Assembly: GCF_900143265.1 (NCBI RefSeq)
Contig: NZ_FRDJ01000004.1
Coordinates: forward strand, 62,001 to 126,000
Source of the DNA: Fervidobacterium gondwanense DSM 13020
GTDB lineage: Bacteria; Thermotogota; Thermotogae; Thermotogales; Fervidobacteriaceae
Length of the DNA: 64,000 nt
Direction of reading: 5' to 3'
Below the pieces are notes generated by a model. That model had not been told where the DNA came from. It saw only the letters and a list, made by a program, of their open reading frames with translations, and did no database searches. Position 1 is the stretch's first letter, and each line of letters opens with the position of its first letter. Of the stretch, positions 1 to 64,000 are shown in pieces. Made by a program: the position numbers and the translations under genes.

Positions 1-353
1 ATGAATATGAAGATACCAAAGAGCCAGGTTATTATGAGTGTCCCTTTCCTGCTCTTAACCTTTGATGCCATCCACTTTCCAAAAGCGTGAGCAGCACCAG
101 TAGCTTGCATCAAACCAACAAAAGCACCGAGCAGAGCGCAGAAAAGCACTATTCTGATGTTCCAAGAATCGTTCAAAGAGTTTGCTATACCGTCCGTTGT
201 TCCAATGAGTGCTGCAAGAGGATTCCAGTTGTTGACGATAAGGTATCCCACAAAAACGCCTGTAAAGAGTGAAAAAACAACCTCCTTAGTTAAGAGTGCG
301 AGAATAACAGTAAGTACAGGTGGTAACAAACTTAACCAACCATAATGCTCCAT
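1..353 (-). CDS. nhaC: NhaC-family Na+/H+ antiporter, N-terminal part (runs off window)
   Basis: About 117 N-terminal residues of an integral membrane antiporter that exchanges Na+ for H+ across the inner membrane. Reading the minus strand gives MEHYGWLSLLPPVLTVILAL followed by LTKEVVFSLFTGVFVGYLIV, the opening helices typical of NhaC proteins, then a third hydrophobic stretch (IRIVLFCALLGAFVGLMQAT). The start at 353 is preceded by GGGAGGGG at good spacing; an ATG two codons earlier (359) is also possible. The gene is cut at position 1, so the catalytic core is not visible. A TATAAT-like -10 (minus, 410-415) and an imperfectly understood 15-bp inverted repeat TGACT-N5-AGTCA (451-465) lie upstream. 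Family assignment is from visible sequence similarity; ion specificity is inferred. Confidence 0.75.
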   Translation of the reverse strand, partial: MEHYGWLSLLPPVLTVILALLTKEVVFSLFTGVFVGYLIVNNWNPLAALIGTTDGIANSLNDSWNIRIVLFCALLGAFVGLMQATGAAHAFGKWMASKVKSRKGTLIITWLFGIFIF

Positions 354-555
354 CCTCATCCCCTCCCTTTTTGGTGTTCTCAATACGGAAACTTGTAAAG
401 GTCATTGTTATTATATCAAATCGTTCATTTATGTTATGGCCCCCATTTTCTGACTATTTCAGTCAATTATTACCAATAAAGTAGAATTGTCTTGCCAATT
501 CTTGTGTGCACTTAGTTTTTTGATTTACACTTGATTTCGGATTAGAGTTCCAATA

Positions 556-564
556 TGGTATAAT
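556..564 (+). promoter_or_regulatory. Extended -10 promoter for the ferritin-like gene
   Basis: TGgTATAAT, an extended -10 element. Transcription would begin near 571, just before the structured leader. The -35 region is poor, as is usual with an extended -10. Confidence 0.55.
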
Positions 565-587
565 TTCAAGTGAATTGTCCCATAATA

Positions 588-680
588 CCGCCTGCTGGGG
601 ATGGGGAAGCGTATAAGGCGGATAAGAAATACCCCAGCCTAAACTGCACTTTATTAATTTTGGTGTTTGCGTGCAGTTTA
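588..680 (+). ncRNA. Structured 5' leader with H-type pseudoknot potential
   Basis: Two stems interleave: CCGCC (588-592) pairs with GGCGG (617-621), and GCTGGGG (594-600) pairs with CCCCAGC (632-638), an A-B-A'-B' order that defines a pseudoknot. A third stem follows, TAAACTGCA (639-648 region) with TGCAGTTTA (672-680), ending just before the ribosome binding site GAGGTGA of the downstream gene. The whole lies between a good promoter and the start codon, so it would be transcribed as a leader. I cannot match it to a riboswitch class with confidence. The rest of the 354-695 gap holds only the nhaC promoter region on the minus strand. Confidence 0.5.
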
Positions 681-695
681 GAATGAGGTGAGCTT

Positions 696-1175
696 ATGAC
701 AGGAAAGGAACTATTACAAATAGCGGTTAAAATCGAAGGGTCCGGATATTCATACTATTCAAAGCTTGCTGACAAGGCACAAGGTCAATTGAAAGAGTTC
801 TTCAAAGAACTCGCTAATCAAGAAAGAGAACATGCTCATCGTTTTGAAGAAATCATGAAGAAATACGCCGATGAACCAACGATGGCAACGTGGCAAAATG
901 AAGAAGTCGGCGGCTATGCTGAAACATACGCAAAAGCATTCATTTTCCCGGAAATTGAAGAGGAGAAAATGCCAGAGACTCTTATTGGAGCACTCAGAAA
1001 AGCTATAGAAGTTGAAAAAGATTCAATAATTTACTATAATGAGATCAAATTACTCGTTCCAGACACAAAAGCTGTTGAAGAGATAATCAAAGAAGAAAAG
1101 GAACACCTCAGAAAATTATCCGAAAAACTGCAGAGTGAAGATTTATCAACTTACAGCGAGGGAAGCATGATTTAA
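696..1175 (+). CDS. Rubrerythrin-like ferritin-family di-iron protein
   Basis: A 159-residue four-helix ferritin-like protein. Glutamate/histidine pairs expected to bind two metals are visible: Glu near residue 14 (KIEGSGYSYY), EREHAHRFEE near 43-52, EVEKDSIIYY near 110 and EEKEHLRKL near 138. It lacks the C-terminal rubredoxin-like Cys4 domain of classical rubrerythrin, so it is a stand-alone erythrin. Such proteins reduce peroxide or handle iron in anaerobes; which one applies here is not decidable from sequence. ATG at 696 follows GAGGTGA. The gene is monocistronic, with its own promoter, a structured leader and a strong terminator. Confidence 0.85.
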   Translation: MTGKELLQIAVKIEGSGYSYYSKLADKAQGQLKEFFKELANQEREHAHRFEEIMKKYADEPTMATWQNEEVGGYAETYAKAFIFPEIEEEKMPETLIGALRKAIEVEKDSIIYYNEIKLLVPDTKAVEEIIKEEKEHLRKLSEKLQSEDLSTYSEGSMI

Positions 1176-1196
1176 TGTTGCTAAGCACTAATAATC

Positions 1197-1230
1197 AAAA
1201 CCCGGTTCTGCACCGGGTTTTGAATTTTTC
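1197..1230 (+). terminator. Rho-independent terminator after the ferritin-like gene
   Basis: Stem AAAACCCGGT (1197-1206) and ACCGGGTTTT (1212-1221) with a 5-nt loop and a following T-rich run. Confidence 0.85.
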
Positions 1231-1245
1231 TATTGAGAGGAACCT

Positions 1246-2280
1246 ATGGATAGACGTTTCTTAACTTGTGTCTTTTTTATATTCTTTATCACTATCTCTC
1301 TATTCGGGATGGAGATAACGTTATCTTTTGTTGGTGACATCATGTTCCATAAACCGATAATAGATTCTGCCCTTTCCAACGGGAAATACGACTTCAAAAA
1401 CATCTTTAAATATGTGAAGACGTACATAGAAAAGACTGACCTGGCATTTTGCAACCTCGAAACCACATTAGGAGGAAAGCCATACACAGGATATCCAAGA
1501 TTCTCCTCCCCGGACGAAGTTTTAGATGCTATAAAATATGCAGGTTTTGATGTCGTTAATGTCGCTAACAACCACATGCTCGATAGAGGTGCAAGCGGGC
1601 TTATTAGAACGATAAAGAAAGTTTCTGAGAGCGGATTAACATGCGTCGGAGCTCGGTTAAATCCACTTGAGAAGGAATATACAATTGTAGACGTCAAAGA
1701 CATCAAAGTTTCTTTTGCATCCTTCACATATTCAACCAACGGCATACAACTGGACAAGGAACGTGCATATATGTTTACATACATATCCAAGGATGTAATA
1801 ATGAACATAGTACAAAGTATGAGGAAAGAATCCGACATAGTGATAGTTTATCTCCACTACGGGAATGAATATCAAACAACACCAACAAAAGAACAAAGAG
1901 AATTAGCTCATTTAGCTTTGAAAAGCGGTGCTGATTTGGTCATAGCAAGTCATCCGCATGTATTGCAAGAAATAGAACTAGTTAAAGACGGACTAAAAAC
2001 AAAACTAATTGCTTATTCACTCGGAAATTTCCTTTCAAACATGACAGATCCAGGTACAGATGAGGGTGTTATTCTAAACATAACGTACCATAAAGTAAAA
2101 GGAGTCACTCAAGTGACTCCCGTCTTAACGCTCGTTCAGAAATACTACGACAATGAGAAACTTCTATTCAGAATAATTCCCGTTAACGATTTTATAAAAA
2201 AACCGGACAAATTTATCAATTCACAAACTTTGGAAAAACTTTATGATGTCTCGAAAAAGAATCTTATGTCTGAAGACTAA
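1246..2280 (+). CDS. CapA-family metallophosphatase-like protein, exported
   Basis: A 344-residue protein of the CapA/PgsA group, named for poly-gamma-glutamate capsule synthesis and sharing the calcineurin-like phosphoesterase fold. Motifs in order: GDIMFH (about 30-35), NLETTLGG (about 69), VANNHMLDRG (about 106), LHYGNEY (about 204), SHPHVLQEIE (about 235) and YSLGNFLS (about 262). The first 21 residues form a hydrophobic signal sequence (FFIFFITISLFG), so it acts outside the cytoplasm. ATG at 1246 is preceded by GAGAGGA. No other capsule genes are nearby, and in Thermotogota the substrate is unknown. Its end overlaps the convergent HD-GYP gene by 4 bp. Confidence 0.85.
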   Translation: MDRRFLTCVFFIFFITISLFGMEITLSFVGDIMFHKPIIDSALSNGKYDFKNIFKYVKTYIEKTDLAFCNLETTLGGKPYTGYPRFSSPDEVLDAIKYAGFDVVNVANNHMLDRGASGLIRTIKKVSESGLTCVGARLNPLEKEYTIVDVKDIKVSFASFTYSTNGIQLDKERAYMFTYISKDVIMNIVQSMRKESDIVIVYLHYGNEYQTTPTKEQRELAHLALKSGADLVIASHPHVLQEIELVKDGLKTKLIAYSLGNFLSNMTDPGTDEGVILNITYHKVKGVTQVTPVLTLVQKYYDNEKLLFRIIPVNDFIKKPDKFINSQTLEKLYDVSKKNLMSED

Positions 2281-3968
2281 TCTTTAAGCATTTCATACAC
2301 GCTTCTAATTTCTTCCAGGCAATTCGTAAAAGCATTTACAACCGCTGGGTCGAAGTGCCTACCTTTTTCTTTCACAATCATATCGACCGCCACATCGAAA
2401 GGAATAGATTCCTTATAAGGTCGCCTTGTTGTGAGTGCGTCGAATACATCGGCAATTGCAAGTATTCGACCTTCTATGCTTATCTCTTCACCACGTTTCC
2501 CATTCGGATAGCCCTTGCCATCCCAACGTTCGTGATGATCTTGAACTATGTTCCTCATACTATTTATTGTCTCCGCGTCAATTATACCATTTGTGTTCTC
2601 AGCCAACCTGTCTATTATATGCATTCCAATACCCACATGTGTCTGCATTATCTTCCATTCATCTGAATCAAGTCTACCTGGCTTCAACAAGATACTATCT
2701 GGAATTCCAACCTTACCTATATCATGTAAAGGGGCAAAATCGTACAGGATTCTTATCAGTTTAGGTGGCAAATTCATGTTGCTTGCTATCAATTTAGTGT
2801 ATAGAGACACTCTCTTAATGTGATTGCCAGTTTCATTATCTTTGAATTCCACTAAGTCTGTTAAACTATGAGCAAACTCCGATAATGCTTTCTGCAAGTT
2901 GAGGGTGTAGTAAAGCCTATGTGAAAGTATGTCCGAAACGCTGAAAAATAGCTTAGCATCATCTTCTGTAAAATTATTAGGTCTACTGGACGTCAGGAAA
3001 AAGAATCCAAAAGGTACAGTGTTAATGCTTGCGAGGACTGTAAGGTTAGATTTAAATCCTTCTTCCAGAAGCAATTTCATAGACTTCGATTTGGTATAAC
3101 TATAGAATTCCTCAAAATCATTTATGATTCTCCAATTAGTTCTCTCGGTTATCATTTTTCCAAGAGATGTTTCTGAGAACTTCTGAGAAAAACCTGGTCC
3201 GAGCTTTATCTGAATTCGCTTGTCAGTAAAATACGCCGTTTCAGCTACTATCTTTGATTCTTCGTGGTCTATAAGTGCTACAGAGAATCTTTCGGAATCA
3301 AAATATCTGCACAGCGCACTACCTGTTTCGCTAATAAAATCTTCAATACTCGCGGTCATTGGCACGTGCTTCAGACTTTCTAATATATCGTGAACCAGAT
3401 TTATTTTATACACCGCTCTCTGGATATCCTCATCCTCCGAATACCTCACTACATTCGCTTCATTGAGCTTTGCCACGTATATATTGTCCGCAAGCTCGTT
3501 GAACCTTTCTTTAGAATCCTTTATATAGCATTTCACTAATTTATAGTTTCGATGAGAGAAAAGCATTCCAATTGAGAGTCCAAATACGATGAATATCATT
3601 GAAAAAGTCAGTATTTTGTATGATTCCTTGAAATCATTCTCCTCTGATTTTCGTACGAATTCAGCAAATTTGCAAATTTCGGTCAGTATCTCATTGTTCT
3701 TATAAACATCAAGCAATTCTTCATAAGAACGATAATCAAATCCATATTCTTTCATGTACGGGAGAATACTGTTAAACTCTCGCCTGCCAGCAATGACGTC
3801 ATTGATCACTCGAAACGTTTCCCTGTTTTTCATGTAGGAATTCATATGTAGCCATTCGTGAATAAGTGAAGTTATAGCTATTATAGCTATAATGACCACA
3901 AATGTAATAAAAACAAATCTATTTCTCTTGATTATTCTCATCAGGCTTTTTTGCTTATTTTCTCTCAT
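2277..3968 (-). CDS. Membrane HD-GYP protein (probable cyclic-di-GMP phosphodiesterase) with GAF-like sensor
   Basis: A 563-residue protein expected to hydrolyse cyclic di-GMP. Two membrane helices (about 12-34 and 122-142) enclose a roughly 85-residue extracytoplasmic loop that could sense an outside signal. A GAF-like domain follows (about 205-345), then the HD-GYP domain with LHDIGKVGIPD (about 413), THVGIGMHII, QDHHERWDGKGYPNG (the GYP signature, about 485) and IADVFDAL. The key HD and GYP residues are all present, so it should be active. An extended -10 (TGcTATAAT, 4009-4014 on the minus strand) lies just upstream. A diguanylate-cyclase-type partner lies at 7354-9684. Confidence 0.9.
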   Translation of the reverse strand: MRENKQKSLMRIIKRNRFVFITFVVIIAIIAITSLIHEWLHMNSYMKNRETFRVINDVIAGRREFNSILPYMKEYGFDYRSYEELLDVYKNNEILTEICKFAEFVRKSEENDFKESYKILTFSMIFIVFGLSIGMLFSHRNYKLVKCYIKDSKERFNELADNIYVAKLNEANVVRYSEDEDIQRAVYKINLVHDILESLKHVPMTASIEDFISETGSALCRYFDSERFSVALIDHEESKIVAETAYFTDKRIQIKLGPGFSQKFSETSLGKMITERTNWRIINDFEEFYSYTKSKSMKLLLEEGFKSNLTVLASINTVPFGFFFLTSSRPNNFTEDDAKLFFSVSDILSHRLYYTLNLQKALSEFAHSLTDLVEFKDNETGNHIKRVSLYTKLIASNMNLPPKLIRILYDFAPLHDIGKVGIPDSILLKPGRLDSDEWKIMQTHVGIGMHIIDRLAENTNGIIDAETINSMRNIVQDHHERWDGKGYPNGKRGEEISIEGRILAIADVFDALTTRRPYKESIPFDVAVDMIVKEKGRHFDPAVVNAFTNCLEEIRSVYEMLKD

Positions 3969-4063
3969 TCAACTCACCCACTTAAAAGGGAAATAATTCT
4001 CTTTTTTTATTATAGCACACTTTTTCAAGAACAGTTCATTGAGTTTTAGAATACAACCATTAA

Positions 4064-4095
4064 AACAAAAAAGCGGAGCCTTTCGACTCCGCTTT
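4064..4095 (-). terminator. Terminator of tRNA-Asn
   Basis: Minus-strand stem AAAGCGGAG (4087-4095) with CTCCGCTTT (4070-4078), followed on that strand by a T run. Confidence 0.8.
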
Positions 4096-4103
4096 CTCTT
4101 TGT

Positions 4104-4179
4104 TGGCTCCGGCGGAGGGACTCGAACCCCCAGCCTAGTGGTTAACAGCCACCCGCTCTACCGGTTGAGCTACGCCGGA
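4104..4179 (-). tRNA. tRNA-Asn (GTT)
   Basis: Read on the minus strand: acceptor stem TCCGGCG/CGCCGGA, D arm with AGCTCAACCGG, anticodon loop CTGTTAA giving GTT, T arm GGTTCGAGTCC, and an encoded CCA. 76 nt. Confidence 0.96.
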
Positions 4180-4349
4180 ACTCACACATATCGTTATCTA
4201 TTATATCACATTTCCGTTTAGTGTCAAGAACCTTTTCTTAAATTTCTTTATTTAAGCTTTTCTTCGTTTTCCTTTCCTTTGCGCTAAAAATCATAACCTA
4301 ACTTCTTCATTTTGTCAAGATAGATTTAAAGAATTTAACACTCTGAATC

Positions 4350-4377
4350 TTGAATTATCAGCCAGTTTGATTATAAT
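4350..4377 (+). promoter_or_regulatory. Promoter of the FmdB-family gene
   Basis: TTGAAT (4350-4355), 16-nt spacer, TATAAT (4372-4377). Confidence 0.6.
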
Positions 4378-4421
4378 AAATAATAGAAATACTTATAAGA
4401 TATCGAAACGGGGGTGAAACT

Positions 4422-4625
4422 ATGCCAATGTACAGGTACGTTTGTGAGAATTGCGGAAGCGAAGAAGTTCATCTGCATGGTGTAAACGATTCACCAGTTA
4501 TAGAATGTGGGAAATGTGGTGCACGGATGAATCGTACAATTGGGCGTGTAGGTATAGTATTCAAAGGAAGCGGTTATTACATAACAGACAATAAGAAAAG
4601 CACAGCCGAGACAAAGAGCGAATAA
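4422..4625 (+). CDS. FmdB-family zinc ribbon protein
   Basis: A 67-residue protein beginning MPMYRYVCENCGSEEV, with two CxxC pairs (CENC at 9-12 and CGKC at about 30-33) forming a single zinc ribbon. The short GVGIVFKGSGYYITD-type tail, here GRVGIVFKGSGYYITD, is characteristic of the FmdB/CxxC_CXXC_SSSS family. Members are small, widespread and of unproven function; the name comes from a regulator of formamidase in one bacterium. The gene stands alone between its own promoter and a strong terminator. ATG is preceded by GGGGGTGA. Confidence 0.9.
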   Translation: MPMYRYVCENCGSEEVHLHGVNDSPVIECGKCGARMNRTIGRVGIVFKGSGYYITDNKKSTAETKSE

Positions 4626-4650
4626 TCGATAATTTGAAAGAAAAAAATAA

Positions 4651-4677
4651 AGCCCCCATAATCGGGGGCTGATTTTT
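4651..4677. terminator. Bidirectional terminator between the FmdB and cold-shock genes
   Basis: Stem AGCCCCC (4651-4657) with GGGGGCT (4664-4670), A-rich before and T-rich after, so it can serve both convergent genes. Confidence 0.85.
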
Positions 4678-4689
4678 ATCCTCTTTAGC

Positions 4690-4890
4690 TTACTTAACGA
4701 GTTTTACGTTAGCTGCCTGAGGACCCTTGGCGCCATTCTGAACTTCGAATTCGACTTTGTCGCCTTCCTTGAGTGTCTTGAAACCTTCAACCTGAATAGC
4801 ACTGTAGTGAACGAAGATGTCTTCTCCGTCTTCTTTTGTGATGAATCCGTAGCCTTTCTTTGCATCAAACCACTTAACTGTTCCTTTCAT
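4690..4890 (-). CDS. csp: Cold-shock protein, CspA/CspB family
   Basis: A 66-residue single-stranded nucleic acid binding protein, an RNA chaperone with an OB fold. RNP1 (KGYGFIT, about 13-19) and RNP2 (DIFVHYSAI, about 26-34) are intact. Start chosen at MKGTVKWF, which is where the family begins and which follows AGGAGGC at 9 nt; an ATG 21 codons upstream belongs to the 5' untranslated region. That leader, from about 4945 to 4891, can form a hairpin (ACCGC with GCGGT), reminiscent of the structured leaders of other csp genes. The promoter is near consensus. Monocistronic. Confidence 0.95.
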
Positions 4891-4951
4891 GTTACAACGC
4901 CTCCTAAAATCTGATTTACTCACCGCCGTTCCATTTTTCAGCGGTTGATTC

Positions 4952-4980
4952 ATTATACACCTATAAATTTAAAAAGTCAA
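4952..4980 (-). promoter_or_regulatory. Promoter of the cold-shock gene
   Basis: On the minus strand TTGACT (4980-4975), 17-nt spacer, TATAAT (4957-4952). Confidence 0.85.
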
Positions 4981-5129
4981 TAGTTTTTATGAAATAAATA
5001 AATTCTCTCATCAAATATCAATAAGGCACTGTGTTTTGAACAGAACTTCTTCTATTATTAGCTATTAATGATATAATTATACGTGCAGTATATCAAACAC
5101 ATACACTGAGGAGGTAGGGCAAGTAGCAT

Positions 5130-7025
5130 ATGAAGCAAAAGAAAAACGACTATAAGAAGGTAAACAAGGTCTACAAACTGAGCCAAAGCGGGAAACTCTT
5201 GATTGACAGAATTAGAAAGACAAGGCTAAGAGTTACTATCCTCGCTGTTATTGTTTTCTTCATCGCATTGATCGGCGTATTTCAGTTGATGTTTTCTGAA
5301 AACTGGACTCTCAAGAATAGCAACAAATTGAACTCTGGAATGACATCGGTTGTTGACGAGTCGACAGAAACAGTATCTTCAACGGTGCACGATACAGAAA
5401 ATTTAGAATCTGAGGAGACTATCGAATCTTCACCAACATCAAACTCAGCTCTGGAAATCGGCACAAAAGGCGGACAGTTAACAAATGAAGAAAGTACTAT
5501 CTTGATACCGCCTTCAAATAATAGCGAAAAAACAGAAAGAAGAGACGAAGTTACGGTGGGCGATGCCGCAAAAGATTCTGAGGAAGATTCTAAGAACGAC
5601 AAAACCAAGGAATCTATAGCCGAATCTAATAAACAAGAGACCATTGCTGACCCAGAACTAATAAAATTGGAAGAAAATCAAAAAAGCGAGGAACACTCAA
5701 TCGACCAACAAATAGATAAATTGAATTCAATTAGCAATTCTAAATCAAGTAGTCAAAAATATAGTTTTGTTGTAGCATTCGGAGTGAGCGTTTTCGATAA
5801 TCCAAAATCACTAAACGTTATCGACCAGCTCAGATACGCCACTTACGTAACAAAAATCGATGAGACCGTTGAAAACAGCGTCAGTTATTCAAAGATTTCT
5901 TACAAAACAGGTAAGGGCACAGTAGAGGGCTGGGTCAGGAGTCAATTCTTGAGCGATTCACTGAAACCTATTACTGGTGAAGAGTACAAAGAACTTTCCT
6001 TTGAACCTGTCAAGAAAATCAGTGGGCGAATTTCTAATGTGAGAGGTATATATTTAACAAGGTCATCTGTCAGTAACCGTGAAAAGATTGCTAAATGGGT
6101 CTCTTTTGCAAAGTCAACAAATTTAAACGCCTTCGTGATAGATGTAAAAGATGATGAGGGCTTTATGCTATTCAAAACAAATGCCGCCGCAAAGTTCGTA
6201 CCGAGTGCTAACGACAAGGCGTACTACACGAAAGATGAATTTAAAGCCATAGCTAAGGAATTAAAAGAAAAGGGCTTCTACTTGATAGCAAGGATAGTCT
6301 GTTTTAAAGATCCATCTTATGCAAGAGCGCATATGGATAGAGCAATTGTATACAAGGACACAGGAGCTCCTTACATGGGTGTTTACAAAGTACCTTGGGC
6401 ATCCGCATATGACAGGCAATTGTGGGAATATAATGTCGAGGTTGCAAAAGAAGCAGCGGAAGTTGGTTTTGACGAAATTCAATATGATTACGTTCGCTTT
6501 CCAGAGATTCGAAAAGAAGAGCGCAACAAGTTAGACTTGAGAAAACCTGGAAACGAAACGTTTGCCGAAGCGATTCAGAAGTTCCTCATATATTCAAAGA
6601 AAGAACTTGATGAATACAACATCCCGTTGGCCGCCGATATATTTGGATTGGTGTCAACAGCGGTTGACGATGTAGGAATAGGGCAGTATTGGGAAGCTGT
6701 TACAAATGTCGTTGATTATGTCTGTCCAATGGTTTATCCAAGTCACTATGCAAACGGTTCGTTTGGCTTAAGCGTTCCAGATGCATACCCTTACGAAACT
6801 ATTTACAGAGCACTTTCAGATGGCATTAGAAGGAACAATCATATACCTACACCTGCAAGAATAAGACCGTGGTTGCAATCATTCACGGCAACTTGGGTGA
6901 GGGGTCACATAGTTTACGACGAGAATGCCATAAGAAAGCAGATTAAGGCAGCAAAAGATTTGGGAATAAACGAATATATGCTTTGGAATGCGTCAAATAA
7001 TTACAAAAACATGTGGTATGAATGA
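5130..7025 (+). CDS. DUF4015 (GH-like) exported membrane-anchored protein
   Basis: A 631-residue protein with one N-terminal membrane helix (about 34-52), a long Ser/Thr/Glu/Lys-rich low-complexity linker (about 60-210), an SH3-like segment (about 215-275, ending GTVEGWVRSQFL), and a C-terminal TIM-barrel domain of the DUF4015 putative glycosidase family (about 290-631). Barrel features include NAFVIDVKDDEG, ARIVCFKDP, DEIQYDYVRFPEI, ADIFGLVS and VCPMVYPSHY. The layout suggests a barrel held away from the membrane, perhaps acting on cell-wall or surface glycans; activity is unproven in the family. AGGAGGT lies 14 nt before the ATG, longer than ideal, but a stop codon rules out an earlier start. 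Confidence 0.82.
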   Translation: MKQKKNDYKKVNKVYKLSQSGKLLIDRIRKTRLRVTILAVIVFFIALIGVFQLMFSENWTLKNSNKLNSGMTSVVDESTETVSSTVHDTENLESEETIESSPTSNSALEIGTKGGQLTNEESTILIPPSNNSEKTERRDEVTVGDAAKDSEEDSKNDKTKESIAESNKQETIADPELIKLEENQKSEEHSIDQQIDKLNSISNSKSSSQKYSFVVAFGVSVFDNPKSLNVIDQLRYATYVTKIDETVENSVSYSKISYKTGKGTVEGWVRSQFLSDSLKPITGEEYKELSFEPVKKISGRISNVRGIYLTRSSVSNREKIAKWVSFAKSTNLNAFVIDVKDDEGFMLFKTNAAAKFVPSANDKAYYTKDEFKAIAKELKEKGFYLIARIVCFKDPSYARAHMDRAIVYKDTGAPYMGVYKVPWASAYDRQLWEYNVEVAKEAAEVGFDEIQYDYVRFPEIRKEERNKLDLRKPGNETFAEAIQKFLIYSKKELDEYNIPLAADIFGLVSTAVDDVGIGQYWEAVTNVVDYVCPMVYPSHYANGSFGLSVPDAYPYETIYRALSDGIRRNNHIPTPARIRPWLQSFTATWVRGHIVYDENAIRKQIKAAKDLGINEYMLWNASNNYKNMWYE

Positions 7026-7121
7026 TTTTGCAAAGCTAATTTCTAAAAATTCGTATAGCGAACTATTAGATTTTGTGATAAAATTTTCTTAGCTATCACA
7101 ATATCGATGAAGGTGGTTTAG

Positions 7122-7370
7122 ATGAGGCTCGATAAGTTTTTAAAGGTAAACAGAATTATCAAAAGGCGAACAGTTGCGCAAGATGTCGCAAAGGCAGGAC
7201 TGGTAAGAAAGGATGGCAGGGTTTTGAAACCTGCATATGAAGTTAAGCCTGGAGACGTACTTGAGATTAGTTATGGCCGTCGTACTGTTGTGATAAAAGT
7301 GACAGATGATTTGAAATATGAAGTATTAGAAGAAATTATCAGGGGTGAAGACGATGAGGAGCTTGATTGA
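7122..7370 (+). CDS. rqcP: S4-domain RNA-binding protein, RqcP/YabO-like
   Basis: An 82-residue S4 protein: MRLDKFLKVNRIIKRRTVAQ, then GLVRKDGRVLKPAYEVKPGD, the alpha-L RNA-binding motif. In Firmicutes the equivalent protein (RqcP, formerly YabO) binds stalled 50S subunits with RqcH during alanine tailing of nascent chains. Length and sequence fit RqcP better than the larger Hsp15. ATG follows AAGGTGG. Its 3' end overlaps the next gene by 17 nt, so the two are probably translationally linked. Function in Thermotogota is inferred from the family. Confidence 0.8.
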   Translation: MRLDKFLKVNRIIKRRTVAQDVAKAGLVRKDGRVLKPAYEVKPGDVLEISYGRRTVVIKVTDDLKYEVLEEIIRGEDDEELD

Positions 7371-9684
7371 AAATCATGTGGATGATTTTTTAGAAATTTT
7401 GACATATGAAAAAAGGTTTTGGAAAGATTTTTGGGAGAACCTGCCGTTCAAGCCTATAACGGAAAACTATGCAAGTTCCTTCTCGAACTTTTTTGAAAGA
7501 TTATTGAATATCTCAAGGAACGAACTAACAGAGTTTTCTCATGATTACGAAACGAAAAAAGAGTCTTTGAAAGAAGAGCTATCAATTAGAATAAGGCAAC
7601 ACGCTCGAGATTTGGAACTATCCAAAGAAGATTTTGTCGTGTATTTAATCGCAGGTCTTGGAGAGAAAGACTGGATTGTTGTCGATGGTAAGAAGGAAAA
7701 AGTAATCGTATTCGACGTGTTTTCTCTGTGGAGAAAGGGTAAGTTCGACAATTTACCGGATGCAGTCTATCAAGCAGCTGTGCACTTCAGACACGGAGAA
7801 AATGAAGGGAATTATTACGATAAGTCCGAGATTTTCAGCTATTTGAAAGATGAAATTTCGCGTTTAAATGGAACAGATATTTTACAGAAAGTCTGTGAAC
7901 TCCTTGACAGGAACGTTCCTTACTACAACTGGACAGGTTTTTACCTTATGGACGAGGAAGGGATGCTTGTTCTTGGACCATACGTAGGCGAACCAACAGA
8001 ACACGTTAGAATCGCTGTCGGAAAAGGTATCTGTGGCCAAGCTGCTGAGACAAAACTCACATTCGTTGTTCAGGACGTAACACAAGAGACAAATTACCTC
8101 TCTTGTAGCCCACATGTTAAGAGCGAGATAGTCGTTCCAATATTCAGAAACGACGGTTCAGTCTTTGGAGAAATAGACATAGATAGCCACTACAAAGCGC
8201 CATTTGATGAAAGAGACAGAGAATTCTTAGAATGGATTGCACAACAGCTTAGGGTTAAAGTAGTGCATTTTCAAGAGTTCAACAGAAGAATCAAAATAGC
8301 GTATCTTGATAGTTATGTGTCGTATTTATTGAGTGAAATCGTAAAGTACGAAATTCCAATGTCCGTGGATCTTTTCATATATTACGAACCAGAAAAAGTT
8401 CCAGAGAATCTGTACAAATTCTGGAGGATAGCTCGTAAACTTCCAAACGCATATGTAGGTAAGGTAGTCGTTGTAGACAGCGTTGAAGATCAAAAAGTTG
8501 TAATCACATCCACTCACGGCGAGTACACACTTACGTATGAAGCCCTGAATCTTTCAGCATCTGACATAGTTTACAAAATGATTAGAGAAACTACACCTTA
8601 CATTTCAAAAACGCTCTTCGAAATACACCAAAATGCTACAAGATTCGCGCAGAGTTTTGTGAACACCAGTTTGATAACAGAGTATGTCCTTAAACCAGAG
8701 AGCGACATCAATAAAACGTTCTACGCATTCTTAACAGGTATCACTGCGGGCTACTCCGGTTCGTTTAACAGGGCCATGTTCTTCTATCATCGGAATGGAA
8801 ATTTTGTCTTTCAAAAAGCAATAGGTCCTCGGACACTTGAAGAAGCTCAAGAATTGTGGGAAGCAATTGAAGATGTGGAATTAAATATGACTGACTTTCT
8901 CGAAACAGTTTCAAAGGATTTTAAATCTGAAATAGAAATGCTTTACAAAGCAAAAGCCATTCCTGCAAAAATCTTGAACGAGTTCCTCGATGGTGAACCT
9001 CATATAGTCAACAGAAACATATTGCCAACAGTTGCTGACGATTTTGACATCACAAATGAGTTTGCTATCATGGCTTTGAAAAGCGGTGATAGTATTGTTG
9101 GCCTCTTGCTCGCTGACAATAACTTTGACCAGAAGAGTATAACAGATTATCAATTGAGCGTTTTGCAAAATCTCGGAAATTTGATGGTTTTGGTCATCGA
9201 AAACAGGAGATTTTTAGAAACCCTTAAAGAGCGAGCGGAAATCGATGCTCTGACAGAACTTAAAAGCAGAAGGGCTTTTGAGGAATTCATCAGCAACATA
9301 CATCCGAACCAAAGCTTCTCAATAGTTTTCTTAGATCTCAATAAGTTCAAAGTCATAAACGATACCCAAGGACACGAAAAAGGCGATGAAATTTTGCGAG
9401 TTTGGGGTAAATGCGTGAACAATAGTATTAGAAAAGATGATATTGCTTTCCGATATGGAGGCGACGAAGTGGTACTTATCTTAAACACGCTGGAAAAATC
9501 AGATATTGAAAAGGTAGTCCACAGAATAGAAGAGTGTTTTAGGAACTCTACAAGTCTTACGTTCTCTTCTGGAGTTAGTTTCTATCCAAGTGAGGGAGAT
9601 ATCCAACATGTTCTTAGATTAGCTGACGAGCGCTGTTACAGGTCAAAGCTTTTTGGAAAAATAGAATTTCCAAGCCAAAAGTAG
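7354..9684 (+). CDS. fRMsr-like GAF plus GGDEF protein (probable diguanylate cyclase)
   Basis: A 776-residue cytoplasmic signalling protein. An uncharacterised N-terminal region (1-165) precedes a GAF domain (about 165-305) that looks like free methionine-R-sulfoxide reductase: YNWTGFYL, LVLGPYVGEP, GKGICGQAAET, LSCSPHVKSEIVVPI and GEIDIDSH, including two of that enzyme's conserved cysteines. A divergent middle region (about 310-610) follows, then a GGDEF domain (about 620-770) with DALTELKSRRAF, FLDLNKFKVINDTQGHEKGD and YGGDEV, so the catalytic signature is intact. RKDD, five residues before GGDE, matches the product-inhibition I-site RxxD. ATG at 7354 follows AGGGGTGA; a GTG at 7345 is an alternative. 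Confidence 0.85.
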   Translation: MRSLIENHVDDFLEILTYEKRFWKDFWENLPFKPITENYASSFSNFFERLLNISRNELTEFSHDYETKKESLKEELSIRIRQHARDLELSKEDFVVYLIAGLGEKDWIVVDGKKEKVIVFDVFSLWRKGKFDNLPDAVYQAAVHFRHGENEGNYYDKSEIFSYLKDEISRLNGTDILQKVCELLDRNVPYYNWTGFYLMDEEGMLVLGPYVGEPTEHVRIAVGKGICGQAAETKLTFVVQDVTQETNYLSCSPHVKSEIVVPIFRNDGSVFGEIDIDSHYKAPFDERDREFLEWIAQQLRVKVVHFQEFNRRIKIAYLDSYVSYLLSEIVKYEIPMSVDLFIYYEPEKVPENLYKFWRIARKLPNAYVGKVVVVDSVEDQKVVITSTHGEYTLTYEALNLSASDIVYKMIRETTPYISKTLFEIHQNATRFAQSFVNTSLITEYVLKPESDINKTFYAFLTGITAGYSGSFNRAMFFYHRNGNFVFQKAIGPRTLEEAQELWEAIEDVELNMTDFLETVSKDFKSEIEMLYKAKAIPAKILNEFLDGEPHIVNRNILPTVADDFDITNEFAIMALKSGDSIVGLLLADNNFDQKSITDYQLSVLQNLGNLMVLVIENRRFLETLKERAEIDALTELKSRRAFEEFISNIHPNQSFSIVFLDLNKFKVINDTQGHEKGDEILRVWGKCVNNSIRKDDIAFRYGGDEVVLILNTLEKSDIEKVVHRIEECFRNSTSLTFSSGVSFYPSEGDIQHVLRLADERCYRSKLFGKIEFPSQK

Positions 9685-9722
9685 ATTCTCAGCACCGAAA
9701 ATTAGTTAAAGAGGTGTTAAAA

Positions 9723-11513
9723 TTGGAAAAGATGAGCAAAGAAGAAACCAGTAAGGTCCGTAAGAAGAGCGTTTTCTTTAGATTGTTAAAATACTCCTTT
9801 CCCTATATTCACTTACTAATACTCGCGATAGCTATTGTATTGGTCCTGACTTATCTCACACTCATGCCACCACAGATTGTCAGGAAAGCGATAAACACAT
9901 ACATACTTTCCGAAAGTATCTCTCAAAGTGAGCGCTTTTCCGGTATAGCTCATCAATCACTTCTCTTTTTGTTAGTCTCGGGTGGTATATTTTTGTTCGA
10001 ATACCTAAGTATTTTGGTTACAACTTACATCGGTGGTAGGGTCATATACGATGTCAGACGTCAATTGTATGATCACGTTCTGAAACTTCCGATGTCTTTC
10101 TTTGATAGGCACCCAAGTGGTCAGATAACAACAAGAATAACAAGCGATACGCAGAATATTCAGGAGTTCTTCACTTCAGTTATTACAAGCATTGTCAACG
10201 ATGTGTTCTTGCTTTCAGGTGTTATTATAATGATGTGGCGTATAAGTTCGAGATTATTCTTGGATATAGTTTACATATTCCCTATCATTGTTGTTGCAAT
10301 GATAGTTTTTAGATATTTCGACATACGTGCGTATAGAGCTGTGAGAACGGGAATTGCGAAGATTAACGCTTACATAGCTGAAAATCTCGCAGGTATGCCA
10401 GTGACTAAGCTCTTCAATGCAGAAGACTTCAAAAGAAAAGAATTCGACCAGATAAACAAGGAACTTTACAAAGCGCGGATGAACCAGCTTTACGTGTTTG
10501 GTATCTTCAGACCGCTTATTAACTTCCTGTACTATTTGACGTTGTCGCTGATTATCTGGTTCGGTTCAAAATACATACTTGGAAAGATTCTTAATTTCGG
10601 CGACTTGTATGCATTCGTTGCTTATATAGATACATTCATGAGACCTATAGAAGACCTCTCTGAAAAGTATGATATCATCCAGAACACGCTTGCAAGTGGT
10701 GAGAAGATTTTTGCACTTTTGGATGAGCCTCAAGAAGACCAAGGAAATGGTTCTGGAAAGCAGAATGTAGAGAACGGTTTCATAGACTTTGAGAATGTTT
10801 GGTTCAGTTATGATAATAAGAGATGGATTTTACAGGATGTGAACTTATCTTTCAGACCTGGCGAGTTGGTAGCTATCGTCGGCGAGACTGGAGCCGGGAA
10901 AACGACAATAATGAATCTGATAAACGGGATGTACCGCCCACAACAAGGAAAGATACTGATCGACGGTTTTCCACTTGAAGATTACAATATACACACGCTG
11001 AGAAGGCAGGTTTCAGCTGTTCCTCAGGATGTCGTGCTTTTCAGCGGAACACTACTTGATAACATAAGGCTTTTCCATGAAGAGATAAGCGAAGAAGAGG
11101 TACTTGAAGCTTTGCAAAAGGTTAGGGCGCTTGATATAATAAAGCGATTACCAAAAGGGATATACACGGAAATCGTTGAAAGGGGAAAAGGTATCTCAGC
11201 AGGCGAAAGACAACTCATCGCACTTGCAAGGTCCGTCCTCTTCGGTGCGAAGATTTTCATACTCGATGAGGCAACAAGTAACATAGATGTCGAGACAGAA
11301 CATAAGATACAAGAAGCGGTAAGAGAACTATCAAAGGACAACACAGTAATTATGATTGCGCACAGGTTATCAACGGTCGTAGAAGCAGACAGGATAGTCG
11401 TTGTTGCGGATGGCAAGATAGCAGAAGAAGGAAGGCATTCTGATTTGTTAAAACGAAAAGGCGCATATTACAAACTTTACGAAATCCAGTTCTCTAAAGA
11501 AGAGATTGCGTAA
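9723..11513 (+). CDS. ABC exporter, fused membrane and ATPase domains (MdlB/MsbA type)
   Basis: A 596-residue half-transporter of the type I exporter class, working as a dimer to expel lipids, drugs or peptides. Six membrane helices occupy about 20-320, with the coupling-region sequence SFFDRHPSGQITTRI. The ATPase part has Walker A GETGAGKTT (about 386), Q-loop PQDVVLFSGTLLDNI, signature ISAGERQ (about 491), Walker B IFILDEATS (about 511) and the H-loop AHRLSTV. Start is uncertain: TTG at 9723 sits 6 nt after GAGGTG, with ATG 9732 as fallback. No fused peptidase is present. The substrate is unknown; only one half is encoded here, so it is either a homodimer or has a partner elsewhere. Confidence 0.9.
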   Translation: MEKMSKEETSKVRKKSVFFRLLKYSFPYIHLLILAIAIVLVLTYLTLMPPQIVRKAINTYILSESISQSERFSGIAHQSLLFLLVSGGIFLFEYLSILVTTYIGGRVIYDVRRQLYDHVLKLPMSFFDRHPSGQITTRITSDTQNIQEFFTSVITSIVNDVFLLSGVIIMMWRISSRLFLDIVYIFPIIVVAMIVFRYFDIRAYRAVRTGIAKINAYIAENLAGMPVTKLFNAEDFKRKEFDQINKELYKARMNQLYVFGIFRPLINFLYYLTLSLIIWFGSKYILGKILNFGDLYAFVAYIDTFMRPIEDLSEKYDIIQNTLASGEKIFALLDEPQEDQGNGSGKQNVENGFIDFENVWFSYDNKRWILQDVNLSFRPGELVAIVGETGAGKTTIMNLINGMYRPQQGKILIDGFPLEDYNIHTLRRQVSAVPQDVVLFSGTLLDNIRLFHEEISEEEVLEALQKVRALDIIKRLPKGIYTEIVERGKGISAGERQLIALARSVLFGAKIFILDEATSNIDVETEHKIQEAVRELSKDNTVIMIAHRLSTVVEADRIVVVADGKIAEEGRHSDLLKRKGAYYKLYEIQFSKEEIA

Positions 11514-11527
11514 GGAGACTATACAGA

Positions 11528-12433
11528 ATGATTTTGAGAGCCTCATATTGGACTTGGAAAGTGTTAAGTGGTGAGAAGATTCCCGATGAAATGCCAACTG
11601 CATATTTGATGCTCGATGGAAAGTGCATGTACAATTGTTTATACTGTACCCATGCAAGTCTATCATCGAGCGATAACTCATACCTCTCAAGGGTCGTGTG
11701 GAAAGTAATTAGCTTAGAAGACCTACGTGACATCAATAAGAAATTCAAAAGGATATGCGTTCAAACGGTGAATTACAAAGGCTATAAAGAAGATATTCTG
11801 AGTTTGGTTAAACACATAAGAAGTCAGGAAAACGGAAACGGTATACTCGTATCGGTATCAACACGAGTCAAGGATTTCAACGAAATAGACGAAATTCTAA
11901 ACAGCGGTGTTGACCAATTGGGTGTTGCGATAGATGTTGTTTCTGAGGAACACCATAAAGAATACCGTTCTTGGCCTCTTTCGTATACTCTTTCTTTAAT
12001 AGAATACGGCGCAAGAAAATATAATGGCAGGATAACAACTCACATCATTGTTGGACTTGGAGAAAATGACAAGGAACTGAACGAAATGTTCATCAGAATG
12101 AAAGAACTTGGCGTTGAAGTGGCATTATTTGCATTTACACCAGTTAGAGGTACCGCACTTGAAAATCTAAATCCACCTTCCATAGAAAGATACAGAAAAA
12201 TTCAACTTCTGCGTTATCTGATATTTGAAAATTCTGATATTCCAGATGTTGAATTCGATGAAAAGGGATATATCAAAACATTGAATTACCATGGTAAAGA
12301 TACTTCAAAAGCATTTTTGACATCTGGCTGTACTCACTGCACCAGACCATATTATAATGATAGTCCAAGAAATTCGGTTCTGTACAATTATCACAGCGAA
12401 AAATATCTCGAACAAAAGGTTTTTGACACTTAA
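11528..12433 (+). CDS. Radical SAM protein with second C-terminal Cys motif
   Basis: A 301-residue iron-sulfur enzyme using S-adenosylmethionine. The radical SAM motif CMYNCLYC is at about residues 36-43, after an N-terminal segment resembling biotin-synthase-like proteins. A second cysteine pair, SGCTHCTRPYYND (about 275-287), near the C terminus could bind an auxiliary cluster, as in sulfur-inserting enzymes such as the LipS1/LipS2 lipoyl synthases; I recall that resemblance only loosely, so the function is left open. It follows the ABC exporter by 14 nt and precedes fliR by about 30 nt, so it sits inside the same transcription unit, though no common process is evident. Confidence 0.75.
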   Translation: MILRASYWTWKVLSGEKIPDEMPTAYLMLDGKCMYNCLYCTHASLSSSDNSYLSRVVWKVISLEDLRDINKKFKRICVQTVNYKGYKEDILSLVKHIRSQENGNGILVSVSTRVKDFNEIDEILNSGVDQLGVAIDVVSEEHHKEYRSWPLSYTLSLIEYGARKYNGRITTHIIVGLGENDKELNEMFIRMKELGVEVALFAFTPVRGTALENLNPPSIERYRKIQLLRYLIFENSDIPDVEFDEKGYIKTLNYHGKDTSKAFLTSGCTHCTRPYYNDSPRNSVLYNYHSEKYLEQKVFDT

Positions 12434-12463
12434 GACCCCATTTGTTGAAAGGTGTTGAAATTT

Positions 12464-13240
12464 GTGGTCAACACTTGGTATGTTTTATTAGAGCGCTATG
12501 CGTTAAGTTATGCTCTGATACTCTCAAGACTGACAGGGCTGATGGTCATTGCACCATTTTTCGCTGGTTTCTCTCTTCCTCTTGAAATAATGGTCATACT
12601 TCTAATTGCTCTCGGTTACCTAACCCTTATGAACATCCCAATTCTGACAACTATAAACTTGCCACTGCCAACGATTGTTGGATCAGTGGCTTATAATTTT
12701 TTCATAGGTTTCATAATAGGACTGATAGCTTACACGATAGTAAGTTCCGTATATGTTGGAAGCGAAATATTCGGTATACAGTCAGGTTTCAACGTCAGCG
12801 GTTCGTTAGACCCAACCGTTGAGGAATCACCGATAACAAGTGAGTTCATATATCTTATCTCCATCTACATATTTGTCTCGCTTAAGGGGCATCTTGTGCT
12901 TTATGAAGCCCTCGTCAACTCATTTCAAAAGTTTCCGATACTCATTACCGACATACCGTTTAAAGAAATAAATAATCTATATTATAAAGTATTTATCGAC
13001 ACTTTCCTATTTTCACTACAAATAGCCCTCCCGCTGATAGGCTTGATGTTTCTTATCAACGTGTTGTTTGGTATACTTTCAAGGCTTGTGCCACAGATGA
13101 ATGTCTTCATGGTTGCAATGCCAGCTTCCACGATGATTATGTTTCTTTTGATGGTGGTGATGATACCCGTATGGGTAGAGTTGATATCAAAGATGGTTTA
13201 CAAAATGGAACCATATATAGCTCAGCTTCTTTCAAGATAA
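12464..13240 (+). CDS. fliR: Flagellar export apparatus protein FliR
   Basis: A 258-residue inner-membrane component of the flagellar type III export gate, which threads rod, hook and filament subunits out of the cell. Six or so hydrophobic segments run throughout, with ALSYALILSRLTGLMVIAPF near the N terminus and the conserved ESPITSEFIYLISIYIFVS-type central region. GTG at 12464 is chosen because AAAGGTG lies 9 nt upstream; GTG 12452 would overlap that site. The 3' end overlaps flhB by 70 nt. FliP, FliQ and FlhA are not in the window. Confidence 0.92.
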   Translation: MVNTWYVLLERYALSYALILSRLTGLMVIAPFFAGFSLPLEIMVILLIALGYLTLMNIPILTTINLPLPTIVGSVAYNFFIGFIIGLIAYTIVSSVYVGSEIFGIQSGFNVSGSLDPTVEESPITSEFIYLISIYIFVSLKGHLVLYEALVNSFQKFPILITDIPFKEINNLYYKVFIDTFLFSLQIALPLIGLMFLINVLFGILSRLVPQMNVFMVAMPASTMIMFLLMVVMIPVWVELISKMVYKMEPYIAQLLSR

Positions 13241-14319
13241 ATCTCCAACTCTTTGCAGACCCAGATAAAACGGAAAAAGCAACCCCCAGAAAAAGACAAA
13301 AGGCGAGAGAAGAAGGTCAAGTCCCAATTTCCAGAGAGTTCATATCTGGACTTGGCTTCTTGTTCGTGTCGATAATTTTCCTTTTCGTTGGAAAAGCACT
13401 GCTATCTTCACTCATCGATGGTACAATTGCAACTTTTGAAATATCGGATTCAGACCTTAGGACTTTCGAAGATTTTCTACTGTACTCGGTTAAATCATTT
13501 ACTCCAGCGTTTACTGCACTCGCACTGCTTATCTTTGCTGCTGCCATTTTTTCGGTCGTTATAGGGCTTTTACAGACGCGGTTCCTCTTCACACTGAAAA
13601 CCATGAAATTCGACTTCAACAGACTAAATCCTATAAGTGGCTTAAAAAGAATGTTTTCTTTAAGGTCGCTTTTCGAACTTGCAAAAGCTATAGCGAAACT
13701 GCTCATCGTTGGATTTGTCGGATACAGCGTTCTAAAGGGAAACTTCGATAAAATTCTGCTTACCGTAGATTCGGACATCAACGATGGTGTTCTAATAATA
13801 TGGGGTACGTTTACTGAGTTAATCATAAAATGCGCAATTGCATTGATAATAGTATCACTTGGTGATTACTTCTTTTCGAGATACGAGTACGAACAGAATA
13901 TCAAAATGACTAAGCAAGAAGTAAAGGAAGAGTTCAAAGAGATTGAAGGTAACCCAGAAGTGAAAAGACGTCAACGCCAAATCATGATGCAGTATGCTAT
14001 GCACAGAATGATGCAGGAAGTACCAGAAGCAAGTGTAGTGATAACGAACCCAACGCACTTCGCCTGCGCCCTGCGATACGATCCAGAGAAGGACTTCGCA
14101 CCGGTGCTCGTTGCAAAAGGCGTGGACAAAGTCGCTCAGAGAATCATGCAAATCGCAAGAGAAAACGATGTTCCGATAGTTAGAAATCCCAAGCTGGCAA
14201 GAGAAATATACTACAACACTGAATTGGGAGAATCGGTACCAGAAAGGCTATACAAAGCCGTTGCAGAAGTTCTTGCTTATGTATACGCCTTGAGGGAAAA
14301 AAGAGAAACCTTGGGATAA
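13171..14319 (+). CDS. flhB: Flagellar export apparatus protein FlhB
   Basis: A 382-residue gate protein that switches export from hook to filament substrates by self-cleavage. The family N terminus LQLFADPDKTEKATPRKRQK is followed by four membrane helices (about 50-240) and a cytoplasmic domain carrying the autocleavage site NPTH (about 293-296) and the conserved ALRYDPEKDFAPVLVAKG. The only in-frame standard start is ATG 13171, 70 nt inside fliR, giving an N-terminal extension of about 25 residues compared with relatives; a GGTGGTGAT stretch lies upstream. A non-standard start nearer the conserved region cannot be excluded. Confidence 0.92.
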   Translation: MGRVDIKDGLQNGTIYSSASFKINLQLFADPDKTEKATPRKRQKAREEGQVPISREFISGLGFLFVSIIFLFVGKALLSSLIDGTIATFEISDSDLRTFEDFLLYSVKSFTPAFTALALLIFAAAIFSVVIGLLQTRFLFTLKTMKFDFNRLNPISGLKRMFSLRSLFELAKAIAKLLIVGFVGYSVLKGNFDKILLTVDSDINDGVLIIWGTFTELIIKCAIALIIVSLGDYFFSRYEYEQNIKMTKQEVKEEFKEIEGNPEVKRRQRQIMMQYAMHRMMQEVPEASVVITNPTHFACALRYDPEKDFAPVLVAKGVDKVAQRIMQIARENDVPIVRNPKLAREIYYNTELGESVPERLYKAVAEVLAYVYALREKRETLG

Positions 14320-14320
14320 T

Positions 14321-14349
14321 TTTTGATTTTTTTATTTTGATGATATAAT
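14321..14349 (+). promoter_or_regulatory. Probable promoter of the unrecognised gene at 14416
   Basis: TATAAT at 14344-14349 with a weak -35 (TTTTGA, 14321-14326) at 17 nt. Confidence 0.4.
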
Positions 14350-14393
14350 ATCTTTGACTTTGCTTAGCTTTTTTGTTACCTTAAAGTTCAAGG

Positions 14394-14416
14394 CTTCCTC
14401 AAGGGGGGGAAGGAAG
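14394..14416 (+). promoter_or_regulatory. Hairpin covering the ribosome binding site
   Basis: CTTCCT (14394-14399) can pair with AGGAAG (14411-14416), burying the purine-rich ribosome binding region and touching the GTG start. This would limit translation unless melted, for example at high temperature. Inference from sequence only. Confidence 0.35.
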
Positions 14417-15207
14417 TGAAAATATACTTTGATCCTAACTTCATATTCACGGAGTTGCTTGATTACTACGCGCCAGTGATAGTTGATTTGAATGGAAGAT
14501 TATATATCGACTTACATTCGTTCAACATAGTGAATCTTTTGGGACGAAAGCCAAGAAATATATATCAAGGCACATTGAAAGACTGGTTCTTTAACATTTA
14601 TGAATATGACGAAGATATCAATCTTGATATTGAGAACCTTCTGCCATTTACTGCTGAGAATTTTGATAAGTTCAAGATCTCTAACACTCTTTCAATAGAG
14701 CATGTGAAATATACAAATGAATCTTCCAAATTTTTCTTAAAAGTTGAAAACTCGCTGAACAATCTTGAGTGTGTCGTGTCGCTTTCGAATGAATACTTAA
14801 TAAAAAACATAGAAATATTTTCTGACAAATATTTCGAATTCGTTCTTCAAATATTAGTCGGTATTCTTATAAAAGAATTGCTTTCAAAACACAATATCTC
14901 CTCTACGTTCACTCACCCGTTTATTTTCTTGATTAACTTTGCCGGTTCCAAATATGAAGAAGCATATGAAATATTGCAACGCTTAAGGAAAATCAACGAG
15001 AACCTATCAGTAAAGATACAGATAATGTACGAATTTTTCAAGAAGGAGAAATTTCAGCTTGGCAAAATCATCGAAAATACAGAAATTGGAAGCTTTACAA
15101 GGACAATTTACAAATACGGCAATATAGAAGATTTAATAAATGATTTGACAGCTGTTTTAGATACTTTGATCAAACTGATGGATCTTATTTCACCAGAAAA
15201 CGCTTGA
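14416..15207 (+). CDS. Unrecognised protein
   Basis: A 263-residue protein I do not recognise. It is rich in Asn, Ile, Phe, Leu and charged residues, has no signal peptide, no clear membrane helix and no cysteine or histidine cluster that would suggest metal binding. A moderately hydrophobic stretch near residues 135-155 (YFEFVLQILVGILIKELLSK) is more likely a buried helix than a membrane segment. The C-terminal half looks largely helical. GTG at 14416 follows a GGGGGGAAGGAA run. It has its own putative promoter and overlaps the convergent aldehyde dehydrogenase by 23 nt. Codon use looks like its neighbours. Confidence 0.7.
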   Translation: MKIYFDPNFIFTELLDYYAPVIVDLNGRLYIDLHSFNIVNLLGRKPRNIYQGTLKDWFFNIYEYDEDINLDIENLLPFTAENFDKFKISNTLSIEHVKYTNESSKFFLKVENSLNNLECVVSLSNEYLIKNIEIFSDKYFEFVLQILVGILIKELLSKHNISSTFTHPFIFLINFAGSKYEEAYEILQRLRKINENLSVKIQIMYEFFKKEKFQLGKIIENTEIGSFTRTIYKYGNIEDLINDLTAVLDTLIKLMDLISPENA

Positions 15208-16534
15208 ATGAGTCCAAAAACTTGTAAGGTGGATACTTCATTGGCACCTCTATCTTGTTTTTTTCGAAAACAGCTTTTTTGTTAGAGAAAGTCTCGAATG
15301 AATACCTTCCGTGATATTTCCCTATTCCGCTCGTCTTTATTCCACCAAAAGGCAAATCATCTATTACAATATGGCTTATCGTATCGTTTATACTTACTCC
15401 CCCTGCTTTAATCTTTAAAAGCTCGTTTTTTACTTGCTCATCATCCGTGAAAATATACATCGCAAGTGGATACGGATTTTTGGATATAATATATTTCGCT
15501 TCATCAAGTGTATCTACCGTTATCACTGGCAAGATAGGACCGAATATTTCCTCGTTCATAATGCCTGAGTCAAATGGAGGGTTCAAAACTATCGTTGGTG
15601 ATATGTACTTATTGTTCTCATCCACTTCTCCGCCGAGAACAATTCCATCTTTAAATTCTGATAACAACTTCGAGAGCCTTTGAATGTGTTTTTCGTTGAT
15701 TATCCTTCCGTAGAATCTTGAATCTTTCGGATTTTCACCAAAAAAATTAGCTACCCATCTTCTGAATTCGGACAAAAATTCGTCTAAATACACTCTTTCA
15801 ATTATAAGATAATCAGGCGCAATGCAAGTTTGCCCGCAGTTTATAAATTTGCCGTACGCTATCCTCTTTGCTACAAGCGAAATATCCTTTGTCTTGTACA
15901 CAACCGTTGGACTTTTTCCGCCAAGCTCAAGTGTTACTGGCGTTAGTTGTTTTGAAGCATGTTCCATAACTATCTTTCCAACAGCAGGGCTTCCTGTAAA
16001 GAAAATATAGTCAAACGGAAGAGATAACAAGTATTGCGTTTCCTGGACTTCCCCGAGAACCGTAGTGGCATACCTCTCTTCAAAAACTTCTTGAGTTAAC
16101 TTTTTTATCAGAGCAGATGTATGCACTGAGAATTCCGAAGGTTTTATTATTGTTTTGTTGCCAGAAGCGATTGCACCAACAAGTGGCATTATAGAGAGAT
16201 GGAAAGGATAATTCCACGGCGAAATTATCAAAACAGTTCCGTATGGTTCGTAGTATACATAATACCTACCTTGCATCAAGAGACTGAACTTTCTCTTTGG
16301 TTTGGTGAGTCTTTTTAAGTTCTTAATGAAATAATTTATCTCGTTAATAACCATATATATTTCAGTTAAGAACGACTCATCTGCACTTTTGTGAATATCG
16401 TTCCAAAGTGCATCGCATATGTCCTTTTCGTTTGCTAATATCCACTCTTTCAGCTTCTTCAAAAACTCTATCCTCTCATCTACGGTTAGCTCCGGTTGGT
16501 TTTTGACATTCGAGAATATTCTATCTATATTCAT
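15185..16534 (-). CDS. NAD(P)-dependent aldehyde dehydrogenase (ALDH3-like)
   Basis: A 449-residue enzyme oxidising aldehydes to acids. Key residues are in place: the general-base glutamate in LELGGKSP (about 202), the nucleophilic cysteine in NCGQTCIAPDY (about 236), the cofactor-loop IISPWNYPFHL (about 104) and EEIFGPILPV (about 330). The length and the C-terminal basic/aromatic tail (PPYKFLDSFKRFLVK) fit the class 3 group that includes fatty aldehyde dehydrogenases. It lies 21 nt downstream of a lysoplasmalogenase gene in the same direction, whose product would release a fatty aldehyde, so a fatty aldehyde is the likely substrate (inference). ATG follows GGAGGT. Confidence 0.88.
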   Translation of the reverse strand: MNIDRIFSNVKNQPELTVDERIEFLKKLKEWILANEKDICDALWNDIHKSADESFLTEIYMVINEINYFIKNLKRLTKPKRKFSLLMQGRYYVYYEPYGTVLIISPWNYPFHLSIMPLVGAIASGNKTIIKPSEFSVHTSALIKKLTQEVFEERYATTVLGEVQETQYLLSLPFDYIFFTGSPAVGKIVMEHASKQLTPVTLELGGKSPTVVYKTKDISLVAKRIAYGKFINCGQTCIAPDYLIIERVYLDEFLSEFRRWVANFFGENPKDSRFYGRIINEKHIQRLSKLLSEFKDGIVLGGEVDENNKYISPTIVLNPPFDSGIMNEEIFGPILPVITVDTLDEAKYIISKNPYPLAMYIFTDDEQVKNELLKIKAGGVSINDTISHIVIDDLPFGGIKTSGIGKYHGRYSFETFSNKKAVFEKNKIEVPMKYPPYKFLDSFKRFLVK

Positions 16535-16555
16535 GAGTCCATACCTCCAAAGATT

Positions 16556-17173
16556 TTATCTTAGCATCGCACTTATCCCTATTAAAATCTGTCCGGAAAA
16601 ATATGTTGACAAAATGAGAAAGTCTCTCAAAGGAACACTTTTAACATATTTATCGTATGCAAGAATTGCATCTGAAACAAAAAACAACAAAGCACCCAAG
16701 AACGTTAACAGACTCATGTTCGAAGAAAAAGCCAGCATCGTGCTGATAGCAAGTACATAGACAAGCACAGGTATCTTATCTTTGCCGAGCTTGTTTTGTA
16801 TGAAGAAGTAATACGCAATTCCTATACACAAGACAAAAGTTAATATCAAAGCATTTGGAAAACCACCGTTCGAACGAAACGAAAAAATATAGAACACATG
16901 CCCAACGAGAAAAGAGAGCATACCATATAGAAAGAATTTCTCAAATTCCATGAAGAAGTCTCCAAGAACCCCAAAAAGAATACCCAGACTCAACAGTAAC
17001 CTCCAACCACTGTAGTTTCCGTTTTTGACAGACCAACTGACAACTGCTATGAACACACAGAAAGTTGTGAGTACCTTTGTTAAAATCGACAAGCTCCTCT
17101 TATCAATTTTTCGATTGCTTTTCAAAGCAGTTGTTATAACCCCAAACACTATCGAGATAATTATCAAAACCAT
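16556..17173 (-). CDS. YhhN-family lysoplasmalogenase, membrane protein
   Basis: A 205-residue protein of the YhhN/TMEM86 family with about eight membrane helices. Family members hydrolyse the vinyl-ether bond of lysoplasmalogens to give a free fatty aldehyde and a glycerophospho head group. Visible family features are GDFFMEF (about 71) and GALLFFVSDAILA (about 160), which hold the conserved acidic residues. ATG follows GGGGGGAT. It is the first gene of a two-gene unit with the aldehyde dehydrogenase. Bacterial members are mostly untested, so the substrate is inferred from the family. Confidence 0.82.
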   Translation of the reverse strand: MVLIIISIVFGVITTALKSNRKIDKRSLSILTKVLTTFCVFIAVVSWSVKNGNYSGWRLLLSLGILFGVLGDFFMEFEKFFLYGMLSFLVGHVFYIFSFRSNGGFPNALILTFVLCIGIAYYFFIQNKLGKDKIPVLVYVLAISTMLAFSSNMSLLTFLGALLFFVSDAILAYDKYVKSVPLRDFLILSTYFSGQILIGISAMLR

Positions 17174-17202
17174 AACCTATCCCCCCTTTTACTTTAAGAA
17201 AT

Positions 17203-17229
17203 CAAAAAACAGGGGCTTTTCTGCCCCTG
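17203..17229 (-). terminator. Terminator of the 5'-nucleotidase gene
   Basis: Minus-strand stem CAGGGGC (17229-17223) with GCCCCTG (17216-17210), followed by TTTTTTG. Confidence 0.85.
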
Positions 17230-17246
17230 CTGTTGAAACTACTGCA

Positions 17247-19043
17247 TTAGGATGCTTTCTGCATCAATTTCAGGTATTCGAAGTACGGTACGTAGTACTT
17301 CAGAACATCCCCTGCCTTTACATCTCCACTTATATTATTCCACCTCTTAAGTTCTTCAACTCTGACACCAAGTTTTGAAGCAATGCTTTCGAGCATATCG
17401 CCAGCACTAACTGTGTATTCCATTTCAACATAGGCGCCCCAGTTATTGTCGAGCGTTGATTCTATCTCCTTCTTTTCAAGCAGGTAGTTTGACATGAGCT
17501 CGGCCATTTCTATCAAGACTTCTTTAACAACAGGTTTATTAGTAAACATCGAATATCCGCCGCCACCACCGGCACGGTAGTTGTTGAGCACAACTTCATA
17601 TTCGGCATCCATATCGACCGGTTTACCCTCAAACATTAGGTCAACGATTCTATCACCAACAGGTCTATTCAACACTATCTTGTAAGAGATGCCTTCCCAA
17701 ATGTCATAGTTATATCTCTGAACCTTAGGTTCCACCCACGTTTTGTTCTCTTTCGCTAAACCGTTTTCGAAAACGAAATAATCAGCGCTTCTCTCGAGAG
17801 CTGCTTTAATGTCTGCACCTTTAACCTTGATTACTTTCAATGTGTTTGCATATATGTAAACAGCGTTTATATCCCTCAGCGTTACAGGACCAGCTTTCCA
17901 ACCTTTTACATCGTTTGTGAAAAGAGCAGTCGAAGAAATCTTTGCCCCTGTGTAGTACATCTGTACTTTGTTGACGAACTCCATCAACGGATTATCCCAA
18001 AGTCTTGCTACAAATGGATCAAAGATGTAGAAATCTCCCTTAGCAGTTCCAACAGGTATATCGAGCCACCTTTGAGTCTTTTCTTCGTAATCCTTAGTGA
18101 GCTCAAGAATCTCTTGGTCAGCAGGATATTTTGAAGCATCGATTAGTTCTGGTTTTGAATCCTTTACTACCCACTTGCCTTCTTCGTTCTTTTCAAGTAT
18201 CAAAGCAACCTTACCAACCATCCTTCCCCAGTTAGATGGCTGGACAACTGCAACATTTCCAATCTTCGTTGAAATAGTTCTGTGCTGGTGTCCGGTCAGA
18301 AGTACGTGTACTCCCTCAATCTCTGTTGCTAACGCGTACCCTTGATTTTCCCCAACGAGTGGTTCAGTTGGGTTACCTGTAGCCGGGTCTTTTTCTAAGC
18401 CACCATGATATGCAATCACAACCACATCAACTAAATCTTTAAAAGCCTCTACGTATTCCTTAGCTACCTGAACTGGATCCAAGAATTTCAATCCCTTTAT
18501 GTTTCTCGGGTCTTCCCAATTTGGAATGTACTTTGTTGTAAGCCCAAGTATCAATACCTTAACGTCTCCGATCTCAACCAAGTGATATGGCATGAAATAT
18601 GGAGTATCCTGCTCGTCTACAATATTTGCACTGAGGAATGGGAAGTCTGCTTCGCTGATAGCTTTGTTAAGAACATCTAATCCGTAATTAAATTCGTGAT
18701 TTCCGAGCACACTCGCATTGAACTTTAAGTGGTTCATAGACAATACCATTGGGTTGACTGGCTCATTCTCAAAGCGTGCATGATAATAAGCCATAGGACT
18801 GCCCTGAATTAAATCACCTGTGTCGATTACTATGATATTCTCCTCCCCGTACTTCTCACGCTGTTCTTTAATTACCGACGCTACCTTCGCCAATCCCCAA
18901 TTAGCAGGCTTGTTCGTCGCATAGTCCACAGGATAGATATAACCGTGCAAGTCACTTGTCTGAAGTATGACTATCTGCTTCGTTTCTGCAAAAATCAAGA
19001 CAAGCAAAGCTAAACTGAGTACAACAGTAAATAACCTTCTCAT
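17247..19043 (-). CDS. Exported 5'-nucleotidase / 2',3'-cyclic phosphodiesterase with LysM tail
   Basis: A 598-residue secreted hydrolase of the UshA/CpdB family that frees phosphate and nucleosides from external nucleotides. A signal peptide (about 1-19) leads into the metallophosphatase domain: TSDLHGYI (about 30), DTGDLIQGSP (about 73), GNHEFNYG (about 115), AYHGGLEKD (about 211) and LTGHQHR (about 235). The 5'-nucleotidase C-terminal substrate domain spans about 335-525. A LysM module ends the protein (about 545-590, YTVSAGDMLESIASKLGVRV), an unusual addition that should tether it to peptidoglycan or another glycan. ATG follows GGGGGGAGAAGG. Confidence 0.9.
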   Translation of the reverse strand: MRRLFTVVLSLALLVLIFAETKQIVILQTSDLHGYIYPVDYATNKPANWGLAKVASVIKEQREKYGEENIIVIDTGDLIQGSPMAYYHARFENEPVNPMVLSMNHLKFNASVLGNHEFNYGLDVLNKAISEADFPFLSANIVDEQDTPYFMPYHLVEIGDVKVLILGLTTKYIPNWEDPRNIKGLKFLDPVQVAKEYVEAFKDLVDVVVIAYHGGLEKDPATGNPTEPLVGENQGYALATEIEGVHVLLTGHQHRTISTKIGNVAVVQPSNWGRMVGKVALILEKNEEGKWVVKDSKPELIDASKYPADQEILELTKDYEEKTQRWLDIPVGTAKGDFYIFDPFVARLWDNPLMEFVNKVQMYYTGAKISSTALFTNDVKGWKAGPVTLRDINAVYIYANTLKVIKVKGADIKAALERSADYFVFENGLAKENKTWVEPKVQRYNYDIWEGISYKIVLNRPVGDRIVDLMFEGKPVDMDAEYEVVLNNYRAGGGGGYSMFTNKPVVKEVLIEMAELMSNYLLEKKEIESTLDNNWGAYVEMEYTVSAGDMLESIASKLGVRVEELKRWNNISGDVKAGDVLKYYVPYFEYLKLMQKAS

Positions 19044-19070
19044 CCTTCTCCCCCCTGTTATGGTGTGGAA

Positions 19071-20480
19071 CTAATTCTCATTATTTATTATCTTTAGTGC
19101 TTCACTAAGCATATAATCACCTTCACCCTTTATGTACTGTATCCTTTTTTCCGTATCCATATCTATAGTAAAATCTGGCATCAAACCACTTTCGCCGTAA
19201 TCTTCTGAGAAAATTGCTGTTGGAAACGAAAACGTGGTCATGAGATTATCATCGTACCTAAAATTAAGTTCTGTTGTGTGGTTTATTTTCATCAGAGTTG
19301 GCTCACCTATCGTTCTTGACTTCCGTAACTTTTTAAACGTATAGATAAAATCCAACGCAGCATTTGAAGTGTATCTATCAAACAAAATCCATACGTCTGC
19401 GTTTACAAATGGATCTCTCGGGATGAAAGTATGCTCAAATTCAAGTCTTATCAACTCACCAGTTGTTTGTGTAAACTCATATCCGTATTTTTCAAGCAGA
19501 TCCATATTGTACGCTGTGTTGATTACCGAAATATATCTCTTAATGCTCACCTGCTTTGATAAGAAATGCTCATAAAGTTCTTTGAATATTGTAAAATCCC
19601 TACTCGAAACGCCACGTAAATCCAGTAACAAAAGCTTCAAATCTCTATTTTGAATAAAGGTATTATTAAGAAATTCTCTATACTTGTTGAACATAGTGCC
19701 TGATAGTTGGAAAGTTCCAAGCTTCAGAATACCAACATCGCCCTTGCGAGTGAATTCAAAAGGAACTCTTGAAGGCAAAGCTGGATACTGAGCACTCTCT
19801 CGCGGGTAGCTGAACGCAGTCAATGTTTTTACACTAACTTCATTCTCGCCATTTTCACTTCTCAACTTCACATTATATTCCTTCTGCTTGTAAAAGATGC
19901 CAACAACATCCTTTTTTTTATCAAGCAGTTCCGGTACCAGCTGAAAAAGGCTTGTCAGTTGTTGTTCCTTAACAAGATAATCTTCTCCGCTTGTGAAAAC
20001 TATGAGCTCAGAAATTAGCTTATCTACGCTTTTACTGTTTATTTCAACGATTTCGTCCCCTGCCTTTACGCTTTCGACAGCACTTGAAGAGACTATTACT
20101 CTTCCGTCGATAACTACCACGGAAAATGGCAAGACGCTGTATACCGGCTCGACGGGAGGATACATCCTGAGGTTTTGATCGTTCAAAGTGCTCAATACCG
20201 GCTGGACATACTTAAACGCATCAATAGGAAGGCATTTTTTGGGCATCTTAGAGAGGCTTGATTCAAACAACTTCTTTGTGTTCTCTGCTAAAGCTTCTCT
20301 GTCTGTTCTTGGATATACTTTCCTAACCAAACTATTAACATCTTCAAACGCTTTCGCCACATCATCAATTAAAACAAGCCTATTTTGATACTTGTAGAAT
20401 TCAATAATCCACGAAAGCAAAAACGTGATAACAATACCTGAAATAACAAAAATCAAGATAAGCTTAGTTCCCACCTTCAA
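19071..20480 (-). CDS. S41-like (C-terminal processing peptidase related) membrane-anchored protein
   Basis: A 469-residue protein with an N-terminal signal anchor (ILIFVISGIVITFLLSWII), a PDZ-like segment (about 115-160, VKAGDEIVEINSKSVDKLI) and an S41-type domain: GDVGILKLGTFQ, LLLLDLRGVSS, ILFDRYTSNAALDF (catalytic Ser position) and RTIGEPT. The usual glycine-rich turn after DLRG is degraded (VSSRD), so activity is uncertain. TTG at 20480 is preferred because GGAGGGAT lies just upstream; a GTG five codons earlier (20495) would overlap that site. It precedes the 5'-nucleotidase by 27 nt and is probably cotranscribed. Confidence 0.75.
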   Translation of the reverse strand: MKVGTKLILIFVISGIVITFLLSWIIEFYKYQNRLVLIDDVAKAFEDVNSLVRKVYPRTDREALAENTKKLFESSLSKMPKKCLPIDAFKYVQPVLSTLNDQNLRMYPPVEPVYSVLPFSVVVIDGRVIVSSSAVESVKAGDEIVEINSKSVDKLISELIVFTSGEDYLVKEQQLTSLFQLVPELLDKKKDVVGIFYKQKEYNVKLRSENGENEVSVKTLTAFSYPRESAQYPALPSRVPFEFTRKGDVGILKLGTFQLSGTMFNKYREFLNNTFIQNRDLKLLLLDLRGVSSRDFTIFKELYEHFLSKQVSIKRYISVINTAYNMDLLEKYGYEFTQTTGELIRLEFEHTFIPRDPFVNADVWILFDRYTSNAALDFIYTFKKLRKSRTIGEPTLMKINHTTELNFRYDDNLMTTFSFPTAIFSEDYGESGLMPDFTIDMDTEKRIQYIKGEGDYMLSEALKIINNEN

Positions 20481-20733
20481 GATACATCCCTCCACATAAA
20501 GAATTTAAATATTCGGCAATTTCTTAATATTTAATTATAGCACCTTGATTTTATCAAGCAAATAAGTAACAAAATTCACTGTAGCCTATAATTATATCTT
20601 ATGCAAGGCAAACTTCAAAATGCATTCTATAAGGCAGTATCAGCTCTGCTTTGGCTTGTATGCTTCAAATTGCAGAAATACATGGATAATCAAGCATAAT
20701 ATCAAAAAACGTTTTTAATCTAATTCTTTTTAC

Positions 20734-20747
20734 GTGATATCATTCAC
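20734..20747. promoter_or_regulatory. Rex-like operator, upstream copy
   Basis: GTGA-N6-TCAC (20734-20747), followed by AA, the half-site spacing of Rex (NADH/NAD+ sensing) operators. It lies just upstream of the -35 element, 61 bp from the second copy. The rest of the 20481-20868 gap holds the promoter, the second operator and AT-rich DNA without a gene. Confidence 0.5.
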
Positions 20748-20755
20748 AATTTAAC

Positions 20756-20783
20756 TTAACATTTTACCTTTCTATGGTATACT
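20756..20783 (+). promoter_or_regulatory. Promoter of the acyl-CoA dehydrogenase-etfBA operon
   Basis: TTAACA (20756-20761), 16-nt spacer, extended TGgTATACT with -10 at 20778-20783. Confidence 0.65.
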
Positions 20784-20791
20784 GGAATTGT

Positions 20792-20811
20792 AACGTGAAT
20801 ATTTTCACGTT
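20792..20811. promoter_or_regulatory. Rex-like operator overlapping the transcription start
   Basis: Perfect inverted repeat AACGTGAA-TATT-TTCACGTT, containing GTGA-N6-TCAC as in the upstream copy. Placed immediately after the -10, where a bound repressor would block transcription. Confidence 0.6.
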
Positions 20812-20868
20812 TATTCAGAAAAAGAACATTGAACTAACAGAATACACTCTGAAACGGAGGTATGATAA

Positions 20869-22008
20869 ATGGACTACTTACTGAGCAAAGAACAGATACT
20901 TGCAAGGGAGCTTTTTAGAGAATTTGCTGAGAAAGAGGTAAAACCTCTCGCACAGAAAGTAGACGAGAAAGAGTACTTTCCGATAGAAACTGTAAAGAAA
21001 ATGGCAGAGATAGGTATGATGGGCATACCATTCCCAAAAGAAGTCGGTGGTGCAGGAGGAGATTATTTAACATACATAATTGCTGTTGAAGAACTTGCAA
21101 AACATTGTGCGACAACGGCGATAATCTTGTCTGCCCACACTTCCCTTTGCTGCTACCCGATTTATGCCTACGGAACACCAGTTCAAAAGGAGAAATACCT
21201 CAGACCTTTACTAAAAGGTGAGAAGATTGGAGCTTTTGCTTTAACTGAACCCAACGCGGGAAGCGATGCAGGGAATCAGCAAACAACGGCAAAATTAGTC
21301 GGAGAGTATTACATTCTGAATGGATCGAAAATATTCATAACCAACGGTGGAAAAGCTGACGTATTCATCGTCTTCGCAATGACGGATAAATCAAAGGGAA
21401 CAAAAGGTATAAGTGCATTCATCGTTGAAAAGGGATTCGAAGGTTTCAAGATAGGCAAGGAAGAGCACAAGCTTGGAATCCGCGGTTCATCAACAACTGA
21501 ACTGATATTTGAAGACTGCAAAGTACCGAAAGAGAATCTCCTTGGAAGCGAAGGTCAAGGTTTCAAGATTGCACTTAGTACGCTTGATGGTGGAAGGATT
21601 GGAGTTGGCGCACAAGCACTCGGCATAGCAGAAGGTGCAATCTCAGAAGTCCTGAAGTACGTTAAGGATAGAAAACAGTTTTCAAAACCGATTGGCACAT
21701 TTCAGGGATTGCAGTGGTACATCGCAGACATGATAACAAAAACAGAGGCTGCTAAATTGCTTGTGTATAACGCAGCAATAAAGAAGGATAAAGGGCAACT
21801 GACAAGCGCCGATGCGGCTATGGCAAAGAAATACGCTTCCGATGTGGCTATGGAAATTACAACTCAGGCTGTCCAAATCTTCGGCGGTTACGGATATACA
21901 AGAGATTATCCTATCGAACGAATGATGAGAGATGCGAAGATCACTCAGATTTACGAAGGTACAAACGAAATCCAGAAGTTAGTGATCGCTGCTCAATACA
22001 TTAAGTGA
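20869..22008 (+). CDS. Acyl-CoA dehydrogenase (butyryl-CoA dehydrogenase-like)
   Basis: A 379-residue FAD enzyme interconverting short-chain acyl-CoA and enoyl-CoA. Family motifs: GAFALTEPNAGSDAG (about 125), IFITNGGKADVF (about 157), QIFGGYGYTRDYPIERMMRD (about 340) and the catalytic-glutamate segment QIYEGTNEIQ (about 363), which places the base as in butyryl-CoA dehydrogenases. It heads an operon with etfB and etfA, the arrangement in which Bcd and EtfAB form a complex that can bifurcate electrons between crotonyl-CoA and ferredoxin. Thiolase and hydroxyacyl-CoA genes are absent here, so the full pathway is not shown. Confidence 0.92.
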   Translation: MDYLLSKEQILARELFREFAEKEVKPLAQKVDEKEYFPIETVKKMAEIGMMGIPFPKEVGGAGGDYLTYIIAVEELAKHCATTAIILSAHTSLCCYPIYAYGTPVQKEKYLRPLLKGEKIGAFALTEPNAGSDAGNQQTTAKLVGEYYILNGSKIFITNGGKADVFIVFAMTDKSKGTKGISAFIVEKGFEGFKIGKEEHKLGIRGSSTTELIFEDCKVPKENLLGSEGQGFKIALSTLDGGRIGVGAQALGIAEGAISEVLKYVKDRKQFSKPIGTFQGLQWYIADMITKTEAAKLLVYNAAIKKDKGQLTSADAAMAKKYASDVAMEITTQAVQIFGGYGYTRDYPIERMMRDAKITQIYEGTNEIQKLVIAAQYIK

Positions 22009-22027
22009 TAGCTCAGAGGTGATTATG

Positions 22028-22807
22028 ATGAGAATAATCGTATTCACAAAGCAAGTGCCTGATACAACCGAAGTAAAAGTTGACCCTGTGAAGGGAACTC
22101 TGATAAGAGACGGCGTGAAATCAATAATGAATCCAGAAGACAAGAATGCGCTTGAAGCCGCTTTGAGAATAAAGGATTCTATTGGAGCGAAAGTTACGGT
22201 AATTACGATGGGACCTCCGGCTGCTGAAGCTATTTTGCGAGAAAGCTATGCAATGGGTGCAGACGAAGCAATTTTGATAACAGACCCACTTTTTGCAGGC
22301 GCCGATACTTGGGTAACGAGTATGATTTTGGCAAGAGCAGCTCAAATTATAGGTTATGACCTCATACTGTGTGGAAGGCAGGCTATTGACGGAGATACCG
22401 CACAAGTTGGAATCGAGATCGCAGAGCACCTCGGCATACCAGCCATCGCTTACGCGACGGATATCAGGACAGAGAACGAAAAGATACTTGTTACTCGTGA
22501 ACTTGAAAACGTGTATGAAGTAATATCTGTAAACACTCCGTGCTTAATTACATGCTCTAAAGAACTAAACATACCCAGATACATGCGGATATACAACATA
22601 TTCGGTTGCTTCGATAAACCAATAACAGTCATGAACAATTCTGTTTTGAAATTCGACAAAATGGAAGTCGGGTTAGTGGGCTCGCCCACAAAGGTAAGAA
22701 GAACGTTCACAAAAGGTCCTAAAGAACAGGGCAATGTTGTCAATCTATCAGCACAAGAGTCGGCCGAAGTGCTTGTTTCAGCATTAAAACGACTTCACGT
22801 GATATGA
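22028..22807 (+). CDS. etfB: Electron transfer flavoprotein beta subunit
   Basis: A 259-residue EtfB: MRIIVFTKQVPDTTEVK start, INPEDKNALEAALRIKD-type segment (SIMNPEDKNALEAALRIKD), and LCGRQAIDGDTAQVGIEIAE, the AMP/FAD contact region. It pairs with EtfA to pass electrons to or from the acyl-CoA dehydrogenase encoded just upstream. GAGGTGA at 22015-22021 supports ATG 22028 (or 22025). Spacing of about 19 nt from the preceding gene shows cotranscription. Whether the subunit carries the bifurcating FAD needs modelling. Confidence 0.93.
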   Translation: MRIIVFTKQVPDTTEVKVDPVKGTLIRDGVKSIMNPEDKNALEAALRIKDSIGAKVTVITMGPPAAEAILRESYAMGADEAILITDPLFAGADTWVTSMILARAAQIIGYDLILCGRQAIDGDTAQVGIEIAEHLGIPAIAYATDIRTENEKILVTRELENVYEVISVNTPCLITCSKELNIPRYMRIYNIFGCFDKPITVMNNSVLKFDKMEVGLVGSPTKVRRTFTKGPKEQGNVVNLSAQESAEVLVSALKRLHVI

Positions 22808-22831
22808 TGGCGCGAGAAAGAGGTGAACAAA

Positions 22832-23836
22832 ATGATAATGGTTTTTTGTGAACAAAGAAATGGCGAGCTGTTAAACGTCGGGCTTGAGCTTATCGGAAAA
22901 GCGAGAGAGCTCGCTCGCTCACTTGACTGCGAAGTATCCGCAGTTGTATGCGGGCACAACGTGGGATACATAGGCAACAGGTTGATACAAAACGGAGCCG
23001 ACAAAGTCTTCGTAATTGAGCATGAATTATTAGAAAAGTACACGCTCGATTTGTATACCGAATCCCTTTACCAACTCATATCCAACGAAAAGCCTGATAT
23101 CTTACTGCTGGGCGCAACGAGTATCGGGAGAGAACTCGGTCCGAGGCTTGCAGCACGGTTAAAAACGGGACTTACCGCTGATTGTACACAATTAGAAATA
23201 GGCCAAGAAACAAAGCTTCTACTGATGACAAGACCTGCGTTTGGTGGAAACTTAATGGCAACGATAATATGTCCTGACAGAAGACCCCAGATGGCAACAA
23301 TAAGACCTGGCATATTTCCATTACCATCTATGGACGCTAACAGAAAAGGTGAAACTATTCTCTTTAATCCGAAGATAACGAGAGAAGATTTAAGAGTTAG
23401 AGTGGAAAAAATTGTCCAGAAGATAAGGACTGTGAAAGATATTACTGCAGAAAAAATTATCGTTGCGGGTGGAAGAGGCATCGGTTCAAAGGAAAATTTT
23501 GAATTGCTTGAAGAACTTGCAGAACTACTCGGAGGCGTAGTTGCTGGCTCAAGAGCCGCCGTCGATGCCGGATGGTTACCAAAGGAACTCCAAGTTGGAC
23601 AGACTGGAAAGGTTGTGAAACCAAAGCTTTATATAGCGGTGGGAATAAGCGGTGCTATCCAGCACGTTGCAGGAATGCAAGATAGTGAATACATAATCGC
23701 AATCAACAAAGATCCAGACGCACCTATAATGAAGATAGCAGACCTTGGTATCGTGGGAGATTGGAAAAGCGTTGTCAAAGCTCTGATAAAAGAGTTGAGA
23801 AATGAAAAAGGTATTTTGGAAGAAAAGATATCCTAA
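22832..23836 (+). CDS. etfA: Electron transfer flavoprotein alpha subunit
   Basis: A 334-residue EtfA. The N-terminal half (MVFCEQRNGELLNVGLELIG) is the EtfB-like fold; the C-terminal FAD domain carries IVAGGRGIGSKENF (about 210), GSRAAVDAGWLPKELQVGQTG (about 245) and YIAVGISGAIQHVAGM (about 275), all FAD-contact motifs. ATG 22832 follows AGAGGTGA. It completes the operon and is followed by a strong terminator. Confidence 0.94.
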   Translation: MIMVFCEQRNGELLNVGLELIGKARELARSLDCEVSAVVCGHNVGYIGNRLIQNGADKVFVIEHELLEKYTLDLYTESLYQLISNEKPDILLLGATSIGRELGPRLAARLKTGLTADCTQLEIGQETKLLLMTRPAFGGNLMATIICPDRRPQMATIRPGIFPLPSMDANRKGETILFNPKITREDLRVRVEKIVQKIRTVKDITAEKIIVAGGRGIGSKENFELLEELAELLGGVVAGSRAAVDAGWLPKELQVGQTGKVVKPKLYIAVGISGAIQHVAGMQDSEYIIAINKDPDAPIMKIADLGIVGDWKSVVKALIKELRNEKGILEEKIS

Positions 23837-23849
23837 TCCTTATGAGACA

Positions 23850-23878
23850 AAAAGCGGGAGACTTTCCCGCTTTTTTTT
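23850..23878. terminator. Bidirectional terminator between etfA and the MFS gene
   Basis: Stem AAGCGGGA (23852-23859) and TCCCGCTT (23865-23872), A-rich on one side, eight Ts on the other. Confidence 0.88.
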
Positions 23879-25082
23879 ATTTTTCAATCAATAATTGCCC
23901 TTTCTCATTTTTTGTTTTAGCAGAGTACTTTGGCAAGAAGAGACTTCCAAACACTATAGCGCTCAAAAACATAGCAAAACCTTCAACAACTCCTAAATAC
24001 TTCGCACCGATGTACTGAACAATGGTAGCACCAAGAACTGGAGATATTATTCTCATAAGGCTATCTACTGAATTAAAGATTCCAAGGGCTCCTCCAAGCT
24101 TATCTTTGCTCACTAATTTAGTAGCCATTGAACTAATAGAAACACCTAAAACGGCTGAAAATACGGAAAGTGGTGCAAGCAGTACTAGTAAAACTGGAAT
24201 ACTCTTCGCAAAGGAATACAGCACAAGAAAAGGTACCGCGAGGAATATACCATACCTTATCAAATCCGCTTCGGAGTACTTCTTAGTTAACTTCCCAATC
24301 AAGAACCCTTGTACGAAGACTATTATTACACCAACATACGCCAGTATGAAACTCGTTGTTGATACAGGCAGATTCAAGCGGCTGATAGCAAAGAGTGCAA
24401 ATGTAGACTCAAACATTGTGAAACCGAGAGAATAGAAGAACTTCGTAAAAAGCAAGCTCGCCACAGCTGGTTGTGAAAATGTTTTCTTGAGCTCTTGAAA
24501 CGTGAATGGTTTAGACTTTGAATCTCTGACAGGCTTTGAATCTGGCAGGAATAATAATATGTTGATTATGTTGATAAGTGACAAACCCGTTGCAAAAAAC
24601 GCTGGTACGCGCATTCCCCACTGGCTTAAAAAACCTCCGAATGCCGGTCCAAAGATAAATCCAAGCCCAAAAGCAGCACCTATAAGCCCAAGGCTTTTCG
24701 TTCTCGATTTTTCGTCAGTAAAATCACCTATGTAACTTTGTGCAACCGTAATGTTCCCACCCGTCAGTCCGTCGAATAATCTTGAAAAAAATATCAAGCT
24801 CAATGACTTTGCAAAGCCTAAAATCAAGAGTGAAACGAACGTGCCACCAACACTTAGAAGTAGAGCCCTCTTTCTGCCGTATTTGTCTGATAACCTGCCT
24901 ATCAAAGGAGAGGCAAAGATTTGACCCAGTGGATAAACAGACCCAAGTAGACCTATCATTAAAGCCGAAGCTCCGAATTCTTTCGCATAGTATGGTAGAA
25001 GTGGTATGATTAACCCGAAGCCAAGCATATCCGCCAAAACAATGAAAAACAAAGTTCTTAATACATTTCTCTCTTTACCCAT
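23877..25082 (-). CDS. MFS drug/solute efflux transporter (DHA1, TetA-like)
   Basis: A 401-residue twelve-helix major facilitator. The family signature GRLSDKYGRKRALLLS lies between helices 2 and 3 (about 61-76), with LFDGLTGGNITVAQSYIGD (motif D/C region, about 108) and LGLIGAAFGLGFIFGPAFGG (about 132), which is the antiporter motif of efflux pumps. The closest characterised relatives are tetracycline and multidrug exporters, but the substrate cannot be named from sequence. ATG follows GGAGGAT. Monocistronic, divergent from the sugar kinase. Confidence 0.88.
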   Translation of the reverse strand: MGKERNVLRTLFFIVLADMLGFGLIIPLLPYYAKEFGASALMIGLLGSVYPLGQIFASPLIGRLSDKYGRKRALLLSVGGTFVSLLILGFAKSLSLIFFSRLFDGLTGGNITVAQSYIGDFTDEKSRTKSLGLIGAAFGLGFIFGPAFGGFLSQWGMRVPAFFATGLSLINIINILLFLPDSKPVRDSKSKPFTFQELKKTFSQPAVASLLFTKFFYSLGFTMFESTFALFAISRLNLPVSTTSFILAYVGVIIVFVQGFLIGKLTKKYSEADLIRYGIFLAVPFLVLYSFAKSIPVLLVLLAPLSVFSAVLGVSISSMATKLVSKDKLGGALGIFNSVDSLMRIISPVLGATIVQYIGAKYLGVVEGFAMFLSAIVFGSLFLPKYSAKTKNEKGQLLIEK

Positions 25083-25205
25083 GTCATCATCCTCCGATAT
25101 TTCAGAATTAGTTACCTATTTTAGTATATTGTATCATATATTAGTTAAAATATAATCTTATATTATGTATAAATTAAATTCAAAGCACTCTCTTATACTG
25201 GAAAA

Positions 25206-25214
25206 TGGTATAAT
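25206..25214 (+). promoter_or_regulatory. Extended -10 promoter of the FGGY kinase gene
   Basis: TGgTATAAT; no convincing -35. Confidence 0.5.
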
Positions 25215-25246
25215 GTGTATGAGTAAAACATTTAGGGAGGCTTTAT

Positions 25247-26794
25247 ATGAGCGTTTTAGCAATTGATTGTGGTACACAAAGTCTCAGAGCTATTGTATTT
25301 TCAGAACACGGTGAAATCCTTGCTGGAGAGAAAATCGAATTCGAACCGTACTACTCACTAAGCGCCGGTTGGGCTGAGCAATCGCCAGAGTTCTATTGGG
25401 AAACGCTGGCCAAGGCTGTGCAAAAGTTGAAAGAAAAATCACCGAGCGTTTTTAAAGATATTCAGGCTCTTAGCTTAACAACTCAACGCTCAACTGTTAT
25501 CGTTGTTGACGAACATGGCAATCCACTTAGAGATGCGTTTGTCTGGCTTGATGAGAGAGAGGCGGAGGGCAAACCAAAGCTCTACCTACATGAAGTATTT
25601 GCATTTTGGCTGATAAAGAAACTTCCCACAGCTTATATGGCATATAGAAGAAGCAAGGCAAATTATATGAAACAAAAAGAAATAGAAACTTGGAAAAAGG
25701 TACACAAATATTTATTCTTATCTGGATACCTCACTTACAAGTTGACAGGTGACTTTGTTGATTCAACCGCGTCACAAGTTGGTTATGTTCCTTTTGATTA
25801 CACAAATAAGGAATGGATAAAGAGTCCGTACCACTACAAATGGAGGCTCTTCGGTGTAGAAAAGGAAAAACTGCCAAGGCTTGTAGAACCGACACAAATC
25901 TTAGGGTACGTTACAAAACAAGCTTCTGAATTCACTGGGCTTAAAGAAGGATTGCCTGTTATAGCTTCAGGTGCAGACAAGCAGTGTGAAACCCTTGGAA
26001 TTGGATGTTTCTCGCAGAATGTTGGAAGTATAAGTCTCGGGACAACCGCTACAATACAGACAACAACATCTAAATACATCGAAGTTATACCGTTTATCCC
26101 ACCTTACCCATCGATAGTTCCTGAAAAGTACAATCCAGAAATTAGCGTTTTCAGAGGGTACTGGCTTGTCTCTTGGTTCAAGAAGGAATTCGCACACAGT
26201 GAAGTTCGCGAAGCAGAGGAACTCAACACCTTCTCTGAACAAATTTTGGACAAGTATCTTCAGAAAATTCCAGCCGGAAGTGATGGGCTGATAATATATC
26301 CTGCGTGGGCATCGGGACCTGAGAAACCGTTCTCTCGCGGTGCAGTCATAGGCTTTTCTGACAAGCACACTCGAATGCATCTTTACCGAGCGATAATAGA
26401 GGGAATAAACTACGCACTCTTGGAAGGAAAAGAAGCTATTGAAAGAAAAACTGGAACCAAGATTGAAAGAATAGGACTATCCGGCGGTGGTTCGAAAAGT
26501 AGGGAGGTCTGCCAGATAACAGCGAACATGATGGGAGTTCCGGTTTATAAAGTTCAGACAAACGAAACATCAGCACTTGGAGCTGCGATTTCTGCGTATG
26601 TTGGGATGGGTGTATATAATGATTTCGAAATAGCAGTCAAGAACATGGTAAGGATAAGTGAAGAGTTTCTACCTGATATGGATGAGCATGAGGTGTACAG
26701 GAACTATTACGACAGGGTCTATAAGAAAATTTGGGGAAAGATAAACAAGCTTTCCTTTGTACTCAACCATTTGCGAAAAAGCAAGGAAAGATAG
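25247..26794 (+). CDS. FGGY-family carbohydrate kinase
   Basis: A 515-residue kinase phosphorylating a sugar or polyol with ATP. N-terminal phosphate-binding loop IDCGTQSLRAIVF (about 6-18), FVWLDEREAE (about 99), SGADKQCETLGIGC (about 243), SLGTTATIQT (about 262), and the C-terminal GLSGGGSKSREVCQITANMM with TSALGAAISAYVGMG. The C-terminal part matches the FGGY signature region. It could act on xylulose, ribulose, gluconate or glycerol; no transporter or isomerase beside it settles this. The region around 110-150 is longer than in glycerol kinases. ATG follows GGGAGG. Confidence 0.85.
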   Translation: MSVLAIDCGTQSLRAIVFSEHGEILAGEKIEFEPYYSLSAGWAEQSPEFYWETLAKAVQKLKEKSPSVFKDIQALSLTTQRSTVIVVDEHGNPLRDAFVWLDEREAEGKPKLYLHEVFAFWLIKKLPTAYMAYRRSKANYMKQKEIETWKKVHKYLFLSGYLTYKLTGDFVDSTASQVGYVPFDYTNKEWIKSPYHYKWRLFGVEKEKLPRLVEPTQILGYVTKQASEFTGLKEGLPVIASGADKQCETLGIGCFSQNVGSISLGTTATIQTTTSKYIEVIPFIPPYPSIVPEKYNPEISVFRGYWLVSWFKKEFAHSEVREAEELNTFSEQILDKYLQKIPAGSDGLIIYPAWASGPEKPFSRGAVIGFSDKHTRMHLYRAIIEGINYALLEGKEAIERKTGTKIERIGLSGGGSKSREVCQITANMMGVPVYKVQTNETSALGAAISAYVGMGVYNDFEIAVKNMVRISEEFLPDMDEHEVYRNYYDRVYKKIWGKINKLSFVLNHLRKSKER

Positions 26795-26852
26795 CTTAGA
26801 CAATGTTTAAATTTGTTTTATGATTTTTTTATTCAATATCCTACCTGATTTC

Positions 26853-26882
26853 TTGACATTGATAAGTAATTTTTGATATAAT
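26853..26882 (+). promoter_or_regulatory. Promoter of the protease gene
   Basis: TTGACA (26853-26858), 18-nt spacer, TATAAT (26877-26882). Confidence 0.8.
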
Positions 26883-26922
26883 TCGTTTCATCCAAACCAC
26901 ACTTTCTAAGGGGGGAGAAGGG

Positions 26923-28236
26923 ATGAAGAAGTTCTATCTTTTGGTCGCTGCTCTTTTAACGGTTTTTGTCTTATTCAGTTGTACCAACTCGTTTGAACCG
27001 AAGTTCGAACCAAGAGAGAAGTTTGATGTTTCTGAAAAGCTCGGTATTTCAGGAACTGAAGAAGACTTTGTGCCAGGCGAATACGTTGTCCAGTTTGAGC
27101 CGAGGGAGAACGCCATCAAAAGCTTAGCAAGCGTTGGCGCAGAAGTTGTAAGAACTTACAGTTTTGAGGATGTTCAAATCGTCACAGTGAAAACTGAACA
27201 ACCAGAACTTTTATCTAATCTTCCAGGTGTTAAATCAGTAGATAAAAACTACATTTACAGAGCGCTTGCAACACCAAACGATACATACTACAGCTATCAA
27301 TGGCACTATAACAATATCAAACTTCCACAAGCATGGGATATAATGAAATCCGCAAGTGTTGTTGTCGCTGTTATTGACACTGGAGTAAGCTTCACACATC
27401 CAGACCTTCAAGGTATATTTGTTTCCGGCTACGACTTTGTTGACAGTGACACAAATCCAACAGACCCATCACAAGATGTAAGCCACGGTACACACTGTAT
27501 AGGTACTGTTGCAGCCCTTACAAACAACAGTTTGGGTGTTGCTGGTGTAAACTGGGGTGGATACGGAATAAAGATAATGCCAATAAGAGTGCTTGGTGCT
27601 GATGGTAGCGGAACACTCGACAACGTTGCAGCTGGTATAAGATGGGCTGTTGACAATGGAGCAAAAATCGTTAGCATGAGCCTTGGTGGTGGCGGAGCAC
27701 AAGTGCTTATGGATGCGGTTAAGTACGCCTACAGCAAGAACGTAACTTTAATATGTGCAGCTGGTAACGAAAATAGATCAAGTCTGTCTTACCCGGCAGC
27801 CTACGTCGAAACAATAGCAGTCGGTGCGACGAGGTATGATAACAGGAGAGCACCATATTCAAATTACAACTATACAAGATACTATGATCCATATAGAAAA
27901 GCTTATGTAACCCACTATCTCGACATTGTAGCCCCCGGTGGAGACACGAGTGTTGACCAAAACGGCGACGGTTACGCAGATGGTGTTTTGAGCACAACAT
28001 GGACACCGACAAATGGCAATACCTATATGTTCTTGCAGGGAACTTCTATGGCAACGCCACACGTTTCCGCTCTTGCAGCAATGCTGTATGCAAGAGGATA
28101 CACAACACCAGAAGCAATAAGGAGTAGGTTGATTAGAACAGCTTACAAGATACCGGGCTACACGTACAACTCAAGTGGTTGGAATAAATATGTAGGATAC
28201 GGACTAATCGATGCGTATAAAGCACTCACGTATTAA
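26923..28236 (+). CDS. Subtilisin-like serine protease, lipoprotein-type signal (fervidolysin-related)
   Basis: A 437-residue S8 family protease. The N terminus ends in a lipobox-like VLFSC, so the enzyme is probably lipid-anchored outside the cell. An I9-type propeptide (about 45-110, YVVQFEPRENAIKSLASVGA) acts as folding chaperone. The catalytic triad is visible: Asp in VIDTGVSFTHPDL (about 151), His in HGTHCIGTVAAL (about 188) and Ser in GTSMATPHVSALAA (about 374), with the oxyanion Asn in CAAGNENRSS. It resembles fervidolysin, the keratinase of Fervidobacterium pennivorans, but ends after the catalytic domain and lacks that enzyme's C-terminal beta-sandwich domains. RBS GGGGGGAGAAGGG precedes ATG. 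Confidence 0.93.
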   Translation: MKKFYLLVAALLTVFVLFSCTNSFEPKFEPREKFDVSEKLGISGTEEDFVPGEYVVQFEPRENAIKSLASVGAEVVRTYSFEDVQIVTVKTEQPELLSNLPGVKSVDKNYIYRALATPNDTYYSYQWHYNNIKLPQAWDIMKSASVVVAVIDTGVSFTHPDLQGIFVSGYDFVDSDTNPTDPSQDVSHGTHCIGTVAALTNNSLGVAGVNWGGYGIKIMPIRVLGADGSGTLDNVAAGIRWAVDNGAKIVSMSLGGGGAQVLMDAVKYAYSKNVTLICAAGNENRSSLSYPAAYVETIAVGATRYDNRRAPYSNYNYTRYYDPYRKAYVTHYLDIVAPGGDTSVDQNGDGYADGVLSTTWTPTNGNTYMFLQGTSMATPHVSALAAMLYARGYTTPEAIRSRLIRTAYKIPGYTYNSSGWNKYVGYGLIDAYKALTY

Positions 28237-28254
28237 TTAACTCAAACACAAAAC

Positions 28255-28290
28255 AAGGGGAGTAACTTGCAATTGCTCCCCTTTTATTTT
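28255..28290. terminator. Bidirectional terminator between protease and DUF3783 genes
   Basis: Stem AAGGGGAG (28255-28262) with CTCCCCTT (28276-28283) followed by TTATTTTTC; the reverse strand also gives T-rich sequence. Confidence 0.8.
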
Positions 28291-28538
28291 TCAGACTCAT
28301 TTTGATTGTTAGAATGATTGTTTTGCAGTTTAGCAGCTTTAATTTTCTTGAATTCTTCGTGCTCACTCTTTAGCTCTTCTATTAGGTCTTGAACTTTCCA
28401 AGTCAGGCTCGTTGGCGTGGTGCTTGCGAATATCAGTTCTTCACCTTGAAAATTTTCTTTTACTACCCTCATAAGCTGCAAAATCTCTGGCTTTTCAAAT
28501 CCATGCATGATTATTATCTTTTCGCTCTTCTCAGACAT
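28284..28538 (-). CDS. DUF3783-family small protein
   Basis: An 84-residue cytoplasmic protein. The core KIIIMHGFEKPEILQLMRVVKE, the segment IFASTTPTSLTWKVQDLIEELKSEH and a charged C-terminal tail match DUF3783, a family of unknown function common in anaerobes. Start set at MSEKSEK because GGAGGAGA lies 6 nt upstream; a longer reading would include that site. Monocistronic; the 5' end is divergent from the glycosyltransferase operon. Confidence 0.75.
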   Translation of the reverse strand: MSEKSEKIIIMHGFEKPEILQLMRVVKENFQGEELIFASTTPTSLTWKVQDLIEELKSEHEEFKKIKAAKLQNNHSNNQNESEK

Positions 28539-28633
28539 ACTCTCTCCTCCGCTTTTCAAAGAAATTATGAATAATTGGTCAAGATAATTCTAATGGAAAA
28601 AGAATATAGTGTCAATCTATTAAATTTATGTGT

Positions 28634-28639
28634 TATAAT
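28634..28639 (+). promoter_or_regulatory. Probable -10 of the eight-gene lipid/isoprenoid operon
   Basis: TATAAT 35 nt upstream of the first start codon; the -35 is weak. Confidence 0.45.
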
Positions 28640-28673
28640 ATTTTACAAAGTATAATTTCAAACGGAGGTTGTA

Positions 28674-29789
28674 ATGAGATATTTGATATTCGCAGCATTC
28701 ATTGTTATATCTATTCTGTACTATATTTCTGGCAGAGATAGAATACTGAGAAGAACAAACGGGCTTAAAGACAGAAAAGAAATCGCTGAAAAAAAAGTTT
28801 CAGTGATAATTCCAGCAAGGAACGAAGAAGAGAACCTCAAAAAGCTCCTTCCGTTGGTCTGCTCTCAGCAGTTCCCTGCGCACGAAATCATAGTCGTTGA
28901 TGATAACTCTACCGACAAAACTTCAGAAATCGCTACATCTTTTGAGGAAGTAAAGTTGGTAAAACTAAAAGAAGACCCACCAGATGGCTGGGTCGGAAAG
29001 TCTTGGGCACTGTGGAATGGTTTTCTAAACTCTTCTGGAGATTATCTTCTATTCTTGGATGCAGATGTTGAACCTTCAGACAAGTTAATTGAGTACCTTT
29101 CGGTTCAACGTGCTTACCACGGGGGGCTAATATCCGTATGGCCTTATCAAAGGCTCGAGAAATTTTATGAGCACCTCACTTTACCATTCAACTTGCTTGT
29201 AATATACGCGAGTAACACTTTGGGTTTTCCTGGGAAGATTGCAAGAGGCTCTTTTGGTCCTGTTGTCTTTACTTCAAGAGAAGACTACGAAAAGACTGGA
29301 GGCCACAGCACTATAAGAGACGGGATTTTGGAAGATATAAAATTAGCCAAGTTATACGCTAAACACGGCATAAAAGTGACGAATTTCCTTGGCGATGGTT
29401 TAGTCCAATTTAGGATGTATCCTAACGGGATAAAACAGCTACTCGAAGGTTTTTCAAAAAATATGTCTTCGGGAGCAATAACTGGTGGTACTTTTGCATT
29501 CTTATTAGCACTTATATGGATGGCTGGAATTTATACTTCTATACAAAATATCACCAGTATATTCCTTGAGACGAACAACATTTTAGATGTACTGATTAAA
29601 ACAGCTAACTATCTCATCGTCGCGCTATTTATTCGCTTGCTATCCAAAGATACTGGACAGTACAGAATCTACGATGCATTATTCTACCCAATCCATTATA
29701 TTTTCTTCTTAATAGTTTTCTTTTATTCTTTGTATCTAACGTTGCTTAAGAAACAGGTCTACTGGCGAGGAAGGAAATTAAAGGTATGA
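28674..29789 (+). CDS. Membrane glycosyltransferase family 2, CrtQ-like
   Basis: A 371-residue GT2 enzyme. One N-terminal helix (3-18) anchors the catalytic domain: VSVIIPARNEEENL (about 43), VVDDNSTDKT (about 76), LLFLDADVEPS (about 127, the metal-binding DxD) and the acceptor-site region RDGILEDIKLAKL (about 222). Three to four C-terminal helices (about 265-360) resemble the architecture of 4,4'-diaponeurosporenoate glycosyltransferase CrtQ and hopanoid/ceramide-type glycosyltransferases. It would glycosylate a lipid at the inner membrane face. It begins the operon; its stop overlaps the next start in ATGA. Confidence 0.85.
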   Translation: MRYLIFAAFIVISILYYISGRDRILRRTNGLKDRKEIAEKKVSVIIPARNEEENLKKLLPLVCSQQFPAHEIIVVDDNSTDKTSEIATSFEEVKLVKLKEDPPDGWVGKSWALWNGFLNSSGDYLLFLDADVEPSDKLIEYLSVQRAYHGGLISVWPYQRLEKFYEHLTLPFNLLVIYASNTLGFPGKIARGSFGPVVFTSREDYEKTGGHSTIRDGILEDIKLAKLYAKHGIKVTNFLGDGLVQFRMYPNGIKQLLEGFSKNMSSGAITGGTFAFLLALIWMAGIYTSIQNITSIFLETNNILDVLIKTANYLIVALFIRLLSKDTGQYRIYDALFYPIHYIFFLIVFFYSLYLTLLKKQVYWRGRKLKV

Positions 29790-30412
29790 CTTTCTACTGG
29801 TTCGCCCTAATAGTTTTGCAATTTATATCCGGATCCATAATGTATTCGCATATATTTGCCAAAATTCTCGGGATTGACTTGCGCAAGGTGCGTGATGGAA
29901 ATCCTGGTTCGACAAACTTGTGGCGTGCCGCCGGATGGAAATGGGGGTTCTTAGCCCTTGCTCTTGATTATTTCAAGGGCGTGCTCCCACTTGCAATTTT
30001 TGCTTGGAATACAGAACTGAAAATTAGCCCTTACATTGTCAGCTTAGCCGCATTAGCTGGTATTGCAGGTCACGCTTTTTCACCTCTGCTCCGTTTTAAT
30101 GGTGGAAAGGCGATAGCAACGACATTCGGCGCTTGGTCAGTTTTGACAAGGTGGGAAGGTCCGACAGTGCTCGGCATTACATTCACATTGTTCTCCATAG
30201 CGAACAAATTAATGAAAAGGAAAGGAACAACACCTGAAACAGATGCTCTGCGGGTTTTTGTAGGATTCTTTTTCCTTTTGCTTTACACCTTATGGAAATC
30301 ACTTAACGGTTCTCCGGAACTGATTTTACTGTACGTAGGTAATTTACTAATCATCGCTTACAAACACAGAAGGGAAATAACAAAATTGGTAAAAGGCAGG
30401 TGCAAGGCATGA
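29786..30412 (+). CDS. PlsY-like glycerol-3-phosphate acyltransferase family protein
   Basis: A 208-residue membrane protein of the PlsY family, which transfers acyl groups from acyl phosphate to glycerol 3-phosphate. Motif 1 GSIMYSHIFAKI, motif 2 RDGNPGSTNLWRAAGWKWG, LDYFKGVLPL, GHAFSPLLRFNGGKAIATTFG (motif 3) are visible. Its start is translationally coupled to the glycosyltransferase, which suggests acylation of a glycosylated or isoprenoid product rather than bulk phosphatidate synthesis; the housekeeping PlsY is probably elsewhere (inference). Position 2 in the operon. Confidence 0.85.
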   Translation: MTFYWFALIVLQFISGSIMYSHIFAKILGIDLRKVRDGNPGSTNLWRAAGWKWGFLALALDYFKGVLPLAIFAWNTELKISPYIVSLAALAGIAGHAFSPLLRFNGGKAIATTFGAWSVLTRWEGPTVLGITFTLFSIANKLMKRKGTTPETDALRVFVGFFFLLLYTLWKSLNGSPELILLYVGNLLIIAYKHRREITKLVKGRCKA

Positions 30413-31173
30413 GAAGGGCTTTAGCAATCATACTGCTTGTGTTAATCTCCTCTGTGCTATCTTCAGCAAACAGCGTTGAATTTTACGAAAAAACATTTCA
30501 ACAAGCGCGTTCTTTGAAAAACGAAGCGCAACTCTCTAAACTAATCAAGGACCTTGAAAACTTGATTTACGGAAGTAATAATCCAGATAAAGAAGAATTC
30601 AATGAGAAGGAACTGGAAAAAGTCAAGGTAATACTATCTGAAACCTACTTTGAATATTCAGAAATATTATTAGAGAGGCAAAAGAAAGAGGAACTTCTGA
30701 GAAAATCGCTCGAGCTTTCTGAAGACATACTTAAATTCAACCAGCAAAATGGCAGAGCGTACTACGTAGCGAGCATGTGCTCTGCAAGGCTTATTGATTT
30801 TGTTAATGTATTTGGAAAGCTAAACCTTTTGAATAAATTCGACGCATACATAGATAATGCAATTAGATATTCGAACGATTATATTTACAAAGGTCTATCA
30901 TTCATGGCAAAAGCAGTGCGGTACATGTCAGCTCCCTGGCCCTTTGGAGATACTAAAAAGGCTTTGGAGAATTTTAAAGAAGCAGAGAAGTACATAGGTG
31001 ATTACTCTGGTGTACACTTGTACCTTGCCGAAATTTATCTCAAGCTCGGGGATAAAAAATCTGCGGAAAATTCCCTAAGAATGGTTTTAAATCTACAACC
31101 ACACCCTTACTTTTTAGTCCAACACGAAACGAACGTTAAAGTTGCTCAACAAATACTTCAAAACTTAAAGTAA
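30409..31173 (+). CDS. Exported TPR-repeat protein (TatT-like)
   Basis: A 254-residue protein with a signal peptide (about 1-20, ALAIILLVLISSVLSSANS) and a helical body. Tetratricopeptide-like pairs occur around 55-110 (YFEYSEILLERQKKEELLRKSLELSEDILKFN cut into helices) and 190-230 (VHLYLAEIYLKLGDKKSAENSLRMVL). The order resembles TatT, a periplasmic TPR protein of TRAP transporters, but no TRAP genes are near. It probably scaffolds the neighbouring membrane enzymes or carries a lipid in the periplasm (inference). ATG 30409 overlaps the plsY-like stop in ATGA. Confidence 0.65.
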   Translation: MRRALAIILLVLISSVLSSANSVEFYEKTFQQARSLKNEAQLSKLIKDLENLIYGSNNPDKEEFNEKELEKVKVILSETYFEYSEILLERQKKEELLRKSLELSEDILKFNQQNGRAYYVASMCSARLIDFVNVFGKLNLLNKFDAYIDNAIRYSNDYIYKGLSFMAKAVRYMSAPWPFGDTKKALENFKEAEKYIGDYSGVHLYLAEIYLKLGDKKSAENSLRMVLNLQPHPYFLVQHETNVKVAQQILQNLK

Positions 31174-31184
31174 GGAGGAGTCTT

Positions 31185-31730
31185 ATGCGCTATCTATTTT
31201 GGTTATCGGTGGTTGCTTGGTGGATAATGGATTTCTACGTGCTTGTGCTGAGAAAAGGTTCATACTCTAAGATACTTGACAAGAAGAGCAAACTTGTAGT
31301 TGTAGTACTGATTTTAATTGGTGTTATTTTAGCTGTCGCTCCAGAAAACTTCAGAACCGTTTGGCGAACAAGAGAATTCGGGGCGTTTCAGATATTTGGT
31401 ACGTTCACCGTTCTGTTCGGAGTAATCATTCGACTCTTGGCAATATTGAACCTTGGCGAACATTTCTCTGGTGACATAGTAATCGGACCAGAGAAGAAAC
31501 TTGTTCAAAGGGGGCTATATAAGAAAATTAGACATCCAAGTTACACTGGCGAGATTATTTCGTTCATTGGGCTTGGCCTTGTTTTTCAACATATTCCGTC
31601 TTCAATCTTTATCTCCGTATTCCCTTTCTTGGCGTTCTTGTATAGAGCAATACTAGAAGAAAAGAATTTGCACAGGGAATTTGGAGATGAGTTCATTGAA
31701 TACAAAAAGCGAACGAGGATGTTTATATGA
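31185..31730 (+). CDS. Isoprenylcysteine-methyltransferase-like (ICMT/PEMT fold) membrane protein
   Basis: A 181-residue membrane protein with four to five helices. The conserved C-terminal cofactor region reads LVQRGLYKKIRHPSYTGEII (about 105) and EEKNLHREFGDEFIEYKKRTRMFI (about 158), the RHPxY and E-E-L-F-Y pattern of ICMT and phospholipid methyltransferases. Bacterial members methylate lipids or small hydrophobic carboxylates; protein prenyl-cysteine is not expected here. In this operon it may methylate a hydroxyl or carboxyl of the product (inference). ATG follows AAGGAGGAG, 11 nt after the TPR gene. Confidence 0.8.
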   Translation: MRYLFWLSVVAWWIMDFYVLVLRKGSYSKILDKKSKLVVVVLILIGVILAVAPENFRTVWRTREFGAFQIFGTFTVLFGVIIRLLAILNLGEHFSGDIVIGPEKKLVQRGLYKKIRHPSYTGEIISFIGLGLVFQHIPSSIFISVFPFLAFLYRAILEEKNLHREFGDEFIEYKKRTRMFI

Positions 31731-31748
31731 GGGCAAGGGGGAGTATCT

Positions 31749-32732
31749 GTGATTAAGAATCAATGGTACGTTATAATGTCATCACATGAAGTGAGAAAAG
31801 GGCACTTGGTTGGCGTTACAAGATTCGGAGAAAAACTTGCTATATGGAGAGACAACGATGGTGCTGTGCATTGTATATCTGATATTTGCTGCCACAGAGG
31901 AGCATCCATATCGCACGGAAAATTGCTCCACGAAGGGCACGTCGCAATGTGTCCATTTCATGGTTTCGAATACGACCCAACGGGCAGAGTAATCGCTATT
32001 CCTGCATATGGAAGAAAGACACCTGTCCCTGAAAACTTCAAAGTTAAGTCTTACAAAGTATATGAAACTGCAGACTTTATATGGCTATGGTACGGTGATG
32101 GAGAACCAACGAGTAACCCAAAGTATTTTGACGATATTGACGAAAGCTTATCTTACAGCGAATTTAGCGAAGTGTGGAACGTACACTACAGCAGAGCAAT
32201 TGAAAACCAATTGGACCCAATACACGTGCCTTTTGTCCATTACAACACCATCGGGCGCGGAAATCGAACAGTTTCCGACGGACCTATCGTTAAATGGATT
32301 AGCGATACGATGTTCTATTTTTACGTATTCAACAGAATAGACGACGGAACGCCAGCTAAAAAACCTGAAGAACTCGATATCAACGAGGCAAGTAGAGTGT
32401 ATTTAGAATTTAAATTTCCAAACATATGGCAAAATCATATAGACGAGAAAATCAGAGTTACCGCTGAATTTGTGCCAATAGACGATGAACACACTCGAAT
32501 TTACTTACGCTTTTATGTTGGGTTTACAGGAATAAAACCTATCGATAAGCTCATAGCCATATTAGGTACACCTTTCAACAAAAAGGTCCTCCACCAAGAC
32601 AAGGCAGTTGTTGAAACACAGCTGCCAAAGAAGAGCGAACTTAGAATGGGAGAAAACCTCGTTCAAGGCGACGCACCGATTTTGGAGTACAGAAAAAAGA
32701 GAGAGGAATTGAAAATGCTTAATAACAAATGA
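31749..32732 (+). CDS. Rieske [2Fe-2S] non-heme iron oxygenase, alpha-subunit type
   Basis: A 327-residue Rieske oxygenase. The Rieske cluster ligands are CCH (about 47-49) and CPFH (about 68-71), 18 residues apart. The mononuclear iron site is NQLDPIHVPFVH (about 153-164), giving Asp plus two His ligands. The protein is short compared with naphthalene dioxygenase alpha subunits and resembles single-component types such as those acting on sterols, chlorophyllide or other large hydrophobics. These enzymes insert O2-derived oxygen, which is odd in an obligate anaerobe. No reductase gene lies in the operon, so electrons must come from elsewhere. GTG start follows GGGGGAG. Confidence 0.9.
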   Translation: MIKNQWYVIMSSHEVRKGHLVGVTRFGEKLAIWRDNDGAVHCISDICCHRGASISHGKLLHEGHVAMCPFHGFEYDPTGRVIAIPAYGRKTPVPENFKVKSYKVYETADFIWLWYGDGEPTSNPKYFDDIDESLSYSEFSEVWNVHYSRAIENQLDPIHVPFVHYNTIGRGNRTVSDGPIVKWISDTMFYFYVFNRIDDGTPAKKPEELDINEASRVYLEFKFPNIWQNHIDEKIRVTAEFVPIDDEHTRIYLRFYVGFTGIKPIDKLIAILGTPFNKKVLHQDKAVVETQLPKKSELRMGENLVQGDAPILEYRKKREELKMLNNK

Positions 32733-32753
32733 AAAATGAGAGGGAGATTTTAT

Positions 32754-33221
32754 ATGGAAAGAATTGAAAGAACTGAAAACCAGGGGTATACCATAACTTC
32801 CTTAGAACAACTTTTGCAACTATGGACTAAAACGTACAATAGCGAAGGTAAGCCGGATTGGTCTCATTTATTGCCTTATTATGATGAAAACATACACTTT
32901 CGAGACACCGTGCAAGAAATACACGGCATAGAAGAGTTCAAAAAGATGGTTGAGAGGCTCACGAAAAGGTCTCAGGAACTGCACATGAACATACTCAACG
33001 CAGTTATGGATGGAAATATCATCTTCGTTGAATGGGATATGATAATAAACTTCAGAAAGACGAAAACATCGGTAGTCCACGGTGCTAGTAGGTTGGTCAT
33101 TGGCGGGAATGGAAAGATAGTAGACCAGAGGGATTATTACGACCTCTGGGGTGATATATTCGACAACATACCAGGCTTTGGAAAGCTGTACCGAAAATTC
33201 ATGAAGAGGGTGTTCGGATGA
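32754..33221 (+). CDS. NTF2/SnoaL-like protein
   Basis: A 155-residue cone-barrel protein. The pattern LLQLWTKTYNSEGKPDW, YYDENIHFRDTVQEIHGIEE, DGNIIFVEWDMIIN and HGASRLVIGGNGKIVDQRDYYD is typical of the nuclear transport factor 2 family, which includes SnoaL cyclases, steroid isomerases and ligand-binding proteins. The WxxYY ending (QRDYYDLWG) is shared by many SnoaL-like members. It may isomerise or cyclise the hydrophobic intermediate of this pathway (inference). Start set at MERIERT after GAGGGAGAT; an earlier in-frame ATG (32736) is less likely. ATGA overlap with the SDR. Confidence 0.78.
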   Translation: MERIERTENQGYTITSLEQLLQLWTKTYNSEGKPDWSHLLPYYDENIHFRDTVQEIHGIEEFKKMVERLTKRSQELHMNILNAVMDGNIIFVEWDMIINFRKTKTSVVHGASRLVIGGNGKIVDQRDYYDLWGDIFDNIPGFGKLYRKFMKRVFG

Positions 33222-34207
33222 GCAATGCGTTCAAAAGCTGTTCTGTAAAGAAATATTGGTTCAAGTATAAATGGAACATAGTATTTGAAATGATAAAGAA
33301 CATGAGCAAGAAACCTGATATATGTAATGACTCTTTCGACGGGAAGACCGTTGTAATAACGGGTGCAACATCTGGAATTGGATATGAAACAGCCAAGAAA
33401 TACGCCTCTATGGGTGCCAGAATAATATCGGTAAATAGAAGCAAAGAAAAGTCAGAAAGATTGTGTTACGAACTGAAAGAGAAATACGAAGCTGAATGTT
33501 ATTACATTTTAGCAGATCTGAGCAAGATAGCTGACATCAGAAGAGTTGGGTATGAGCTATCAACATTGGATGAAAAAATAGATGTTCTAATTCACAACGC
33601 AGGTTTGTACACAAATAAGAGGACAATAACGGACGATGGTTTGGAATTGAACTTCGTAGTTCACTACTTAGCACCATTTTTGATTAACCAAATGATACTC
33701 GAAAAGCTCAAGAAGGATAAAAACTCTCGAATAATTTTTGTAAGTTCAGAGGCGTATAGATTCGCTGCTTGGGGCATATGCCTTGACGATTTGCTTTGGG
33801 AAAAACACAGGTATTCAGGCTTAAAAGCATACGGTTCAGCAAAATTGGCTCAAATCTTGAGCATGCATGTATTTTCGAAAATGGTAAAAGGTCATGGAAT
33901 AATGGTGAACGCAATGCATCCAGGGTTTGTTAAGACAAATACGGGCTCCGAAAATGGTCCTATTTATAAATTCTTCAAGAAAAACATCTTAGACAGGCTA
34001 TCCCAAGAACCGACAATTTCAGCCGAAGCGCTTTACTATCTCGGTGCATCTAAAGATTTAGATGGTATAACAGATAAATTCTTCCATTTAACGACCATCG
34101 AAGAACTGACACCACCAGCAAAAGACTTAGAACTTGCAAAAGCTCTGTGGAATAAAACAGAACAGATCATTCGAAATCTGGGAATAGACATGGGGGTAAG
34201 AGTATGA
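33218..34207 (+). CDS. Short-chain dehydrogenase/reductase, retinol-dehydrogenase-like
   Basis: A 329-residue SDR. NAD(P) binding motif TGATSGIGYETA (about 47-58), NAG in HNAGLYTNKR (about 127), catalytic Ser in IIFVSSEAYRF (about 172) and YxxxK in YGSAKLAQIL (about 204), so the active site is complete. Similarity is to retinol dehydrogenases, the SDR group that oxidises or reduces long hydrophobic alcohols, which suits a lipid pathway. An N-terminal 40-residue extension precedes the fold. ATG overlaps the NTF2-like stop, and its own stop overlaps the next start. Confidence 0.87.
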   Translation: MSNAFKSCSVKKYWFKYKWNIVFEMIKNMSKKPDICNDSFDGKTVVITGATSGIGYETAKKYASMGARIISVNRSKEKSERLCYELKEKYEAECYYILADLSKIADIRRVGYELSTLDEKIDVLIHNAGLYTNKRTITDDGLELNFVVHYLAPFLINQMILEKLKKDKNSRIIFVSSEAYRFAAWGICLDDLLWEKHRYSGLKAYGSAKLAQILSMHVFSKMVKGHGIMVNAMHPGFVKTNTGSENGPIYKFFKKNILDRLSQEPTISAEALYYLGASKDLDGITDKFFHLTTIEELTPPAKDLELAKALWNKTEQIIRNLGIDMGVRV

Positions 34208-35808
34208 AGAGAGTAGTTATCGCAGGCGGAGGAATCGCTGGTTTAACTGCTGCCGTATACCTCGCACGGAAAGGATTTAACGTCAAGCTTTTTGAGAAGA
34301 ACGAAAAGTGCGGTGGACTCGTTAACACGTTTGATTACAACGGATTTAAATTCGAAGGAGGTGCCCGCGCACTTGTTAATGCAGGTGTCATAACCCCCAT
34401 GGTTGAAGATTTAGAGCTTGACGTTGAATTATTGAAAAATCCTGTTTCAATAGGTATCGAAGACAGAATTATGACAGTCAACGGTGAGAAGAGTTTACTA
34501 GAATATGCAGAGCTTCTCAAAAGTAAGTATCCTGAATCTCAGGACGACATACAGAGGCTAATTGAAACCGAAAGGAAAATTCTTGAACACATGAAAGTAT
34601 TATACGGCATAGATAATCCGCTTTTCTCTTTCAATAAGATAAGAGAAGAAGGAAAACTTATGCAGATGATGGGAAGGTATTTTTTGTGGTTTTTCAAATT
34701 TCTCGGAACAGTTAGAGAGATTAACGCTCTGAAAGAACCTGTAGAAGAATACTCAAGCAGAATCATCAGGAATAACTCTTTAAGAGATATAGTCATTCAA
34801 CATTTCTTCAGAGGTACGCCTTCGTTCTTTGCTCTTAGCTATTTCTACTTGTTCAACGACTATCTGTACCCAAAAGGCGGTGTTGGTAAATTTCCTGAGG
34901 CTTTAGTTAATAAGATTACCGAATTTGGTGGAGAGATACTTACTAACAACCAAATCGTCAAAGTAATTCCCGGAAATAACACTGCCGTAGATGAAAAAGG
35001 AAACGAACACCGGTATGATTTCTTAATTTGGGCAACTGATTTGAAGGCATTTTACAAATCACTCGACACGCAGGGGATAAACGGACATGCACTCAAAAAG
35101 CTGGAAGACGAAAAACAAAAAGTTCTTTCAGCACGCGGTGCAGAATCGGTTATAACCTTTTACTTTGGTGTCGACGAACCGGTTGAAACTTTTGGCAAGA
35201 TATCAACTGGGCACTTCTTCTACACACCTTCAAGACAAGGTCTTGGCGAAACTAATCGCTCAAGAGTAAAACATATCGTAGAAAATTACGAAAAACTGAG
35301 CAAAGAAGAAATTCTGCAGTGGTTAGAAGAATTCATCAAATTCAACACGTATGAAATATCGATACCGGCTCTGCGAGACAAATCGATGGCACCGGATGGT
35401 AAGACCGGATTAATTGTAAGCATGCTAATCGACTATGATATAGTGAAAAGGATAAATGACGAGGGTTGGTACGAAGAATTTAAACAAAAGACTGAAGAGC
35501 TCATAACCGATAACCTTGCCAGCACAATATATTCATTTTTGAAAAACAAGATACTCTTCAGATTTACGTCCACGCCTTTGACAATAGAACGAATGTACGG
35601 AACGTCAGAAGGCTCTATAGTTGGATGGTCTTTCGAAAGCGAATTGCCAGTTCCTTCCGGAATATTCAGCATGACAACTTCAGTTAAAACGCCTATCGAA
35701 AACATATACAAAGCTGGAAAATGGGCTTACGCACCAGCTGGCGTTCCAACCGCGATAATCACAGGTAAACTCGCATCTGATGTGATAATAAAGAATTCAA
35801 ACAAATAG
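34204..35808 (+). CDS. FAD-dependent phytoene desaturase/CrtI-like oxidoreductase
   Basis: A 534-residue flavoprotein of the CrtI / retinol-saturase group (COG1233 type). The dinucleotide fold VVIAGGGIAGLTAAVYLARKG (about 4-24, here cited as GGGIAG at 8-13) is followed by GGLVNTFDYNGFKFEGGAR, YLYPKGGVGKFPEALVN (about 222) and the C-terminal ENIYKAGKWAYAPAGVPTAI region that closes over FAD. Members saturate, desaturate or isomerise isoprenoid chains. As last gene of the operon, with a terminator following, it completes a set able to reduce, oxidise, glycosylate and acylate a hydrophobic core. Confidence 0.88.
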   Translation: MKRVVIAGGGIAGLTAAVYLARKGFNVKLFEKNEKCGGLVNTFDYNGFKFEGGARALVNAGVITPMVEDLELDVELLKNPVSIGIEDRIMTVNGEKSLLEYAELLKSKYPESQDDIQRLIETERKILEHMKVLYGIDNPLFSFNKIREEGKLMQMMGRYFLWFFKFLGTVREINALKEPVEEYSSRIIRNNSLRDIVIQHFFRGTPSFFALSYFYLFNDYLYPKGGVGKFPEALVNKITEFGGEILTNNQIVKVIPGNNTAVDEKGNEHRYDFLIWATDLKAFYKSLDTQGINGHALKKLEDEKQKVLSARGAESVITFYFGVDEPVETFGKISTGHFFYTPSRQGLGETNRSRVKHIVENYEKLSKEEILQWLEEFIKFNTYEISIPALRDKSMAPDGKTGLIVSMLIDYDIVKRINDEGWYEEFKQKTEELITDNLASTIYSFLKNKILFRFTSTPLTIERMYGTSEGSIVGWSFESELPVPSGIFSMTTSVKTPIENIYKAGKWAYAPAGVPTAIITGKLASDVIIKNSNK

Positions 35809-35838
35809 CAGAACTGCGAATCTAATATCCACGAGGCA

Positions 35839-35863
35839 ACTCCCCAAATCGGGGAGTTTTTTG
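35839..35863 (+). terminator. Terminator of the eight-gene operon
   Basis: Stem AACTCCCC (35839-35846) and GGGGAGTT (35851-35858), then TTTTTGC. Confidence 0.88.
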
Positions 35864-35898
35864 CTTTATTATTAACCTAAAAGTTACAGAAAAGATAC

Positions 35899-35926
35899 TT
35901 CATAGTGTTACAAGCGGTGTTATACT
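35899..35926 (+). promoter_or_regulatory. Probable promoter of the toastrack-GntR-ABC operon
   Basis: TTCATA (35899-35904), 16-nt spacer, TATACT (35921-35926). A GntR site could overlap but I see no clear palindrome. Confidence 0.4.
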
Positions 35927-36033
35927 ATTAGGGTGTTATATAAAACTATAACAATATAAAACATGCAGAGGGTCTTTGAAAAATGAATCTCAAATTTGCA
36001 GAGGGTATTGAATATTATACTGGAGGTGGTATT

Positions 36034-36993
36034 ATGGGCGATTTCAAAAGGCGTCTGTTATTAATACTTGCTGTCTTAACACTCGGTACAATTGGCTTTT
36101 TAACCCCTTACGTCCCGTTGAAAGTAGTTTTTGTTTTCTTTGCAATAGCGTGCACTGGATACATAGTAAAAGAGTATACAGGAAAATGGATAGAATTCTT
36201 GATTTTATCCGTCTTACTATTCCTTATACCTATGGCGAATGTAGAAACGTTTCGCTATATGGCTGAAACTAAAGATAGCAATGTCTTTGTAAACACCGTT
36301 GAAAACATCATCGAATCGTTTACAGGCAGCGAAGGTTCTAAGATATATTATCATCCAGACACAAAGGTTGAATCGAGAGAAAATGTAGTTATAGATGTTG
36401 ATGGCGGGGTTGATATAGTCGTTGGCAAAGGAAATATTATTGAATTTCCCAGTCAGTTAAAAACATCGGTTAAAAATGGTACTCTGGAGATAAAGGGGGG
36501 GACAAAGAATTCAATTTATAAAGTGCTTGTCGGGGGAGACATGATACGAAGCCTGGAAATTTCATCCCTCAGTGTAAAGCTCAAGAGTGAGCTGGAAAAT
36601 AGCTTAGAACACCTGTCAATAGATTCAGTTGACACGAAACTTTCGGGAAGCATCAAGTCGGATTATGCTGAGTTCGATTCAACCGGATTTGACCTCGACG
36701 GCAATATTTCAGTCAATGAACTTGTTATAAATAGCGTAGGAGTTAACATTAATGGAAACGTATCCTCCAACAGAATTAATATAGACTCTGTCGGCTTGAA
36801 CCTAAACATTGTCCTATCTAATTGTTCATTGTTTGAGGCTTTTACAACAGGTGCGAACGGAAAGATAACTTATGCAGGCGGAAAGAATTTGAGACTTAGC
36901 ATCAACAGCACCGGTGGGAAGATAATATTTAAGAACGATTCAGATAGTTCAGTCTCAATACAAGCCGAAGGAGTAAAGGTCGTGAGAGAATGA
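36034..36993 (+). CDS. Membrane protein with toastrack/DUF4097-like beta-helix domain
   Basis: A 319-residue protein. Three hydrophobic segments lie at about 6-22, 27-45 and 50-66. The rest (about 110-319) is a repetitive beta-rich domain with recurring N-S-V-G-x-N-I-N units (ELVINSVGVNINGNVSSNRI and the next turn, IDSVGLNLNIVLS), the pattern of DUF4097/toastrack domains often fused to stress-sensing membrane proteins. It likely senses or responds to envelope stress and is encoded with a GntR regulator and an ABC-2 transporter. ATG 36034 follows GGAGGTG; an upstream in-frame ATG (35983) lacks a good site. Confidence 0.75.
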   Translation: MGDFKRRLLLILAVLTLGTIGFLTPYVPLKVVFVFFAIACTGYIVKEYTGKWIEFLILSVLLFLIPMANVETFRYMAETKDSNVFVNTVENIIESFTGSEGSKIYYHPDTKVESRENVVIDVDGGVDIVVGKGNIIEFPSQLKTSVKNGTLEIKGGTKNSIYKVLVGGDMIRSLEISSLSVKLKSELENSLEHLSIDSVDTKLSGSIKSDYAEFDSTGFDLDGNISVNELVINSVGVNINGNVSSNRINIDSVGLNLNIVLSNCSLFEAFTTGANGKITYAGGKNLRLSINSTGGKIIFKNDSDSSVSIQAEGVKVVRE

Positions 36994-37364
36994 GCACTCA
37001 ATACATGAATTTCCAAAAAGTTGACAAGCACAGCGGAATTCCTGCGTACTTGCAGATAGTGAATCAAATAAAGGCAAAGATTCTTTTGGGAGACTTGAAG
37101 GTAGGCATGCAATTACCTACCGTGAGGGAACTTGAAAAGATATTTGATGTGAATATAAATACAGTATTGAAAGCTTTCGAAAGATTGAAACTTGAAGGAC
37201 TTGTCCAATCAGAACAAGGCATCGGGTACTTCATATCAGGTAACGTAGATGTTAGCGTAGACGTGCTGAACGACGTCTATGAACTCGTGAGAACAATAAA
37301 GAAGAAAGGGCTCGATTTGCTCACGGCTTTAAAGATAATTGAGGAGGTGTGGAAGAATGTCTAA
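36990..37364 (+). CDS. GntR-family transcriptional regulator, YtrA type
   Basis: A 124-residue regulator: winged helix-turn-helix (about 14-82) with YLQIVNQIKAKILLGDLKVG, LPTVRELEKIFDVNINTVLKAF and LEGLVQSEQGIGYFI, then a short helical tail (about 85-124) in place of a ligand domain. That architecture defines the YtrA subgroup, which normally represses its own operon including an ABC transporter, and that is the arrangement here. Start overlaps the upstream stop in ATGA; its end overlaps the permease start by 8 nt. Confidence 0.9.
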   Translation: MSTQYMNFQKVDKHSGIPAYLQIVNQIKAKILLGDLKVGMQLPTVRELEKIFDVNINTVLKAFERLKLEGLVQSEQGIGYFISGNVDVSVDVLNDVYELVRTIKKKGLDLLTALKIIEEVWKNV

Positions 37365-37956
37365 GATTTTAAACAATTACTATTTCTTGCAGTTCGACGA
37401 GTACTTGCACAAGCAATTAAAAGAGAAATTCGGCACTTTAGTAATCTTTTTTGTACTTATGCTCTATCCTGGAAGTGGTAACAAAACCTTCGGTGCGTTC
37501 TTTATTATAATATTTTCAATCCTGTCCGATATAAAGAACAAACGCTTAGATTTGTTAACCTTCTTGCCTTACTCAAGAAAAAACATATTTTGGTTTGAGT
37601 TTGCGTTTACCTCGCTCTTGATATTGCTATCATTCTTCATTGGTCTACCATATTACAGAAGTTTCCAAAATTTCTTAGTAGATATCGCAACTGCAATGAT
37701 TTTCTACTCAGCATATTACGGACTATCAATTGCCCTAACATGCGGATTGAAGATAGACCCTTACGGGAGCATATTCTTAGTACTTTTGGTCGATGCAATC
37801 CTCAGTTCCTTAGGTAAAGAAGGGGTAAAACATCTTTACAATCCTTACAAATTAATAAGCCCGCTAAGACAGGGAAACATGTTGCTTTCGTTTGTGTTCG
37901 CAGTTATTTGTATTTATCTCGGTTATATTGCTTTCAGCAAGAAAGGAGCTGATTAA
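37357..37956 (+). CDS. ABC-2 type transporter permease
   Basis: A 199-residue membrane protein with about six helices, without ATPase motifs. The region NKRLDLLTFLPYSRKNIFWFEF (about 54-75, shown in part) resembles the cytoplasmic connection of ABC-2 permeases. It pairs with the ATPase gene that starts 1 nt after its stop codon. ATG 37357 follows GAGGAGGTG. Together they make an exporter controlled by the adjacent GntR protein; the substrate (antibiotic, peptide or lipid) is unknown. Confidence 0.75.
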   Translation: MSKILNNYYFLQFDEYLHKQLKEKFGTLVIFFVLMLYPGSGNKTFGAFFIIIFSILSDIKNKRLDLLTFLPYSRKNIFWFEFAFTSLLILLSFFIGLPYYRSFQNFLVDIATAMIFYSAYYGLSIALTCGLKIDPYGSIFLVLLVDAILSSLGKEGVKHLYNPYKLISPLRQGNMLLSFVFAVICIYLGYIAFSKKGAD

Positions 37957-37957
37957 T

Positions 37958-38809
37958 ATGGAAGAAAGAGCATACTTGAATTTTTCTGATATTTCTCAAG
38001 ATTTGCCCCTGCTTTCAGTGAGGAATCTGAGCAAGAGATTCGGGAACAAGCAAGTTCTTGCTGATATAAACTTCACTGTAGATAGGGGAAGTATCTTCGC
38101 ACTGATTGGTCCAAATGGAGCAGGAAAAACAACAACGATAAGATCGATTCTAAATTCAATAGAACCTGACGGAGGAAAAATCGAACTTTATGGAAGCAAA
38201 ATAGACTCTTTTGCAAAACAAAACATCGCCACACTTTCAGAAGACAGGACCGTATTTAGAAATTTCACAGCACTTGACTACGAAAAGCTCTACTCTGCTC
38301 TTTATCCAAAGTGGGACAGTCAAGTTTTCAGAGGATTTTTGTCGAAGTACGGATTTGATTTGTCACAAAAAGTCGAAACGTACTCGATAGGTATGAAAAC
38401 ACTCTTCTTCGTCATTCTCTGTCTCTCAACAAATGCCGATTTGCTCATATTAGACGAACCAACGCAACACCTCGACCCAACAGTCAGATACGAAGTTATG
38501 AGGCTTATAAGAGACTACATAACGGCTGATAGGGCATGTATAATTTCATCGCACGAGATGTTTGAACTGGAAGAATACGCAACTGAATTTGCGATAATAA
38601 ACTCAGGAAAGGTTATTTACAGTGACTCCATCGACAGTGCAAAAGAAAAGCACAGAGTGATAAAGCCGGAAAACTCAATACCGGGTGCGGAAATTATAGG
38701 CTTGGTTGGTGACGAGGTGTTAGTGAGAACTAACGGAGAAGTTGAATATGAAGTAGGAAGATTTCCAAGACTGCATGAGATAGTTGTTGCTTATCTTTCA
38801 AGAAAATAG
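37958..38809 (+). CDS. ABC transporter ATP-binding protein (ABC-2 exporter)
   Basis: A 283-residue ATPase. Walker A GPNGAGKTTTIRSI (about 50-63), Walker B LLILDEPTQHLDP (about 166), H-loop SSHEMFELEE (about 200). The signature is degenerate (YSIGMK, about 145), as is common in ABC-2 exporters of the YtrB kind, and the Q-loop region reads LSEDRTVFRNFT. A C-terminal extension (about 225-283) of mixed beta structure follows. ATG 37958 follows AAGGAGC; an upstream in-frame ATG lies inside the permease gene. Confidence 0.9.
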   Translation: MEERAYLNFSDISQDLPLLSVRNLSKRFGNKQVLADINFTVDRGSIFALIGPNGAGKTTTIRSILNSIEPDGGKIELYGSKIDSFAKQNIATLSEDRTVFRNFTALDYEKLYSALYPKWDSQVFRGFLSKYGFDLSQKVETYSIGMKTLFFVILCLSTNADLLILDEPTQHLDPTVRYEVMRLIRDYITADRACIISSHEMFELEEYATEFAIINSGKVIYSDSIDSAKEKHRVIKPENSIPGAEIIGLVGDEVLVRTNGEVEYEVGRFPRLHEIVVAYLSRK

Positions 38810-38813
38810 AATA

Positions 38814-38845
38814 AAAGCGGCTCAGAAGAGCCGCTTTGCTTTTTT
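38814..38845. terminator. Bidirectional terminator between the ABC operon and rplA
   Basis: Stem AAAGCGGCTC (38814-38823) and GAGCCGCTTT (38828-38837) with a 4-nt loop; T-rich on both flanks. Confidence 0.88.
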
Positions 38846-38855
38846 ATGTATCAGC

Positions 38856-39563
38856 TTATCGTTTTCCTTCTGCAAGTGTGTTCAAATCGAGTTTTATTCC
38901 AGGTCCCATTGTTGTTGCTACGACTGCTTTCTTAATGAAGTGACCCTTAACACCTGCTGGTCTCAATGCGAGTACCTGTTCGTACGCCGATTTGATGTTT
39001 TCTCTTAATTTTTCTACATCGAAAGAAACCTTTCCAACTGGGAAGTGGAGATTTCCTGTCTTGTCTGTTCTGACCTCAACTTTACCCTTCTTGAATTCGG
39101 AAACTGCTGCCGCAACGTCGTCAGTAACTGTTCCGCTCTTTGGGTTTGGCATTAAGCCTCTTGGACCCAAAACCTTACCGAGCTTACCAATTACCTTCAT
39201 CATGTCTGGTGTTGCGATTGCAACATCGAAATCGAAGAAACCTTCGTTAGCTATTTTGTCTGCAAGTTCTTCTGCACCAACGTAGTCCGCTCCGGCGTTC
39301 TTTGCTTCTTCTGCCTTGTCTCCTTTTGCGAAAACAAGGACTCTGACCGTCTTACCCGTGCCATTTGGAAGGGTTATTGTGCTTCTGATGTTTTGTTCGC
39401 TCTTTCTGTAGTCGATATTCGTCTTAAGGTGGAATTCAACTGTTTCATCGAACTTCGCTGTCCCTGTCTTCTTTAAAAGTTCTACCGCTTCTTCGAGCGT
39501 GTAGCTCTTTTCAGGATCTATTAACTTTCTCAATTCGCTGTATCTTTTGGAGTGCTTAGGCAT
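38856..39563 (-). CDS. rplA: 50S ribosomal protein L1
   Basis: A 235-residue L1, close to the family length. [21 protein letters not shown] start, [20 protein letters not shown] and [20 protein letters not shown]-type central motif (here [20 protein letters not shown]) identify it. It binds 23S rRNA at the L1 stalk that moves deacylated tRNA to the exit, and often represses its own operon by binding mRNA. GGAGGC precedes ATG. Last gene of the operon; a terminator follows 10 nt after the stop. Confidence 0.98.
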
Positions 39564-39586
39564 CTTTTCGCCTCCTCCCTTCCGCT

Positions 39587-40012
39587 TCAGTCTACGACTT
39601 CCAGACCCATGCTGCGAGCTGTTCCTTCGATAATCTTCATCGCAGCCTCAAGGTCGTTGGCGTTCAAGTCTACCATCTTGAGTTCAGCTATTTCCTTAAT
39701 CTGTTGCTTCGTCACTTTTCCAGCTACTTTCCTCTTTGGCTCGGAAGAACCAGAGTTGATCTTTGCTGCTCTCTTCAAGAGGAAGCTGGCAGGAGGAGTC
39801 TTTGTTATGAACGTGAATGACCTGTCATCGTAGACAGTAACGATTACAGGGATAAGCAAACCTGCCTTATCTGCTGTAACTGCGTTGAACTTCTTACAGA
39901 ATTCCATCAAGTTAACTCCTCTTTGACCCAATGCAGGACCTACTGGAGGAGCTGGTGTTGCTTTTCCGGCTTCAAGTACGAGTCGTACTTGTGCTACTAC
40001 CTTCTTTGCCAT
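39587..40012 (-). CDS. rplK: 50S ribosomal protein L11
   Basis: A 141-residue L11. [42 protein letters not shown] and [20 protein letters not shown] are family hallmarks, with the RNA-binding C-terminal domain ([19 protein letters not shown]). It forms the GTPase-associated centre with 23S rRNA. GGGAGGT precedes ATG. The 76-nt gap to nusG upstream holds two small hairpins. Confidence 0.98.
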
Positions 40013-40059
40013 ACAACTTACCTCCCTTTTGTGGTATTTTCGGGCTTACGCCCTCCCAC

Positions 40060-40077
40060 TGTGCACAAGAGTGCACA
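40060..40077. repeat. Small inverted repeat between nusG and rplK
   Basis: TGTGCAC-AAGA-GTGCACA, a 7-bp hairpin in the intercistronic mRNA, near a second short one (GGGC-TTAC-GCCC, 40042-40053). Neither has a T run, so they are more likely processing or stabilising elements than terminators. Confidence 0.5.
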
Positions 40078-40088
40078 AAATCTATTTT

Positions 40089-41156
40089 TTATATTTTCTC
40101 CACTTCACTTACATGTACCGATACTGGTGTTTCCCTACCAAAGATCGTTATCATTACCTTCAGTTCCTGCTTTTCTTCGTCAACTTCTTTAACAACTCCG
40201 ACAAAGCCCTCGAATGGACCGGTGACAATCTTCACAGAATCGCCTTGTTGTACTTCCAATTCCACCTTCGTTACTTTTGCAGCTTCAGCTTGATGTACTT
40301 CTTCAAGTCCAGCCAATCTCTTTATGTAATGGACTTCCTGCGGTTTCAATGGCAACGGTCTACCACCAGCGGAAACAAATCCCATTACAAACGGTGTTCC
40401 TCTGACGAATTCCCATGTATGATCATTCATTATCATCTCTACAAACAAGTATCCTGGATAGAGTTTCCTCTTCTTTGTCTTCTGGACGATAATTTCTCTT
40501 CTTGTCGGGTAATCGACTATAGCAACTCTTCCAGTACTCTTAGAAAATATCTTTCTGCCCTCAGCTAACGTTTGCCCCGCTTTCACCTGCACGCCTTTCT
40601 TGCATGCTGCGGAATTAAATACATCACCGTGTATTACATACGCATCTTCGTCACCAAGTATTGTTCTGACAACGACCTTCTTAACCTTTTCATTTATAAC
40701 AACCTTACCATCTATATCACAAATATATTCATCGCTCGATGCTAAGAACGTTCCCTGAAAAACGTTGGCTCCTACTCTTAATCCCGAAACTGGCTTTGCA
40801 GATTCTGGAATAACGTAAGTCTTTGAAAATTTCTTATCAGTTGTTTCAATAACAATCCTTCTTGCGTTTATCACTTCGGCGATCGTGCCATCTCTCCTAA
40901 CCTTTATCGCTGGTTCTTCGGCAAGAAGAGCTCCTTTTTCAACGTCCTTACCATTGCTCACGTGAAGTTTTGCTTCGTGAGAAATGATATGCCTCTCCAG
41001 AGACTTGCTCGACGTGTCGATAACTATTTCTTCCAACACGACTACATTCGGGATAATAGACTCATAACCTTGAGCTTTAATTTTAGCATCAAGGTTCTCT
41101 TTAACCCTATTTTCATACCCGGTAATGGTATGAATTATGTACCATTCCTTTTTCAT
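40089..41156 (-). CDS. nusG: Transcription elongation/antitermination factor NusG with large insertion
   Basis: A 355-residue NusG, about twice the E. coli length. The NGN domain starts KEWYIIHTITGYENRVKENL and is interrupted at about residue 45 by an insertion of roughly 170 residues, resuming at KRKLYPGYLFVEMIMNDHTW. The KOW domain ends the protein (QQGDSVKIVTGPFEGFVGVV). The insertion is the extra domain known from Thermotoga maritima NusG. It binds RNA polymerase and couples it to Rho, the ribosome or termination control. GAGGTGA precedes ATG. Confidence 0.96.
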   Translation of the reverse strand: MKKEWYIIHTITGYENRVKENLDAKIKAQGYESIIPNVVVLEEIVIDTSSKSLERHIISHEAKLHVSNGKDVEKGALLAEEPAIKVRRDGTIAEVINARRIVIETTDKKFSKTYVIPESAKPVSGLRVGANVFQGTFLASSDEYICDIDGKVVINEKVKKVVVRTILGDEDAYVIHGDVFNSAACKKGVQVKAGQTLAEGRKIFSKSTGRVAIVDYPTRREIIVQKTKKRKLYPGYLFVEMIMNDHTWEFVRGTPFVMGFVSAGGRPLPLKPQEVHYIKRLAGLEEVHQAEAAKVTKVELEVQQGDSVKIVTGPFEGFVGVVKEVDEEKQELKVMITIFGRETPVSVHVSEVEKI

Positions 41157-41167
41157 TATTATTCACC

Positions 41168-41356
41168 TCAGAATCTTTGAAGCAGAGCACCAAGCGTACC
41201 AGAGAAGAGAAGGTCAACTAAGAATAGATAAAGTGCGGAGACTCCTAAAATAAACAAAACTACTCCTGTAGATGTCAGGAGTTCTTCTCTGTTGGGCCAA
41301 GTTGTCTTCTTCGCTTCAGCTTTAACTTCTCCAAAGAACTTCTTCAACTTTTCCAT
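41168..41356 (-). CDS. secE: Preprotein translocase subunit SecE
   Basis: A 62-residue SecE of the single-helix type: amphipathic FFGEVKAEAKKTTWPNREEL (about 7-26) then one membrane helix (about 29-50). It clamps the SecY channel. It precedes nusG by 11 nt, the standard order. GGGGGAG precedes ATG. Confidence 0.95.
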   Translation of the reverse strand: MEKLKKFFGEVKAEAKKTTWPNREELLTSTGVVLFILGVSALYLFLVDLLFSGTLGALLQRF

Positions 41357-41420
41357 ACCTTATCTCCCCCGAAATGTTTTGCGTTTCAAAGTTATCATTC
41401 TTACAACTATAAATAAAATT

Positions 41421-41496
41421 TGGCAGGGGCGGCAGGACTTGAACCCGCAACACCCGATTTTGGAGACCGGTGCTCTGCCAGTTGAGCTACGCCCCT
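41421..41496 (-). tRNA. tRNA-Trp (CCA)
   Basis: Minus strand: acceptor AGGGGCG/CGCCCCT, anticodon loop CTCCAAA giving CCA, T arm GGTTCAAGTCC, encoded CCA. 76 nt, between rpmG and secE in the operon. Confidence 0.96.
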
Positions 41497-41524
41497 GCAA
41501 AAAAAGCTCATTTATTCAAACAGA

Positions 41525-41674
41525 TTAAACCTTCGTTTCGTTATGGAATGTGTGTTTGTTGCACTTCGGGCAGTATTTCTTAAGTCTGAGTTTATCCTTC
41601 TTGCTCTTTTCTTTTGTTGTGTAGTAATTTCTTGTCCCGCATTCTTCACACTTGAGACCTATTTGAACTCTCAT
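41525..41674 (-). CDS. rpmG: 50S ribosomal protein L33
   Basis: A 49-residue zinc-binding L33: [40 protein letters not shown]. Two CxxC pairs (9-12, 35-38) show the zinc-containing form. It sits between tRNA-Tyr and tRNA-Trp, as in other bacteria where rpmG joins the secE-nusG operon. GGAGG lies about 10 nt before ATG. Confidence 0.96.
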
Positions 41675-41703
41675 CGTTATCCAGCCTCCTATAAAAAAAT
41701 ATC

Positions 41704-41790
41704 TGGTGGTGAGGGAAGGATTTGAACCTTCGAAGGCATTCTGCCAGCGGATTTACAGTCCGCCCCCTTTGGCCACTCGGGCACCTCACC
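41704..41790 (-). tRNA. tRNA-Tyr (GTA)
   Basis: Minus strand: acceptor GGTGAGG/CCTCACC, long variable arm, anticodon loop CTGTAAA giving GTA, T arm GGTTCAAATCC, encoded CCA. 87 nt. Confidence 0.95.
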
Positions 41791-41804
41791 ACACATCCGT
41801 GGTC

Positions 41805-41881
41805 TGGAGCCAACGGAGGGACTTGAACCCTCAACCTGCTGATTACAAGTCAGCCGCTCTAGCCGGTTGAGCTACGTTGGC
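41805..41881 (-). tRNA. tRNA-Thr (TGT)
   Basis: Minus strand: acceptor GCCAACG/CGTTGGC, anticodon loop CTTGTAA giving TGT, T arm GGTTCAAGTCC, encoded CCA. First gene after the promoter. Confidence 0.95.
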
Positions 41882-41898
41882 TCGCTCATGCGATAGTT

Positions 41899-41927
41899 AT
41901 TATAACCGATGCGTGGTATTTTGTCAA
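41899..41927 (-). promoter_or_regulatory. Consensus promoter of the tRNA-rpmG-secE-nusG-rplKA operon
   Basis: Minus strand TTGACA (41927-41922), exactly 17 nt, TATAAT (41904-41899). A perfect sigma-70-type promoter, fitting heavy expression. Confidence 0.93.
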
Positions 41928-42056
41928 CGTTTCAAATCTGTTTATCTACGTTACAAATTTTCACAGACCTTTCAAAGACCAATCTTGAATTTTCACAGCC
42001 GAAGTATATGATACCATAAAAGTTCTTTATTTCAAGTACCTATTTAATATTATATA

Positions 42057-42482
42057 TTACTCGTAAACAATCTCCCAAGTGAATTCGGGAACTGCCTTCT
42101 TCATCATCGCTGATACTCCGCAGTATTTCTCTTGTGAAAGATTGATAGCTTTCTCAACTTGTTCTTTTGGTGGTTCACCGTTGAATTTGAATATGTACTT
42201 CAAGTGGAGCTTTGTATAAACCTTGGGATGGTCCTGCGTCTGTTCGTAGTCTATCTCCATTCTGAAGCTCTCCATTTGGTCTATAACTCTCATTTTTCTA
42301 AGCAATGACACAACATCCATTCCTGTACAACCCATTAATGAATACAGCATGAGTTCTTTCGGTCTTGGTCCTGCATCATGACCGCCGACGGAAGGATCCG
42401 CATCGATCACAAGATCATGTCCTGAAAGAGTTTTTGAATAAAAGAGCATCCCCGAATAATAATCCATTCTCGCTGTTGCCAT
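42057..42482 (-). CDS. OsmC/Ohr-family peroxiredoxin-like protein
   Basis: A 141-residue OsmC-family protein. The family cysteines are visible in [18 protein letters not shown] (about 50) and in [17 protein letters not shown] (about 122), the pair that reduces organic peroxides. The [11 protein letters not shown] segment matches the general OsmC group rather than Ohr. Start set at [11 protein letters not shown] after GGAGGTG; an upstream ATG lacks a good site. Last gene of the thiol-redox run, 25 nt after ccdA. Confidence 0.87.
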
Positions 42483-42507
42483 TAGTGTACACCTCCACAC
42501 CTAATTT

Positions 42508-43155
42508 TCAGACTTTCATTTTGCCAAGTATTATCAACACACCGAGTATTATCATAAAAGCTCCGCCGATGTATTTGACCCACTTTTCCCACGCAGATTT
42601 GCCAAATCCCATCGTCAGCGCTTTTGAAATTCCAGCACCAATCGTGAGGAACGGAATAGAAATTCCAAGAGAGTATATGAACAACAGCCATATACCTTTT
42701 ATAACATTCTGTTGCGATGCGATAAGCAATATCGAAGCAAGTATTGGGCTGCTACACGGTATCCACACAAATCCAATTGCTCCACCAAGAATTAGTCCAC
42801 CTACGAATCCAGCATTCTTGAATTTCCAAACGTTCGCTTTCATACCCTTGAAAAGCTGCATCTCAGCTACGTACAATATTCCAAATATTATTATACCTAT
42901 ACCTATTATTTTTTCCAAAATACCAGAGTACTTAGCCAAGAACCCGCCTATAAACGAAGACAACCCGCCAAGAAGGCTGAATATCACTGAAAAACCCAAG
43001 AAAAATCCTAATAGTCTCTGCGCCCTCTTTTGTCCACCGAGAACTATTCCAATGAATCCGGGAATTAGCGGTAAAACACACGGGCTGAAGAACGAAAGAA
43101 AACCATGTGCTAAAGCCAACCAGACACTTACGTCCGTAGGTGTGAGTGAAATCAT
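42508..43155 (-). CDS. ccdA: CcdA-type thiol-electron transport membrane protein
   Basis: A 215-residue protein with six membrane helices. The two redox cysteines sit in FFSPCVLPLIPGF (about 25) and WIPCSSPILAS (about 130), the CcdA/DsbD-core pattern. It carries reducing equivalents from cytoplasmic thioredoxin to an extracytoplasmic thioredoxin-like partner, most likely the product of the gene just upstream. No cytochrome c maturation genes are near, so general thiol reduction outside the membrane is the better guess. Confidence 0.9.
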   Translation of the reverse strand: MISLTPTDVSVWLALAHGFLSFFSPCVLPLIPGFIGIVLGGQKRAQRLLGFFLGFSVIFSLLGGLSSFIGGFLAKYSGILEKIIGIGIIIFGILYVAEMQLFKGMKANVWKFKNAGFVGGLILGGAIGFVWIPCSSPILASILLIASQQNVIKGIWLLFIYSLGISIPFLTIGAGISKALTMGFGKSAWEKWVKYIGGAFMIILGVLIILGKMKV

Positions 43156-43175
43156 ATTATCACCTCAAAGAGCAA

Positions 43176-43859
43176 TTATTTTGAGGAAACAAGAAGTACC
43201 CTTATAACGCCCATACCGTTAAGCTTTTTCGCAACATCTGAGTTCGTAGTTACGTACAACGTGTTTATATCAACTTTGCTCGGCACTGCGTCAACGCTTT
43301 GTGCATTTTTGTCGTATTTCAAAACATAGTCTGCATCTTCTTTCTTGACGTTTACTATCGTAGGTTTGCCTTTGTAATCATCATTTTTCTTCGAATACTC
43401 TTCAAAACTACCTTTGTAGTTCTCATCAACAACCTTCACAATGAACCGCAAAGCTTTCAAGAAATCCGGTGCTGGCATGAAACCAGGAACTTGTGTCACC
43501 TGTCCTTGGTCTTTCAGAAACACAAATGTCGGTGTGCCTCTAACGGCAAATCCTCCGAAGAGCTGGTCGTTCGTGTAAGTTTTCCCCAAAAAGGTAGTTT
43601 TGTAAGAACCCGGTTCGATTTTGACAAATATGTAGTTCCCTCGTAGAATCTCTTGAACATCTTTGTTTGGAAGTACTTCTTTCTCAAAAAGCTTACAGTA
43701 GTAGCACGATGGAGAGGAAAAATTAATTAAAAGAAGCTTCTTCTCTATCATTGAAAGCCTGTGAGCTATGCCCAAATCTGTGAATGTGTGTTCGTAGCCG
43801 AAAGAAAGAGTAGTAAAGATAGATAGAACTATTAAGAGTAATTTGATAGTCTTTACCAT
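43176..43859 (-). CDS. Exported thioredoxin-like protein (SoxW/DUF255-like)
   Basis: A 227-residue protein with a signal peptide (about 4-20, KLLLIVLSIFTTLSFG) and a thioredoxin fold holding SPSCYYCKLFEKEVL (active CYYC at about 52-55) and RGTPTFVFLKDQG (cis-proline loop, about 105). A second C-terminal region (about 150-227) of unknown fold ends in LYVTTNSDVAKKLNGMGVIR. It is the probable extracytoplasmic partner of the CcdA product encoded 20 nt downstream. Start at 43859 chosen for the signal peptide; an ATG six codons earlier overlaps the short gene upstream. Confidence 0.83.
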   Translation of the reverse strand: MVKTIKLLLIVLSIFTTLSFGYEHTFTDLGIAHRLSMIEKKLLLINFSSPSCYYCKLFEKEVLPNKDVQEILRGNYIFVKIEPGSYKTTFLGKTYTNDQLFGGFAVRGTPTFVFLKDQGQVTQVPGFMPAPDFLKALRFIVKVVDENYKGSFEEYSKKNDDYKGKPTIVNVKKEDADYVLKYDKNAQSVDAVPSKVDINTLYVTTNSDVAKKLNGMGVIRVLLVSSK

Positions 43860-43863
43860 AAGA

Positions 43864-43953
43864 TCATTCCCTTCCAACTTTGAGATTTTTAACTTTGAAC
43901 CTTTTCATGAAAAGCTTAGAGAAAAACCTCAAGATAGGACAGCTCAATTTCAT
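43864..43953 (-). CDS. Possible 29-residue protein
   Basis: ATG 43953 follows GAGGGGTG at 5 nt and opens a 29-codon frame (MKLSCPILRFFSKLFMKRFK, then nine more residues), ending 4 nt before the thioredoxin-like start. It is very basic with one cysteine. It could be a real small membrane-associated protein or a leader that couples translation to the next gene. No homology can be claimed at this length. Confidence 0.45.
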   Translation of the reverse strand: MKLSCPILRFFSKLFMKRFKVKNLKVGRE

Positions 43954-43989
43954 ATTTTCACCCCTCTTTGCCAAAGTTCTCGTCTGTGA

Positions 43990-44019
43990 AAAATAACACG
44001 GAAGGCAAAAGCCTTCCGT
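43990..44019 (-). terminator. Terminator after the glutaredoxin-like gene
   Basis: Stem ACGGAAGGC/GCCTTCCGT (43998-44006, 44011-44019) followed on the minus strand by GTTATTTTTC. It would separate the trx-ccdA-osmC genes from those upstream, at least in part. Confidence 0.75.
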
Positions 44020-44032
44020 ATTCATATTTCGA

Positions 44033-44275
44033 TTAGCTAATTCCAAGAATTCTGTCGATTCTTGCCTTGTCAAATCCAACGATTATCTGGTTTCCTATTT
44101 CGATGACGGGAACGCCCATCTGTCCGGATTTTCTAACCATTTCCTCTGCGCCTCTTCTGTCTTTGGAAACGTCTACTTCAGTGTATGGGATTCCAAGTTG
44201 TTTGAAATAATCTTTCGCCCTTCTGCACCACGGACACGTGGGCGTTGTGTAAATCTTTACCCTGTATGTTGGCAT
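44033..44275 (-). CDS. Glutaredoxin-like / NrdH-like redox protein
   Basis: An 80-residue thioredoxin-fold protein: VKIYTTPTCPWCRRAKDYF (active CPWC at 14-17), GIPYTEVDVSKDRRGAEEM, MGVPVIEIGNQIIVGFD (cis-Pro about 54). It has the length and ending of NrdH or glutaredoxin-like thioredoxins fed by thioredoxin reductase; glutathione is not expected in this lineage. It follows trxB by 36 nt. GAGGAGGTG precedes ATG. Confidence 0.92.
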   Translation of the reverse strand: MPTYRVKIYTTPTCPWCRRAKDYFKQLGIPYTEVDVSKDRRGAEEMVRKSGQMGVPVIEIGNQIIVGFDKARIDRILGIS

Positions 44276-44311
44276 ATCGACACCTCCTCCTTAATTCCTC
44301 ATTCTATTGAA

Positions 44312-45268
44312 TTAGAAGTATTTCTTTGCTGCATGCTCAACAGCTATAGCCCCATCAGCAGCTGCGGTAACTATCTGTCTTAATCCTTTAATCCTTATAT
44401 CTCCAACTGCGTATATTCCAGGAACGTTCGTTTCCATATTTTCATCAGTAATAATGTATCCGTAGTCGTTCATATCTACTAAACCTTTGAACGCTTCTGT
44501 TTGTGGAACAAGACCAACGTAGATGAACACACCATCAGCTTTTATAACGCTTTCCTCTTTTGTCTCGTTGTTTACAATGACTACTTCTTCAACCTTGTTT
44601 GAGCCTCTGATTTCTTTAACGATGTGGTTTGTTATTACCTTAATCTTTGGATTGCTCAGAACTCTGTCCTGTAGGACCTTTGCAGCAGTCAATTTTGGCA
44701 GATTCTGGACCATCGTTATGCTGTTAACAATCTTAGAAAGGAAGTGTGATTCATCACACGCACTGTCTCCACCGCCAACAACGACAACATCCTTATCTTT
44801 GAATAAATATCCATCGCAAGCTGCACAGTAAGTAACGCCTCTGCCTCTGAATTCAGATTCTCCAGGGACGCCAAGCTTCCTTGGCTGTGTACCTGTTGCG
44901 ATTATTACAACCTTTGCCTTAACCTTGTTTCCATCGTCTAATTCAACAACTTTGTATTCTCCATCAATATACACTTTTTGCGCAAATGCATAGTGGAACT
45001 CTGCTCCGAAGTGCTTTGCATGGTCTGCAAATTTCTGTCCAAGAGCTTGACCTTCGATGCTTATCTCGCCGGGCCAGTTTTCAACAACGTGTGTCTGTGT
45101 TACTGCTCCACCTTCAATAGCTTTTTCAACTACCAGAGCAGTCAGTCCTGCTCTGCGTGCATATATTGCGGCTGTCAAACCAGCTGGTCCTCCACCGATG
45201 ATTACTATATCGTAGTATTCCTTCAAAGAACCTCCAAGGCTTCCCAAGTCGAATTCAAATCCGCTCAT
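44312..45268 (-). CDS. trxB: Thioredoxin reductase
   Basis: A 318-residue low-molecular-weight flavoprotein reductase. FAD motif IIGGGPAGLTAAIYARRAG (about 23), redox pair CAACDGY (about 150-156), NAD(P) fold VVVGGGDSACDESHFL (about 166) and the C-terminal FAD loop GIYAVGDIRIKGLRQIVTA (about 283). It reduces the glutaredoxin-like protein and PDO encoded beside it, using NAD(P)H. GGAGGG precedes ATG. Confidence 0.95.
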   Translation of the reverse strand: MSGFEFDLGSLGGSLKEYYDIVIIGGGPAGLTAAIYARRAGLTALVVEKAIEGGAVTQTHVVENWPGEISIEGQALGQKFADHAKHFGAEFHYAFAQKVYIDGEYKVVELDDGNKVKAKVVIIATGTQPRKLGVPGESEFRGRGVTYCAACDGYLFKDKDVVVVGGGDSACDESHFLSKIVNSITMVQNLPKLTAAKVLQDRVLSNPKIKVITNHIVKEIRGSNKVEEVVIVNNETKEESVIKADGVFIYVGLVPQTEAFKGLVDMNDYGYIITDENMETNVPGIYAVGDIRIKGLRQIVTAAADGAIAVEHAAKKYF

Positions 45269-45309
45269 GCTTAACCCTCCTTTAAGACAAATTTTTCACA
45301 TTGTCATCT

Positions 45310-45343
45310 TCTAAAAGCTCAGGGCACAGTGATGTGCCCTGAG
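45310..45343 (-). terminator. Terminator-like hairpin between pdo and trxB
   Basis: Stem CTCAGGGCAC (45318-45327) and GTGCCCTGAG (45334-45343), followed on the minus strand by CTTTTAG. Ten base pairs but a short T run, so termination may be partial. Confidence 0.7.
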
Positions 45344-45385
45344 TGCAAAAGACTTATTAGTTGATTATTTTGCAATCGTTGTAAA

Positions 45386-46036
45386 TTACTCTGCAAGGTC
45401 AAGTACTTGCTGTAAGAACTGTGGTTCCGGATATGCACCTATGAAGAACTTGTCCGGATTCCTGTTGACTGCTATGTGAGGTACAGATGAAACTCCAAAC
45501 TGTTCGCTCATGTCAAAGAATTCATTCGCTTCAACAACTTCAGCTGTTACCATGTCACTTGCGAGTGCCATGTTGTGAGCAGTGAGTGCTGCCCTTGGAC
45601 AGTATGGACATGTTGGCGTTACAAATACACTTATCTTAACTGGCTTGTCGAGTGACTGAAGCTTTGCAACCGTCTCTGGAGAAAGCTGTGGTTTTGCACC
45701 ATTTCCAAATGTGATGATATCTTGAATTAACGTTCCAAATTCGTGACCAGAAGGAATCCCGTAGAATCGAACGCCTCTGTCCTTTCCATCATCAAGGGTG
45801 AGTATCAATGCTGGCGCATATTCAACGTTGTATTCTTTACCCTTTTCGCTATTCTTGTGGTACTTTTCAACTACGATCTTATCCGAAAGTTCTGCAACTT
45901 CGTCTAACAACTGGCTTTCAAGATCACAGTACTCACAATTCTCCTCGTGGAAGAATATAAGCTTCACGTTGTTCTTCAATTCCTTCCCAAACAATTCAAC
46001 CAAATACTTCTTATCCTTTTCTGCTAATAAACCCAT
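45386..46036 (-). CDS. Protein disulfide oxidoreductase (PDO), double thioredoxin fold
   Basis: A 216-residue PDO typical of hyperthermophiles. Two thioredoxin folds each carry an active site: CEYC at 34-37 (FHEENCEYCDLES) and CPYC at about 144 (VTPTCPYCPRAA). The cis-proline of the second unit is in GVSSVPHIAVN. PDOs make and isomerise disulfides that stabilise cytoplasmic proteins at high temperature and accept electrons from the TrxB-like reductase, which is encoded next. GGAGGTG precedes ATG. Confidence 0.93.
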   Translation of the reverse strand: MGLLAEKDKKYLVELFGKELKNNVKLIFFHEENCEYCDLESQLLDEVAELSDKIVVEKYHKNSEKGKEYNVEYAPALILTLDDGKDRGVRFYGIPSGHEFGTLIQDIITFGNGAKPQLSPETVAKLQSLDKPVKISVFVTPTCPYCPRAALTAHNMALASDMVTAEVVEANEFFDMSEQFGVSSVPHIAVNRNPDKFFIGAYPEPQFLQQVLDLAE

Positions 46037-46069
46037 CTAAAAACACCTCCACTTTCGTTTTACACTCCT

Positions 46070-46075
46070 ATTATA
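46070..46075 (-). promoter_or_regulatory. -10 element of the pdo gene
   Basis: Minus-strand TATAAT about 34 nt before the start codon; -35 not convincing. Confidence 0.45.
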
Positions 46076-46115
46076 CCCCATGTTTAAAGACTTAGGATTA
46101 ACTAATTGTAAAAAT

Positions 46116-46132
46116 TAGACAAATTTTGTCTA
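46116..46132. promoter_or_regulatory. Palindrome upstream of pdo / after the esterase gene
   Basis: TAGACAAA-T-TTTGTCTA, a perfect 8-1-8 inverted repeat. It could be a regulator site for pdo (about 45 nt upstream of the -10) or, read on the minus strand with its following ATTTTTAC, a weak terminator for the esterase gene. Confidence 0.4.
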
Positions 46133-46175
46133 TTTTTATTCTACACCACCCATACACTTTTGTCAACCCTTCACA

Positions 46176-46940
46176 CTATCCGTTCAACCATTCAATCACA
46201 GCTCTTGTTACATCTTCCTTCTCCACATCGTTGCTCAGCACGTGTCCAGATTTTTCGAAAATCAACAATTTCCTTCTTTCTGACCTTATGTTGTTGTAAA
46301 TGAATTCAGCAGCTGATAGAGGAACGGTATTATCGTTTCTTGCAGCTACAACCAACGTGTCACTCGTTATTTCTTTGACAGTTTTCCTGGAAAGTTTCAT
46401 CAATTTGTACAACTCGGCTGCTTGTTTGGGCCAGTTGAATGACCAGTACTCTCTTTTAAGATATTCGAGGTCTGGATCACTATATACATCGTTGTTCTCT
46501 CGTATCATCTTTTCTTTAAATAAAGCCAACAAAGGTGTCAATTTTATTCTGCTATCGCTTGTATGTGTTGCTGCTGCCAAGGTGACAAGTTTCTTCGGTC
46601 TCAGATGAGAAGCTAAGATCAGTGCTATTACACCACCCATTGATAAGCCAACGATGTACACTTCGCTACATAGTGCTTTGAGATCATAATACGCATCGTG
46701 TGCTCTTCTCAGCCAGTCATGTCTCGTGGTGGTTAGAAAATCAGCACCACACGTGCCGTGTCCTGGCAATCTTGGAACAGATACCGTGAAGCCGGCCCTA
46801 TTGATTTCATATGCCATGTATTCATAATCATGCGGTGAACCTGTAAAGCCGTGGATTAGAAGTACCCCCTTATCACCTCCGTGTAAAAACACTGGAAGCG
46901 ACTTTCTTACAGTTTTCGTATCGACAAAGCCAAATTCCAT
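46176..46940 (-). CDS. Alpha/beta hydrolase, carboxylesterase / monoacylglycerol lipase type
   Basis: A 254-residue esterase. LLIHGFTGSPHDYEYMA (oxyanion HGFTGSP, about 27), PRLPGHGTCGADF, nucleophile serine in VGLSMGGVIAL (about 98), aspartate in VAARNDNTVPLSAAEF (about 204) and histidine in EKSGHVLSNDVEK (about 232). The sequence is close to the Est30/monoglyceride lipase group. Start at MEFGFVDTK follows GGGGGAAAG; an ATG ten codons earlier has no site. Monocistronic or weakly linked to znuB, which ends 75 nt upstream. Confidence 0.88.
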   Translation of the reverse strand: MEFGFVDTKTVRKSLPVFLHGGDKGVLLIHGFTGSPHDYEYMAYEINRAGFTVSVPRLPGHGTCGADFLTTTRHDWLRRAHDAYYDLKALCSEVYIVGLSMGGVIALILASHLRPKKLVTLAAATHTSDSRIKLTPLLALFKEKMIRENNDVYSDPDLEYLKREYWSFNWPKQAAELYKLMKLSRKTVKEITSDTLVVAARNDNTVPLSAAEFIYNNIRSERRKLLIFEKSGHVLSNDVEKEDVTRAVIEWLNG

Positions 46941-47015
46941 ATTCTTTCCCCCTTGTTCATTCTCAACCAAAATTACATGCTAAACAATTATACCACAGAA
47001 TACTTCGCTCAAAGA

Positions 47016-47834
47016 TTAAGCCCTGTATTTGTTAAAGGGCAAACTTAAAATGAAGCCAGCAAAAAGCGAGAGTACAATCGTTGGACCAGGTGGCGTATCA
47101 AAATAGTATGCTGATATGTAACCAGCAAACGAAAACACTATGCTAAAAATCTCAGATTTTCTTATAGCATCTCCAAAAGAGTTGGCAAACTGCTTTGCAA
47201 ATACTCCTGGCAAAACCAAAAACGCTCCCATGACTATGACACCCGCTAACTTTAGCGAAGAGACAACAACCATCGATATTGAGAAAAGCACTATTAACTT
47301 GAGGATTTTGGTCTTGATGCCATAAAACTCCGCCATTTTCTCATCGGCAATCCAGTAGGCTATTTCATATTTATTAAGCAGTATAACTGGCGTAACAATC
47401 GCCAGAATTATCGCTATCAACAAGACATCGCTTTTTGAGATGAGCAATAGATTGCCAAACAAATAAGCAGTAACATCAGTGGTGTATCGTGGAGACTTGG
47501 AAAAGACTATAACACCAATCGCCATAAACACCGGAAGCAACATACCAATCGCTGTGCTTTCCGCAATAACTTCCTTCTTACTTATCACATACACAAGGTA
47601 TGCAAAAACTAAAGTAGCGAGGACTGAACCTAAGAATATGTTGAATTCCATCAAAACAGCGAATGCAACGCCAGCAAAGATTGCATGGGCTAATCCATCA
47701 CCAATGAATTCCATGCGCTTGTAGACTATAACAGGCGAGACAAGTCCCGTGAGAAAAGCTACAAGAAAAGAGGCTGTCAGAGAATACCTAAGGAATTCGA
47801 AACTTGCTAAGTCAGTAAGAAAGGACATATTCAC
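47016..47834 (-). CDS. znuB: Zinc/manganese ABC transporter permease
   Basis: A 272-residue permease of the ZnuB/TroC family with eight to nine helices. LVSPVIVYKRMEFIGDGLAHAIFAG (motif shown in part, about 30-54) and GVIVMGAFLVLPGVFAKQF (about 195) are typical. It passes metal imported via ZnuA with energy from ZnuC. Its start overlaps the znuC stop in ATGA. Last gene of the zur-znuACB unit. Confidence 0.92.
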   Translation of the reverse strand: MNMSFLTDLASFEFLRYSLTASFLVAFLTGLVSPVIVYKRMEFIGDGLAHAIFAGVAFAVLMEFNIFLGSVLATLVFAYLVYVISKKEVIAESTAIGMLLPVFMAIGVIVFSKSPRYTTDVTAYLFGNLLLISKSDVLLIAIILAIVTPVILLNKYEIAYWIADEKMAEFYGIKTKILKLIVLFSISMVVVSSLKLAGVIVMGAFLVLPGVFAKQFANSFGDAIRKSEIFSIVFSFAGYISAYYFDTPPGPTIVLSLFAGFILSLPFNKYRA

Positions 47835-48589
47835 TGCCCCTTTCCTTTGGAAGAAGATTCGTCTTCTCCGACGTGATGAATGTGTTCGACCTCATAATGC
47901 TTGTCTGCCCTGAGCCAAATGTCGAATTCTCCGAACATTTTCTTCACATCTTCGGGGCTAATATTATTTGTTGGTCCATGGCAGTGTAGTGTTTTGTTCA
48001 AGCACATAACCGTTGAACACTTTTCGAATACCATACCAATATCGTGGCTGACCATAAGAATAGTGATTCCCTTTTCTTCCCTAAGTTCGTTCAAAAGCTC
48101 GTAGAATCTTGCTTTACCAAGTTCATCAACACCAGATTCAGGTTCATCTAATATAAGGATATCCGGTTCCGAGAGCAATGCACGAGCCAACATTGCCCTC
48201 TGGTATTCCCCACCAGAAAGCTTACCTACAAGCTTTTTAGAATACCCTTCAAGCCCAACCCTCTTAAGAACTTCTTCTACTTTGCCTTCGCATTTCTTAT
48301 CTCTTCGAATAGCGATTCTTACGAAATCGTACACACTCATCGGAAGTTCCCTGTTGAACTGCGAAAGCTGTGGCACATAACCAACTTTGCCATTAACTAC
48401 CACTTCACCATCAAAAGGTATAAACCCAAGGATTGCTTTTACAAGCGTAGACTTTCCAGCACCGTTTGGACCGATTATGCCGGCAAATTCACCGCGATTC
48501 AATTCAAAAGAAACATTTTTCAGGATATCCACTTCTCCAAATTTTACTGAAAGATTCTTGACTCTTATCACTATCTGCTTATTTTCCAT
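47831..48589 (-). CDS. znuC: Zinc ABC transporter ATP-binding protein
   Basis: A 252-residue ATPase: Walker A GPNGAGKSTLVKAIL (about 37), signature KLSGGEYQRAMLARALL (about 132), Walker B ILILDEPESGVDELG (about 153), H-loop VSHDIGMVFE (about 186). A His-rich C-terminal tail (HYEVEHIHHVGE) could hold zinc near the membrane. ATG follows GGAGGC; it overlaps znuA by 11 nt. Confidence 0.92.
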   Translation of the reverse strand: MENKQIVIRVKNLSVKFGEVDILKNVSFELNRGEFAGIIGPNGAGKSTLVKAILGFIPFDGEVVVNGKVGYVPQLSQFNRELPMSVYDFVRIAIRRDKKCEGKVEEVLKRVGLEGYSKKLVGKLSGGEYQRAMLARALLSEPDILILDEPESGVDELGKARFYELLNELREEKGITILMVSHDIGMVFEKCSTVMCLNKTLHCHGPTNNISPEDVKKMFGEFDIWLRADKHYEVEHIHHVGEDESSSKGKGQ

Positions 48590-49457
48590 CGAGCGCCTCC
48601 TTGATTGATACATAAGCACTTTCAAAAAGTTCAGTAATACTCTTAGCCTTTGCGCCGATTGGATCTAAGATTTTGTAATTCCTCTTCAGTTCCTTGGAAA
48701 TTGTTTCGATGCCCGATTTGTTGAATTGCGGTCCAACGAAAATGCCTATTAATTTGTTCTTCTTTGCTTCTTCAACGATTTCTTTTATATGCTTTGCTGA
48801 TGGTTGCTTCCCATGTCCTTCTTCAACGGACAAAATATCTATGTTGTATCTCTTAAATAGATAGAAATAAGAAGGGTGGTCCAGAATGACAACAGCATTT
48901 TTTCTACCTGATAAGAGTTTATCAAACTTGGAAGAAATATTCGTAAGAGAAGTGATAATTTCCTTTGTGTGAATTTTGTATCTCTCAGCATTTCTTGCAT
49001 CTTTTTTTGAAAGCTCGTCCCTGATTTTCGGCACAATGTACTTTGCCAGAAACTCGGGCGACAGCCATACATGTGGGTTGTAACCTTCTTCATATTCCTC
49101 TCCATGTTCATCTTCAACATGCACTTCGTCTTTTGAAAGCTTATCCTTTGGTATGTACTCTCCAAGATAAACAACACTTTTGTAATTCTTCAGATAAGCA
49201 TTGTCCAGTCCCAAGCCATTGGCAAATATTATATCTGCTTTCGCTAAAAGTTTGACATCACTAACAGACGGACTGAAAGTGTGCGGATCTGAGCCTGGCT
49301 TTATTAAAAGACTTACACTAACCCCGCTAACATCCTTAACCATATCTTTAACTATCAAATAATATGGATTTATAGTAGCGACTATGTTCAATGCGAATGC
49401 TGAACCAAAAAACATAACTACTGTAACAGCACATATCAAGAGCTTTTTGAAATCCAT
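48579..49457 (-). CDS. znuA: Zinc-binding lipoprotein-like periplasmic protein
   Basis: A 292-residue cluster A-I solute-binding protein. Signal peptide about 1-21 (LLICAVTVVMFFGSAFA). Metal ligands: His in GSDPHTFSPS (about 57), His in YNPHVWLSPEF (about 122), His in LDHPSYFYL region (about 184) and a C-terminal Asp/Glu (VGPQFNKSGIETI area). A short acidic/His stretch (HVEDEHGEEYEEG) replaces the long His loop of some ZnuA proteins. GGAGGTG precedes ATG. Zinc rather than manganese is inferred from the adjacent Zur. Confidence 0.9.
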   Translation of the reverse strand: MDFKKLLICAVTVVMFFGSAFALNIVATINPYYLIVKDMVKDVSGVSVSLLIKPGSDPHTFSPSVSDVKLLAKADIIFANGLGLDNAYLKNYKSVVYLGEYIPKDKLSKDEVHVEDEHGEEYEEGYNPHVWLSPEFLAKYIVPKIRDELSKKDARNAERYKIHTKEIITSLTNISSKFDKLLSGRKNAVVILDHPSYFYLFKRYNIDILSVEEGHGKQPSAKHIKEIVEEAKKNKLIGIFVGPQFNKSGIETISKELKRNYKILDPIGAKAKSITELFESAYVSIKEALDGK

Positions 49458-49477
49458 ACAAACACCTCCGAGATGGT

Positions 49478-49849
49478 CTATTCTAATTTTTCCCGACACT
49501 CTTGGCAAAGTCCAGAGAAAAGAATAAAGTGCTCTTCTATCTCAAAACCGTAGCGCTTTGAAATCTCTCTTTCATAATCTTCCATGTAGCAATCTTCGAT
49601 TGGGAACAATCTTCCACATTTCGAACACCTGAAAAAGTGCCTGTGTGTTGCGGCTGAATAATAGTATGTGAATTCCCCAAGAGAGAAGCTCTTTATATAT
49701 CCGTTCTTCGATAAATAATCAAGAGCACGGTAAACAGTTGTAAGGCTCATACCAGGAAGAGCCCGGCTTACCTCATATGCCGTCAAAGGAACTGATGAAT
49801 TCATTATCTCATTGAAAACCTTCTCTTTATTCTTTGTCATCCGAACCAT
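49478..49849 (-). CDS. zur: Fur-family metalloregulator, probably Zur
   Basis: A 123-residue Fur-family repressor. Winged helix (VPLTAYEVSRALPGMSLTTV, about 20-40), the metal-sensing HRHFFRCSKCGRLF (about 67) and a second CxxC near the C terminus (CQECREKLE) forming the structural zinc site. The operon with znuACB suggests zinc sensing. The start is uncertain: ATG 49849 or GTG 49861; neither spacing to AAGGAAGG is ideal. An inverted repeat overlaps its promoter, so autoregulation is likely. Confidence 0.85.
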   Translation of the reverse strand: MVRMTKNKEKVFNEIMNSSVPLTAYEVSRALPGMSLTTVYRALDYLSKNGYIKSFSLGEFTYYYSAATHRHFFRCSKCGRLFPIEDCYMEDYEREISKRYGFEIEEHFILFSGLCQECREKLE

Positions 49850-49903
49850 CTTTCGAAACACACCTTCCTTAGCATTCTTCTAAAGTTCTTTGCAAAAACA
49901 TGC

Positions 49904-49918
49904 AAATGATTTTCATTT
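49904..49918. promoter_or_regulatory. Candidate Zur/Fur-type operator at the zur promoter
   Basis: AAATGA-TTT-TCATTT inverted repeat, beginning 1-2 nt after the predicted transcription start of zur (minus strand). Confidence 0.5.
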
Positions 49919-49926
49919 CCAAACAT

Positions 49927-49955
49927 ATTATACGCCCCTTGTGTGTTTTAGTCAA
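49927..49955 (-). promoter_or_regulatory. Promoter of zur-znuACB
   Basis: Minus strand TTGACT (49955-49950), 17-nt spacer, TATAAT (49932-49927). Confidence 0.85.
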
Positions 49956-50006
49956 TATCCAAGTTTGGACATATCCTAATATACTTAGGGTTACCAAATT
50001 TCTATC

Positions 50007-50034
50007 TTGACAACCTTTTCACATATGATAGGAT
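50007..50034 (+). promoter_or_regulatory. Promoter of the iron-uptake operon
   Basis: TTGACA (50007-50012), 16-nt spacer, TAGGAT (50029-50034); GATATA nearby is an alternative -10. Confidence 0.55.
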
Positions 50035-50045
50035 ATAAATGTAAT

Positions 50046-50060
50046 TGAGACTCAGTCTCA
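50046..50060. promoter_or_regulatory. Candidate iron-regulator operator
   Basis: TGAGACT-C-AGTCTCA, a perfect 7-1-7 inverted repeat covering the region just after the likely transcription start. The 7-1-7 form is that of Fur-family sites. Confidence 0.5.
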
Positions 50061-50101
50061 AAAGCATAAAGAATACAAAGAAGAAGGAGGAAGAACAGAC
50101 T

Positions 50102-51109
50102 ATGAAGTTTAGGAGCTTGTTTTTGGTACTGAGCTTTTTACTTTTGGCTGGAACTGTTCTTTTAGCAAATGGCGTGGTGAACGTCTATACTGACAGACAT
50201 TATGAAACTGACGATGCTATTTTCAAGCTATTCGAGCAATCGACAAACATTAAAGTTAACGTGCTTAAAATTGGTTCTGATGAATTAGTTCAGCGACTTA
50301 AACTTGAAGGCAAGAATACGCAAGCTGACCTTATCATCGTTGCGGATGTTGGAAGGTTATATTCAGCAAAAGAAGAAGGTTTGCTCCAGCCTGTGAAGAG
50401 TGAATTTCTAAATCGTGTAATTCCAGAAAAGTTCCGCGACGTTGATAACTATTGGTTCGCACTTACGAAAAGAGCAAGGGTTATAGTCTATTCAAAAGAG
50501 CGAGTAAATCCATCTGAGATAAAAACATATCAGGATTTGGCGAACCCAAAGTGGAAGGGTAAGATTCTTGTTAGAACATCAGCACATGTTTATAACCGCT
50601 CGCTTCTTGCTTCTCTAATTGCTTTGCACGGTGAAGATTATGCTCGCGACTGGGCTTCAAAGATAGTTTCTAATCTGGCTCGCGAACCGAAAGGAAATGA
50701 CAGAGATCAGATAAAAGCTATCGCCGCTGGTGTTGGTGACATCGCTATCGTTAACAGCTATTATGTAGGGCTCATGATTAATTCAAGCGACCCAGAAGAA
50801 CGTTCAGCTGTGAGCAAGATTGGAGTTATATTCCCGAATCCTACACATGTTAATATCAGTGGTATGGGATTAGTAAGGTATGCAAAGAATCACCACAACG
50901 CTATCAAGTTAATGGAATTCCTCCTATCGCCCAAAGTTCAAAAGATGTATGCAGATGCAAATTATGAATTCCCAATTAATCCAGAGGTTGAGCCGGGAGA
51001 GTTGTTGAAATCTTGGGGAACATTCACAGAGCAAAACATAAGGCTTTCCAGAATAGGTGAACTTGGCAGCAAGGCAGCAATGATATTCAATATAGTTGGA
51101 TGGAAATAA
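50102..51109 (+). CDS. Iron(III) ABC transporter substrate-binding protein (FbpA/FutA-like)
   Basis: A 335-residue periplasmic binding protein. Signal peptide about 1-21 (LFLVLSFLLLAGTVLLA), then VVNVYTDRHYETDDAIFKLF, ADLIIVADVGRLYSAKEEGL, ALTKRARVIVYSKERVNP, GVGDIAIVNSYYVGLM (the tyrosine pair that holds Fe3+, about 215) and ISGMGLVRYAKNHHNA. Tyrosine-based iron binding is the family mode. Start at MKFRSLFL follows AAGGAGGAAG. Cotranscribed with a two-domain permease and ATPase downstream. Confidence 0.9.
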   Translation: MKFRSLFLVLSFLLLAGTVLLANGVVNVYTDRHYETDDAIFKLFEQSTNIKVNVLKIGSDELVQRLKLEGKNTQADLIIVADVGRLYSAKEEGLLQPVKSEFLNRVIPEKFRDVDNYWFALTKRARVIVYSKERVNPSEIKTYQDLANPKWKGKILVRTSAHVYNRSLLASLIALHGEDYARDWASKIVSNLAREPKGNDRDQIKAIAAGVGDIAIVNSYYVGLMINSSDPEERSAVSKIGVIFPNPTHVNISGMGLVRYAKNHHNAIKLMEFLLSPKVQKMYADANYEFPINPEVEPGELLKSWGTFTEQNIRLSRIGELGSKAAMIFNIVGWK

Positions 51110-51125
51110 TCTGAGTAATCTTTAC

Positions 51126-51163
51126 CGCAGGTAATACTATATTACTGCCTGCGATCTATTTTT
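51126..51163 (+). terminator. Hairpin between the binding protein and permease genes
   Basis: CGCAG and GTAAT arms (51126-51135) pair with ATTAC and CTGCG (51041-51053 region, 51141-51153) around a 3-nt bulge, then a T-rich run. Likely partial terminator giving excess binding protein over permease. Confidence 0.5.
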
Positions 51164-51183
51164 GACTCAAAGAGGGTGATTTT

Positions 51184-52797
51184 CTGGGTAAATTAAGACA
51201 AAGCTTTCTTAATTACTGGAGCCTTCTAAGCCTTACTGCTATTGTCTTTATACTTCTGCCTAACGTGGCTGTATTTTTTGGTAGTGTAAACAATATCAGC
51301 CCTTACTGGGAGCACATCAAGAGTTACCTTTTAAAAGACCACATCAAGAACACTGTTGTTATGCTGCTGTTCACCGGAATATTTTCATCTGTAATCGGCG
51401 TTACGGCGGCATGGTTTGTGGTCCGCTACGACTTTCCACTGAGGAACTTCTTTTCGTGGGCACTTGTCTTGCCCCTGGCTTTCCCACCATACGTAGGGGC
51501 TTATACTTACAGCAATTTGCTTAGTTACACAGGACCTGTTCAGCTGTTTTTGAGAAGTCTCGGAATTCAAGTCAATCAAGAGTACTTCGATATTATGAAT
51601 ATCAAAGGTGCAATATTCATCTACACAGTTTTCCTATTTCCTTATGTATATCTTATCGCAAGATCTTTTATCCAAAAAGAATCTGGTTCACTGATTGAAG
51701 TCTCAAGAACGCTCGGGAAAAATGCATGGGAGATTTTCTTTAAAGTCGTTTTGCCAATATCGCGTGGTCCAATAATTGCCGGAGTTAGCCTCGTGCTCAT
51801 GGAAGTTTTGAACGACTATGGCGTGGTAAAGTACTTTGGGATTCAGACACTCAGCACAACTATTTTCACAGCATGGTTCAACATGGGCGATCTGACAGCA
51901 GCTAAAAAAGTAGCTTCCACGCTCATGGTTTTCGTATTCGTATTATTATTCATAGAGAGGTTTTCGAGAAGAAGGAAAAGATATGAATACACGACAACGA
52001 AAGTAAAGCCTCTAAACCGTGAAAAGCTTGGTGGTCTCAAAGGTGTCTTGGTCAGTCTCTTCGCCTTTGCCATATTTTCAATCGGCTTTCTAATTCCACT
52101 AATACAGATAATCTATTCGGCTTCTTTCTCACTCAATTTACTACTTAATTCAGAACTTATTGTTTTTGTCCTTAATTCGTTGAAGATAGCCATCACTGCA
52201 ACAATTGTTATTGTAGTCTTTTCTCTGATTATCGCGAATACCGTCAGAATAGCAACAAACGGTTTCATTAAATCGTATAGGGAATTGGCGACTTTTGGAT
52301 ATTCCGTACCCGGTGCTGTTGTGGCTATCGGAATTTTGTATGTAATCTTCTCTCTAAATAACGTGTTATTTAACGGCAACGCCGGTTTCTTGCTCAGTTC
52401 AACGACGGTAATTCTTTTATTTGCGTACCTGATAAGATTTCTCGCAGTTGGTTACAGCTCGATAGAAGCTGGTTTTCAAAAGATTGGCAAGTCTTTTTTT
52501 GAAGCTTCAAGAACGCTCGGGCACGGTGTGACTGCCACGTTTTTCAAGGTTGACTTGCCAATGCTTAGGCCAGCTGTCGTAAGTGCTATACTCCTTGTCA
52601 TGCTTGAAATCTTTAAAGAACTGCCGCTAACATTAATCCTCAGGCCATTCAACTTTGAAACGCTCGCAACAAAGATCTATCAGTACACTTCCGACGAAAT
52701 GCTCCCTGAGGCATCTGTTTTGTCTTTAATACTCGTTCTTATTTGTACTGCAGGAGTTTATTTAGTAACTCATCTGAACACAAAAGAGGTGAAGTGA
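51184..52797 (+). CDS. Iron(III) ABC transporter permease (two-domain FbpB type)
   Basis: About 537 residues with two homologous permease halves (about 60-265 and 300-535). Each half has the EAA loop for ATPase contact: EVSRTLGKNAWEIFFKVVLP (about 178) and EASRTLGHGVTATFFKVDLP (about 440). A GTG at 51265 is the first standard start, but the preceding in-frame codons encode the first helix (NYWSLLSLTAIVFILLP) needed in this family, and GAGGGTGAT lies just before CTG 51184, so a CTG start is likely. The next gene starts directly after the stop. Confidence 0.83.
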   Translation: MGKLRQSFLNYWSLLSLTAIVFILLPNVAVFFGSVNNISPYWEHIKSYLLKDHIKNTVVMLLFTGIFSSVIGVTAAWFVVRYDFPLRNFFSWALVLPLAFPPYVGAYTYSNLLSYTGPVQLFLRSLGIQVNQEYFDIMNIKGAIFIYTVFLFPYVYLIARSFIQKESGSLIEVSRTLGKNAWEIFFKVVLPISRGPIIAGVSLVLMEVLNDYGVVKYFGIQTLSTTIFTAWFNMGDLTAAKKVASTLMVFVFVLLFIERFSRRRKRYEYTTTKVKPLNREKLGGLKGVLVSLFAFAIFSIGFLIPLIQIIYSASFSLNLLLNSELIVFVLNSLKIAITATIVIVVFSLIIANTVRIATNGFIKSYRELATFGYSVPGAVVAIGILYVIFSLNNVLFNGNAGFLLSSTTVILLFAYLIRFLAVGYSSIEAGFQKIGKSFFEASRTLGHGVTATFFKVDLPMLRPAVVSAILLVMLEIFKELPLTLILRPFNFETLATKIYQYTSDEMLPEASVLSLILVLICTAGVYLVTHLNTKEVK

Positions 52798-53514
52798 ATG
52801 TTCTTAGAAATCAAAGATTTATATTTTCGCTATAGAAATTCGAAAGATTACGCTCTCAAGAACGTAAATTTCAGCGTAGAAGAAGGAGAAATTATATGCA
52901 TCTTAGGCGAGAGTGGAAGCGGAAAGAGCACTCTTCTTCGTTTAATCTCCGGACTGGAAATACCACAGCAAGGTAGCATTAGAATTGCAGGAAAAACAAT
53001 GGTAGATGACGTGACGTTCGTTCCACCTGAAAAGAGAAATGTCGGATTTGTGTTTCAAGATTACGTACTTTTCCCACACCTTAATGTATCGCAAAATATA
53101 CTCTTCGGTGTTCGTGAAAAAGATAAGTCAAAAAGAGAAGAGATTCTTTATAGAATATTGAAAATGCTGAAAATTGAGGAATTAAGAGATAGATATCCGT
53201 ACCAGCTCAGCGGCGGGCAACAGCAGAGAGTGGCACTCGCACGTGCATTAGCGATGGACCCGTCTATGGTATTGTTAGATGAGCCTTTTAGCAATCTCGA
53301 TGCGACCCTTCAAGAAAGCATACGACGAGAAATTAAAGATATAATCAAATCAACTGGAAAAACCTGCATCTTTGTCTCTCATGACAAAGAAGACGCTATA
53401 GAGCTAGCCGACAAGATTGCAATTATACATAAGGGCGAAATAATCTTCTACGCAGTGAATTCTGTTTTTCGTTCTTCAATTCTAAACCAAGAGATACCTG
53501 CTCATCTCGCATAA
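52798..53514 (+). CDS. Iron(III) ABC transporter ATP-binding protein (FbpC-like)
   Basis: A 238-residue ATPase: Walker A LGESGSGKSTLLRLI (about 34), Q-loop FVFQDYVLFPHL (about 84), signature YQLSGGQQQRVALARAL (about 137), Walker B VLLDEPFSNLDA (about 158), H-loop FVSHDKEDAIELAD (about 192). It lacks the long regulatory tail of E. coli-type FbpC/CysA proteins. ATG immediately follows the permease stop codon. A weak hairpin (AAACATA/TATGTTT, 53532-53553) follows. Confidence 0.92.
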   Translation: MFLEIKDLYFRYRNSKDYALKNVNFSVEEGEIICILGESGSGKSTLLRLISGLEIPQQGSIRIAGKTMVDDVTFVPPEKRNVGFVFQDYVLFPHLNVSQNILFGVREKDKSKREEILYRILKMLKIEELRDRYPYQLSGGQQQRVALARALAMDPSMVLLDEPFSNLDATLQESIRREIKDIIKSTGKTCIFVSHDKEDAIELADKIAIIHKGEIIFYAVNSVFRSSILNQEIPAHLA

Positions 53515-53574
53515 CTCTCTGCCAGCTTTCGAAACATAGCCGTTCTTATGTTTTCTCGAAATACATTTCACCCC

Positions 53575-53603
53575 TTGACACTTTAAAGAGCATATGATAT
53601 TAT
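53575..53603 (+). promoter_or_regulatory. Promoter of the tRNA-Lys-Leu-Gly cluster
   Basis: TTGACA (53575-53580), 17-nt spacer, TATTAT (53598-53603). Confidence 0.85.
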
Positions 53604-53637
53604 TCTTATCGGCACGTCTTGCCAAAGACGAATAGGT

Positions 53638-53713
53638 GACCTGGTAGCTCAGCAGGTAGAGCACCTGACTTTTAATCAGGGGGTCGCGGGTTCGAATCCC
53701 GCCCGGGTCACCA
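53638..53713 (+). tRNA. tRNA-Lys (TTT)
   Basis: Acceptor GACCTGG/CCGGGTC (one G-T pair), anticodon loop CTTTTAA giving TTT, T arm GGTTCGAATCC, encoded CCA. 76 nt. Confidence 0.96.
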
Positions 53714-53720
53714 GAGAGGT

Positions 53721-53810
<90 letters not shown>

Positions 53811-53826
53811 GGTAGAAGGTTAACGA

Positions 53827-53901
53827 GCGGGTGTAGCTCAGCGGTAGAGCACTTGCTTGCCAAGCAAGGGGTCGCGGGTTCGAAACCCGTCACCCGCTCC
53901 A
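53827..53901 (+). tRNA. tRNA-Gly (GCC)
   Basis: Acceptor GCGGGTG/CACCCGC, anticodon GCC within CTTGCCAAG, T arm GGTTCGAAACC, encoded CCA. 75 nt. Confidence 0.96.
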
Positions 53902-53920
53902 GATTTTAGAAATTCCGTGC

Positions 53921-53943
53921 GAGCGCACAAGCGCTCTTTTTTT
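53921..53943 (+). terminator. Terminator of the tRNA-Lys-Leu-Gly cluster
   Basis: Stem GAGCGC (53921-53926) and GCGCTC (53931-53936), then seven Ts. Confidence 0.85.
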
Positions 53944-53992
53944 ATCGAAATTCTTTGAATGTTTTGAACGAAAATCACTTCAAAAAGGCTTC

Positions 53993-54021
53993 TTGACGAA
54001 TTTTTCATCTCGTGGTATAAT
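53993..54021 (+). promoter_or_regulatory. Promoter of tRNA-Leu (GAG)
   Basis: TTGACG (53993-53998), 17-nt spacer, TGgTATAAT with -10 at 54016-54021. Confidence 0.88.
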
Positions 54022-54053
54022 ATATAGCGATCGCGATAAAAATCCAAATCTAT

Positions 54054-54141
54054 GCCGAGGTGGCGGAATTGGCAGACGCACATGGTTGAGGGCCATGCGG
54101 TCATTGGGACCGTGCGGGTTCAAATCCCGCCCTCGGCACCA
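54054..54141 (+). tRNA. tRNA-Leu (GAG)
   Basis: Acceptor GCCGAGG/CCTCGGC, long variable arm, anticodon loop TTGAGGG giving GAG, encoded CCA. 88 nt. Confidence 0.96.
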
Positions 54142-54152
54142 AAATAATAGAC

Positions 54153-54178
54153 GCGCCCTATCAAGGGCGTTATTTTTT
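54153..54178 (+). terminator. Terminator of tRNA-Leu (GAG)
   Basis: Stem CGCCCT (54154-54159) and AGGGCG (54164-54169) with T-rich tail. Confidence 0.8.
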
Positions 54179-54267
54179 CAATACATCTGTATCCATTTGT
54201 CTTAAACGATTCTTGCTTTAAAATAGTCTAATTATATTGGAAAGAAAGTCATTGACAATTTAATATT

Positions 54268-54627
54268 GGGGGCGAACGGTTTCGACGGGGGTAAGTCTTC
54301 GTTGGAAGCGAGCCGAGGTTGCCTGCTGTCCGCGTTAAAAAACGGCAGGAAAAAGTTAAGTGCCAACGAATACGTTCCTCTCGCTGCCTAATTAACAGGT
54401 AGCCGTCCGCTACAGAGTCTGGCCAGTGCTCTGTAGTTGGGCGTGACCCAACTGGCCAGGTAGTTCGGATGCGCCTCACGTCTGAAACTACCTTACTCAG
54501 TGAGGCTGGTTAGTTAGTAGCCTGTCTGTGGGCGACTAACTGGCGAGATCCAAATCACAGACTGCGCTCGGAGATGCCAACGTGGATTTACTTTCGGACG
54601 CGGGTTCGATTCCCGCCGCCTCCACCA
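54268..54627 (+). ncRNA. ssrA: tmRNA (transfer-messenger RNA)
   Basis: A 360-nt one-piece tmRNA for rescuing stalled ribosomes. The ends form the tRNA-like part: 5' GGGGGCG pairs with 3' CGCCTCC (one G-T pair), followed by A and encoded CCA, with GGTTCGATTCC as T arm and the conserved GAACGGTTTCGACGGGG near the 5' end. After TTAAGT the tag frame reads GCC AAC GAA TAC GTT CCT CTC GCT GCC TAA, giving ANEYVPLAA, ending in the LAA degron used by ClpXP-type proteases. Confidence 0.97.
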
Positions 54628-54632
54628 GATAG

Positions 54633-54663
54633 AAAAGCCCTGAGAAATCAGGGCTTTTTCTTT
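54633..54663 (+). terminator. Terminator of ssrA; left copy of a 26-bp inverted repeat
   Basis: AAAAGCCCTGA-GAAA-TCAGGGCTTTT (54633-54658), then TTC and T-rich sequence. Its exact reverse complement recurs at 55384-55409, on the other side of the frameshifted acetyltransferase gene. Confidence 0.9.
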
Positions 54664-54807
54664 AATCCGGTGACGTAGTATACCTGTAATCAGTTCGGTT
54701 CTATATACTAAGTGAAACAATTGCTTTTTTGTGCTGGTTTACAAAAGTATTAGATGATTTTCTTCTTCATTGATATTCTTTGATCATTTAGTCATGGGGA
54801 TGCTTTA

Positions 54808-55310
54808 ATGGATGTGACTGTTAGACCTATAAGGTTAGAAGACGTATCTTTCTCAGTGAATTGCGGACTATGGATGGTACAAGGGAGACAACACTCGGTA
54901 TTAAGAGTGAAATGATAACAAAATCCGAAGAGTATATAAGGGATTTGGGACCAAACGACCATGTGTTTGTGGCAAGGATAACAGAAAACGGAGAAAAGAA
55001 AGTAGTTGGATTTATTGGACTTCATGTGAACACAAACCCGAGACAAGGACACTCTGCACGCCTCGGCATTGCAGTTCACAAGGATTACAAGGGTAGAGGA
55101 ATAGGTAGAGCATTATCAAATGAAATCTTAGACTTGGCAGATAATTGGTCGAGACTACTAAGAATCAAACTTGTGGTTTTTGTTGATAACGAGAGAGCCA
55201 TAAAACTTTATGAATCCTTAGGATTTCAAATAGAGGGAATAAAGAAATACGCTGCAGTTAAAGAGGGAAAGTATGCGGACATCTATATAATGGCGAGATA
55301 CAACTTGTGA
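54808..55310 (+). pseudogene. GNAT acetyltransferase, frameshifted near the N terminus
   Basis: An acetyl-CoA dependent N-acetyltransferase interrupted by a one-base shift. ATG 54808, after GGGGATG, opens MDVTVRPIRLEDV, the usual GNAT first strand, then the frame runs out; the next frame over continues as IFLSELRTMDGTRETTLG and carries the rest of the fold: VVGFIGLHVNTNPRQGHSAR, the acetyl-CoA pyrophosphate loop KDYKGRGIGRALSNEIL (Q/RxxGxG/A) and VFVDNERAIKLYESLGFQIEG. Restoring one base near 54844 would join them. The second part could still be made from TTG 54861 (149 codons) but would lack strand 1. Either a true lesion, a sequencing slip, or an unusual start. Confidence 0.75.
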
Positions 55311-55383
55311 CTCACTAGAATAATTGATAGTTCTTTAATTAATAAGAGTTCTGTTCTCAATAAAAATCATTACATATAGTTCT

Positions 55384-55416
55384 AAAAGCCCTGATTTCTC
55401 AGGGCTTTTGCTTTTT
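55384..55416 (+). terminator. Terminator after the acetyltransferase gene; right copy of the inverted repeat
   Basis: AAAAGCCCTGA-TTTC-TCAGGGCTTTT (55384-55409) followed by GCTTTTTTG. Reverse complement of the ssrA terminator stem-loop. Confidence 0.88.
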
Positions 55417-55435
55417 TGTTATATGTCAAAATCGA

Positions 55436-55463
55436 TTGACAACTCGCAAATACAAGGTATACC
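55436..55463 (+). promoter_or_regulatory. Promoter of the GH3 gene
   Basis: TTGACA (55436-55441), 16-nt spacer, TATACC (55458-55463). Confidence 0.7.
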
Positions 55464-55541
55464 ATTATATAAGCAAGTTTCTTTGAGTATTGAAAAATTA
55501 CAAATATATCAATAGACCACACGATTGAGGAGGCAGGTATC

Positions 55542-57719
55542 GTGGGAAGGAAGAAAGTAGATATCAAGAAACTGCTACAGTCTATGACATTAAAAGAAAA
55601 AATAGGACAGTTGGTGCAATTAGCACCATTCCTTTTCAAAGATAGTGCTAAAGGTATAGTAACAGGTCCTATGGAATGGCTCGGAATTAAGGATTCTGAT
55701 GTGTGGAACGCTGGTTCTGTGTTGGGAACAGCGGGAGCTGAAGAAACAATAGAAATACAGAAGATGTACTTAGAAAGAAACCAAAAGAAAATCCCCCTTA
55801 TGTTCATGGCTGACATCATCCACGGATACAGGACGATATTCCCTATTCCACTGGCGCTTGGCTGTACTTGGGATGAGAAGTTAGTTGAGAAAGCAGCAAG
55901 GGTATCTGCGATAGAAGCTTCAGCAGGTGGTGTGCACGTAACGTTCTCACCTATGGTTGACCTCGTCAGAGATCCAAGATGGGGAAGAGTTATGGAGTCG
56001 ACAGGAGAAGATCCATATTTGAACAGCGTTATGGCACGTGCATTTGTGAGAGGTTACCAAGGAGATGATATTTCAAAAGAAGGAAACATCGCATCCTGTG
56101 TAAAGCACTTTGCAGCGTACGGAGCGGTGGAAGGTGGAAGAGAGTACAATACCGTTGATATCTCTGAAAGGATGCTTAGGGAATTTTACCTGCCTGCATA
56201 TAAGGCAGCTATCGATGAAGGGTGCAAGATGGTTATGACTTCATTCAACACCGTCAACAGCATACCTTCATCAGGCAACAAGTGGCTCTTGAGAGGCATT
56301 TTGAGAGGCGAATGGGGATTTGACGGCGTAACTATATCCGACTGGGGTGCGATAAAGGAACTTATTCCTCACGGAGTTGCAGAGGACGAAAAGGAAGCTG
56401 CCGAGAAGGCTATAAAAGCTGGCGCTGATATAGACATGATGACAGGATGCTATGCTAAGAATTTGGAGAAGTTAGTCAAAGAAGGGAAAGTAGACGAAAA
56501 ACTCATCGATGAAGCTGTCTACAGGATACTAAAACTCAAGGAAGAGCTTGGCTTGTTTGAAAATCCATTCAAAGGCGCAGACAAAGAAAAGGAAAAACAA
56601 ATTGTCTTATGTGATGAACATAGAAGGATTGCACGCGAAGTGGCAGCGGCATCAGTTGTTCTGCTGAAAAACCAAGATGTTTTACCATTTGATAAAAACA
56701 TCAGAAAATTGGCTATAATAGGTCCTTATTCCGATGAACACGCTATCTTAGGTCCTTGGTCCTGGCAGGGAAAATGGGAAGAATCCGTCTCGTTGAAAGA
56801 AGGAATCGCCAACAAGATAGGCGAAAGCAAAGTCTTAGTTGCAAAGGGCTGTGAAATCGAAGGCGAGAGTGATTCGCAGTTCAAGAAATCGCTCAGACAA
56901 GCTTTGAAAGCAGCAAACGAAGCCGATATAATAGTCCTCGCACTTGGTGAGCATTATGACATGAGCGGAGAAGCAAGGAGCAGAGCGTTTATAACTTTGC
57001 CAGGAAGGCAAGAGGAATTGGCAAGAGAAATTATAAAACTTGGAAAGCCCACAGTTGTTGTACTCTTCAACGGAAGGCCATTAGAGATTAGAGAGCTGTA
57101 CAACATTGCACCCGCAATCCTCGAAGCATGGTTCCCGGGCACAGAAGGTGGAAATGCAATCGCAGACATATTGTTCGGCGACAAAAACCCTTCAGCCAAG
57201 TTAACTATGAGTTTCCCATACACAGTTGGTCAGATACCAGTGTATTACAACCATTTCAATACAGGAAGGCCAAAACCAAGCGAAGATAGCACAGAAAGAT
57301 TCTGCTCGCACTACATAGACATACCCAACGCACCTTTATTACCTTTCGGATTTGGGCTAAGCTATACGGAATTTAAATACTCAAAGGTTAAGTTAGACAA
57401 GAAAGTCTTAACTCAGGACAGTGTAATCAAAGCAAGTGTAAAAGTCAAGAACGTCGGAAGATATCCTGGAGATGAAATAGTCCAACTTTACATAAGGGAC
57501 ATGGTAGCAAGTGTTGTCAGGCCGGTTAAAGAATTGAAAGGGTTTAAAAAGATACATTTGGAAGTAGGAGAAGAAAAGGAAGTCGTGTTTGAGATAAGGG
57601 AAGAAATGCTCAGATTCCATAACGAGAATATGGAATATGTATCGGAAAAAGGCAAATTCCAACTCATGATAGGTCCAAATTCAAAAGATGTCCAGACGGT
57701 GGAGTTTGAGTTGAGATAA
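55542..57719 (+). CDS. Glycoside hydrolase family 3 (beta-glucosidase / beta-xylosidase)
   Basis: A 725-residue cytoplasmic GH3 enzyme that removes terminal beta-linked sugars from oligosaccharides by a retaining mechanism. The N-terminal barrel (about 10-320) has KHFAAYGAVEGGREYNTVD and the nucleophile Asp in GVTISDWGAIKEL (about 267). The second sandwich domain (about 370-590) carries LALGEHYDMSGEARSRAF, with an acid/base glutamate candidate, and a fibronectin III-like domain ends the protein (about 635-725). No signal peptide, so oligosaccharides must be imported. GTG start follows GAGGAGGC. Monocistronic, with promoter and terminator. Confidence 0.93.
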   Translation: MGRKKVDIKKLLQSMTLKEKIGQLVQLAPFLFKDSAKGIVTGPMEWLGIKDSDVWNAGSVLGTAGAEETIEIQKMYLERNQKKIPLMFMADIIHGYRTIFPIPLALGCTWDEKLVEKAARVSAIEASAGGVHVTFSPMVDLVRDPRWGRVMESTGEDPYLNSVMARAFVRGYQGDDISKEGNIASCVKHFAAYGAVEGGREYNTVDISERMLREFYLPAYKAAIDEGCKMVMTSFNTVNSIPSSGNKWLLRGILRGEWGFDGVTISDWGAIKELIPHGVAEDEKEAAEKAIKAGADIDMMTGCYAKNLEKLVKEGKVDEKLIDEAVYRILKLKEELGLFENPFKGADKEKEKQIVLCDEHRRIAREVAAASVVLLKNQDVLPFDKNIRKLAIIGPYSDEHAILGPWSWQGKWEESVSLKEGIANKIGESKVLVAKGCEIEGESDSQFKKSLRQALKAANEADIIVLALGEHYDMSGEARSRAFITLPGRQEELAREIIKLGKPTVVVLFNGRPLEIRELYNIAPAILEAWFPGTEGGNAIADILFGDKNPSAKLTMSFPYTVGQIPVYYNHFNTGRPKPSEDSTERFCSHYIDIPNAPLLPFGFGLSYTEFKYSKVKLDKKVLTQDSVIKASVKVKNVGRYPGDEIVQLYIRDMVASVVRPVKELKGFKKIHLEVGEEKEVVFEIREEMLRFHNENMEYVSEKGKFQLMIGPNSKDVQTVEFELR

Positions 57720-57736
57720 TAAAAGTTTTGAAAAAG

Positions 57737-57762
57737 AAGCCCCGAGGAATCGGGGTTTTTTG
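57737..57762 (+). terminator. Terminator of the GH3 gene
   Basis: Stem CCCCGA (57740-57745) and TCGGGG (57750-57755), then six Ts. Confidence 0.88.
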
Positions 57763-57793
57763 GTTTGAAAATGAATATCCGAATTGATTTTAT

Positions 57794-58105
57794 TTACTGT
57801 CTTTGAAGATACTCCTTTCCCAGCTTATCAGCTGTAAGAATCGCTGCATAGACCATATCTGGCGTTACCTTGAATGGAATGTTGTGAATAGTTTCTCCTT
57901 CTGCACAAGCAGCTTCTGAAACCAATTTGATTTTTTCTTCAACCTTTTCCACAACTCCCATCTGCTCTAATGTTACTGGAAGCCCAACTTTTGTGCAGAA
58001 GTCTAAGAATTCTTCAATTTCCTCTATCGAACCGTTTTGTAGCACTAACTGAGCAAGTGTACCAAAAGCTGCTTTTTCTCCATGGTACAAGTGATGGCAA
58101 TCCTT
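57794..58105 (-). pseudogene. gldA: Remnant of glycerol dehydrogenase (C-terminal ~100 residues)
   Basis: Minus strand reads KDCHHLYHGEKAAFGTLAQL followed by VLQNGSIEEIEEFLDFCTKV and GLPVTLEQMGV, the C-terminal helical domain of iron-alcohol-dehydrogenase-type glycerol dehydrogenase, including the HxxxHGE metal-ligand histidine (HLYHGEK). A full GldA is about 360-370 residues; here an in-frame TGA lies just before KDC and the NAD-binding half is missing, replaced by the promoter region of the radical SAM gene. A TTG at 58090 could in principle start a 98-residue peptide, but it would not be an enzyme. Confidence 0.8.
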
Positions 58106-58129
58106 TCATAGCAGGGTTAGTGGTTGTGT

Positions 58130-58135
58130 TATAAT
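58130..58135 (+). promoter_or_regulatory. -10 of the radical SAM/SPASM gene
   Basis: TGtTATAAT extended -10 about 105 nt before the start codon; no good -35. Confidence 0.45.
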
Positions 58136-58240
58136 TTATATTGTATACAGACTCATAGTTCGAACAATTTTTCACAGATAGATTACTAAGAATTCACAAA
58201 ACAATTAGCTTCTTGAGTACGAGTTGGAGGTGTTTGTTAG

Positions 58241-59191
58241 ATGAACCCATCACGCCCTCGTCCAAAGAATATCGAATTCGAGATAACCACAGCTTGTAAT
58301 TATAATTGTCTGCATTGTTACTGTAACGCTGGGAAGAAGTCAAGATACGAATTGTCAACCGAAGAGATAAAGCTCGTCATCGACCAGCTTGTAGAGGCTG
58401 ATGCAGAGCTTTTAGATATAGTCGGTGGTGAGCCTCTTTTAAGGCAAGATATATATGAAGTTCTTTCATACGGATACTCCAAAGGCTTAAAAATGCTCAT
58501 GAACACGAACGCATCGTTAGCAACGCCTGAAGTGTGCGAAAAGTTGAAAAGAGCATGTCCGGAGCTTTCAATAGGTGTCTCTTTGGATGGTCCTATCCCA
58601 GAAATCCACGAGAAGATTCGAGGCAAGGGAACTTTTGAAAAGACACTTGCTGGTTTGAAGAATTTCATCTTGGCAGGATTCGATGTGACGATTCTTTTTG
58701 TTGTCAATCGGCTGAATTATAAGTATGTAGAAGATATGATTACTTTAGCGCAAGATTTAGGAACTGCTCTGTATGTCGATAGGTTTGTTCCTGTTGGAAG
58801 AGGGCTTTTAAATAAGGATTTATTAATGCCAGAGAGAACACATGTAGAATTTGTCAGGGACAGATTAAATTCTTATTCAAGCGATGTTGAGTTGCATATT
58901 GAGGAAAATATCATAGGTGAGAAGTGCACGGCTGGAAGGACGCATGCCTCTATCCTTGTTGATGGAACAGTCGTCCCTTGCGGACATTTCAGATACAGCC
59001 CAGAATTCTATATGGGCAATATCCGGGAAAAGAGTTTTAAAGAAATTTGGTATTCTTACAATCCATCAGTTCTTTTGCCTAACGTGTGTGCGAGTTGCGA
59101 GTTGTACGACACTTCATGCTATGCCGGATGTTTGGCTTACTCGCATTTGATATTCGATGGCAAAGATGAGCTGATTTGCCAGAAAGTATAA
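58241..59191 (+). CDS. Radical SAM protein with SPASM-like C terminus
   Basis: A 316-residue radical SAM enzyme. The cluster motif CNYNCLHC is at about 18-25 (ITTACNYNCLHCYCNAGKK), with VGGEPLLRQD (about 66) and SIGVSLDGPIPEIHEKIRG (about 110) typical of the MoaA/PqqE/anSME branch. The C-terminal cysteines KCTAGRTHASILVDGTVVPC, then CASCELYDTSCYAGC, form a SPASM-type domain for extra [4Fe-4S] clusters. Such proteins often modify a peptide or protein or make a cofactor. I found no small peptide gene upstream (58106-58240). RBS GGAGGTG. Monocistronic. Confidence 0.85.
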   Translation: MNPSRPRPKNIEFEITTACNYNCLHCYCNAGKKSRYELSTEEIKLVIDQLVEADAELLDIVGGEPLLRQDIYEVLSYGYSKGLKMLMNTNASLATPEVCEKLKRACPELSIGVSLDGPIPEIHEKIRGKGTFEKTLAGLKNFILAGFDVTILFVVNRLNYKYVEDMITLAQDLGTALYVDRFVPVGRGLLNKDLLMPERTHVEFVRDRLNSYSSDVELHIEENIIGEKCTAGRTHASILVDGTVVPCGHFRYSPEFYMGNIREKSFKEIWYSYNPSVLLPNVCASCELYDTSCYAGCLAYSHLIFDGKDELICQKV

Positions 59192-59206
59192 CAAAGTATA
59201 ACAAAA

Positions 59207-59237
59207 AAGAAGGCTTCGGAAGAACCGAAGCCTTCTT
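59207..59237. terminator. Bidirectional terminator between the radical SAM gene and porB
   Basis: 13-bp stem AAGAAGGCTTCGG (59207-59219) and CCGAAGCCTTCTT (59225-59237), A-rich and T-rich on opposite sides. Confidence 0.9.
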
Positions 59238-59252
59238 GATTTATTCAACATG

Positions 59253-60227
59253 TTATCTAATTGGCTTGTCTTTTGTTGCTTCTTCAAGAGCAAGGAGTCT
59301 TTCGTATCTTCTGTTGACGTATTCCTGGAGTTCGTCTAAGATTTCCTGAGCGTCTGGTCTTGAGAGCATCGGTTTGAATCTTCCCTGCGCTTTGATGTAT
59401 TCTGCAACTGGTTTTGGATTGCTTACCTTCTTCGTCACTCTGTAAACTCCTCTTTCGACTTCGTAGAGTGGCCAGTAGAGTGTTTCAATGGCGAGTTTGC
59501 TCATGTCAACTGCTTTGTCATCTGCAACGCGCCAGAATCTGACACATGGTGAGTAAGCTGCGATGAATGATGGTCCATCGAATTCAAGGGCTTTTTCTAT
59601 CTTTTTCATGAAGTCTACGGGATCAGAAGTTGATACGGTTGCAACGTATACGTTTTCGTGTGATGCCATTATTTCAACAAGGTTTTTCTTCAGCTGGAGC
59701 TTACCTGCGAGTTTCTTTCCAACCGGTGCTGTTGTTGTGTCTGAACCTGGAGGTGTTGCACCGGATCTCTGGTTACCTGTGTTCATGTAACCTTCGTTGT
59801 CGTAAACAATGTAGATGAATTTGTGGCCTCTTTCGACTGCGCCGGAGAGCGATTGAAGACCGATGTCATATGTACCGCCATCTCCACCAAATGCGAAGAA
59901 TGCGTATTTCTTGTCTTTATCGAGTTCTCCTTTTCTGAGCAGAGCCCTGTATGCTGTCTCAACACCGCTTATTGTTGCTGCAACGTTCTCGAATGCGTTG
60001 TGTATATAAGGAATATTCCAAGCTGTGTATGGATAAATTGTTGTAGAAACTTCGAGACAACCCGTTGCGATTCCTATGATCGGTTCGTATCCTTTAGCAA
60101 TAGCTGTCATGAGTGCGAACCTTACTACGTTTGGAGCGGCACATCCTGGACACATTCTGTGACCTTGTGTCATTCCAGGATTTTTATCATGAAACATCTT
60201 CGCAAGTTCTATAGCATTCAAAGGCAT
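59253..60227 (-). CDS. porB: Pyruvate:ferredoxin oxidoreductase beta subunit
   Basis: A 324-residue thiamine-diphosphate subunit. The Fe-S cysteines begin with MCPGCAAPNVVRF (about 22), TPP/Mg binding is FGGDGGTYDIGLQSLSGAVE (about 113) with DNEGYMNTGNQRSGATPPGS (about 142). With PorA, C and D it oxidises pyruvate to acetyl-CoA and CO2, reducing ferredoxin, the central step of sugar fermentation here. Last gene of the por operon, 13 nt after porA. GGAGGTG precedes ATG. Confidence 0.96.
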   Translation of the reverse strand: MPLNAIELAKMFHDKNPGMTQGHRMCPGCAAPNVVRFALMTAIAKGYEPIIGIATGCLEVSTTIYPYTAWNIPYIHNAFENVAATISGVETAYRALLRKGELDKDKKYAFFAFGGDGGTYDIGLQSLSGAVERGHKFIYIVYDNEGYMNTGNQRSGATPPGSDTTTAPVGKKLAGKLQLKKNLVEIMASHENVYVATVSTSDPVDFMKKIEKALEFDGPSFIAAYSPCVRFWRVADDKAVDMSKLAIETLYWPLYEVERGVYRVTKKVSNPKPVAEYIKAQGRFKPMLSRPDAQEILDELQEYVNRRYERLLALEEATKDKPIR

Positions 60228-60240
60228 CCATTACACCTCC

Positions 60241-61410
60241 TTATTCTCTGAGTCCAAGGTATCTTTCTTCATCAGCAATGAGGTTACCTTTGAAGGCATC
60301 CTCAAATGCTTGTTTTATGTGATCAGGTGTTATGTCTCTTCCACCAAGACCATATACATAGCTTCCAAGTTGTGGTCTTACCGCGACTTCGTAAAGTGCA
60401 GATTTTATTGCTTCGTAAAGTGGAGCTTCTGCACCAAACGATGCTGCTCTGTCGAGCACTACGACGCCTTTCCTTGCGTTGAGTACTCTCTGGAATTCAG
60501 CCTTAATAAATGGTCTGAATACCCATGGTTTGACTAATCCAACTTTCTTTCCTTGAGCTCTGAGTTCGTTGATTGTGTGCTTGATTGTTCCTGCCGTGGA
60601 ACCAAGCGCAACCATTATGTATTCTGCATCGTCAACCATGTATTCGTCAACCAAGTCGTATTTTCTTCCGGAAATCTTAGCAAATTCTTCTGCAACTTGT
60701 TTGAATACTTTAGGAACATGCTTCATCGCTTCAATTTGTTGGCGTTTGTGTTCGAAGTAGTAGTCGTACAGATCGAGTGGACCATATGTTACTGGTTTTG
60801 ACGTATCGAGCAGTGAATTCATTCTTATTGGTTTTCCAACGAAGTTTTTCACAACTTCATCGTCAAGTGTCTCAACAACCTCGACGCCGTGAGAAATGAT
60901 GAATCCGTCGAAGTTTACCATGACCGGGAGTCTTACGTCAGGATGCTCTGCGATTCTGTAAGCCATGACTGTGAAGTCGTATGCTTCCTGTGCGTTTTCT
61001 GCCCAGAGTTGAATCCATCCGCTGTCTCTTTCAGCCATCGAGTCGCTGTGGTCGCAGTGGATGTTGATTGGCCCGGAAAGTGCTCTGTTTGCAACAGCCA
61101 TAACTATTGGAAGTCTCAACGATGCTGCTATAAAAACTATTTCATGCATTAAAGCAAGACCAACAGCTGCTGTCGCAGTAAATGATCTTGCGCCTGCTGC
61201 AGCTGCACCAACAACTGCACTCATCGCTGAGTGTTCACTTTCAACAGGGATCATCTCTGTATCGACAACACCATCAGCAACATATTTTGCAAAGTACTCA
61301 ACAACAGGTGTCTGTGGCGTGATAGGATAGGCTGCCACGACATCTGGATTTATTTGCTTCATTGCATAAGCTATCGCTTCTGCACCTGTAATTGCTTGTT
61401 TTAAAGGCAT
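60241..61410 (-). CDS. porA: Pyruvate:ferredoxin oxidoreductase alpha subunit
   Basis: A 389-residue alpha subunit: ITGAEAIAYAMKQINPDVVA, YPITPQTPVVEYFAKYVADG (pyruvate-binding region, about 26-45), ESEHSAMSAVVGAAAAGARS, and the C-terminal ALGSTAGTIKHTINELRAQG and DRAASFGAEAPLY. The T-S-x-G loop that contacts pyruvate is in VGAAAAGARSFTATAAVG. Follows porD by 12 nt. GGAGGTG precedes ATG. Confidence 0.96.
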   Translation of the reverse strand: MPLKQAITGAEAIAYAMKQINPDVVAAYPITPQTPVVEYFAKYVADGVVDTEMIPVESEHSAMSAVVGAAAAGARSFTATAAVGLALMHEIVFIAASLRLPIVMAVANRALSGPINIHCDHSDSMAERDSGWIQLWAENAQEAYDFTVMAYRIAEHPDVRLPVMVNFDGFIISHGVEVVETLDDEVVKNFVGKPIRMNSLLDTSKPVTYGPLDLYDYYFEHKRQQIEAMKHVPKVFKQVAEEFAKISGRKYDLVDEYMVDDAEYIMVALGSTAGTIKHTINELRAQGKKVGLVKPWVFRPFIKAEFQRVLNARKGVVVLDRAASFGAEAPLYEAIKSALYEVAVRPQLGSYVYGLGGRDITPDHIKQAFEDAFKGNLIADEERYLGLRE

Positions 61411-61422
61411 TTTCGCACCTCC

Positions 61423-61773
61423 TTACTCATCCGCGAATTCTGTTTCCGGTCTCATTACTATAGCTCTCTTGTCTTCCGGAGCTGGTTGTTTCGTCTTTGG
61501 ATCAATGCTCTTTGGACATACGTTTGCACAAAGTCCGCAACCTTTACAGTAGTAGTAGTTGTAACCTTTCATCTTTGGCTTTCCATCAACTATTTCTACT
61601 ACGATTGCCTGATCAGGACAGTAAAGCCAACATTGCATACAGTGAATACAGTTCTCTGCTTGGTAAACGGGTCTCATTACTCTCCATGTTCCAGTTTTGT
61701 ATTGTCTTGCGTTACCTGGTTCAACTATCAAACCACCAATTGGCAGTTCCTTCCAACCCTTGAGTTCAGGCAC
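61423..61773 (-). CDS. porD: Pyruvate:ferredoxin oxidoreductase delta subunit (ferredoxin-like)
   Basis: A 116-residue 2[4Fe-4S] protein. Two full cluster motifs: CIHCMQCWLYCPD (about 41-52) and CKGCGLCANVCPKSIDP (about 76-91). An N-terminal GWKELPIGGLIVEPGNARQY segment is characteristic of PorD. It relays electrons from the TPP centre to soluble ferredoxin. Its start overlaps the porC end by 8 nt. Confidence 0.95.
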   Translation of the reverse strand: MPELKGWKELPIGGLIVEPGNARQYKTGTWRVMRPVYQAENCIHCMQCWLYCPDQAIVVEIVDGKPKMKGYNYYYCKGCGLCANVCPKSIDPKTKQPAPEDKRAIVMRPETEFADE

Positions 61774-62341
61774 TGCAGGTCACCTCCTCGTATCCTCTGT
61801 GAAGTGCCTTTATGTTCTTCTGAACAACCTCTTCACCGAACTTTTTGAGGAACATGTCTCTTATCTTATCTTCAACGTACTTCAATTCTATAACTCCTGT
61901 AACTTTTGCTATCGCACCAAGCATAACCGTGTTTGGCGTTCCCCTGCCGAGTTCTTCGACAGCAATGTCCGTTGCTCTCACAACGCATACCTTGCCGTTG
62001 AATCCCGACTTTTTCCTTACCCATTCCACTGATTTAACAGTGTTGACTATGAGTATCGTCTCTTCTGTTGTTCCGGAAAGTATATCGGGGTTACCAAGAA
62101 GTGTGTCATCGATAACGACTACAAGGTGTGGCTTTTCGACTGATGAGTGGAGAAGGATTGGTTCGTCAGAGATTCTGTTGAAGGCTTTCATCGGTGCACC
62201 TGTTCTCTCCGCACCGTACTCTGGGAATGCTTGAACGTACTTGCCCATGTCAAGAGCGGCTTCTGCTAACATCTGAGATGCACTCTTTGCACCTTGTCCA
62301 GCTCTTCCATGCCATCTGATCTCAAATATGTTTGCTGGCAC
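61766..62341 (-). CDS. porC: Pyruvate:ferredoxin oxidoreductase gamma subunit
   Basis: A 191-residue gamma subunit, matching the usual length of about 192. IRWHGRAGQGAKSASQMLAE start region, AFPEYGAERTGAPMKAFNRI (about 40) and NTVMLGAIAKVTGVIEL (about 140) identify it. GTG 62341 chosen because AAGGAGGTAAG lies just upstream; a longer frame from 62398 would be read through that site. First gene of the por operon. Confidence 0.94.
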   Translation of the reverse strand: MPANIFEIRWHGRAGQGAKSASQMLAEAALDMGKYVQAFPEYGAERTGAPMKAFNRISDEPILLHSSVEKPHLVVVIDDTLLGNPDILSGTTEETILIVNTVKSVEWVRKKSGFNGKVCVVRATDIAVEELGRGTPNTVMLGAIAKVTGVIELKYVEDKIRDMFLKKFGEEVVQKNIKALHRGYEEVTCSA

Positions 62342-62410
62342 TTTCCTTACCTCCTTTCGGGTTTTAAAAATAATGGAATAAAACCTCGTGATTGGCACTA
62401 ACTTGACAAT

Positions 62411-62428
62411 TTGATAAGTTCTTCACAA
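62411..62428. promoter_or_regulatory. Possible Rex-like site upstream of porC
   Basis: TTGATAA-GTTC-TTCACAA fits TTGTGAA-N4-TTCACAA at 12 of 14 fixed positions. It lies 70 nt before the start of porC. No clear promoter hexamers could be assigned around it. Confidence 0.3.
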
Positions 62429-62451
62429 TGTGTCGGTTTTTCATAACAATA

Positions 62452-62479
62452 CCCCCGAGATTGTTGAACAACCTCGGGG
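62452..62479 (-). terminator. Terminator of the GH57 gene
   Basis: CCCCCGAG (62452-62459) with CTCGGGGG (62473-62480), extended by TTGTT/AACAA; the minus-strand tail TATTGTTATG is only moderately T-rich. Confidence 0.65.
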
Positions 62480-62501
62480 GAATTAGAGACTCATTTCAAA
62501 A

Positions 62502-64000
62502 TCAGAATTTTAGATACATTTTGTAATCGATGTCTGGGAATATATCGTCGACGTATTCGAGTCTCTGTAACTCCCCTACATCTATATTACCACTCTTTAT
62601 CATATCGTACAAGTTTAAGAATCGTTTAATATGCGTTTTGGTTCTGTTAACAGCGTACTCTACGCTCGTTCTCGTTGTCATTATAAATGCCCAGTCGCTC
62701 GATTGTGCTAAGAGTAATTCTCTTGCCATTTGATTAAGAGTTCTAATCTTAATTGGATCAGTTTCTTCTGAGTGTTGTTTTGCCATCTCTGTCATTTTCT
62801 CTACCATTTCGTGAAGGTGCGGATAAATCCAGTCGTTCGTACCGTTGAGCCAGACTTCATTGTATCCATTTGCACCCCAACTCGAAGCGGCAGGTGTTAA
62901 TATCTGAACTTTTTCTATCCAGTCGACAACGTCGCAAGCTCTGACAACACGAAGCTTCTGACTTTTGGCTGCCTCTCGCATGAAATATTCGATAAAAAAT
63001 GGTCCCTCATACCACCAGTGTCCGAAAAGCTCAGCATCAAATGGTGCCACAATAATTGGTTTCAGACCTTCAAATAAATCTAATAAGTATTCTACTTGTG
63101 CTTCCTTCTTTCTAAGGAAGTCCTTTGCGTGGTTCATTGCTGTTTGTTTCGCAATGTCTATGTCATAGTAATCTTTCTTCTCCAGTGGTACATCTTTTGA
63201 AGTAATTTTATGGTATTTTATGCCAGTGTTCATCCTTACACCGCTTGGATCAATATAAGGCCTTATATATTCGTACTCTCTGTCGAATCCAATGTCCCTG
63301 TAGAATTCTCTGTAATTTGAGTCCCCAGGATAACCAATCTGCGCACTCCACACTTGTTCTGAACTCTCAGGATCTCTCGCAAATGCAAAGACATTATTTG
63401 GAGTGATGACCGGTCTGTAAACTCCATATCGTGGTCTTTCGTCAGCATACCAAAGTGCATGCGAATCTACAAAGAAGTATTCAATACCGTATTCTGCGAG
63501 ATATCTATCCAGCTCTGGGAAATATGCACATTCTGCAAGCCAGATACCGCGCGGCTTAACTCCCATGTGTCTTTCATACGTTTTAACTGCTTGTTCGAGC
63601 TGGGCTCTGATGGCTTGTGGGTATTGTTCCATAAATGGTAAATAACCGTGAGTAGCGTTACAGGTTATTACATCGAGATAACCCCTCGCCATGTATTCTT
63701 TGAAGCCGTTTAATATATTTCTCTTGTACTGATCTTTGAAAATATGCAAAGTTTCTTGCAAATGTGTAAGGTAGTACTGTGCCATCTTGTGCTTAGTAGG
63801 ATGTTCATTCTTTGTTCGCTCAACTTCTTTTCTTGCAAGGTCTATCAGCTTTTCAAGATGTTTTTCATATTTCTCCTGGAGATCATGGTTGGCCAACATT
63901 TCCATCAATGGTGGAGTAATAGACATTGTTAGTTTTGTAGGTACCTTTTCTTCTTCAAGCTTTTTAAACATCCTAAGTAGCGGGATGTATGTCTCGGTTA
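62502..64000 (-). CDS. GH57 glycosidase, 1,4-alpha-glucan branching enzyme type (5' part outside window)
   Basis: About 499 residues of a GH57 protein whose frame stays open to the window edge (TETYIPLLRMFKKLEEEKVP), so the catalytic His-containing N terminus lies beyond 64000; the ATG at 63971 is internal. Visible motifs: CNATHGYLPF, nucleophile glutamate in RGIWLAECAYFPELD, catalytic aspartate in IVAPFDAELFGHWWYEGP, and SSWGANGYNEVWLNGTNDWI near the C-terminal helical domain. This pattern is that of GH57 glucan branching enzymes, which add alpha-1,6 branches to glycogen-like polymers; amylase activity is an alternative. A terminator follows the stop codon. Confidence 0.88.
   Translation of the reverse strand, partial: TETYIPLLRMFKKLEEEKVPTKLTMSITPPLMEMLANHDLQEKYEKHLEKLIDLARKEVERTKNEHPTKHKMAQYYLTHLQETLHIFKDQYKRNILNGFKEYMARGYLDVITCNATHGYLPFMEQYPQAIRAQLEQAVKTYERHMGVKPRGIWLAECAYFPELDRYLAEYGIEYFFVDSHALWYADERPRYGVYRPVITPNNVFAFARDPESSEQVWSAQIGYPGDSNYREFYRDIGFDREYEYIRPYIDPSGVRMNTGIKYHKITSKDVPLEKKDYYDIDIAKQTAMNHAKDFLRKKEAQVEYLLDLFEGLKPIIVAPFDAELFGHWWYEGPFFIEYFMREAAKSQKLRVVRACDVVDWIEKVQILTPAASSWGANGYNEVWLNGTNDWIYPHLHEMVEKMTEMAKQHSEETDPIKIRTLNQMARELLLAQSSDWAFIMTTRTSVEYAVNRTKTHIKRFLNLYDMIKSGNIDVGELQRLEYVDDIFPDIDYKMYLKF

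Follow-up and report, generated by a model that had tools for sequence, protein, structure and literature searches.

A predicted Rieske oxygenase of Fervidobacterium gondwanense and its clade in anaerobic bacteria and archaea

Fervidobacterium gondwanense DSM 13020 encodes a protein that is, judged from its sequence and modelled fold, a Rieske non-haem iron oxygenase alpha-subunit with a predicted catalytic function, in which the Rieske ligands, the 2-His-1-carboxylate site and the bridging aspartate are all present. The architecture of the enzyme itself is ordinary. The protein is not a lone oddity, since alignments and phylogeny place it in a broad clade of anaerobes, and the combination of an intact oxygenase with ligand-conserved relatives across oxygen-avoiding bacteria and archaea means that anaerobes appear to keep a shared oxygenase of unexplained role. 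Our favoured explanation, held tentatively, is a real Rieske oxygenase that uses trace O2 and borrowed electron carriers and probably acts on a lipid or another hydrophobic substrate.

Rieske oxygenases are regarded as enzymes of aerobic catabolism. The conservation of every catalytic residue in acetogens, clostridia, Lokiarchaeia and Thermotogales, mostly without terminal oxidases, raises the question of which O2-consuming reaction anaerobes keep, and why. The clade would also supply heat-stable, single-component candidates for biocatalysis, and would allow testing whether Rieske chemistry runs without O2.

The gene and its predicted product

The gene lies within a window of 64,000 nucleotides, the whole stretch of DNA analysed here (contig NZ_FRDJ01000004.1, positions 62,001 to 126,000), and has a GTG start codon with the Shine-Dalgarno-like sequence AAGGGGGAG immediately 5' of it (Table 1). 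A full Pfam scan of the protein returned two domains, Rieske (6.4e-24) and VanA_C (2.3e-12), the latter at 47.9 bits against a Pfam cut-off of 23.5, as found for oxygenases of the VanA/DdmC type. The motifs CCH-N18-CPFH and DPIHVPFVH, which an earlier note on this DNA had read as intact, do supply the cluster ligands, the bridging aspartate and two iron ligands, with C48 of the CCH serving as a spacer and not as a ligand. That note had regarded loss of the third carboxylate as decisive against an oxygenase; the carboxylate is present as D284, within LHQDKAVVETQ, and its counterpart Asp280 completes the iron site of SxtT together with His164 and His169 and is a published iron ligand of SxtT/GxtA (PMC7293229). 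All eight ligand and bridge residues are invariant in an alignment of 15 Thermotogota sequences and in one of 52 diverse relatives; N153, the counterpart of SxtT Asn158, is also invariant in the latter. Furthermore, ligand motifs read at the match coordinates are complete in 79 of 80 relatives (the best 80 of 414), the exception being a frameshifted copy (L115).

Table 1. Features of the oxygenase gene and its surroundings, in positions of the window
Feature	Position	Strand	Remarks
MFS transporter	23877..25082	-	directly divergent from GT2 in several relatives; adjoins Rieske gene in Thermoflexus (L042)
GT2 glycosyltransferase, weakly CruG/HpnB-like	28674..29789	+	most constant partner in Thermotogota
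Divergent PlsY-like acyltransferase	29786..30412	+	below PlsY equivalog cut-off
TPR protein, signal-like N terminus	30400..31173	+	
ICMT/DUF1295-like membrane methyltransferase or reductase	31185..31730	+	
Rieske non-haem iron oxygenase gene (predicted)	31749..32732	+	327 aa; Pfam Rieske and VanA_C; AlphaFold pLDDT 93.5; Foldseek to SxtT/GxtA, DdmC, NdmA
Rieske [2Fe-2S] ligands C47, H49, C68, H71	31887..31961	+	invariant in both alignments (15 Thermotogota; 52 relatives)
Bridging Asp D156 and iron ligands H159, H164	32214..32240	+	invariant in both alignments
Third iron ligand D284	32598..32600	+	counterpart, by alignment, of Asp280 in SxtT/GxtA and the conserved Asp in NdmA
SnoaL-like protein	32736..33221	+	accessory; missing from many relatives
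Short-chain dehydrogenase (SDR)	33218..34207	+	accessory
CrtI-like FAD-dependent oxidoreductase	34204..35808	+	accessory

An AlphaFold2 model of the monomer, built from 52 sequences, has a mean pLDDT of 93.5 and a pTM of 0.90, and contains both the Rieske domain and the helix-grip catalytic domain (Foldseek E 1e-23 to SxtT/GxtA). In the PDB, the model best matches SxtT/GxtA, dicamba monooxygenase and NdmA (E 1e-23 to 4e-21, TM 0.70-0.80). A soluble Rieske ferredoxin, the identity that the earlier note held would overturn its proposal, consists of a Rieske domain of about 100 residues only and is ruled out by a length of 327 residues and the catalytic domain. Comparison with relatives gave dN values of 0.10-0.18 with dS saturated, which indicates purifying selection. 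Taken together, the ligands, the fold and the low dN point to an intact oxygenase kept by selection, neither a ferredoxin nor a relic.

Among characterized enzymes, SxtT/GxtA (SxtDIOX) is the top PDB match by both sequence and fold, falls into the same length class and has the same Rieske and 2-His-1-Asp sites, but it is only about 20% identical to the Fervidobacterium protein, lies outside its clade, and belongs to other hosts and another pathway. DdmC, NdmA/NdmB and VanA are likewise single-subunit alpha-type oxygenases with a VanA_C-like catalytic domain, and NdmA aligns with the Fervidobacterium protein from end to end, third ligand included. However, these enzymes have their own dedicated reductase, whereas none was found with the Fervidobacterium gene. 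The highest NCBIfam match is to the 4beta-methylsterol monooxygenase SdmA (78.3 bits, residues 4-267), and the operon in the window also contains an SDR, yet this score is far under the curated cut-off of 600 bits for NF052579. No match to the pheophorbide a oxygenase domain (PaO/CAO/TIC55-type) was found in the Pfam scan. The earlier suggestion that the nearest functional type acts on large hydrophobic rings was thus not borne out, since neither the PaO-type domain nor the SdmA cut-off was reached and the nearest solved relatives, SxtT/GxtA, DdmC and NdmA/NdmB, hydroxylate or demethylate compact ring compounds.

A clade carried mostly by anaerobes

Scanning GTDB genomes yielded 414 relatives. 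The 80 best come from Thermotogota, Chloroflexota, Bacillota, Lokiarchaeia, Spirochaetota and some other groups, and include no Pseudomonadota or cyanobacteria. In the tree, 85 of 95 rows form one clade (SH-aLRT 99, stem 1.08) separate from eight plasmid-borne oxygenases, NdmA and SxtDIOX, although its boundary is provisional because the outgroup is sparse and has long branches. The closest named relatives in the tree are Fervidobacterium and other Thermotogota, and the Thermotogota sequences group with one from a Thermococcaceae archaeon (96). The closest match among 72,556 plasmids is 29.5% identical. The hosts are mostly anaerobes, namely Thermotogota, Clostridia, Lokiarchaeia, Spirochaetota and anaerobic Chloroflexota. 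Neither a haem-copper oxidase (COX1) nor a cytochrome bd was found in 46 of 55 carrier genomes, while COX1 and cytochrome bd each score over the cut-off in 7 genomes; many of these genomes are incomplete MAGs, so that such an absence is no proof for each genome. The distribution is patchy, with the gene in only 6 of 251 sampled Chloroflexota.

Acquisition by transfer, which had been raised as a possibility, is rejected as a recent event because the composition of the gene shows no signal (GC 0.41 and GC3 0.41, against 0.40 in the window) and 17 of 45 genomes from the order carry the gene. Old transfers are implied by the spread of the family across many phyla.

Rieske oxygenases in Thermotogae are already known: a list from 2017 gives homologues of ring-hydroxylating oxygenases in which the motifs are intact, among them Fervidobacterium pennivorans AFG35170 and T. 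maritima AAD36358 (PMC5209329). That list differs from the present account in that it does not cover the clade in other anaerobes, the operon, the oxygen-defence neighbours or the oxidase-free hosts. What is new here is a clade distinct in its hosts and context; no prior account of such oxygenases as a clade of anaerobes with oxidase-free hosts, an oxygen-defence context and shared partner genes was found in the open-access literature. It is conceivable, though somewhat unlikely, that this distinct and old family is a shared trait of strict anaerobes, bacterial and archaeal, that lack terminal oxidases, with a conserved reaction that would use trace O2 or none and might belong to a response to oxygen or light stress that co-occurs with heliorhodopsin.

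The operon and the substrate

In the window, the genes are ordered GT2, PlsY-like, TPR, ICMT/DUF1295-like, Rieske, SnoaL-like, SDR and CrtI-like. Over 16 Thermotogota loci, GT2 and PlsY are the commonest partners and TPR and ICMT genes are often present, while SnoaL, SDR and CrtI genes occur only in some. The Thermotoga-type copies of the Rieske gene, which are 55% identical, stand without this operon and are adjoined by a small membrane protein. One Thermotogales genome has two Rieske copies, and beside its Fervidobacterium-type copy (L024, genome G035, 5738-9266) the GT2 gene is frameshifted and remnants of SnoaL and CrtI genes are found with an intact Rieske gene.

On gene context alone, a hydrophobic substrate is plausible, since the constant partner genes encode a glycosyltransferase, a PlsY-like acyltransferase and proteins of the membrane; in Fervidobacterium the substrate would most likely be a membrane lipid, an isoprenoid or another hydrophobic compound. 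The recurrence of GT2, PlsY and MFS genes by the Rieske gene in Thermotogota and in Thermoflexus, where PlsY, GT2, Rieske and MFS genes stand together (L042), favours this explanation, as does the presence of PlsY and GT2 genes in an Anaerolineae locus (L044). Against it, the GT2/PlsY context is limited to Thermotogota and a few Chloroflexota, and the top matches, in both sequence and fold, are enzymes whose substrates are small polar ring compounds and not lipids.

Those same matches give the next candidate its footing. The protein could be an ordinary Rieske enzyme that O- or N-demethylates, or hydroxylates, small aromatics or heterocycles met at oxic-anoxic interfaces, its neighbours being incidental, as its closest solved relatives (SxtT/GxtA, dicamba O-demethylase and NdmA/NdmB), its VanA_C domain and the solitary position of the gene in most phyla would suggest. 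This is unlikely, however, since all of those relatives are about 20% identical and fall far outside the clade, no catabolic genes recur beside the Rieske gene, and the retention of one gene in Clostridia, Lokiarchaeia and Thermotogota is more in keeping with a general cell function than with niche catabolism.

Two pathways were also considered. A usual carotenoid operon is rejected for the host genome, in which no phytoene or squalene synthase was found. The furan fatty acid pathway, in which UfaD is phytoene-dehydrogenase-like (PMC7380195), is a mere resemblance, since that pathway includes no Rieske enzyme.

Electron supply, oxygen and light

The host genome (2.15 Mb, 99% complete) contains a single Rieske domain in a PF00355 search. 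Neither COX1 nor cytochrome bd was found in it, which supports the premise of the earlier note that the host is an anaerobe. As had also been noted, the operon contains no reductase or ferredoxin. Only one PF00175 protein of the host also carries a plant-type Fer2 domain, and it is encoded within an Nqr/Rnf-like operon. No redox partner dedicated to the oxygenase was thus found, and its electrons probably come from an unlinked general carrier. Many genuine Rieske oxygenases have unlinked partners, so the absence of one does not exclude membership. Adjoining the Nqr/Rnf-like operon (L129, 10529-11831, G000 contig 2) are genes for a protein with repeated cytochrome-b5-like stretches and for a small membrane protein. 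In Acetobacterium, a Rieske ferredoxin-like gene lies two genes 3' of the oxygenase (L077, 11469-11813; L083, 11499-11843) and may encode an electron donor there.

A rubredoxin or a phytoene-dehydrogenase-like neighbour has been proposed as the partner (PMC5209329), but the absence of the latter gene from many Rieske loci argues against a general role. The CrtI-like neighbour is likewise rejected as a generally required partner or reductase, as SnoaL, SDR and CrtI genes are missing from several Thermotogota loci with an intact Rieske gene, and in G035 the SnoaL and CrtI genes are mere remnants.

The use of trace O2 and a general electron carrier, as the earlier note proposed, still appears to be the best reading. 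Upon micro-oxic exposure, the predicted oxygenase, expected from its relatives to be a trimer, would use trace O2. A non-dedicated carrier, such as a ferredoxin, a rubredoxin or an NqrF/Rnf-type flavoprotein, would reduce the Rieske cluster, and the electron would pass via D156 into the adjacent subunit, to the iron bound by H159, H164 and D284, which would activate O2 so that the substrate is hydroxylated or demethylated. Had electron transfer and iron chemistry been lost, the invariance of the full ligand set, including D156 and D284, from Thermotogota to Lokiarchaeia would be difficult to account for. O2 is available to such anaerobes, in that T. maritima, which carries an orthologue of the Rieske oxygenase, grows with 0.5% O2 and produces ROS defences under that condition (PMC3065215). 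Set against this trace-O2 reading are the occurrence of oxygen-defence neighbours in a minority of loci and the failure to find a dedicated electron donor in the host genome.

No neighbourhood conserved across all phyla was found, nor any conserved one outside Thermotogota, and the gene stands alone in most phyla. Nevertheless, rubrerythrin and desulfoferrodoxin (superoxide reductase) genes adjoin it in a member of the Spirochaetota (Pfam-confirmed in L045), a hemerythrin gene is a neighbour in five Clostridium loci (Pfam-confirmed in L063), MsrA/MsrB genes are neighbours in five Lokiarchaeia loci (Pfam-confirmed in L105), and an AhpC/TSA-like gene overlaps its start in one locus (Pfam-confirmed in L054). 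In the Thermococcaceae archaeon (L069), genes for ferritin-like, rubrerythrin and Fur proteins lie about 4-6 kb away. In 13 of 74 loci, oxygen-defence families are found within 2.5 kb of the gene, and in 2 they are found farther out (19 matches in 335 kb, compared with 5 in 738 kb), an enrichment that is partly circular because the families were picked from neighbours already seen; two clades account for 10 of these 13 loci, leaving about five independent cases. The oxygenase may thus be linked to oxygen stress.

Such neighbours, which include peroxiredoxin-like and photolyase genes, would also fit a protein that scavenges or senses O2 or ROS, that is, a reductase with O2 or peroxide as its substrate and no dedicated organic one, and most carriers are without terminal oxidases. 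This is decidedly unlikely, given that the named anaerobes already own dedicated scavengers such as rubrerythrins, that characterized Rieske oxygenases couple O2 to an organic substrate, and that the linked GT2 and PlsY genes in Thermotogota do not fit. Less probable still is an O2-independent reaction evolved within the clade, for example radical-free redox chemistry, dehydration or hydrolysis at the iron: although 46 of 55 carrier genomes are without both oxidases and the hosts include acetogens, Lokiarchaeia and Thermococcaceae, the O2-activating residues, including the bridging Asp and N153, are all invariant, and the oxygen-defence neighbours point to contact with O2.

Light-related genes form a further set of neighbours. 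In the Anaerolineae locus (L044, 6983-11138; heliorhodopsin and Staygreen Pfam-confirmed), a heliorhodopsin gene lies 66 bp downstream of the Rieske gene and is followed by Staygreen, PlsY and GT2 genes; in the Thermococcaceae locus (L069, 9156-11400), a heliorhodopsin gene lies 51 bp upstream. These two loci are unrelated, and no recurrent Rieske link beyond them was found in the heliorhodopsin neighbourhoods of 15 genomes. Staygreen, lycopene cyclase and tocopherol-cyclase-like genes (Pfam) occur near the Rieske gene in a third locus (L050), and a photolyase gene adjoins it in four Chloroflexota (Pfam-confirmed in L054 and L061). Heliorhodopsin is encoded somewhere in 18 of 46 non-Thermotogota carriers, 15 of which are without phytoene synthase. 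Among Bacillota, it occurs in 8 of 24 Rieske carriers against 10 of 398 sampled genomes (p 1e-6), or 6 of 22 against 8 of 396 once shared genomes are removed (p 2e-5), in tests that ignore relatedness. In the reverse, case-control test, which is suggestive only, the counts were 2 of 9 against 2 of 70 (p 0.06), and a 39-residue fragment makes up one of the two; the heliorhodopsin link is thus a lead. A tetrapyrrole, carotenoid or retinoid oxygenase tied to light, acting in chlorophyll breakdown as plant PaO does or in a heliorhodopsin chromophore step, would account for these genes, among them that of the Mg-dechelatase Staygreen, and for the Bacillota counts, but is highly improbable given the weak case-control result, the lack of a PaO Pfam match, a host genome in which neither phytoene synthase nor heliorhodopsin was found, and the majority of Rieske loci without light genes.

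Elsewhere in the window, genes for an acyl-CoA dehydrogenase and the beta and alpha subunits of ETF (20869-23836) lie a few kb upstream of the operon in this fermentative anaerobe, and a subtilisin-like protease with a fervidolysin-type prodomain is encoded just upstream of it (26923-28236). A NusG-like protein of 355 aa, far longer than usual owing to a large insert, is encoded at 40089-41156.
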